From a virus: 26,679 bases of DNA. The stretch covers positions 1 through 26,679 of the IMG/VR virus record IMGVR_UViG_3300010334_000224; one strand, given 5' to 3'. Shown in pieces: positions 1 to 26,679 of this stretch (positions within the stretch are counted from its first letter, which is position 1; every line of letters begins with the position of its first letter). Under the pieces are notes generated by a model. It was given only the letters and a program-made list of their open reading frames with translations, was not told the DNA's origin and ran no database searches. The position numbers were made by a program, and so were the translations under genes.

Positions 1-22
1 TACTCCGATGCAACCTGCGAAT

Positions 23-106
23 TGGTCCCCCCGTGAGGAATCGAACCTCATGCCGTCCACCCAACTCTAAGGATCGGTTTAGAAGACCGATGTCGGGCTC
101 GGGGAG
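23..106 (-). tRNA. tRNA-Arg(TCT)-like gene with missing D arm
   Basis: The acceptor stem CTCCCCG/CGGGGGG has 7 pairs and is followed by A and an encoded CCA. The T arm TGAGG-TTCGATT-CCTCA is perfect. A 6-bp stem (ATCGGT/ACCGAT) closes the loop CTTCTAA, with U33 and anticodon TCT (Arg). Only 8 bases separate the acceptor from the anticodon arm, so there is no room for a D arm, and about 22 bases separate the anticodon and T arms. CCCGAC before the anticodon arm can pair with GTTGGG after it. This could be a structurally unusual tRNA, a degenerate tRNA or a tRNA-like RNA. Confidence 0.55.
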
Positions 107-128
107 ATTTGATCAAATTTAACTTCAG

Positions 129-302
129 CTACTTGCTTACTTTTTCAAGTGCCTCTTTGCGCATCAGAAATCGTCGCGCATTATCAAGCTCATGCACAAA
201 ATAATATTCAACACCATCAATATATTTGGTGTCTTTCTTTACATCATCACAGACAACTTTATCACCGTTGAGTCTGTTACGAAATATAATTGACTTGTTC
301 AT
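129..302 (-). CDS. small conserved-looking phage protein, 57 aa
   Basis: ATG at 302 is preceded by a good Shine-Dalgarno (TTAGGAGACTGAAAC, with AGGAG 8 bases upstream), and the frame runs to TAG at 129-131. The product starts MNKSIIFRNR, is soluble and rich in charged residues, with a Tyr/Phe-rich centre (VEYYFVHELD) and a basic C-terminal helix (RRFLMRKEALEKVSK). It lies 11 bases downstream of the membrane-protein gene and in the same orientation, so the two are probably co-transcribed. I do not recognise a family. The ribosome binding site and tight spacing are the main reasons to believe it. Confidence 0.75.
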   Translation of the reverse strand: MNKSIIFRNRLNGDKVVCDDVKKDTKYIDGVEYYFVHELDNARRFLMRKEALEKVSK

Positions 303-313
303 GTTTCAGTCTC

Positions 314-853
314 CTAAGTTAGATAATGGTGAAAAACGATGGCTATCAGAGCCATAAACAGTCCACGATAAAATTCAGTCCAGGCCCACTGCCCATCAAG
401 TTCCAAATAAATAGGTGGCAATTTTACCCACAAGAATCGTGCGAATAGCGCACCTAAGACAGGACCAAAGAAACAAGCCGGAATAAGAACAACAAGTCGT
501 TCGTCAACAAAGTAAAGCGGCGAGACAATCAATGCCCATACTGCACCGATTCTAAACTGATGCAGCCAGCCAAGCAACTGTTTTGAATGAGTCGGATAAA
601 TCCAACCAATCACGCCCATGTTCTGTCGTTCGCCCAATGCAAAAAGAATAGATGCAATCACACAAATTAAAAAAGTTTTAATATCATGTGGATTAAGAAT
701 ACAAGCGGCGAGAACACCACCAGAAACATACCAAATAAACGAACGAAGCGGTGGCTTCCACCACGGTTTAATTTTCCAAAATCTATCACTAGGGAATCCT
801 CCACGAACTCGATCTGCAATGGCACAATAAACACACACTAAAAATGCTAACAT
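314..853 (-). CDS. integral membrane protein, unknown function
   Basis: The start is set at ATG 853 (MLAFLVCVYCAIADRVRGG) because AAGGAG lies 7 bases upstream; an upstream in-frame ATG would read through the tRNA-Gln gene. The 179-aa product has about five hydrophobic segments: N-terminal, around GGVLAACIL, FLICVIASILFAL, the block AVWALIVSPLYFV with LVVLIPACFFGPVLGALFA, and a C-terminal LFMALIAIVF. It should sit in the inner membrane. The N-terminal helix followed by DRVRGG resembles small phage membrane proteins whose job is unknown. Its position between tRNA-Gln and the 57-aa gene suggests part of the same polycistronic, probably early, transcript. Confidence 0.75.
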   Translation of the reverse strand: MLAFLVCVYCAIADRVRGGFPSDRFWKIKPWWKPPLRSFIWYVSGGVLAACILNPHDIKTFLICVIASILFALGERQNMGVIGWIYPTHSKQLLGWLHQFRIGAVWALIVSPLYFVDERLVVLIPACFFGPVLGALFARFLWVKLPPIYLELDGQWAWTEFYRGLFMALIAIVFHHYLT

Positions 854-874
854 GATTAATCTCCTTATAATAAG

Positions 875-949
875 TGGCAGGAAGTGCGGGAATCGAACCC
901 GCTCACCTTGGGTCAAAGCCAAGTATCTGCTCCAATCGATTTACTTCCA
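875..949 (-). tRNA. tRNA-Gln(TTG)
   Basis: The anticodon arm is CTTGG-CTTTGAC-CCAAG with anticodon TTG. The T arm GCGGG-TTCGATT-CCCGC is perfect. The acceptor is (T)GGAAGT/ACTTCC(T), followed by G and an encoded CCA. The open first pair and G73 match the unusual identity elements of bacterial tRNA-Gln. The stop codon of the HNH gene lies inside its 5' end. Confidence 0.9.
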
Positions 950-1666
950 CTTGTTGTTTATAGATTTTTTAAAATGTTTTTTTAATTTGGTGTGATTATT
1001 ACCTGTACCACTCAATCCAGCTTCAATTAGACATTTGTATATACTCATACCTTTATTATGATTTTCAATTATACTTTCTAAATGACCTTTCAAGAAAGGA
1101 AAAGAATCTTTATTTTTTTCATAGTGAAGTTTGTTACCGCAACTTATCGAACAGGTGTTTCCTTTTCCAAAGAAAATAGTTTGGCAACTAGGACACGTTT
1201 TAGTTTTAGGTGTAGTTTCCCAGTTTATTATTCTTTTTTTAATCCATCCTTCATTTAGGTATTGTTCTAATAAATCTCTATTAACTTTTTTACATTCTTT
1301 TGTAGAAAGATTCGCAATCCAAACAGTGCCGAACTGGGAATTACCTGATCCTTGCTGTGATTGTTTCATCACATCAGCTAATCTTTTCCTCAACCACCCA
1401 TACATTTTATTACTATTGCGCTGCTGAGTCAATGAGTTTATACACATCATTGCAGCGGCTTTTATTAAAGGAGAACAGTTTGGATATATTTTTACCAATA
1501 ATTGATGTGCTACATAATGCTCTTCTGGAAGAAGATCTACTAAATTTGTAGCCTCATCAGAACCACCAAGACAACGCGGTATTATATGATGTCTTTCTTT
1601 ATATCCTGTTATCGTTCGTGTTTTAGCACGCGAAATCAACAAATCATAATGTTTTTTATAATTCAT
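941..1666 (-). CDS. HNH homing endonuclease with zinc-finger-like C-terminal half
   Basis: The 241-aa protein has an N-terminal HNH nuclease motif: HHIIPRCLGG at residues 26-35, Asn41, then EEHYVAHQLL at 48-57. This is the usual layout of free-standing phage homing endonucleases. A second half carries a CPSC ... CSISC set (Cys158, 161, 172, 176) that may bind zinc, followed by a basic helix-rich tail suited to DNA recognition. It sits inside the tRNA array, and its TAA stop (941-943) overlaps the 5' end of tRNA-Gln. No Shine-Dalgarno is visible; an AAATA-containing sequence (GCTAAATA) lies just before ATG 1666. It is probably a mobile gene that spreads by cutting intein- or intron-free alleles or neighbouring loci. 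Its target cannot be read from the sequence. Confidence 0.88.
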   Translation of the reverse strand: MNYKKHYDLLISRAKTRTITGYKERHHIIPRCLGGSDEATNLVDLLPEEHYVAHQLLVKIYPNCSPLIKAAAMMCINSLTQQRNSNKMYGWLRKRLADVMKQSQQGSGNSQFGTVWIANLSTKECKKVNRDLLEQYLNEGWIKKRIINWETTPKTKTCPSCQTIFFGKGNTCSISCGNKLHYEKNKDSFPFLKGHLESIIENHNKGMSIYKCLIEAGLSGTGNNHTKLKKHFKKSINNKWK

Positions 1667-1706
1667 GCATTATTTAGCTTTTACTGAGCTAAACAGAATC
1701 AAAATG

Positions 1707-1779
1707 GCGAACCGTATGGGTTTCGATCCCATCTAAACAGTTTGAAAGACTGTTAGCCACGCCAGCCGCTCCACGGTTC
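1707..1779 (-). tRNA. tRNA-Glu(TTC)
   Basis: The acceptor GAACCGT/ACGGTTC is followed by G and CCA. The anticodon arm ACAGT-CTTTCAA-ACTGT has anticodon TTC. The D arm AGC...GCT has a GG-containing loop. The T arm is ATGGG/CCCAT with the somewhat unusual loop ATCGAAA. Confidence 0.9.
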
Positions 1780-1787
1780 TTGCTATT

Positions 1788-1861
1788 TGGTACCTCGTGA
1801 CAGAATCAAACTGCCGCAACCACCGTGTAAAGGTGGAGTTCTATCATTAAACTAACGAGGC
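1788..1861 (-). tRNA. tRNA-Val(TAC)
   Basis: The acceptor GCCTCGT/ACGAGGT (first pair G-U) is followed by A and CCA. The anticodon arm CCACC-TTTACAC-GGTGG has anticodon TAC. A T arm with TTTGATT-type loop and a compact D arm complete a class I tRNA. Confidence 0.9.
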
Positions 1862-1867
1862 ATGGTT

Positions 1868-1957
1868 TGGTGGATCCTGAAGGAGTTGAACCTAATCGCC
1901 AGCCGCCCTACATGTTTATGGCAACGGTTTTACAGACCGCCGTAGGGAACAGGATCC
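1868..1957 (-). tRNA. tRNA-Tyr(GTA)-like gene with missing D arm
   Basis: The acceptor GGATCCT/AGGATCC is perfect and is followed by A and CCA. A long hairpin CGGCGGT-CTGTAAA-ACCGTTG carries anticodon GTA (Tyr) in a canonical loop. Only about 8 bases lie between the acceptor and this hairpin, so there is no normal D arm. CCCTA before the hairpin can pair with TAGGG after it. The T arm is weak (AGG-TTCAACT-CCT). This is the same odd arrangement as the Arg-like gene at 23-106. It may be functional, processed in an unusual way, or decayed. Confidence 0.55.
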
Positions 1958-1980
1958 AATATCTATTTTTCTCAAAAAAT

Positions 1981-2071
1981 TGGCGGAATGACTGGGACTC
2001 GAACCCAGAAGACGAATCACTTCGTCCGACGGTTTAGCAAACCGCTCCAATACCATTATGGGACCATTCCA
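1981..2071 (-). tRNA. tRNA-Ser(GCT)
   Basis: This is a class II tRNA. The acceptor GGAATGG/TCATTCC is followed by G and CCA. The anticodon loop TTGCTAA has anticodon GCT. The long variable hairpin is GACGAA-GTGA-TTCGTC, and the T arm is CTGGG-TTCGAGT-CCCAG. Confidence 0.92.
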
Positions 2072-2075
2072 ATTT

Positions 2076-2149
2076 GGTGGACCTGGAGAGAATCGAACTC
2101 TCAATTCCGCGATGCAAGCGCGGTGTGTTCCCATTAGCACTACAAGCCC
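2076..2149 (-). tRNA. tRNA-Ala(TGC)
   Basis: The acceptor GGGCTTG/CAGGTCC includes G-U pairs and is followed by A and CCA. The anticodon arm CCGCG-CTTGCAT-CGCGG has anticodon TGC. The T arm GAGAG-TTCGATT-CTCTC is perfect. It ends 1 base before the stop of the MazG-like gene. Confidence 0.92.
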
Positions 2150-2150
2150 A

Positions 2151-2423
2151 TTATTTCTTAAAAATATTTGACCACGTGAGTAGTTTATTTAATTTTTGAT
2201 TTTTTGCTGAGATCACAGCATCTTCATTAACTATGCCATTGTCAATTAACAAATCAAGCATGCACAAAAAATCTCCAATTTCTTCTTCCAAATGCGCTCG
2301 GTTACTCACACCTTTGTAAACAGTGTCAATACCAAATCGAAAAGACTTGGAGATTGCTTGAATTATTTCAGCACATTCTTCTTGTGTGATCAGAAGAATT
2401 TCTTTTGTGGTTTCATCGTTCAT
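2151..2423 (-). CDS. MazG-like nucleotide pyrophosphohydrolase
   Basis: The 90-aa all-helical protein has the MazG/all-alpha NTP-PPase metal-binding signature: EECAE (Glu15, Glu16, Glu19) in helix 1 and EEEIGD (Glu48, Asp51) in the next helix. Enzymes of this family hydrolyse (d)NTPs to (d)NMP and pyrophosphate. In phages they are thought to clear unwanted or damaged nucleotides or to affect the alarmone balance. A single MazG domain of about 90-100 aa is normal for phage versions. ATG 2423 has AAGGA about 7 bases upstream. The gene is embedded in the tRNA array between tRNA-Gly and tRNA-Ala. The substrate cannot be told from sequence. Confidence 0.82.
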   Translation of the reverse strand: MNDETTKEILLITQEECAEIIQAISKSFRFGIDTVYKGVSNRAHLEEEIGDFLCMLDLLIDNGIVNEDAVISAKNQKLNKLLTWSNIFKK

Positions 2424-2453
2424 GCTAAATTCCTTGCTTGTTAACTATATAAA

Positions 2454-2527
2454 TGGAGCGGATGATGGGAATCGAACCCACGGCTTCAGCTTGGAAGGCT
2501 GAGGTATTACCATTATACGACATCCGC
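2454..2527 (-). tRNA. tRNA-Gly(TCC)
   Basis: The acceptor GCGGATG/CATCCGC is followed by T and CCA. The anticodon arm TCAGC-CTTCCAA-GCTGA has anticodon TCC. The D-loop contains GG and the T loop is TTCGATT. Confidence 0.93.
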
Positions 2528-2535
2528 GTTACAGC

Positions 2536-2612
2536 TGGTACGAGTGGTGGGATTCGAACCCACACTTTAGGGATTTTAAGTCCCTTATCTCTACCGATTG
2601 GATTACACTCGC
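2536..2612 (-). tRNA. tRNA-Leu(TAA) with short (class I) variable loop
   Basis: The acceptor GCGAGTG/CACTCGT is followed by A and CCA. The anticodon arm AGGGA-CTTAAAA-TCCCT has anticodon TAA, and the T arm is GTGGG-TTCGAAT-CCCAC. The variable loop is only AAAGT, whereas bacterial and most phage tRNA-Leu genes have a long class II variable arm. Confidence 0.85.
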
Positions 2613-2637
2613 ATTATGCATCAATGATTTTTAAATA

Positions 2638-3333
2638 TCAACACATATTCCATTTTATCAAAAGCGGATCCTCTAACCCTAGTTCTGCAAAGCACTTGAT
2701 TCTGAGCAAGCATGGATCACAATGACCACATGGCTGACCTGAGTCTGCAGGATCGTAACAACTGCTGGTGTTGCTGTAATCCATGCCCAGTGCGTTCCCG
2801 GTGCGAATAATATCTGTTTTTGTCATGTTCATCAATGGTGTGTGAATCTTTAATCTTTCACCTTCAAATCCAGCTCTGGTAGCCAGATTAGCCATGTTTT
2901 CATATGCTGCAATATATTCTGGGCGACAATCTGGGTATCGTGTCATGCCTTCAGGAGCATTGACACCAATAAAAATATCATTTGCATTTAATGTTTCTGC
3001 CCATGCCACAGCAAAGCTCAGAAACACAGTGTTGCGAGCCGGCACATATGTCACAGGAATCACACTGACCAAATCAGGCGCCAGTTCATCTTTGGGTACT
3101 TCAATGTCACTGGTCAGTGCAGATCTGCCGAATGCTCTTAAATCAATCTTTTGAATCACATGCTGTTCAACATTTGCTTGCTGAGCTAATGCTCGGGCAC
3201 AATTTAATTCATGAGCATGTCGTTGCCCGTAATCAAAACTCAGTGCGTATACTCGAAAATCCTGTGATGCCAAAGCCAGCATTGTTGCTGAGTCTAGTCC
3301 ACCACTTAATAAGACTACTGCTGCGTTTTTCAT
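2638..3333 (-). CDS. queC: 7-cyano-7-deazaguanine synthase QueC
   Basis: QueC converts 7-carboxy-7-deazaguanine to preQ0 with ATP and ammonia. PreQ0 is the precursor of queuosine in tRNA and of deazaguanine bases in some phage DNAs. The 231-aa length is normal for the family. The ATP pyrophosphatase PP-loop SGGLDS is at residues 10-15, a YPDCRPEY motif at 133-140, and the zinc ligands Cys192, 202, 205 and 208 are all present. ATG 3333 has AAGGA about 7 bases upstream. It lies between tRNA-Ile and tRNA-Leu in the same orientation. FolE, QueD and QueE are not in this window, so the phage either encodes them elsewhere or uses host intermediates. Whether the product feeds DNA modification or tRNA queuosine is open. 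Confidence 0.93.
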
Positions 3334-3347
3334 AATTTTCCTTGTAT

Positions 3348-3421
3348 TGGTGGCTCCAACGAGAATCGAACTCGTAACTATCAGATATCAGCCGATTATT
3401 ATACCATTTAACTACAGAGCA
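3348..3421 (-). tRNA. tRNA-Ile(GAT)
   Basis: The anticodon arm ATCGG-CTGATAT-CTGAT has anticodon GAT. The T arm ACGAG-TTCGATT-CTCGT is perfect. The acceptor TGCTCTG/TGGAGCC has a mismatched first pair and two G-U pairs, and is followed by A and CCA. It lies upstream of queC on the same strand. Confidence 0.85.
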
Positions 3422-3436
3422 ATTGAAAAAATAGAT

Positions 3437-3523
3437 GATCTCCTAGTGCGTGGTTGATCGGAAGCCACCACGAAACTATAGATGTATTCCTACATCATCC
3501 GTGTCAGATTCATCTAGGAGATC
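3437..3523. other. three-way-junction-like structured element
   Basis: A perfect 10-bp inverted repeat (GATCTCCTAG/CTAGGAGATC) encloses two further hairpins, CGTGGT/ACCACG (3449-3472) and GATGTA/TACATC (3481-3496). On the minus strand the second has a GGAA (GNRA) loop, which favours an RNA read on minus, just upstream of tRNA-Ile. No coding frame of note. Function unknown. Confidence 0.5.
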
Positions 3524-3529
3524 AAATCA

Positions 3530-3569
3530 ATAAAACATAGTATCCTGGTCATAAGATACTATGTTTTAT
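3530..3569. repeat. 15-bp inverted repeat (hairpin)
   Basis: A perfect 15-bp stem, starting ATAAAACATAGTATC, encloses a 10-base loop. It shares the core TAGTATCyTGGT with the next hairpin at 3598-3641. There is no clear T-run after either arm, so it is not a simple terminator. Confidence 0.75.
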
Positions 3570-3597
3570 AGACTTTACAAGATTTAAAAATCATAAA

Positions 3598-3641
3598 CTA
3601 GTATCTTGGTGTATTTCATACTGAGTCGTCCAAGATACTAG
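3598..3641. repeat. 12-bp inverted repeat (hairpin)
   Basis: The stem CTAGTATCTTGG/CCAAGATACTAG has a 20-base loop, and an outer CATA/TATG adds four pairs across an internal loop. The arm sequence is related to the hairpin at 3530-3569. Confidence 0.75.
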
Positions 3642-3665
3642 GCTATGAAAAATTCTTCTGGGTTT

Positions 3666-3764
3666 TTACCACCATTGCTGGCTTATCATCCCCCAGGCCG
3701 CCCACATTTGCGAGTTTTTATAGTGCTTCGCAGGATCGCGTTCCCTATTTGCACTTTCAGACAC
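3666..3764 (-). CDS. possible 32-aa Trp-rich small protein
   Basis: A GTG at 3764 opens a frame ending at TAA 3666-3668. The product is (M)SESANRERD then PAKHYKNSQMWAAWGMISQQ, ending in two Trp. Its amino-acid make-up looks protein-like rather than random. Against it, there is no Shine-Dalgarno, the start is GTG, and a minus-strand terminator lies about 10 bases upstream, so expression would need read-through. The same bases form a 9-bp hairpin (3717-3725 with 3762-3770), so the region may instead be structured RNA. Confidence 0.3.
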   Translation of the reverse strand: MSESANRERDPAKHYKNSQMWAAWGMISQQWW

Positions 3765-3774
3765 TATAAACTAA

Positions 3775-3803
3775 AAACCCCAGGGTGTCTAGTCCTGGGG
3801 TTT
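3775..3803 (-). terminator. Rho-independent terminator (minus strand)
   Basis: A 10-bp stem AAACCCCAGG/CCTGGGGTTT encloses a 9-base loop. Read on minus, it continues as GGGGTTTTTAG, a U-run. It lies downstream of the 35-aa ORF at 3832-3939 and would end the transcript that starts near 3955. Confidence 0.65.
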
Positions 3804-3831
3804 CGATTCGGTATAATCTGTTGATTATATT

Positions 3832-3939
3832 CTAATCGAAACCGCCTCCAGGTTCACTAATATATAATGAACCAGGTTGACTCAACCAGGCTAATCCTAG
3901 TTCAATTTTTTTAACGATATGTTCATTCATTTGTTTCAT
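3832..3939 (-). CDS. probable 35-aa small protein
   Basis: ATG 3939 opens a frame that runs to TAG at 3832-3834. The product reads MKQMNEHIVKKIELGLAWLS then QPGSLYISEPGGGFD. A consensus sigma70 promoter (TTGACA-16-TATAAT, 3962-3989) lies just upstream on the same strand. The predicted 5' leader contains AGGA, 11 bases before the ATG. A terminator follows at 3775-3803. Promoter, leader, frame and terminator together make a monocistronic early gene plausible. The amphipathic first half and Gly-rich acidic end match no family I know. Imperfect hairpins (GGTTCA/TGAACC, GGTT/AACC) lie within the frame, so a non-coding RNA is the alternative. Confidence 0.55.
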   Translation of the reverse strand: MKQMNEHIVKKIELGLAWLSQPGSLYISEPGGGFD

Positions 3940-3961
3940 GAATTTATTTATCCTGGCATGA

Positions 3962-3989
3962 ATTATACATGTTTTTTTAGGTTTGTCAA
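3962..3989 (-). promoter_or_regulatory. sigma70-type promoter, perfect consensus
   Basis: On minus, TTGACA (3984-3989), a 16-base spacer and TATAAT (3962-3967). Transcription would start near 3955, just before the 35-aa ORF, and run towards the hairpin region, tRNA-Ile and queC. It faces away from the ART genes. Confidence 0.8.
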
Positions 3990-4012
3990 TCTTTGGTTTT
4001 GCCGATTTTCTA

Positions 4013-4020
4013 GATAAATA
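4013..4020 (+). promoter_or_regulatory. T4-late-like promoter box GATAAATA (ART gene A)
   Basis: The box GATAAATA ends 4 bases before ATG 4025; the T4 late consensus is TATAAATA. The surrounding TCTAGATAAATATCTGATG is repeated before gene B. Confidence 0.6.
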
Positions 4021-4024
4021 TCTG

Positions 4025-4996
4025 ATGCGATATCATGAAATTTTACCAGAGACTCTGGATATTCCGACTCTTAACCCTGGCCAAACTAGGCCTGCTTTTT
4101 TAAGTGTTCGACCAGAGGACCAAAATAAAGCACTGGATTTAATGAGTCAAATCACAAACCTCAATCAAGAACTAAAAAATCTATCTAGTCTGAAGGATAA
4201 ATTTTATGCTGAAAAACGTGAATGGCTAGACAATCATAATTTTAAAACGAATTCAGATACTGTAAAACAGTTTAATAAAAAGATTGATTACGTTTTGGTA
4301 GCTCATAAGAAAACTGGTGAAAAAATAGATTTACTAAACCAAAACTACACTGAATTAGTACAAGGAGGTGCAGATCTAAGATCTGCTACACTAAGAGCTT
4401 ACGAGCATCTTAAAAAACACTGCAGCGATTTCTTGAATAAATCCAGTCAGGCACAAAAACTGCTTTATCGCGGCCTGAAAACTTATCCTTATTCATTCAG
4501 AGATTTTTCTTTTATCGGTAGATCGTGGGATGAGCGATTCACCAAAGATACTGCATGGGACACACACAGAAAAGTAAGTGCAGCAATGCGAGAAAATGGG
4601 TTTACTGCCACACGAGAAAACAGCATTATGTGCACATCTTCATATTGGGCTGCCAAACAATACGGTGAAGTTTATATGATATTTCCTATAAATGGATTCT
4701 CTTTTACTTGGAGTAGAACCCACGCTGACATGTTTAGTGATTTATTTGAAAGGTATCCACTCCGTGGCAACTGGAATAGTTTAATAAATGCTTTTGATAA
4801 TTCATATAACGAGGTTGATGAACAACAAAAACGCAGTATTGAGTCTAATTTTATCAAAAATGAATTGGAATTAGATCGCACTGACTTTCATGCAGCATTG
4901 CTGTCAGGGCATGAGATATATATTCACGGTCAATACTATGCGTTGAATATGAGTATATTTCAGGATTTGAATGATCTACTCAGAATTTATAGCTGA
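4025..4996 (+). CDS. ADP-ribosyltransferase-like protein A, putatively head-packaged
   Basis: The 323-aa product starts at ATG 4025 (MRYHEILPE); an in-frame upstream TTG is unlikely because gene B has the same start and the same upstream box. The N-terminal segment MRYHEILPE resembles the T4 capsid-targeting sequence, with cleavage expected after LPE. A coiled-coil region follows (about 30-120). Then comes an ART-like core: LLYRG (Arg149), FTATRENSIMCTSS (S-T-S-like, about residues 203-205), EVYMIFPINGFSFTWS, and SGHEIYIHGQYYAL with Glu297 as the likely catalytic Glu. The residue two before it, the substrate-specificity position, is Gly. R-S-E ARTs move ADP-ribose from NAD to proteins; T4 Alt does this to host RNA polymerase. 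Target unknown. A close tandem copy is gene B. Confidence 0.78.
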   Translation: MRYHEILPETLDIPTLNPGQTRPAFLSVRPEDQNKALDLMSQITNLNQELKNLSSLKDKFYAEKREWLDNHNFKTNSDTVKQFNKKIDYVLVAHKKTGEKIDLLNQNYTELVQGGADLRSATLRAYEHLKKHCSDFLNKSSQAQKLLYRGLKTYPYSFRDFSFIGRSWDERFTKDTAWDTHRKVSAAMRENGFTATRENSIMCTSSYWAAKQYGEVYMIFPINGFSFTWSRTHADMFSDLFERYPLRGNWNSLINAFDNSYNEVDEQQKRSIESNFIKNELELDRTDFHAALLSGHEIYIHGQYYALNMSIFQDLNDLLRIYS

Positions 4997-5022
4997 GATT
5001 GATTGTTTAATACCGTCCTCTA

Positions 5023-5030
5023 GATAAATA
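5023..5030 (+). promoter_or_regulatory. T4-late-like promoter box GATAAATA (ART gene B)
   Basis: GATAAATA ends 4 bases before ATG 5035. The box and flanks match those before gene A, so the promoter was duplicated with the gene. Confidence 0.6.
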
Positions 5031-5034
5031 TCTG

Positions 5035-6036
5035 ATGCGATATCATGAAATTTTACCTGAAACCTCGGATATTCTGACTCTTAACCCTGGCGAAACTAGG
5101 CCTGCTCCAATAGCTGCTCGACCTGAGGACCAAAATAAAGCACTGGATTTAATGAGTCAAATCACAGACCTCAAGCAAGAACTAAAAAATCTAGCCAGAC
5201 TGAGGGATGAGATGTATTACAAGACTGATAAATGGTTACGTGATAATCAATATCGTTATGAATCAGACACTGTAAAAAATTTTCAAAAAGAAATTGATGA
5301 TATCTCAGCCAAGCATATAGCAACTTCCGAGAAAATAGATTCACTATCTAAAGACTACACTTTTTTAATAAAAGGCAATGATGATCCTGATGCTGGTGCA
5401 CTAAGAGCTTACGAGCATCTTAAAGAACATTGCAGCGATTTCTTGAATAAATCCAGTCAGGCACAAAAACTGCTTTATCGCGGCCTTCAGAAGTATCCTA
5501 GTTCATTCAGAGGTTTTTCTTTTATTGGTAGATCGTGGGATGAGCGACTTACCAAAGATACTCCCCGTCAGACACACGAAAAATTAAGTGCAGTAATGCG
5601 AGAAAATGGGTTTACTGCCACACGAGAAAACAGTATCATGTGCACATCTTCATATCCAACTGCTGAAGAATATGGTGAAGTTTATATGATATTTCCTATA
5701 AATGGATTCTCTTTTACTTGGAGTAGAACCTACGCTGACATGTTTACTGATTTATTTGATAAGCTTCCATACTACCCTGCATACAGTGGCCACTGGAGTG
5801 CATTAATGAATCATTTTGATGATACCTACGGAGGAACCCAAGGCGATGAACAACAAAAGCGCAGCATTGAGTCTAATTTTATCAAAAATGACTTGAAATT
5901 AAATCGCACTGACTTTCATGCAGCATTGCTGTCAGGTCATGAGATATATATTCACGGTCAATACTATGCGTTACACTTACGTGCTTATTGGCAATTAAAT
6001 CAGCTACTCAAATCAAACTTTGGTGTAGGATATTGA
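5035..6036 (+). CDS. ADP-ribosyltransferase-like protein B, putatively head-packaged
   Basis: The 333-aa tandem paralogue of gene A has the identical targeting-like start MRYHEILPE. After it come the PEDQNKALDLMSQIT coiled-coil start, LLYRG (Arg149), FTATRENSIMCTSS (Thr204, Ser205), FPINGFSFTWSR and SGHEIYIHGQYYAL (catalytic-type Glu303; Gly at minus 2). The sequence matches gene A almost exactly in the ART core and at the start. It differs in the coiled coil (about 55-120) and in the loop after TWS (about 242-272). That pattern suggests a recent duplication with the variable parts under change. No Shine-Dalgarno is visible; the GATAAATA box sits 4 bases before the ATG. The gene converges with gene C, 4 bases away. 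Confidence 0.78.
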   Translation: MRYHEILPETSDILTLNPGETRPAPIAARPEDQNKALDLMSQITDLKQELKNLARLRDEMYYKTDKWLRDNQYRYESDTVKNFQKEIDDISAKHIATSEKIDSLSKDYTFLIKGNDDPDAGALRAYEHLKEHCSDFLNKSSQAQKLLYRGLQKYPSSFRGFSFIGRSWDERLTKDTPRQTHEKLSAVMRENGFTATRENSIMCTSSYPTAEEYGEVYMIFPINGFSFTWSRTYADMFTDLFDKLPYYPAYSGHWSALMNHFDDTYGGTQGDEQQKRSIESNFIKNDLKLNRTDFHAALLSGHEIYIHGQYYALHLRAYWQLNQLLKSNFGVGY

Positions 6037-6040
6037 TTGT

Positions 6041-6943
6041 TTACCGTCCTCTGATCAGATCAATTAAAAACCGATAATACTCATAAGAAAATGCGTAATA
6101 TTTTCCTTTGATGTATATTTCATGCTCAGATTCCAATGCTTGTTCAAGATTTTTATCATCAAATTCTGCGTATTCTATCAATCGTTTTTCAATATTTTCA
6201 GTTCCAGGTTGTAGCCTAGAAATAAGCTCTTTAAACGACGCAACAGTTTGGGCTGGCGTCATAGATAAAAGACTAGCCCATAAATCCTTGTACTTATGAC
6301 TCCACGTATATTTAAATCCGTCAAAAGGCACTATGATGTATGTGTTTTTAGATACACCCGAGGCATAATAATAAGCCATACCTAAATCACTGGTGCACAT
6401 GATACTGTTTCCTCGAGTCGCAGAAAAGCCGTTTGATTTCAGTGCATGATTTACAAATTTATGTATTTCTGGTACTGTATCTGTTGGATGGCGCTGTGCG
6501 TGTGCAGTGCCGATAAAAGCAGAACTTCTGTGAGGGTTTAAAAAATTTGAAGATCCACGATATAAACAACCGCCAAATTTACGAGTAACTGATAAAAATT
6601 CACCGCAAGTTTTAGTCAACTCGGTGTATATGCGATTTGTGCAAGCACTGGCTAGTTCTTGGAAATCTTGTTGAAGATATCTTAAACGATTTTCTTTTTC
6701 CAAAATTTGTGAGTTAAGTTCTTGAATTTTTGTACCAGGATCTGCAACTTGACTGGCATTTTGTGTAACATAATTTAACGTACTTCGTGCTTTCGATATG
6801 TCTTGAGTGATCGTTTGACATTCTTGTTCAATTTGTTTTGCTTGGTTTTGGACACTACGTGGTACACTAGCTATGTCTAAAATAAAAGGTACTTTCGCAC
6901 CTGGTTTTAGTTGATTTTCAGATAAAAATTCTTGAAGACGCAT
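6041..6943 (-). CDS. ADP-ribosyltransferase-like protein C, putatively head-packaged
   Basis: The 300-aa paralogue on the opposite strand starts MRLQEFLSE, a targeting-like segment with LSE as a possible prohead-protease site. It continues with LKPGAKVPF, a motif shared with genes F and G (LKPG..SP), and a coiled coil (about 30-100). The ART-like core has CLYRG (Arg129), FSATRGNSIMCTSD (183-185), FDGFKYTWS and SEHEIYIKGKYYAF. This member keeps a complete E-x-E (Glu273-His-Glu275), which ties the family to R-S-E ARTs most clearly. The start lies 4 bases after a GATAAATA box that is part of a palindrome shared with gene D. The last bases, TTACCGTCCTCT on plus, recur between genes A and B. Confidence 0.8.
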   Translation of the reverse strand: MRLQEFLSENQLKPGAKVPFILDIASVPRSVQNQAKQIEQECQTITQDISKARSTLNYVTQNASQVADPGTKIQELNSQILEKENRLRYLQQDFQELASACTNRIYTELTKTCGEFLSVTRKFGGCLYRGSSNFLNPHRSSAFIGTAHAQRHPTDTVPEIHKFVNHALKSNGFSATRGNSIMCTSDLGMAYYYASGVSKNTYIIVPFDGFKYTWSHKYKDLWASLLSMTPAQTVASFKELISRLQPGTENIEKRLIEYAEFDDKNLEQALESEHEIYIKGKYYAFSYEYYRFLIDLIRGR

Positions 6944-6947
6944 GCAG

Positions 6948-6955
6948 TATTTATC
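6948..6955 (-). promoter_or_regulatory. T4-late-like promoter box GATAAATA (ART gene C)
   Basis: GATAAATA on minus ends 4 bases before the ATG at 6943. It is one half of the dyad TATTTATCTGATAAATA (6948-6964). Confidence 0.6.
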
Positions 6956-6956
6956 T

Positions 6957-6964
6957 GATAAATA
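6957..6964 (+). promoter_or_regulatory. T4-late-like promoter box GATAAATA (ART gene D)
   Basis: GATAAATA ends 4 bases before ATG 6969. It is the plus-strand half of the divergent dyad; one base separates it from the box of gene C. Confidence 0.6.
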
Positions 6965-6968
6965 ACAG

Positions 6969-7844
6969 ATGCGCTACCACGAACTTGTAACAGAAAATTT
7001 TACCAAGATAGAACTACTAGGCCTGTCAGGTGATGCGCTTAGGAAAGCGCAGGCTTTAATCGATCAAATGTCAGCTATAAAACAACAGCAAATTCTGATT
7101 GCACAACAGAGACGCGAAGTTAAGTCATCGTTGGAAAAATTAGGAAATCCTCCTTCTGATCCAATAAAAGCCGAAAAACTACGAACAATTCTTGACGATG
7201 ATGAAATTCGCCAAAAAATGGTTGGGCTCATCAAAGAAATGGAAAAGTTGTATAATGAGCTAAGATTTTTAGTACAAGACAATGTAAATCTGTCACAGGT
7301 TATGCGAAAACTACAAGCAAATTGCGGACAGTTTCTCAGAGATGCAAAATATGCAAGTCGTTTGTTGTTTAGAGGTAAAGATGGTTCTCGGAGTTTAAAT
7401 ACACCTAGTTTTGTCGGCGATTCAATACCAGACAGACGACCCAAAGACTTAAACAAAGTAATTCACGATAATCTTAATCGTGTCATGCTAGGCATGGGTT
7501 ATACTGCTACGCGAGGCAACAGCATCATGTGCACCAGTGATTTAGCAATGGCTAGAGAGTATGGCAGTCCTTACTTGATATTTCCGCTGGATGGGTTTTC
7601 TTTTACTTGGAGTACAAGAATAAAAGACTTGTACACAGACTATTTTATGAACAGAACCACCTGGGAAGATAGTATAAAATATTTTGATAGTGAAGAAGAT
7701 TTTATCAAAAATGAGCTAAAATTAAAGCAAACTGACTTTATTTCTGCATTAAAATCAGGTCACGAAATATACATAAAAGGCAGGTACTATGCCTTGTCTC
7801 TTTATTACTATAAAGACCTAGCTCAAGAACTAGACTTTACTTGA
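6969..7844 (+). CDS. ADP-ribosyltransferase-like protein D, putatively head-packaged
   Basis: The 291-aa paralogue has the targeting-like start MRYHELVTE and a coiled coil (about 25-110). The ART-like core has LLFRG (Arg135), YTATRGNSIMCTSD (188-190), AREYGSPYLIFPLDGFSFTWS and SGHEIYIKGRYYAL (Glu266; Gly at minus 2). The segment between TWS and the last motif is short (about 50 aa), so this is one of the most compact members and may show the minimal fold. It is divergent from gene C and shares its palindromic promoter. As with the other members, the ART call rests on motif order, not on a measured alignment. Confidence 0.78.
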   Translation: MRYHELVTENFTKIELLGLSGDALRKAQALIDQMSAIKQQQILIAQQRREVKSSLEKLGNPPSDPIKAEKLRTILDDDEIRQKMVGLIKEMEKLYNELRFLVQDNVNLSQVMRKLQANCGQFLRDAKYASRLLFRGKDGSRSLNTPSFVGDSIPDRRPKDLNKVIHDNLNRVMLGMGYTATRGNSIMCTSDLAMAREYGSPYLIFPLDGFSFTWSTRIKDLYTDYFMNRTTWEDSIKYFDSEEDFIKNELKLKQTDFISALKSGHEIYIKGRYYALSLYYYKDLAQELDFT

Positions 7845-7888
7845 TTCTGACTCAAGGCTCCATACAAAGTTTTATTTTCTTTTGTCAG

Positions 7889-8647
7889 TTATCTAGCTAA
7901 TGTTGCATTAGTTTTGGTCATGTCTGCACAGGTATAAGCCTGATAACTAGCTTTGAGTTTTTCAGGCATTGGTATTTTCACAATAGGCACACGAAAACCT
8001 TGTGCTACTTCAAGAAAACTTTTTGTACTACCTGTGCCAATATTCCAAATACCACTTTCAGGTATATTCAAAAACTTTTTGTGTAGATCTATCACGGTGC
8101 TGACAGGCACAAAATCTCGGTGATAATTCTCACTGCCCTCAAACACTCTTATTTCGCCTACTCTCTCAGCCTGCAGTCTAAACTGTGTAAACGGACTGGC
8201 TTGAGTTCCTTTGTGTTCTTCATTTGAGCCATATACGTTAAAATAACGGAACCCTTGAACAACAATATGTTCAAAACATTTTTTTTGAGCATATCTTTCA
8301 AACATATATTTGCTCCAGGCATACGGTGTTCGTGGATCAGGCGCAGCATTTTCATTAAAATCTTGACCGAGACCGTATATACTGGCTGAACTTGAATATT
8401 GTAGGTTTACTTTGTGTCCAATACATTCATCTAAAATCCAACAACTGAAATCATAGTTTTGGCGCATGATTTTGTTTACATCATGCTCAGTTGTAGAACT
8501 GATGGCACCTATGTGAATTATCCAATCCAGACCTTGAATGTTGGGTACCTTCTCTCCCCATTCATAAGTGCTGACTTCATGTTCTGATAAAGCAGTCAAC
8601 ATGTGACTACCGATAAAACCTTTATAACCTGTGAGAAGTATTTTCAT
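7889..8647 (-). CDS. hldD: HldD-like ADP-heptose 6-epimerase (SDR family), C-terminally short
   Basis: The 252-aa extended SDR protein has a GYKGFIG NAD(P)-binding loop (7-13), YSSSASIYG (84-92) and YAWSK (Tyr109, Lys113). It also carries motifs typical of ADP-L-glycero-D-manno-heptose 6-epimerase: FRYFNVYGSNEEHKGTQASP, FEGSENYHRDFVPV and GIWNIGTGSTKSF. HldD makes the heptose donor for the LPS inner core, which points to a Gram-negative host. The protein stops after YQAYTCADMTKTNATLAR, where bacterial HldD usually continues for roughly 25 more residues, so it is slightly truncated. No Shine-Dalgarno is seen. A GTTAAATA box (8673-8680) lies 25 bases upstream. It interrupts the ART cluster on the opposite strand; whether it is active is unknown. 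Confidence 0.85.
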   Translation of the reverse strand: MKILLTGYKGFIGSHMLTALSEHEVSTYEWGEKVPNIQGLDWIIHIGAISSTTEHDVNKIMRQNYDFSCWILDECIGHKVNLQYSSSASIYGLGQDFNENAAPDPRTPYAWSKYMFERYAQKKCFEHIVVQGFRYFNVYGSNEEHKGTQASPFTQFRLQAERVGEIRVFEGSENYHRDFVPVSTVIDLHKKFLNIPESGIWNIGTGSTKSFLEVAQGFRVPIVKIPMPEKLKASYQAYTCADMTKTNATLAR

Positions 8648-8670
8648 AATTTTAGTGCTATTTGTGCACG

Positions 8671-8689
8671 GTATTTAACATAAATACCA
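8671..8689. promoter_or_regulatory. divergent late-promoter-like dyad GGTATTTA-ACA-TAAATACC
   Basis: This perfect 8+8 inverted repeat contains CATAAATA on plus (8680-8687, 33 bases before ART gene E) and GTTAAATA on minus (25 bases before the hldD start). It is the second palindromic late-box pair in the ART locus. Confidence 0.55.
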
Positions 8690-8720
8690 GATATTATTAT
8701 AACTTTTTACGGAAACCAGC

Positions 8721-9758
8721 ATGCAAATCAATGAAATAATAAGCCGAGAATTGTCACGAGCAGCATCTAAACAAAAAATTGAGGTCGGTGGGTTCTTAAA
8801 CAAACACCTACTCGTCAGAACAATAAAACAAGACTGCAGTGATTTTTTGTCTAAAGCCAAAGGCACAGATGGTGTTTTTCGTGGTATTGCAGATTATGCA
8901 GGATTTCCTGTGGCATATGAATCTCAATCACGCACCAGAAATGCCAGAGATACGTCGCAAGAAATACAAAAAAAATTCGATGAACTGTTGATTTCCCAGG
9001 GCTTTTCTGCTGTTCGAGGCAACAGTATATTTGTGTCCGGCAGTTTGCCGATGGCAATTGGTTACGGAGAACCATATTTTATCATACCTAAAAATGGTTT
9101 TACGTTCACTTGGAGTCCTGAGATAAAAGATTTTTACACAGGTGGATTAGCTTTGAATAACAAAAGTTGGGCAGGATTTGTTAGTAAATGGTCTATTTCG
9201 CCTGACCACAACGAAACGATTCGCAAAATTGACAAAATTGTCAAACCATTGATCAAAGATGTTAATGCAATATGGTCAGCAACAGTTAATCGAAATTCAG
9301 AACCAGTTCTTGGCGTCAATTGGAATCAAGAATTTGGAAAACGATGGGCAATTCACAGTCAATGGCTGGAATCTATTTCACGATTACTCAATGTTATTCA
9401 AGAATCTTTAAAGAATCCAGAGCATATTGTGTATGAAGGCAAACAATTAAGTCAAAGACTGCAAAATAGTGTAAATCATTTTGAAGCTATCAAAAACATT
9501 TTTGCACCAAGAAAAGACTATCAAGAACTTTTAAATTTATTGTCAAATCAAGTATCATTTGATACGCCGGCTTCTGAAATAAATACACCAGAACAAGCAC
9601 AACGTATTATACAAAATTTAGGAATGAAAAATAATATCGATTTACATTCTGCGATATTATCTGAAAATGAGATACTGATAAATGGTTCGTATTACGCATT
9701 CGACTATCATACGTATCAAGATTTGCATGATAAATTATTTTCAGTCAAACCAGGGTAA
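8721..9758 (+). CDS. ADP-ribosyltransferase-like protein E, putatively head-packaged
   Basis: The 345-aa paralogue lacks the long N-terminal coiled coil. It starts MQINEIISRE, a targeting-like segment, and goes almost directly to TIKQDCSDFL, GVFRG (Arg54), FSAVRGNSIFVSGS (about 105-108), GEPYFIIPKNGFTFTWS and SENEILINGSYYAF. It keeps a full E-x-E (Glu315-Asn-Glu317). A long, mostly helical insert of about 170 residues separates TWS from that motif, as in F and G. CGGA lies 9 bases before the ATG, and the late box is 33 bases upstream, so this mRNA has a normal leader. It is the first gene of an E-F-G run with gaps of 15 and 19 bases. Confidence 0.8.
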   Translation: MQINEIISRELSRAASKQKIEVGGFLNKHLLVRTIKQDCSDFLSKAKGTDGVFRGIADYAGFPVAYESQSRTRNARDTSQEIQKKFDELLISQGFSAVRGNSIFVSGSLPMAIGYGEPYFIIPKNGFTFTWSPEIKDFYTGGLALNNKSWAGFVSKWSISPDHNETIRKIDKIVKPLIKDVNAIWSATVNRNSEPVLGVNWNQEFGKRWAIHSQWLESISRLLNVIQESLKNPEHIVYEGKQLSQRLQNSVNHFEAIKNIFAPRKDYQELLNLLSNQVSFDTPASEINTPEQAQRIIQNLGMKNNIDLHSAILSENEILINGSYYAFDYHTYQDLHDKLFSVKPG

Positions 9759-9773
9759 TCAGGAAATCAACAT

Positions 9774-10895
9774 ATGCCAGCTAAAAAAACCAATGTATTG
9801 AAGCCAGGTGATAGATCACCAATTAATATTGATATGCCAAATATCGATCCTGCTTTATTAAGCAAAGCTGCTGAATTAAAAGCTAGAATGGCTGAAATAT
9901 CCAAAGAATTGAATCGACTTAAAAAAGAAAAAGACAAACAAGTAATACAATCTGAAAAAACTCAGCAAGAAATCAATAAAAAGTCATTTTCTAATTATGC
10001 TAAAATAATACAAAAGGACTGTTCAGAGTATTTACAAGCAGTTGCTGCTGCCAAAAAAGTTTTATTCAGAGGTACAGAACCAGGTGATCATCCTTTGTCA
10101 GCATATGTGGGTAGAAGTCATAAGAAAAGAAAAACCAAAGATACATCGTCAGCAATACAGACAGGAGTTGATAAAATATTAGCAAGCAAAGGATTTACTG
10201 CTCTCAGACACAACAGTATATTCACTTCAAGTCGGTTAGAAATAGCGTCGGGCTATGGAATACCATACATAATATTTCCAAAAAACGGCTTTAGTTTTAC
10301 GTGGAGTCCTAAGCTTACCGATTTTTATCAAGAAATGGTACAAGACGAAGAAATTTATGATTGGTCAGAATTTGTTAATATACATGGTGCTAGCACTTTA
10401 GACTATACAATTTTAAATATGTTTCCACGTATAGGCTATTATCTTGGAATATTTGAAGTTAGTCTTGAAAAGCATCCAAAACTCAAGAGTTTATACCTTT
10501 CTATTAAAAATCTCAATGAAAACATCGACGAGATGCTCGAGGAAATCGATTATGATTATCCTAACATCAACGGAGCAGATATAAATCGTTATATTTCTCA
10601 GGTGATGGAAATTATTCGAGCATTGGAAACGGAACCTGAAATCCAGGATATTCTAAAAAGTAAACCTGAATTAGCAAAAGATTTTAAAAAAATGAAGAGT
10701 GAAATTGGTAAGTTTACAGCTGAATGGCAGAAAAATAAAAATTTAAACAGATCTGACATTATATTTCAGAAACTCGGATACACTAACCAAAATCTTAACG
10801 CAGCATTAAAATCAGGCCATGAAGTCATGATCAATGGCGAATATTATGCATTGGAATATGCTGTATACAAAGATATACTAAAATACTTTAAATAA
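9774..10895 (+). CDS. ADP-ribosyltransferase-like protein F, no targeting segment
   Basis: The 373-aa paralogue starts MPAKKTNVLKPGDRSP, a basic start without the M-x-x-x-E-h-h-x-E targeting segment of A-E. A coiled coil follows (about 25-70). The core has IIQKDCSEYL, VLFRG (Arg99), FTALRHNSIFTSSR (about 151-153), IPYIIFPKNGFSFTWS and SGHEVMINGEYYAL (Glu350; Gly at minus 2). A helical, acidic insert of about 160 residues separates TWS from the last motif. AGGAAA lies about 8 bases before the ATG. The lack of a targeting segment suggests the protein is made and acts in the infected cell rather than being packaged, like T4 ModA/ModB compared with Alt; this is inference. Confidence 0.78.
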   Translation: MPAKKTNVLKPGDRSPINIDMPNIDPALLSKAAELKARMAEISKELNRLKKEKDKQVIQSEKTQQEINKKSFSNYAKIIQKDCSEYLQAVAAAKKVLFRGTEPGDHPLSAYVGRSHKKRKTKDTSSAIQTGVDKILASKGFTALRHNSIFTSSRLEIASGYGIPYIIFPKNGFSFTWSPKLTDFYQEMVQDEEIYDWSEFVNIHGASTLDYTILNMFPRIGYYLGIFEVSLEKHPKLKSLYLSIKNLNENIDEMLEEIDYDYPNINGADINRYISQVMEIIRALETEPEIQDILKSKPELAKDFKKMKSEIGKFTAEWQKNKNLNRSDIIFQKLGYTNQNLNAALKSGHEVMINGEYYALEYAVYKDILKYFK

Positions 10896-10914
10896 AATCT
10901 TGGAACAATAACAA

Positions 10915-12045
10915 ATGCCACCAAAAAAAACCAATGTATTAAAACCAGGTAGTAAATCACCCTTTGTGGTAGATACATCGAACTTGGATCCAGAATTATT
11001 AGCTAGGGCAAAAACAATAAAGGCTAAAATAGCTGAAATTGAAGCTCAGATAGCCAGTCTTCGAGCAGAAGAAAAAAAATCAAAAACAGCTTCCCAAAAA
11101 GCTGAAAAAAAGATTGGTGCTCCGTCAATGGTTCGCTATGTTGAATTAATACAAAAGGACTGTTCAGAATATATACAAGCAGTTATAGCAACTGGCAAAG
11201 TATTATATCGTGGCAGTAGCAATACAAGCATGCCAGCGTATGTTGCTCGCAGTCGTAGCAACCGGTCACCAGATAATACACCGTTATCTATCCAGAAAGG
11301 TTTTGACAAGTTATTGTCAAGTCAGGGCTTTACTGCTCTCAGAGGCAACAGTATATTCACTACGAGTAGACAACTACAGGCTGCACGTTACGGAGAACCA
11401 TACATAATATTTCCAAAAAACGGCTTTAGTTTTACATGGAGTCCAAAAGTACCAGATTTTTATCGTGGGTTGATAGAGGAACATGAAATACCCACATGGT
11501 CTGAATTTGTAAGCCATTATAGCCAAGATACTTCTTCGATTTATGTAGATCTAGAGATTCTAAGTGACACTCTTAATTCTATAATCTATGCTCTTCAAGG
11601 GATTAGATTTGAATTTCCTATACACCAGAAACAAACTGAAAAAATCGAGGATGAGATTTACAATCTTCAAGAACTGCTAGAGGAAGACTACGAAATCTCA
11701 CCATATCCAAGTGTAGCGATTAAACAAGCAAATAATTATATTAAACGTTTGACAAAAATTATTCAGGGGATAGAAATTTCTCCTGAAATCAAATCTATTT
11801 TTTATAAAGATAAAGATGCTAAAGATTATCTAAACAGTATAAAGAACTATCAGAATACATTACAGAAAATAAGCAAAGAATTAAAAATTCCAGAATTAGC
11901 TGACACTGCAGTACTTCGCAATCTTGCATATACTAACCAAAATCTTGAAGCAGCATTAAAATCAGACAACGAAGTCATGATCAATGGTGAGTATTATGCG
12001 TTCAAATATGATTTATACTATGACATACTAAAATACCTCCGATAG
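10915..12045 (+). CDS. ADP-ribosyltransferase-like protein G, no targeting segment
   Basis: The 376-aa sister of gene F has a near-identical start (MPPKKTNVLKPGSKSP) and C-terminal region (EVMINGEYYAF). The core residues are VLYRG (Arg99), FTALRGNSIFTTSR (149-151), GEPYIIFPKNGFSFTWS and SDNEVMINGEYYAF (Asp351-Asn-Glu353). The minus-2 residue is Asp, unlike the Gly of F. The helical insert between TWS and the last motif differs most from F. A GGA lies about 11 bases before the ATG, a weak ribosome site. It is the last gene of the E-F-G run, and an 8-codon frame with a similar start follows it. Confidence 0.78.
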   Translation: MPPKKTNVLKPGSKSPFVVDTSNLDPELLARAKTIKAKIAEIEAQIASLRAEEKKSKTASQKAEKKIGAPSMVRYVELIQKDCSEYIQAVIATGKVLYRGSSNTSMPAYVARSRSNRSPDNTPLSIQKGFDKLLSSQGFTALRGNSIFTTSRQLQAARYGEPYIIFPKNGFSFTWSPKVPDFYRGLIEEHEIPTWSEFVSHYSQDTSSIYVDLEILSDTLNSIIYALQGIRFEFPIHQKQTEKIEDEIYNLQELLEEDYEISPYPSVAIKQANNYIKRLTKIIQGIEISPEIKSIFYKDKDAKDYLNSIKNYQNTLQKISKELKIPELADTAVLRNLAYTNQNLEAALKSDNEVMINGEYYAFKYDLYYDILKYLR

Positions 12046-12095
12046 GATCTTAGAAAAAACCAATGTCTGAAAAGAAATCTAATAAGTAGCTGAGT

Positions 12096-12527
12096 ATGTC
12101 AATCATCAAAGCCGGAATAATCCCTTGCATCAAAAAAGACAAACAACTATTCATGTTATTCATGAAACCCAGTGATCCTAAGTTTGGCGGCCCTGATTAT
12201 CAAATTGCCAAAGGTCACATAGACAAAGATGAATCCCCACTGCAAGCAGCAATTCGTGAAGGGCACGAAGAACTAGGCTTGAAATCTACCAACATAGACC
12301 ATGTGTGGCCTGTGGGGATTGTGAAAAATACCAAGGTCTATGCATGTGAGGTTTACAGTATGAAAGACTTTGACCAGCCCGATTATGAAACTGGCAGCAC
12401 ACGATGGATGACACCAAATGAGTTTTTGGAAACTGGTCGTCACATGCATCGAGGCATCGTCAGAGCAGCAGCCAGAAAACTAACATTGTTAGAATCGTTT
12501 CCTGAACTGCGCACTGTTATTTGGTGA
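12096..12527 (+). CDS. Nudix hydrolase
   Basis: The 143-aa protein has a complete Nudix box, GHIDKDESPLQAAIREGHEELGL in fit with G-x5-E-x7-R-E-h-x-E-E-x-G-h (Gly40, Glu46, Arg54, Glu55, Glu58, Glu59, Gly61). These enzymes cleave nucleoside diphosphate-X compounds. Possible substrates include ADP-ribose, NADH, dinucleoside polyphosphates and capped RNA; none can be chosen from sequence. The place right after the NAD-consuming ART-like genes makes ADP-ribose or NAD turnover an attractive idea, but the EELGL box and short length also fit Ap4A-hydrolase-like members. The ribosome site is weak. An 8-codon frame (ATG 12064) ends just upstream. Confidence 0.88.
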   Translation: MSIIKAGIIPCIKKDKQLFMLFMKPSDPKFGGPDYQIAKGHIDKDESPLQAAIREGHEELGLKSTNIDHVWPVGIVKNTKVYACEVYSMKDFDQPDYETGSTRWMTPNEFLETGRHMHRGIVRAAARKLTLLESFPELRTVIW

Positions 12528-12529
12528 TT

Positions 12530-12605
12530 TGGTGGGCCTCCAGAGAGTTGAACTCTGATCGTACAGATTATGAGTCTGCTGCATTAACCATTATGCTAAA
12601 GGCCC
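12530..12605 (-). tRNA. tRNA-Met(CAT)
   Basis: The acceptor GGGCCTT/GAGGCCC is followed by A and CCA. The anticodon arm GCAGA-CTCATAA-TCTGT has anticodon CAT. The T arm is CAGAG-TTCAACT-CTCTG. It is an elongator-type CAT tRNA; a lysidine-modified tRNA-Ile2 cannot be excluded. Confidence 0.9.
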
Positions 12606-12611
12606 GAGATT

Positions 12612-12687
12612 TGGTGCTCCGTGATGGATTTGAACCACCGACAACCGGAATATAAGTCCGACGTTCTGACCACTGAACTAACGGAGC
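12612..12687 (-). tRNA. tRNA-Ile(TAT)
   Basis: The acceptor GCTCCGT/ACGGAGC is followed by A and CCA. The anticodon arm TCGGA-CTTATAT-TCCGG has anticodon TAT, reading the rare AUA codon. The D loop has GTGG and the T loop is TTCAAAT. Confidence 0.93.
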
Positions 12688-12708
12688 GTTGTTTAACTGA
12701 TGTTGTGC

Positions 12709-12736
12709 ATTATACAGCAACACCCGAGAATGTCAA
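12709..12736 (-). promoter_or_regulatory. sigma70-type promoter, perfect consensus, for the tRNA-Ile/tRNA-Met pair
   Basis: On minus, TTGACA (12731-12736), a 16-base spacer and TATAAT (12709-12714). Transcription would start near 12702, about 15 bases before the 5' end of tRNA-Ile(TAT). The -35 overlaps the stop codon of the 520-aa gene. Confidence 0.85.
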
Positions 12737-14295
12737 CGTCGTTCTCTGCCTAAACCTTTTTCTGTTTTACCTCTTTTAGACACTGCGCCTGGTGGGCGAA
12801 TATCCACACGCTTTTTAGGCATTACCAGCACAGGTTTATCACTATCTAATTTAGGTGCTTCTGGGTCTACAGCTTGGGGTTTAATAAATTTTTCATTGTT
12901 CTTGAGTATTTTGAAGGTTATTTTGCCATTTTCACCCTTGGACCAATAGCTTTTGTCAAAAGTTAATTTCACACCAGTGACTGCATCGCCTGGATAATCT
13001 GCACTAAATCCATTGAGTGTGATAGTGCTTTGTGTCGAGCTAGCATCTGTATAAACCTGTAATACAGCACTGTGATTAAGAATATCCGACGCAGCATCAC
13101 TAAATTTAGTTTTGGTATTCACATAATCACACACTTTGTCAGCCACGATCATCATCAGTGCGTGAACAGGAACTACTGCTGTGTTTTTTCTCTTGGTTAA
13201 CAAATCCTGGTACCAACCTTCAAGTTTAGCACTAAGCAGATTCTGACCTAATATTTCTTCACCTAAGCCTAATTTCTTGGCTTTTACATTCATAATTTGC
13301 TGAGTTTCGTCGCTGTCCATTAAATCAAAGTATTTGGCTAATTCTAGAGGACCAGTGTAGTGTGTGCCTTTATCTAGAATTTCTAAAATTCTGACTTCTT
13401 CTGTGTATTTTTTACGTATAGTCTTGCCGTATTTCGTACCATCTATTTCTCGCAAAGATTCTACCAAATTCTTGGCGCTGGCCATTGCACCTAGCCCTTC
13501 TTTGGTGCTGATCTTGACTGTTTTACCGTTGGCAGCTGTTAAAACACTGTCACTCAATCCTCCAGTAGCTCCCGGATTGAAGCTGATGGTTGCACTTGCT
13601 AAGCTGGTATTTTTACCAATATAAGCATCGATACCTTTGTCTGCTGACCCAGTGATGGTCATGCCTTTGATAAAAGCAATGGGCTGAAGAAGTTCACAGA
13701 AATACTGTTTGAATGCTTCTGCATTCATATTTCCACGAGGAATAACAACTGGAAAATCTTTGGCTGCTAAAAACGCACTCATTGCATGCAGTTCATCGCT
13801 GTGCTCGCCAAACTTTTTCATGACTTGATCTTGAATATTACCCGGACTTAAATTATCAAATCTTTCTAGAATTTCAGACGGTTTGTAACCTGCGTTTTCT
13901 TTTTCACTTGTCTTGCTAGAAAATTTATATTCACCGGGTATAGCAGTATTTGGCCAATTATTTTCGTTTCTATTGGCATGAATATCTTTAAAATATCTTC
14001 CTAGGTAAACATCTCTGCCGTCGTCGTCAATGAAACGTGCAATAGCAAATGCTAAATTTTTAGCTTGTGGATTGGTCCAATCAATCGGGAAATTCAAAGA
14101 TGCTTGAGCTTTTTTCAACGCTGCATCCATCTCTTGTGGGTCTGTGAACTTGCCTGAGTTAGGATAAAACGTCAGACTACCAAAAGTCAGAGTTTTACCT
14201 GCAGCATTTTTAAATACTTCGCCTGATTTTCTACGAGCTAATCCCACGCTTTCATCCAATAAAATATTTTCTAAAATGTTTATAAACTGTCTCAT
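12733..14295 (-). CDS. 520-aa putative head-associated protein, possible nuclease-like core
   Basis: The protein starts MRQFINILE, a targeting-like segment with ILE as a possible prohead-protease site, directly after a GATAAATA box, which fits a late virion gene. The middle (about 200-275) has PIAFIKGMTITGSADKG, then GGLSDSV and KTVKISTKEGLGAMASAKNL. The Asp ... V-K-I-S-T-K spacing is reminiscent of PD-(D/E)XK nucleases with S-x-K in place of E-x-K, but this is only motif resemblance. A helical part follows (about 290-400). The C-terminal tail is basic and proline-rich (MPKKRVDIRPPGAVSKRGKT). I do not recognise a named family. It could be an internal head protein delivered with the DNA or a structural protein. 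Confidence 0.7.
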   Translation of the reverse strand: MRQFINILENILLDESVGLARRKSGEVFKNAAGKTLTFGSLTFYPNSGKFTDPQEMDAALKKAQASLNFPIDWTNPQAKNLAFAIARFIDDDGRDVYLGRYFKDIHANRNENNWPNTAIPGEYKFSSKTSEKENAGYKPSEILERFDNLSPGNIQDQVMKKFGEHSDELHAMSAFLAAKDFPVVIPRGNMNAEAFKQYFCELLQPIAFIKGMTITGSADKGIDAYIGKNTSLASATISFNPGATGGLSDSVLTAANGKTVKISTKEGLGAMASAKNLVESLREIDGTKYGKTIRKKYTEEVRILEILDKGTHYTGPLELAKYFDLMDSDETQQIMNVKAKKLGLGEEILGQNLLSAKLEGWYQDLLTKRKNTAVVPVHALMMIVADKVCDYVNTKTKFSDAASDILNHSAVLQVYTDASSTQSTITLNGFSADYPGDAVTGVKLTFDKSYWSKGENGKITFKILKNNEKFIKPQAVDPEAPKLDSDKPVLVMPKKRVDIRPPGAVSKRGKTEKGLGRERR

Positions 14296-14301
14296 AATAG
14301 G

Positions 14302-14309
14302 TATTTATC
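14302..14309 (-). promoter_or_regulatory. T4-late-like promoter box GATAAATA (520-aa gene)
   Basis: GATAAATA on minus, followed by CCTATT and the ATG at 14295 (6 bases). No Shine-Dalgarno. Confidence 0.6.
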
Positions 14310-14347
14310 GGATATTGTTATCGTTGAAATTCCTGTGGTAATTGAAA

Positions 14348-14800
14348 TTATAGTGTCACATCTTCCATGCCAGCTGTTCTCAGACGAACAATATGTCCCA
14401 ACATCCATTGTTTATTTTCAATCCCTTTCATCACACCAAGCCACTTATTTCGCAGCAAGGCTACCTCATTGATAATGGTCTCAAAATCAATCACTTCATC
14501 TTCTCCGTCCACATACTTTTCTGCATCTCGACTGCTTAATGCTCGTTGATACGCTTCAAGATATTTTTGAAAATGCTTGCGTCTGATTTTTTTTAGTTGA
14601 ATGTTAAGGTATTCAAGCACCGCTTCAATCTCCTGAAGTTGATTAAAGCGGTGTTCGGTGATGCCAGGAAGATTACTTGCTGCTTTTTCTAAATTTCCAC
14701 GAACTGCTATTTCAGATTTAGCTGTCCGTAACTCTGCTTCGTAGTAGCTAATAAACCCAGGTATTTCTCCTAGGTCTGCAACTATCTTGTTATACCACAT
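14348..14800 (-). CDS. uvsY: UvsY-like recombination mediator
   Basis: The 150-aa mostly helical protein sits two genes downstream of uvsX. The central basic helix (EYLNIQLKKIRRKHFQKYLEAY), the acidic EKYVDGEDEVIDFE segment and the C-terminal MLGHIVRLRTAGMEDVTL resemble UvsY of T4-like phages, especially cyanophage types. T4 UvsY is 137 aa, a hexamer that helps load UvsX onto gp32-coated single-stranded DNA. The start ATG overlaps the stop of the upstream 74-aa gene (TGATG), so translation is probably coupled. The assignment rests on context, size and the remembered C-terminal motif; T4 UvsY itself is too diverged to align by eye. Confidence 0.78.
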   Translation of the reverse strand: MWYNKIVADLGEIPGFISYYEAELRTAKSEIAVRGNLEKAASNLPGITEHRFNQLQEIEAVLEYLNIQLKKIRRKHFQKYLEAYQRALSSRDAEKYVDGEDEVIDFETIINEVALLRNKWLGVMKGIENKQWMLGHIVRLRTAGMEDVTL

Positions 14801-15024
14801 CAGTAGTCTTCTTCTTCGTCTTCCTGTTCATCTTCTCCAATATATTCTCTTATTGCTCGTTTAAGCATGCCATCAGTAGCGCCAAATACACTGAGTTCAT
14901 GATCTTCTAGCATATCTACCATGGTAGATATCAGTGCATCGGCTGCTTCTTGCTGGTCCTTCTTGGGAATATACTGCTTCATAACTGTATACAATTCACT
15001 TAAGGTATCTACGTCTATTGTCAT
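14800..15024 (-). CDS. small acidic protein between uvsX and uvsY
   Basis: The 74-aa protein is helical (about 5-60), followed by a strongly acidic tail (EDEQEDEEEDY). It overlaps the end of uvsX (ATGA) and the start of uvsY (TGATG), so the three genes form a translationally coupled unit. Family unknown to me. The acidic tail and context would fit a modulator of the UvsX/UvsY/gp32 machinery or a DNA-mimic, but no motif proves it. Confidence 0.8.
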   Translation of the reverse strand: MTIDVDTLSELYTVMKQYIPKKDQQEAADALISTMVDMLEDHELSVFGATDGMLKRAIREYIGEDEQEDEEEDY

Positions 15025-16094
15025 TCTTGGGTTTCCTCATTGGTTGTAGCAGTTGATACTTCTGTAACTCGATGCGGGTTAGCAGAATAATCAGCCATCA
15101 CTGCATCTAGACATCCATCTTCGTTGCGCTCCCACCCTTTGCGGAATAGCTTTATTTCAGTACCATCTGCTAGTGCATATTTAAGCCTGTTGCCTTCTTT
15201 TGTCAATAAACTTTTGCCTTCAAACATGTCCACTAATCCAGAATAAGGATTCATACCCTGTTCGTAAGGAATTTTGATCTGCACTGCTTCAAATGGTTTG
15301 GCATATCGTGTTTTCATGATCTTGCAGGCAGCACGAATTCCGCGAACTTCAGATACCTTGTTGCCATCTTCATCTTCTTTTAGCTTGAGTTTACGCATTG
15401 CTACTACGATAGAGCTGGCATAGATGAATCCTTGACCTCCAGAAATTTTATCATCAGGATCAAACATATCCTGCGATTGGTAGCTGTGGTTAGTTGCAAC
15501 CAAACCAATGTTTAAACTACCAAACATGTTTACACAATTACGAACAAGTGCAGTAAGTGCCTTGGGCTTGCGTCCCATATCACCTTTTAAGTCACCTGCT
15601 TCAAATTGATTTACATCAGTTGGTGTAAGTAACATACCTAAACTGTCTAGGACAAACAGCACCTTAGGTCGTTGATCTTCAGGTAGAGTCTTGTATTCTT
15701 TTACAAATTCGCTGATCATCTTGGCAACGTCGTCAATCATAGCCATGTTCAGCTTCAGCAGTTTGTCTTCACTGGTGTCTACGTCTAGCGCACGTAGCCA
15801 TGATTCATCAAGTGCATTTTCAGTGTCAATCAGAATCACATAAATGCCTTGTTTTTGTGCATTGCGTACCAGGTTACCAGAGCAAATAAAACTTTTACCT
15901 GCGCCTGATTCACCTGCGAATACTGTTACTTTTCCCAGTGGGATACCGCGATTAAAATCACCGCTGATCAAATAATTTAGTGCATAATTGTTTGTAGAAA
16001 TCCAATCTGTGGGATCATTAAACCCCACTGAAATTCCATCAATCGATTTAGTGATTGATTTGCGAAATTTTGATACATCAAAAGGTTTAGGCAC
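15021..16094 (-). CDS. uvsX: UvsX, RecA-like recombinase
   Basis: The 357-aa RecA/RAD51-type ATPase has Walker A GESGAGKS (61-68), Walker B KVLFVLD (144-150) and the RecA-type stretch GLVATNHSYQS ... DDKISGGQGFIYASS near the DNA-binding loop. T4 UvsX (about 390 aa) forms filaments on single-stranded DNA for strand invasion and recombination-dependent replication. The start is GTG 16094 with AGGAG 6 bases upstream. A TTGACA (16137-16142) just after the gp32 terminator, followed after 17 bases by a poor -10 (TAACAA), may give the gene its own promoter. The C-terminus is acidic (TTNEETQE), as is common for RecA-like proteins. Confidence 0.96.
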   Translation of the reverse strand: MPKPFDVSKFRKSITKSIDGISVGFNDPTDWISTNNYALNYLISGDFNRGIPLGKVTVFAGESGAGKSFICSGNLVRNAQKQGIYVILIDTENALDESWLRALDVDTSEDKLLKLNMAMIDDVAKMISEFVKEYKTLPEDQRPKVLFVLDSLGMLLTPTDVNQFEAGDLKGDMGRKPKALTALVRNCVNMFGSLNIGLVATNHSYQSQDMFDPDDKISGGQGFIYASSIVVAMRKLKLKEDEDGNKVSEVRGIRAACKIMKTRYAKPFEAVQIKIPYEQGMNPYSGLVDMFEGKSLLTKEGNRLKYALADGTEIKLFRKGWERNEDGCLDAVMADYSANPHRVTEVSTATTNEETQE

Positions 16095-16140
16095 GTTGCT
16101 CTCCTAATTAAATTTGTTATTTTTTTAAATCTAGCCTGTC

Positions 16141-16168
16141 AAAAAGGAATGGCCCCGAAGGGCCATTC
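16141..16168 (-). terminator. Rho-independent terminator after gene 32
   Basis: On minus, the stem GAATGGCCC/GGGCCATTC encloses a stable TTCG tetraloop and is followed by CTTTTT. It begins 5 bases after the gp32 stop codon. Confidence 0.93.
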
Positions 16169-16172
16169 TCTG

Positions 16173-17189
16173 TTATTGCTTCTGACGATTACGAATCATT
16201 GCAAGAATATCTTCAGCCTTCTGACTAGAAGGTTTCGATGCTTGCACAGGTGCTGTAGGGGTTTCGACTTCTTCATCGCCATCCCACGGTGGAGTTTCTT
16301 CTACCACTGGTTTAGCTACTGATACTGTAACAGGTTTAGGAGTTGCTTTAGTCTCCATTTCTAGTTCAGCGTCATCAGACTTAGCACCAGTCTTTAGGCC
16401 GTACGGCTTGTAGTACTGTTCCCAGCGTGCAGGATCATATGATTCACCATCAACTGATGCTTCAAACATTTCCTTGATCACCTTGAGTTCTACATCTCCC
16501 GGCTTCTTGGGTAGAAAGTCAGCCAAGTCATATAGACCATACGTTTCAAGTGCCGCTGCTTCTGCAGCAGTCAACGCTGATTCCTTGCGAGCCCAGCTGC
16601 TAGTGCCATAGTCGGCGTATCCACCTTTGCTAGTCTTCTTGATAATGAAGTCTAATCCGCTCTGGTAATCAGTTGGAAGATTTTCCATTTCTGGATCTAG
16701 TAGAGCGTTCTTTACCAGATTGAAAATCTGAGCACTGATCACAAAACGACGAATTGGATTTTCTGGCGTCTTGTCATCGCTCCATGGGTTTTCGCGAACG
16801 AGTCCTTGAAACAAATAACTACGCTTTTTCCAATATTTCTTGCCCATGTCTTCTAGGTTCTTATCCTTAAACCAAGGACGAACTTCGGCCAGAATTGGGC
16901 AAACGCTGCCATCGTTGTACATTTCTACGCAAGGAACCTGTACTACCACTGGTTTGCTATCTGGCTGACCTTTGATGCCTGCAAAAGGCAAACGGATCAT
17001 TGCACGCTCTACCCAAAAGAAGTTGTTCTTAGGGTTAGCGTCAGGTAGGAAGCGAATACGTGCTGTAGTGCCTTCTGCGATATTCCAATGCGCATAAATT
17101 GCATTGTCGCCACTGTTTGAGTTAGAACCGCTGCTGCGATTCTCTTGTGCTTGAAGTTTTGCTCTGATTTCTGCTAGTGTAAGTGCCAT
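16173..17189 (-). CDS. 32: gp32-like single-stranded DNA-binding protein
   Basis: The 338-aa protein has the gp32 layout: an N-terminal basic segment (MALTLAEIRAKLQ) for self-association, an OB-fold core (about 30-225) with aromatic residues (NNFFWVERAMIRL, RPWFKDK, KKYWKKRSYLFQG), and an acidic, proline-rich tail (WDGDEEVETP) ending in a helix. It coats single-stranded DNA during replication, recombination and repair. Cys87 and Cys97 match two of the four T4 zinc ligands, but the positions of T4 His64 and Cys90 are Gly and Leu, so zinc is probably not bound, as I recall for cyanophage forms. ATG 17189 has AAAGGA upstream. The leader carries a hairpin and tandem promoter motifs. Confidence 0.93.
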   Translation of the reverse strand: MALTLAEIRAKLQAQENRSSGSNSNSGDNAIYAHWNIAEGTTARIRFLPDANPKNNFFWVERAMIRLPFAGIKGQPDSKPVVVQVPCVEMYNDGSVCPILAEVRPWFKDKNLEDMGKKYWKKRSYLFQGLVRENPWSDDKTPENPIRRFVISAQIFNLVKNALLDPEMENLPTDYQSGLDFIIKKTSKGGYADYGTSSWARKESALTAAEAAALETYGLYDLADFLPKKPGDVELKVIKEMFEASVDGESYDPARWEQYYKPYGLKTGAKSDDAELEMETKATPKPVTVSVAKPVVEETPPWDGDEEVETPTAPVQASKPSSQKAEDILAMIRNRQKQ

Positions 17190-17245
17190 GATTAATTTCC
17201 TTTATTAAGTATGCCATGATTAAGTGTGTTTTTTTGAGATTGTCT

Positions 17246-17270
17246 CAGCACACACGCATAGTATGTGCTG
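17246..17270 (-). promoter_or_regulatory. hairpin in the gp32 mRNA leader, candidate autoregulatory site
   Basis: CAGCACA/TGTGCTG forms a 7-bp stem with an 11-base loop in the predicted leader. It is followed by a small GAGA-CAA-TCTC hairpin and an A-run. T4 gene 32 mRNA is autoregulated through a leader pseudoknot and an unstructured A/U-rich stretch, so this is a candidate equivalent. A pseudoknot pairing is weak by eye (3 bp). Confidence 0.4.
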
Positions 17271-17288
17271 AAGTATTTATCCTGTCAA
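17260..17288 (-). promoter_or_regulatory. overlapping sigma70-like and late-like promoter motifs before gene 32
   Basis: On minus, TTGACA (17283-17288), a 17-base spacer and CATACT (17260-17265, 4 of 6 matches). The spacer contains a GATAAATA late-type box (17274-17281). Dual early and late expression of gp32 would fit its needs. Confidence 0.5.
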
Positions 17289-17303
17289 GGATGAAAGGTA
17301 AGA

Positions 17304-18824
17304 TTACTTGCCAGGGGGGTTGTACGTTTCTTTGTATTCAGCACTAGCGATACGGTAATATCCTTGACTGCCATCTTTTACCAAATAATCGCCTGGTTTA
17401 AGGATCATAGACTCTCCCCACGGTGCAGTAAAAGTAACTGTTTTAGTTCCTTTGTATGCAGCTACCATGCGTGGAGATTGTTCTGGAATTACTAATCCGC
17501 CAATGTCACCTGAATAGAGTTTGGGGAATTTAGCAGCCTTGACTACATAGTTTTCTTTGCTGGGGCCACTCATAATAATGTCGCCGGGTTCAGCTGTATT
17601 TGTCGTTTCTTTTCCATCAGATGTTACAGTAATAACCTGTCTTTGCTCTCCAGACACTGTGTATGACATTGCTGGCATAGTGCCAGGAGTGCCTCCCTTA
17701 ACAAACTTATATTTTTTAGCTTGTTTGTGTGTTGGCAAGAACTTAAGTTCAGAAGCTATACGATGAATATCTTCGATAGGCTTTTCTTGTTCAACTTCAG
17801 GAGCAATTGGCTCAGCTGCAGCAGCAGCTGGCACTTCGGGTGTTATCACAGCTGGATCTTGTGTTGCTGGTGCTTCTGCTTCTGTTATTAGATCAGCATA
17901 TCTGCGAAAAAACTTAGAGTCCATCTTATATTCCTTTAATGTTTCGTCATTATTTTGAACAAAATCTTTTGGTTTGTCAATAGATTTTGGTTGTGCAATA
18001 TTTTGTCTTTTGTGAGATGCTATCCATTCGACAGCTTCTGGTTTGCTAGGCGGTTGATTAAGAAATTTATTGATGATTGCGTCAGCAAGAGATATATTTC
18101 TAGATTTTTCATCACGACTCGTGATATCATTATTTATGCCGATAAATCTAGTGTTGGCACGTTCAGCAGCAGCTGGCCAATCTCGGCGACCTAAGCGAGA
18201 GTAATCTCGTTCCCCTGGAGATATATTTGCATATTCTGAAGGTGCATTCCCTATCCACTGTATTTTACCAAACGATGACTCGTAAATTTTTATATTATTC
18301 TTTACTAAATCATATACCTCTTGTGCATAAGATGGGTCTACTACTCGACCAACTCCCCATTTTTCTCGTTGTTCTTGTTCTCTACTTTGTTGTCTGTTAA
18401 GGGTAGTATCAAAACTAGCTGTGACTAATATCAACATAATGTCATATCCTAAAGCAGATAATTGATTCGTTACTTCAAAAATACGCTGAGGACTTTTTCC
18501 TGTACTATCAAAATACATTCCGAGTCGCCCATCAAGGGTTAAACTTTTACGACTTTGAACTTTATCCCATGCCATATCCCATTGATCTGGAGTTAAAACA
18601 CCTCCTTGAGATCGCCCTTTTCTGATCATCATTTCACTAAAATCATCAATATTGATTTTTCTCAACCCGCTGTGACCAAATAGTTTGTTGGCTGTGGTAC
18701 TTTTCCCTGCTCCAGGAGGACCAATCATGATTACAGCTTTGAATATATGTGGATCCAGAACGCCTTCATCAATCTCAATAGATTCTGTTAAGATACCAAG
18801 ATAATGACGGAGATCGATGTTCAC
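17304..18824 (-). CDS. P-loop kinase fused to a second head-protein-like module
   Basis: The 506-aa protein starts at GTG 18824, overlapping the stop of the 515-aa gene (TAGTG). Residues 1-15 (MNIDLRHYLGILTE) look like a capsid-targeting segment. Residues 30-230 form a polynucleotide-kinase/zeta-toxin-like P-loop domain with Walker A GPPGAGKS (35-42), NIDDF (58-62) and a RxxxR-type region (NRQQSREQEQREKWG). Residue 301 is Met, starting MDSKFFRRYADLITEAEAP, again a targeting-like segment, and it has its own Shine-Dalgarno. The C-terminal half has an Ala/Pro/Glu-rich linker and a repeated small beta-type motif (GDIIMSGPSKENYVVKAAKF and PGDYLVKDGSQGYYRI). It could phosphorylate a nucleic acid, nucleotide or protein; the substrate is unknown. 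It may give one fused product and a separate 206-aa product. Confidence 0.75.
   Translation of the reverse strand: MNIDLRHYLGILTESIEIDEGVLDPHIFKAVIMIGPPGAGKSTTANKLFGHSGLRKINIDDFSEMMIRKGRSQGGVLTPDQWDMAWDKVQSRKSLTLDGRLGMYFDSTGKSPQRIFEVTNQLSALGYDIMLILVTASFDTTLNRQQSREQEQREKWGVGRVVDPSYAQEVYDLVKNNIKIYESSFGKIQWIGNAPSEYANISPGERDYSRLGRRDWPAAAERANTRFIGINNDITSRDEKSRNISLADAIINKFLNQPPSKPEAVEWIASHKRQNIAQPKSIDKPKDFVQNNDETLKEYKMDSKFFRRYADLITEAEAPATQDPAVITPEVPAAAAAEPIAPEVEQEKPIEDIHRIASELKFLPTHKQAKKYKFVKGGTPGTMPAMSYTVSGEQRQVITVTSDGKETTNTAEPGDIIMSGPSKENYVVKAAKFPKLYSGDIGGLVIPEQSPRMVAAYKGTKTVTFTAPWGESMILKPGDYLVKDGSQGYYRIASAEYKETYNPPGK
17925..17937 (-). promoter_or_regulatory. internal ribosome binding site inside the kinase fusion
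   Basis: On minus, AAAGGAATATAAG directly precedes in-frame ATG 17924, giving GGA at normal spacing. Initiation here would yield a 206-aa protein (17304-17924) starting MDSKFFRRYADLITEAEAP. Confidence 0.55.
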
Positions 18825-20371
18825 TATTTTAATCCTGCTAGTTTCAGCATAGAACTTATTTCTTCTGCTACCACCCCTTGATCCATGCCAGTTGCGCCTG
18901 TTGATGCGGTTGAAGCACCAGCCATTGCTTGAGCATCTGGCTCGCCTGCTGCAGGAGGTGATTCAGGAGCAGGTGCATTGGGCGAAGATACTGTGTTTTC
19001 AGTATCTTGCGTATACTCAGGTTCACTGTATTTGTCAGCCATTTCTGTATAGCTGTGATCTCTCAGCCATTGAATAACAGTAGGTCTAGCATCAGTTTCA
19101 TCACCTTCTGTGTCAGCTATAGCTTTCAATTTATCATAAAGTTCTTCATATGCCGAATCAGACTCATCAGTATTATCACGAATAGTATCCCTGAGAGCGG
19201 TCGTATCTATTGCATCATGCCCTACTTCAATGTGTTTTTTCATCATAGAATCAAGTTCTGCTTGATCTCTATCTTGATGTTGTTTTGTATCTTGCTCTTC
19301 ATGATCAGTGGCATCTTTAGGGTCTAATGCTTCATTAGTAACATCATTAAGCCAAGATTCAAATTCTCGCAATAAGTTAGAATCGTTATTCTCACGTTGT
19401 TTTTTATGAGCACGATATACATACGGTAAAGCGTCTGTAAATCTTTCGTCATATAGTTTACGAACAAATCTTTCTTTGAGAACATCGACATCAATTTCTT
19501 CTTCAACATCTGTGTCTGGCGAAAAACTTTCTACAAATGATTTATATCCATTGCTAGAACTCATTCGTCTTAGACGATCTTTTAGTTCGCCATAGCGCCC
19601 AACGGCAGACTTGGCCATTTCAGCAGTCTCACGATCTTCAAAATTTCTTTTTTTGGTAGATCGAACAAAATGAGCCATGCTATTCATTTCTTTGCACATG
19701 CTGCAAATGCTCTCGCCTATCTGATCTTCTATTTCGCCGCCTTCGCTACAATGCCGGGCCATTGCGCGAGCGCCGTGTATATTTTTAAATGGGAGTAACC
19801 GACGTTCACCTTGTTGAGTTTCTAAAAACAATGATTCTACATTACGACTTCGGTCACCGCGTTTTGCTTCATCTACATTTTTATTATGTCTAATAATAAT
19901 ACGCACAGGTCCACATTCTTGATAGGAACTGCGACTTGTACCAAATAATCTGTTTTCATTCATTGTTCCTATATCGTCAGTATCTAAAGTACCAGCTGAT
20001 TTAGCTTGTTGTTTTAGGTCTTTAGATTTTAGATGAGATCTATTAATGTCCCGAACGTCAAAAGTAAGCATATTTCGTTTGGCAAATTGTCGAAGATTTC
20101 TCAGATAATCATACCATTCTTTTTGATGAGCATCGTCCAGGTAATCCGTAATGTTTTTACTGTAGGATATTTTCAATCCTTTTTCATCAATCAAACTGAT
20201 GGTGATATTACCGAACTTAGTTCCATCTTGACTCATGTAATCAAAATTGAAGAAGCGAGCATCCTCAGGAATCTGAGTGCTGCTATCAGTTTTATCTTTA
20301 ATTTTGACTCGATCAAACCGACTACGAATCTTATTAAATAGTTCTTCTGCGATGTTGGATATGTCTCTCAT
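18824..20371 (-). CDS. 515-aa phage protein of unknown function, probably virion-associated
   Basis: The protein begins MRDISNIAEE, only loosely like the targeting segment, just after a GATAAATA late-type box. An alpha/beta N-terminal half (about 1-180) is followed by a small Cys-containing segment (ARHCSEGG, SICSMCKEM, about 205-235) that could bind metal. Next come helical regions (240-350), a highly acidic stretch, a Pro/Ala-rich linker (SPNAPAPESPPAAGEPDAQA) and the C-terminal end EISSMLKLAGLK. The KLAGL motif also occurs in two proteins at the right end of the window. It is the first gene of the run leading into the kinase fusion, with translational coupling (TAGTG). No enzymatic motif is recognised. 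Confidence 0.7.
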   Translation of the reverse strand: MRDISNIAEELFNKIRSRFDRVKIKDKTDSSTQIPEDARFFNFDYMSQDGTKFGNITISLIDEKGLKISYSKNITDYLDDAHQKEWYDYLRNLRQFAKRNMLTFDVRDINRSHLKSKDLKQQAKSAGTLDTDDIGTMNENRLFGTSRSSYQECGPVRIIIRHNKNVDEAKRGDRSRNVESLFLETQQGERRLLPFKNIHGARAMARHCSEGGEIEDQIGESICSMCKEMNSMAHFVRSTKKRNFEDRETAEMAKSAVGRYGELKDRLRRMSSSNGYKSFVESFSPDTDVEEEIDVDVLKERFVRKLYDERFTDALPYVYRAHKKQRENNDSNLLREFESWLNDVTNEALDPKDATDHEEQDTKQHQDRDQAELDSMMKKHIEVGHDAIDTTALRDTIRDNTDESDSAYEELYDKLKAIADTEGDETDARPTVIQWLRDHSYTEMADKYSEPEYTQDTENTVSSPNAPAPESPPAAGEPDAQAMAGASTASTGATGMDQGVVAEEISSMLKLAGLK

Positions 20372-20378
20372 AGTCTAG

Positions 20379-20386
20379 TATTTATC
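20379..20386 (-). promoter_or_regulatory. T4-late-like promoter box GATAAATA (515-aa gene)
   Basis: GATAAATA on minus, followed by CTAGACT and the ATG at 20371 (7 bases). It starts right beside the stop codon of the terminase C-part. Confidence 0.6.
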
Positions 20387-21463
20387 TTACATCAATATGA
20401 AGGGCATCGGCTCAATAAAGTCATCTGACTTATCTCGTAATATATTGTCAAGGCTTTCATCATAATTCTGCAGAAACTGAACCATTCTCACGATTAACAG
20501 TGTTGCCATAACTAAATCATCTGTTTCTCCTGGTTTTGCTGCAAAAGATGTTCCTCCGTTACTAACAAAACTCTTGAGTTCGCTAATAAGATTCTTACTA
20601 GATACAATCATTTTCTTATTTTCTATAAATGATTTGAGCTTGGCACAGGCAGCCAACTTACTCTTATGTGTTGTAGTGAATCCTTTTCGATATCTGCGAG
20701 TTTGCCCAACTTTTACTGGTTCACTCATGAACATGCCGCGTATATTTTCTTCGCCTATTTCAGCTATACTGACTAGACCTGCTTCGCCTAGTGAGTTATT
20801 TTCAATGCTGTAATATATATCTGATTCTCTTCCGATGCTATCATACAAATATTGACAGATTTCTTTTAAAATCAAGATTTGACGTTGTATTGATGTCTTA
20901 TTATGCTGCCATTCTGCTACTTGTTTGAAATTAGGTAATTCAAACACTTGTATAGCAGATGGATCTCCGCCTGTTCCAAGACTAGGATCTAGAGCTACCA
21001 GATACGTATTGCCTTTTTCTGGTTTTTTATACCATCGCACATTACCCTGACGTTCAATAGGATCTATTCCTGACATTTCTATAAGAGTAGAACTGTTGAT
21101 CAACGTTTCATCATATATCAAAAACTCGCAATTTTTAACGAGGAAACCATTGGCATAAAATCTATGATTTTTCTCTACTTCAAATAAATCGTAGACTGGT
21201 AATTGATCATCTAATACTACGCAGGTTATTATATCTATGCCGGTGTCTGACAATATTTCCATTCCTGGAAGCAATTTGTCAGCCTCAATGAATGTTAAAT
21301 CTGGTAAAAAAAATTTATGATCTTGCGTGCATCTTATAGTTCTATTTTTGGTGTTAACCTTAACGGTTTGTTTATTACCTCTGATTAATAAACCATCAAA
21401 TTTAGACCATCCTTGATCTGTTAAAACTTGTAGACCTAAATTATTTTTTAATAATTCTTCCAC
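20387..21463 (-). CDS. 17: terminase large subunit, C-terminal part with C-intein (split gene)
   Basis: The 358-aa product starts at GTG 21463 with AGAAGGA 7 bases upstream, so it is translated as a separate protein. Residues 1-111 are a C-intein. They hold the block B motif RCTQDH (Thr46, His49), the block F-like region PVYDLFEVEKNHRFYANG and the terminal FLVKN, with Asn111 before Cys112. Residues 112-358 are the terminase nuclease domain, starting CEFLIYDET, with the RNase H-like acidic residues ALDPS (Asp159), SIEN (Glu221) and ETDD (Asp315, Asp316). Trans-splicing with the N-part should give a 522-aa gp17-type motor/nuclease that packages DNA into the prohead. The residue before Asn111 is Lys, where most inteins have His. 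Confidence 0.92.
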   Translation of the reverse strand: MEELLKNNLGLQVLTDQGWSKFDGLLIRGNKQTVKVNTKNRTIRCTQDHKFFLPDLTFIEADKLLPGMEILSDTGIDIITCVVLDDQLPVYDLFEVEKNHRFYANGFLVKNCEFLIYDETLINSSTLIEMSGIDPIERQGNVRWYKKPEKGNTYLVALDPSLGTGGDPSAIQVFELPNFKQVAEWQHNKTSIQRQILILKEICQYLYDSIGRESDIYYSIENNSLGEAGLVSIAEIGEENIRGMFMSEPVKVGQTRRYRKGFTTTHKSKLAACAKLKSFIENKKMIVSSKNLISELKSFVSNGGTSFAAKPGETDDLVMATLLIVRMVQFLQNYDESLDNILRDKSDDFIEPMPFILM

Positions 21464-21527
21464 GAATAAATCCTTCTTCTTGTTGATTTTCTTTAAATTG
21501 TCGATTGATTATGCCGTTCGTCAAAAA

Positions 21528-22448
21528 TTACGAATTTAAAATATCTTTTAGTTGATCTAATGTTAAATTCTCTATTCTTCCGTCAGGAAATTTAATTTGT
21601 ACAGTCGCTGCGCCCTCTAAACAGCCATGTTCTCTGCGAAATCTTTCTTCGCCGATTCGTCCTAGTTCTTCTTGCTTCCATTTTTCATCTCGATCTGGAT
21701 GCTGATGCCAATATGCTCGATACGCTCGAAATCCATTTGTACCCAATTCTGTTTCATTTCCGTATTCATCAATACACTTGTTTGCGCCTTTCCAAATCAA
21801 TGCAAACTGATCTTCATCACTGTTGGGTGTGCTGGTTATGATAGCTTTACCACCTGTGCTCAGTGTAGGCGAAATCGATGTCCAAAATTCTTTTGCTATA
21901 CTAGGTCTTACGTAGGCAAATTCGTCGGAATATAACAGAGAAATACTCATACCACGACCAGTTGTTTCCGTGGTAGTCTGACTGACTATTCTGCTGCCAT
22001 TGTCAAATTCAATACTGCCTTTGTTATAACTAGTAGCACCAGCGCGAATATGATCTGGACACCATTCATATGCATATCTTACACGTTGCATAATTTCTTG
22101 TGCGCCTGTGTATTTGTGAGCAGCGATCAATATAGTTGAATCTGGCACAAACATAGCATACCATAATAAATAACCTGCTGCCGAAGTTGACTTGCCGCTT
22201 TGTCGGGGCATAAGACTTATACTAAAACGAAAATTATGATATGTATCAATTAACTGTTTTTGATAGTCGAACGGATGATACACCATCTTGCCTTTAGTCG
22301 GATGCTGTATATAGAAAAAATTATACATGAAATATTGAGGCCCCGAAATAGGATCAGCGCAACGAGCAATCTCTTGAATATGTTTTTCGGTATAAGTTTC
22401 TTGTTTATGTGCTGGTTTTACCAGCACGATTGCTTGATCTTTAGGCAT
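21528..22448 (-). CDS. 17: terminase large subunit, N-terminal part with N-intein (split gene)
   Basis: The 306-aa product contains residues 1-275, the gp17 ATPase domain, with Walker A PRQSGKST (81-88), Walker B LLYSDE (171-176) and a TSTPN coupling-type motif (206-210). At RREHG it breaks into a 31-aa N-intein that starts with Cys276 (CLEGAATVQIKFPDG) and ends at a TAA. The junction RREHG ... CEFL restores the expected T4-type terminase sequence after splicing. An N-intein of about 30 aa containing only block A is the hallmark of atypically split inteins like AceL-TerL, found in T4-like terminases from viral metagenomes. A sigma70-like promoter is at 22466-22493. No clear Shine-Dalgarno is seen. 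Confidence 0.93.
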   Translation of the reverse strand: MPKDQAIVLVKPAHKQETYTEKHIQEIARCADPISGPQYFMYNFFYIQHPTKGKMVYHPFDYQKQLIDTYHNFRFSISLMPRQSGKSTSAAGYLLWYAMFVPDSTILIAAHKYTGAQEIMQRVRYAYEWCPDHIRAGATSYNKGSIEFDNGSRIVSQTTTETTGRGMSISLLYSDEFAYVRPSIAKEFWTSISPTLSTGGKAIITSTPNSDEDQFALIWKGANKCIDEYGNETELGTNGFRAYRAYWHQHPDRDEKWKQEELGRIGEERFRREHGCLEGAATVQIKFPDGRIENLTLDQLKDILNS

Positions 22449-22465
22449 AAATATTTTATAGTGTA

Positions 22466-22493
22466 GTTATATCTATATTTAACCAATTTTCAA
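22466..22493 (-). promoter_or_regulatory. sigma70-like promoter upstream of the terminase N-part
   Basis: On minus, TTGAAA (22488-22493), a 16-base spacer and TATAAC (22466-22471), each one mismatch from consensus. It lies in the 60-base AT-rich divergent gap between terminase and the HNH gene. Terminase is normally late, so this may be fortuitous. Confidence 0.4.
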
Positions 22494-22508
22494 CTAGTAG
22501 ATTATCAA

Positions 22509-23042
22509 ATGTCTGACACACTATTACTAAACGCAGATTACAAACCGATCTCAGTATTGCCGTTAAGCGTTATCCATTGGCAGCATGCTATCAAACTGAT
22601 GTTTCTAGGTCGCATTCATATTTTAGAAACATATTCAGACTGGCTGATTCATTCAGAGAAGCTGACATTGAACGTGCCCAGTGTTTGTGTGACCAAAGAT
22701 TATTTTCACTACAACAAGAATGTCAAGTTCAGCAGATACAATCTGTATTTGAGAGATCTATTCCAATGCCAATACTGCTTGGACATTTTTGATTTTCAAG
22801 ATTTAACTATAGATCATGTTGTGCCTGTATCAGCAGGAGGCAAAAGCGAATGGACAAATGTTGTAACCAGCTGTGCTGATTGCAATCACCGCAAGGGCAG
22901 TAAACTTATGAAACCTAAAACTTTGCCATACAAGCCTGATTACTTTGAACTAGTGAAAAAATGGAAAAACACTGAATTCACTGTGCGACAAGAAAGCTGG
23001 AACAAATTTTTAGGAACTGATAAGAAAGTGGCAGGCTTATAG
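22509..23042 (+). CDS. HNH endonuclease
   Basis: The 177-aa protein has an N-terminal LLLNADYKPISVLPL domain and a C-terminal HNH nuclease of the four-cysteine type: CQYC (87-90), TIDHVVPVSAGG (Asp102, His103), Asn117 and CADCNHRKG (Cys122, Cys125, His127). This family is common in T4-like phages and bacteria. Being free-standing and divergent from the split-intein terminase, it could be a homing endonuclease that cuts intein-less terminase alleles and so mobilises the split intein, although its target is unknown. The start has no good Shine-Dalgarno. It converges with the 453-aa gene, with 1 base between stop codons. Confidence 0.9.
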   Translation: MSDTLLLNADYKPISVLPLSVIHWQHAIKLMFLGRIHILETYSDWLIHSEKLTLNVPSVCVTKDYFHYNKNVKFSRYNLYLRDLFQCQYCLDIFDFQDLTIDHVVPVSAGGKSEWTNVVTSCADCNHRKGSKLMKPKTLPYKPDYFELVKKWKNTEFTVRQESWNKFLGTDKKVAGL

Positions 23043-23043
23043 T

Positions 23044-24405
23044 TTATTTAAATAGATGTTTATAGACCTTCAGGGAGTGGCGATCTTGTTTAATAATAGG
23101 CTCAAGATCTGGACATTTTCCTTTCTTGACATACTCAGCATACAGCAGCGCATGTTGCGGCGATAATGTTTTCCATTGGTCACCTGTTTCTAATTTTCCA
23201 AATTTTTCTAGATATTGTTCCATTGCTGACAGCGAACTAATTATTGTTTTTTCAGCTTCTGGCCATGGCTTTTTTAGTACGCTAACGGCGTATTCTGCAG
23301 CAGACATTGGATCTTTGATGATGCTGTCTTCGCCTTCAGGCCATCTTTTTTTCACATTATTTCGCGCATATAGTACTGCAAGACGGCTGCTCTCAGAGGC
23401 AAAACGTGATTCAGCTTCTGGCCATCTATCGCCTTTTATTATTTCTTTCAGATACGTTAGTAATCCTACTCTACTCGTCATAATAAAGTTTTCAGCCTCA
23501 GGCCAACGACCTCCAATAACTTCTTTTGCATAATAAATTGCAATTTCAAAACTTTTAGCTTTCAGAATAGCAGATTCTGCAGGAGGCCAACGTCCCCCAA
23601 TAATATCTCTAGCATATGTATATGCTAGATTAGCATATTTGGCAATATTTTGTTCTTGTTTAGCAAACAAACGTTTTAAAACTGGATGTTGAGTTCTGAA
23701 TTGTGTCAGCGTGTCAGTGTCAATTGGTCTGTCACTGGCATCCATAAATTGCCAACCAAGTTCAGGTTCTTCATAACCGTCTGTATCATAACCCCATTTT
23801 GTTGGAAAAAAGAACTGATATTTTTTTCCATCAGAACCACGCCAAATGTATAGGTTGCCTTCTTGATTGTAATCGTCAAATGCACACTGCGCAGTTGTAT
23901 AAGCTGTACACCATTTTGTTTGGCGTCCTAGTATTTGACTGGCTTCTTGGGTTTCTGGTCTTACAAGCCAACCCAGTGGACCTTGATATAACACATCATA
24001 TTTGACTGTTTTGGTTTGTTCGGGCAGTTCATCAGTGAATTTTGAAGTTTCCTGACTCTTGCCGCTCTCAATTTTTTCTATTGCGTTTTCCAATTGCAAC
24101 AGTGTATATTTGTTGATATCTCGTTCTGATAGATTGCGTTGGTATGTTTGAAATTTGGTTAACGCTGCAGCGACCCGAGACAAATCTTCGTAACGAAATT
24201 CTTGTTTATTGTAACGGTTAGCAATCCATACTACATATTGTTTATTATTGGTTGGATCTGAATTTTCAAATGCAGCAAGTAAATCGTCAACATTTTTAAC
24301 TTGGCGATCATCTCTTCTCTGTGTGGCATTGGACCATAGCTTGTCCCCAAGACGTTGTTTGGTTTCTTCGCGTTTATATTCGACTATAATTTCTCGTGAT
24401 TTCAT
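23044..24405 (-). CDS. 453-aa repeat protein with WCTA domain, putatively head-packaged
   Basis: The protein starts MKSREIIVE, a targeting-like segment (possible cleavage after IVE). A helical region is followed by a domain (about 135-230) with the motif LGRQTKWCTAYT and LYIWRGSDGKKYQFFF, which I recall from other large phages without known function. From about 259 on there are six degenerate repeats of about 27-30 residues with the core RWPEAE: GGRWPPAE, GGRWPEAE, GDRWPEAE, KKRWPEGE, KKPWPEAE, GKCPDLE. They are likely helix pairs in a solenoid for protein binding. The ATG overlaps the preceding stop (ATGA). It is the last gene of the right-end coupled run. Confidence 0.75.
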   Translation of the reverse strand: MKSREIIVEYKREETKQRLGDKLWSNATQRRDDRQVKNVDDLLAAFENSDPTNNKQYVVWIANRYNKQEFRYEDLSRVAAALTKFQTYQRNLSERDINKYTLLQLENAIEKIESGKSQETSKFTDELPEQTKTVKYDVLYQGPLGWLVRPETQEASQILGRQTKWCTAYTTAQCAFDDYNQEGNLYIWRGSDGKKYQFFFPTKWGYDTDGYEEPELGWQFMDASDRPIDTDTLTQFRTQHPVLKRLFAKQEQNIAKYANLAYTYARDIIGGRWPPAESAILKAKSFEIAIYYAKEVIGGRWPEAENFIMTSRVGLLTYLKEIIKGDRWPEAESRFASESSRLAVLYARNNVKKRWPEGEDSIIKDPMSAAEYAVSVLKKPWPEAEKTIISSLSAMEQYLEKFGKLETGDQWKTLSPQHALLYAEYVKKGKCPDLEPIIKQDRHSLKVYKHLFK

Positions 24406-24770
24406 TTTTTAGATGTTTTCCTGGCAGGTGCATCGCCCACGGGCTTCTCGCCAGTTAAATAGGGTCGGCTAAACCATAATTTAAACCACTCGGGAGAACC
24501 AGGTTTGATGTTATTTTCGCGTTCCAATCTACGCTTTTCCATGCCTGTATAACTGATATTTGAACCAACTGGACTCATCCTACCTACATTGCTGTCATTC
24601 GGAGTGCCAAGTGCAGGATCATGTCCTCCTGCTTCATAATAATCTTCTGTAATAGGAATTCCGGCTAATTTCTTAATTCTTGCTAAATCTGCTGCATCCA
24701 TCACTGCATCATCATGGCCAGATTCACCCGGAAGAATCCAGTTTTCACTGGTGAATCTGTATTGTTTCAT
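24402..24770 (-). CDS. 122-aa phage protein with KLAGI motif
   Basis: The protein starts MKQYRFTSENWILPG, without a clear targeting segment. Residues about 26-42 (DAADLARIKKLAGIPITEDYY) carry the KLAGI/L motif seen in two other proteins of the window. The C-terminal part has NNIKPGSPEWFKLWFSRPYLTGE, aromatic and probably a folded helical hairpin, ending in a basic tail. Both ends overlap neighbouring genes (ATGA), so it is co-translated with the putative virion genes. Function unknown. Confidence 0.78.
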   Translation of the reverse strand: MKQYRFTSENWILPGESGHDDAVMDAADLARIKKLAGIPITEDYYEAGGHDPALGTPNDSNVGRMSPVGSNISYTGMEKRRLERENNIKPGSPEWFKLWFSRPYLTGEKPVGDAPARKTSKK

Positions 24771-25120
24771 ACGCCGTAACGATTCTTTTTCTTAGCACGA
24801 ACTGGACTTGTAGTGTTTACAAACTCACGTTCTGTTGACCCCCGTTCAGTTTCTCTTTGAGGAGCCACACCCATTTCTTTAGCTGCTGCTTTTAATATTT
24901 CATCATCAGCTTCTGTATAACCAATGGTAATAAGCTTACCTCCTATTGGGCCTCGCTTATCTGTTTTCATATCAGGCGCGCCTGCCATTGCTACACCAAA
25001 TCTATAGGCAGCGTATGGACTATTGTTATTATCTAGCTGCGGCCAAGTTTCCATATCTGGAATAGCCCCACGAGAATTTTTGTTCATGCTAGCTTCCCGT
25101 ATGATTTCATTTATTTTCAT
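24767..25120 (-). CDS. 117-aa phage protein, putatively head-packaged
   Basis: The protein starts MKINEIIREA, a targeting-like segment with IRE as possible cleavage site. The conserved-looking core (residues about 36-85) includes SPYAAYRFGVAMAGAP and LITIGYTEADDEILKAAAKEMG, which I recall as a family of short proteins in large T4-like phages with unknown role. The C-terminus is basic (VRAKKKNRYGV). TAGGGA upstream of ATG 25120 acts as Shine-Dalgarno, and the stop overlaps the next start. Size, start and context fit an internal head protein. Confidence 0.8.
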   Translation of the reverse strand: MKINEIIREASMNKNSRGAIPDMETWPQLDNNNSPYAAYRFGVAMAGAPDMKTDKRGPIGGKLITIGYTEADDEILKAAAKEMGVAPQRETERGSTEREFVNTTSPVRAKKKNRYGV

Positions 25121-25129
25121 AATTTATCC

Positions 25130-25738
25130 CTACCAGGCTCTACAGGACCAATAACGGGCCTTCCATCTTGGTCCTGGATTGCTGCAATTATGACGAGCGC
25201 GAAAATTTTTACGACGAGCAGGGATACTCTTTTTAATACGCATCTCTTTGCTACCAAAATTTACTTTGACTACATTACCTTTGGCGTTTTTCACATATAC
25301 TGAACGTTTCTTAGGACCGTCTGGAGTAAGAAAAGGCTTGCCAAGTTTCACTGTACGACCATGATATTTGGCTTCGTTGCACTGATCTGGATCTTCACTT
25401 GTTTCACGATTTACATCATGATAAGCATCATGTCCAGATGGTTTTTTAGTTTTAGGTAGCTTAGCTTGCTTGCTGCTGGTCTTGCCGTTTATTGGGCTAG
25501 TACTGTCAGTAGGCGCCATCTGCCCCGGAGAGTTTCCATCCTCTAATAACAAATTGGATTCTGCCAGTATCTTCATGCCGACAGCATCCATTTCAAGTAT
25601 GATAGCATCATCTGTGATTTCAGAAACTATAGTTTCAATTATCTGGTCTGGTAGAAACTCCAACATGAACACATCACCAGCCTGCGGTGTTTCTAGTGTA
25701 ACCTCAGCTTCAGCAATATATTCTCGAAAACTCTTCAT
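25130..25738 (-). CDS. 202-aa internal-head-type protein with clearest targeting sequence
   Basis: The protein starts MKSFREYIAEAEV, nearly the same as the T4 internal-protein targeting sequence (MKTYQEFIAEA), with cleavage expected after IAE. A short beta-rich domain follows (about 15-65: GDVFMLEFLPDQIIETIVSEITDDAIILEM). Next is a Ser/Thr/Lys-rich linker (75-110). The basic C-terminal domain (about 125-202) has YHGRTVKLGKPF, RSVYVKNAKGNVVKVNFGS and the end RARHNCSNPGPRWKARYWSC. That basic end suggests binding to DNA. Similar C-terminal domains occur in other large phages as far as I recall. The ATG overlaps the upstream stop. Confidence 0.82.
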   Translation of the reverse strand: MKSFREYIAEAEVTLETPQAGDVFMLEFLPDQIIETIVSEITDDAIILEMDAVGMKILAESNLLLEDGNSPGQMAPTDSTSPINGKTSSKQAKLPKTKKPSGHDAYHDVNRETSEDPDQCNEAKYHGRTVKLGKPFLTPDGPKKRSVYVKNAKGNVVKVNFGSKEMRIKKSIPARRKNFRARHNCSNPGPRWKARYWSCRAW

Positions 25739-26664
25739 TTTTGAATTCCTTTGTACATCTTCATCAAATCACGACCTAGAGTTTTCAATGGGTCAATGTT
25801 TTCGTTAGTAGCCATTGGATTATCACCAGCTTTTGGTTTATCTGCAAACTGCTTTTTGGGTCTGTTTAAATCTGCACCCATTTTTTTAATCATGTCTACA
25901 TCAGCGTGCTTAGGACGAGGAGTATTACTGTGTTCTTCAGGTTCATCAACTTCAGTGTTTCCATAATCTTTGGCTTCTTGTGCTATTACTAGTGCTTGTG
26001 CACGTTGTGCGTGATCTGTATGAGTTAAACCAGCTAGCTTCAGCATTTGTAGCAATGCTTCTGCCTGTTCACCTTCAGCAGAGATAGTCACATATTTACG
26101 ATTATCTCGGGTACTGTAGGATGTATTAATGGAAAGATTGTCTTGTTCTGTGTTGGAATATGAACCTACACTGCAATTTTCATAAATGTTATCTTCATAC
26201 ATACCAGTGCCACATTCACACATGTCTTCGTACATGCCGCATTCTGTGCAAGTACCTTCTTCTAGTTTGCTGGTGTCTTTGTGATTGCGACGGGAAATTT
26301 GTTCTACTTTGTCCAGAGTACCCATGAAGTTCATTTGGCTCTCGACTGCATCCACCAGGTCTTGACCATTCTTTGAGCCAGCCTTAATATCAGCAATTAG
26401 TTCTAACCATTCACGGTCCTTGTCGTAGTCGAACTCGCACCAGTCGTACACCACAAGCTCAGTGGCTTGGCGAATTAGCTTGTCAACCCGTTTGTTGCTC
26501 AAGGACGCGCCCAAGGAATCAGCAACACGAGTGACTAAGATGTTGACGAGTTGATGGTATCCTTCACAAAATTCTTTGCTTTCATTGGTGTATGAATATA
26601 ATTTATTACCACGGGAAAATTTTTCAATTTTATCAAACGCGCCAGTTACCTCCATTCTATTCAT
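25735..26664 (-). CDS. 309-aa phage protein with small Cys cluster and KLAGL motif (start uncertain)
   Basis: The frame is open to the window edge upstream, so the start is not fixed. ATG 26664 has GGAG only 2 bases before it; the ATG at 26655 has the same GGAG at 10 bases and may be the real start. The first 130 residues are helical. A Cys cluster, CTECGMYEDMCECG (about 138-151), may bind zinc. Around residue 200, YVTISAEGEQAEALLQMLKLAGLTH carries the KLAGL motif. The rest is low-complexity and charged, ending in a helix (TLGRDLMKMYKGIQK). It overlaps the next gene (ATGA). No enzymatic signature; probably virion-associated by context. Confidence 0.72.
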   Translation of the reverse strand: MNRMEVTGAFDKIEKFSRGNKLYSYTNESKEFCEGYHQLVNILVTRVADSLGASLSNKRVDKLIRQATELVVYDWCEFDYDKDREWLELIADIKAGSKNGQDLVDAVESQMNFMGTLDKVEQISRRNHKDTSKLEEGTCTECGMYEDMCECGTGMYEDNIYENCSVGSYSNTEQDNLSINTSYSTRDNRKYVTISAEGEQAEALLQMLKLAGLTHTDHAQRAQALVIAQEAKDYGNTEVDEPEEHSNTPRPKHADVDMIKKMGADLNRPKKQFADKPKAGDNPMATNENIDPLKTLGRDLMKMYKGIQK

Positions 26665-26679
26665 AACTCCATCTATTAA

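What the first reader, a model, noticed from the sequence alone, without database searches (positions are those of the whole stretch)
4025..12045. Seven-gene expansion of ADP-ribosyltransferase-like proteins in one locus
Seven paralogues share, in the same order, L-(Y/F)-R-G, G(F/Y)(S/T)A-x-R-x-N-S-I-x-x-(S/T/G)S, a YxIxPxxGFxxTWS strand, and a final S-x-x-E-(I/V)-x-I-x-G-x-YYA-(L/F) motif. This is the R / S-T-S / E-x-E order of NAD-dependent ARTs. T4 makes three ARTs (Alt, ModA, ModB). Seven in 8 kb suggests a broad programme of host-protein modification, or an arms race with host NAD- or ART-sensing defences. The family call is from motif order, not from an alignment.
Basis: partly seen in the sequence, partly recalled or inferred. 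Interest (0 to 1): 0.85.

Follow-up and report, generated by a model that had tools for sequence, protein, structure and literature searches.

The report
Multi-copy, probably packaged ART-like phage effectors
A T4-like phage carries seven diverged copies of an unnamed enzyme-like gene that it seems to make late and load into its own particles, so that the proteins are injected into the next host cell; they resemble ADP-ribosylating enzymes, but that resemblance is not yet proven.

Summary
Seven paralogues lie at 4025-12045 (six on +, the third on -; an epimerase gene interrupts the run). All pairs match at E<=1e-14. They belong to PHROG 11975, function unknown. The same family occurs in all 50 phage records examined, up to 18 copies each, with 13 matches in jumbo phage Atu_ph07, 11 of its genes consecutive.

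ADP-ribosyltransferase (ART) identity is plausible but unproven. The order Tyr-Arg-Gly / Thr-Ser strand / Glu-beta-beta and a confident AlphaFold2 model (pLDDT 92) fit an R-S-E ART. But E-x-E is not conserved (2 of 7 here, 13 of 112 in the family), no sequence profile links it to ARTs, and Foldseek against the PDB found no ART.

New here: (1) a T4-type late promoter, GATAAATA, 12 bases before the ATG of ART1-4; (2) an N-terminal tag like T4's capsid-targeting sequence, with L-x-E sites in 11/11 Atu_ph07 genes, which sit inside that phage's virion-protein cluster; (3) a zeta-toxin-like kinase gene beside the family in 23 of 24 contig groups, twice fused; (4) fast protein evolution and gene gain/loss between sister phages. 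Best reading: Alt-like effectors packaged in the head and injected. New variant of a known kind.

The parts
4025..4996 (+). ART1: tagged (MRYHEILPE|T), coiled-coil, ART-like domain; 70% identical to ART2
5035..6036 (+). ART2: tagged (MRYHEILPE|T); orthologue kept in sister contig L002
6041..6943 (-). ART3: tagged (MRLQEFLSE|N), minus strand
6969..7844 (+). ART4: tagged (MRYHELVTE|N); protein modelled by AlphaFold2; absent from L002
8721..9758 (+). ART5: tag-like start MQINEI, long helical insert between the TWS strand and the Glu
9774..10895 (+). ART6: no tag (MPAKKTNVLKPG), keeps the LKPG linker; dN/dS 0.85 against L002
10915..12045 (+). ART7: no tag (MPPKKTNVLKPG)
4013..4020 (+). GATAAATA late-promoter-like octamer, 12 bases before the ATG of ART1
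5023..5030 (+). GATAAATA, 12 bases before the ATG of ART2
6948..6955 (-). GATAAATA, 12 bases before the ATG of ART3
6957..6964 (+). GATAAATA, 12 bases before the ATG of ART4
8679..8686 (+). CATAAATA, 42 bases before the ATG of ART5; could serve ART5-7 and the Nudix gene
12096..12527 (+). Nudix hydrolase gene directly after ART7 (possible ADP-ribose recycling, inference)
17304..18824 (-). Zeta-toxin/AAA_33-like P-loop kinase with a C-terminal extension; relatives sit beside or are fused to ART-like genes elsewhere
12733..14295 (-). 520-aa protein of unknown function with tag-like start and GATAAATA 14 bases upstream (14302-14309); likely co-regulated
18824..20371 (-). Virion structural protein (PHROG 13484) with GATAAATA 15 bases upstream (20379-20386): shows that the octamer precedes a virion gene

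Best explanation
The seven genes are a recently expanded, fast-evolving set of phage effectors with an ART-like catalytic domain. At least ART1-4 (probably ART5) are made late from T4-type late promoters, carried into the prohead by an N-terminal capsid-targeting sequence, trimmed by the prohead protease after an L-x-E-type site, and injected with the DNA into the next cell, as T4 Alt is. There they would use NAD+ to modify host (or defence) proteins. ART6 and ART7 lack the tag and would act in the cell where they are made, as ModA/ModB do. Shown: family, copy number, late-promoter octamer, tag, domain prediction, turnover. Inferred: packaging, cleavage, injection, NAD use, targets.
For: Family and copy number. 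Late promoter: GATAAATA occurs 8 times in the window against 1.9 expected (maximum 7 in 200 simulated sequences), and 4 of the 8 lie exactly 12 bases before ART1-4; across loci NATAAATA lies within 22 bases of the start in 27/115 tagged family genes and 24/64 tagged other genes versus 43/627 untagged others; NATAAATA is the described late promoter of T4-like cyanophages (PMC2984593). Tag: M[KR]xx[EQD][ILFVM] in 118/169 family ORFs versus 67/745 others of the same loci; T4 IPII/IPIII start MKTYQEFIAE and Alt starts MELITE, and six residues of Alt are cleaved off (X15811 annotation); the T4 protease cuts after L/I-x-E (PMC9026906); 11/11 Atu_ph07 paralogues have L-x-E at residues 6-8. Virion: those genes are gp53-gp63, inside CDS 31-76, where 29 proteins were detected in purified virions (PMC6102473). 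Domain: pLDDT 92.4, pTM 0.89, order beta(YRG)-beta-alpha-beta(TS)-alpha-beta-beta-alphas-beta(E)-beta; E conserved in 105/112 (D in 6), R in 95/112, R replaced by H in 7. Evolution: dN/dS 0.27-0.85 against 0.05-0.13 for three neighbours; ART1 and ART4 missing from sister contig L002.
Against: Foldseek of the confident domain model against the PDB finds no ART, and the top hits are noise. No profile search reaches a known ART family; hhalign against Alt/ModA/ModB gives probability 1-4%. The first Glu of E-x-E is not conserved. R156, R182, N184, S185 and D220 are more conserved than the supposed catalytic R135, which may mean another chemistry; 34 of 112 members lack the full R + S/T + E set. 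The octamer stands so close to the ATG that a transcript from it would be leaderless. L-x-E near the N terminus is common enough (56/165 family versus 123/713 others) to be weak evidence outside Atu_ph07. Tag and promoter statistics were chosen after seeing the sequences and count related genes, so p-values overstate.
Confidence: 0.55

Rival explanations
1. Packaged internal head proteins of an ART-like fold that no longer act (or never acted) as ART enzymes: decoys, inhibitors of host defence nucleases like T4 IPI, or DNA-condensing core proteins. Many copies give many binding specificities.
For: Same late promoter, tag and virion-cluster evidence. Rapid evolution and gain/loss fit target-binding decoys. 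34 of 112 members lack the full triad. No ART match by fold search.
Against: Glu 266 is E or D in 111 of 112 members, and R156, R182, N184, S185, P206, D220 are near-invariant, which is more than a scaffold needs; decoys usually lose polar clusters.
Confidence: 0.2
2. Enzymes of another fold, not ARTs: the shared polar core (R156, R182-x-N184-S185, D220, E266, C119) binds a different ligand, perhaps a nucleotide handled together with the zeta-like kinase partner.
For: Foldseek PDB negative with a high-confidence model; no sequence link to ARTs; most conserved residues are not the ART triad; kinase adjacency or fusion.
Against: The order LYRG strand / SIFCTS strand-helix-AxxYG / YxIFP strand / EIxIxGxYYA hairpin follows ART architecture; the first non-family viral fold hit is a PARP catalytic-domain protein, E 0.43.
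Confidence: 0.2
3. ART-like enzymes made after infection only (ModA/ModB-like), with no packaging; the N-terminal motif is just the conserved start of the coiled-coil.
For: ART6/ART7 lack the tag; the tag is predicted helical and nearly continuous with the coil in the ART4 model.
Against: The octamer before ART1-4 is a late promoter and also precedes a virion structural gene but not uvsX, gp32 or the terminase genes; the tag is shared by unrelated neighbouring proteins such as the kinase; Atu_ph07 copies lie in a virion-protein cluster.
Confidence: 0.15

Closest known systems
T4 Alt (gpAlt), head-packaged mono-ADP-ribosyltransferase
   Same: Proposed packaging by a short N-terminal propeptide (MELITE in Alt; MRYHELVTE in ART4), injection, NAD-dependent modification of host proteins; R / STS / E order
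   Different: No detectable sequence or profile similarity; Alt is one 682-aa protein matching PF03496 with E-x-E; these are 290-376-aa proteins in up to 18 copies, mostly without E-x-E
T4 ModA / ModB
   Same: About 200-residue ART domains; ModB shows LYRG ... FTTS ... EQEWMIPIGKYKI, parallel to LYRG ... CTS ... HEIYIKGRYYAL
   Different: ModA/ModB are two adjacent genes without tag; no profile match
T4 internal proteins IPI/IPII/IPIII
   Same: Capsid-targeting start MKTYQEFIAE resembles M[KR]xxE[IL]xxE; several small packaged proteins, IPI a counter-defence inhibitor (PMC9026906)
   Different: Unrelated mature domains
PHROG 11975 / 15932 / 12810 (unknown function)
   Same: All seven proteins match 11975 at 8.5e-23 or better; 110 of 112 family domains match it. 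PHROG 12810 spans the ART-like domain and the kinase
   Different: No function is assigned to these families
Jumbo-phage ARTs and PARPs surveyed by Iyer et al. 2021 (PMC7824862)
   Same: That paper states that jumbo phages of all groups encode several ARTs
   Different: The passages read do not describe this family, its tandem expansion, its tag or its kinase partner; its supplement was not readable

Membership tests
ADP-ribosyltransferase superfamily (R-S-E class) | Arg on the first core strand ([YF]RG) | tested here: met
   R in 95 of 112 members and all seven here; strand predicted at that place
ADP-ribosyltransferase superfamily (R-S-E class) | S-T-S (S/T-rich) strand after it | tested here: inconclusive
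   NSI[FM][CT][TS][SG]: T189 is T/S in 93 of 112; the literal STS is absent in the seven
ADP-ribosyltransferase superfamily (R-S-E class) | Catalytic Glu; E/Q-x-E in arginine/asparagine-specific members | tested here: inconclusive
   Glu met (E 105, D 6 of 112); first E of E-x-E not met (E 13 of 112; 2 of 7 here)
ADP-ribosyltransferase superfamily (R-S-E class) | ART fold | tested here: inconclusive
   Confident model with fitting secondary-structure order, but no ART among PDB Foldseek hits; weak PARP-like viral hit; no coordinates available for superposition
ADP-ribosyltransferase superfamily (R-S-E class) | Sequence-profile match to a known ART family | tested here: not met
   Low power: ModA/ModB also fail in Pfam and Alt versus Mod fails in hhalign
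ADP-ribosyltransferase superfamily (R-S-E class) | NAD-dependent transferase activity | not testable with these tools
   Needs biochemistry
T4-type capsid-targeted internal proteins | Short N-terminal propeptide with an L/I-x-E cleavage site | tested here: met
   ART1, ART2 LPE; ART3 LSE; ART4 VTE (near); 11/11 in Atu_ph07; ART5 tag-like without the site; ART6/7 no tag
T4-type capsid-targeted internal proteins | Late expression | tested here: inconclusive
   NATAAATA-type octamer at -12 of ART1-4: promoter sequence met, but no transcript data
T4-type capsid-targeted internal proteins | Presence in the virion | tested here: inconclusive
   Atu_ph07 gp53-63 lie in CDS 31-76, where 29 proteins were found in virions; individual identities are in a supplement not readable here

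The most novel reading that the evidence does not exclude
A two-part injected host-modification system, not described as such in the papers found here, widespread in large T4-like phages: a tandemly expanding battery of ART-fold enzymes, each with a capsid-targeting tag, paired with a tagged zeta-toxin-like kinase that is encoded next to them or fused to them, so that a dozen or more different effector proteins travel in the head and act before any phage gene is expressed.
Probability: 0.3. Interest if true: 0.87.

Novelty: new variant of a known kind. Interest (0 to 1): 0.7.

Why it matters
Injected phage proteins act in the first moments of infection, and few are known beyond T4 Alt, the IPs and virion RNA polymerases. 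A family with up to 18 copies per contig, marked by a readable tag and late promoter, gives a way to list injected effectors from sequence alone and a cultured model (Atu_ph07 on Agrobacterium) to test it. If the enzymes are ARTs, it would be a phage ART expansion far beyond T4's three and a probable interface with NAD-based defences.

Tried and rejected
Pfam, NCBIfam and PHROG scans of single proteins and of 77- and 112-member alignments: only unknown-function PHROGs and coiled-coil noise. PDB sequence profiles: coiled-coil noise or nothing. Foldseek with the whole ART4 protein was swamped by the coiled-coil, so the domain alone was folded. hhalign against Alt/ModA/ModB: negative, but the positive control Alt versus Mod also failed, so it was given no weight. 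Bacterial genomes: no relative found by the pattern scans, so host origin is unsupported. PADLOC: no good defence match for the seven. Search for KptA in three family-bearing records: none. Rejected: chance resemblance among the seven (E-values too low); literal E-x-E arginine-specific chemistry (not conserved).
Full report
What is there. The window is a 26,679-base fragment of a T4-like phage (UvsX, UvsY, a gp32-like single-strand binding protein, large terminase, ten tRNA genes). Seven ORFs between 4025 and 12045 encode proteins of 291-376 residues that are all related. ART1 and ART2 are about 70% identical and ART6 and ART7 45-48%; the rest are near 30%. The third is on the opposite strand, and an epimerase gene separates the fourth from the fifth. 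All seven match PHROG 11975, of unknown function; Pfam is silent apart from coiled-coil noise.

Architecture. ART1-4 have an N-terminal tag, a coiled-coil of about 100 residues and a C-terminal domain of about 180 residues. ART5 has a tag-like start and almost no coiled-coil. ART6-7 lack the tag but keep the LKPG linker. ART5-7 carry an insert of more than 100 residues between the TWS strand and the conserved Glu.

How common it is. Searches of IMG/VR with several sub-alignments found over 60 phage contigs with relatives. With a 77-member profile every one of 50 whole records had matches: 7 here, 11 and 13 in two near-identical contigs, 14 in two others, 18 in each of two others that may be one phage, 13 in Agrobacterium jumbo phage Atu_ph07. 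The records had been picked because they hold a relative, so only the copy numbers are informative. In Atu_ph07 eleven family genes follow one another. On a tree the nearest neighbour of each of the 12 Atu_ph07 domains lies in the same genome, so its expansion is separate from the one here. No relative was found in bacterial genomes with two pattern scans.

Is it an ART? For: the motif order; a 112-sequence alignment in which R135 (ART4 numbering) is kept in 95, T/S at 189 in 93, E266 in 105 with D in 6; seven R-to-H changes at 135 (H is the counterpart in the other ART class, from general knowledge; it is also a single-base change); and a model of the domain with pLDDT 92.4 and pTM 0.89 whose strands and helices come in ART-like order. 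Against: Foldseek of that model finds no ART in the PDB; in the viral library the 28 hits with E<=0.001 look like the same family (jumbo and marine phage proteins, mostly unnamed), and the first outsider with a telling name is a phage PARP catalytic-domain protein at E 0.43, which is only a hint; profile methods find nothing. The profile negatives are weak, because T4 ModA and ModB also match no Pfam ART model and Alt does not find ModA/ModB with hhalign. No such control could be run for Foldseek. E-x-E is not a family feature. I put an ART fold at about 0.7 and ART catalysis at about 0.6; these are judgements.

Late expression. The octamer GATAAATA occurs 8 times in the window against 1.9 expected. 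Four copies lie exactly 12 bases before the ATG of ART1, ART2, ART3 and ART4; two more lie 14-15 bases before a 520-aa tagged-looking protein and a virion structural protein; uvsX, gp32 and the terminase genes have none there. ART5 has CATAAATA 42 bases upstream. NATAAATA is the published late promoter of T4-like cyanophages (PMC2984593). Across all loci the octamer peaks sharply at -12/-13, in family and other genes alike, and is enriched at tagged genes. At that distance a T4-type start site would fall at or next to the ATG, so these mRNAs may be leaderless; that is an inference from general knowledge of T4 late promoters.

Packaging. The tag M[KR]xx[EQD][ILFVM] opens 118 of 169 family ORFs but 67 of 745 other ORFs on the same loci, and many of those others are the kinase or other possible effectors. 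T4 IPII and IPIII begin MKTYQEFIAE, and Alt begins MELITE, with six residues removed. The T4 protease cuts after L/I-x-E (PMC9026906). ART1-3 have L-P-E or L-S-E and ART4 V-T-E at the matching place; all 11 Atu_ph07 genes have L-x-E at residues 6-8. By counting genes (checked against gp2, gp18 and gp70) the Atu_ph07 array is gp53-gp63, inside CDS 31-76, one of three clusters from which most virion proteins came; 29 proteins of that cluster were seen by mass spectrometry and only two had been predicted (PMC6102473). Which 29 is in a supplement that could not be opened.

A partner. A P-loop kinase (Zeta_toxin/AAA_33 in Pfam) is the commonest neighbour: found in 24 contig groups, within 150 bases of a family gene in 23, and fused to it in Atu_ph07 gp53 and in L094. 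PHROG 12810 reflects this fusion. In the window the kinase gene is at 17304-18824, 5 kb away, with a tag-like start (GTG; VNIDLRHYLGILTESIE). What it phosphorylates is unknown; a product of the ART-like domain is a guess.

Evolution. Against sister contig L002 (about 96-97% identical DNA around most of the array), dN/dS is 0.33, 0.43, 0.37, 0.85 and 0.27 for ART2, 3, 5, 6, 7 and 0.05, 0.07, 0.13 for queC, epimerase and Nudix. ART1 and ART4 have no orthologue there; at ART4 the flanks close up within about 80 bases. This fits diversifying or relaxed selection with quick gain and loss; one pair of genomes and no formal test, so it is suggestive only.

Mechanism in steps. Shown by sequence: late-promoter octamers, tag, domain, copies, turnover. 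Supported by a published data set at cluster level: virion location in one relative. Inferred: cleavage, injection, NAD+ use, targets. By analogy ART1-4 (and perhaps 5) would be Alt-like and ART6-7 ModA/B-like.

Caveats. Tag and promoter patterns were defined after viewing the data; loci overlap and are related; some ORFs are fragments; start codons were chosen by rule; contig groups were assigned by hand from the locus list. The fold was not superposed, because coordinates are not exposed.

Noticed in passing
window 20387-22448 (-): Large terminase gene broken into two ORFs by what looks like a split intein (N part runs to ...REHGCLEGAATVQIKFPDG..., C part holds ...YDLFEVEKNHRFYANGFLVKN|CEF...), with an HNH endonuclease-like ORF at 22509-23042 beside it.
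   Followed up: partly
window 17304-18824 (-); L024:9122-9808, L094:9203-10699, L038:20371-22740 and others: Zeta-toxin-like P-loop kinase is the most frequent neighbour of ART-like genes (23 of 24 contig groups adjacent; two fusions), often itself tagged.
   Followed up: yes
many loci, e.g. window 4013, 5023, 6948, 6957; L008, L107, L135: NATAAATA peaks at -12/-13 from start codons of many genes in these phages, suggesting a general class of leaderless late transcripts.
   Followed up: partly
window 23044-24405 (-): Tagged protein with short repeats (..YAKEVIGGRWPEAE..); relatives in 12 contig groups, beside ART-like genes in 6.
   Followed up: no
window 2638-3333 (-): Phage queC (queuosine/7-deazaguanine pathway) amid a run of tRNA genes at 875-3421.
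   Followed up: no
window 941-1666 (-): HNH-type homing-endonuclease-like ORF between tRNA genes (reading of the sequence; no Pfam match).
   Followed up: no
window 12096-12527 (+): Nudix hydrolase gene directly downstream of ART7; T4 has NudE (annotated as active on ADP-ribose) near its internal-protein genes.
   Followed up: partly
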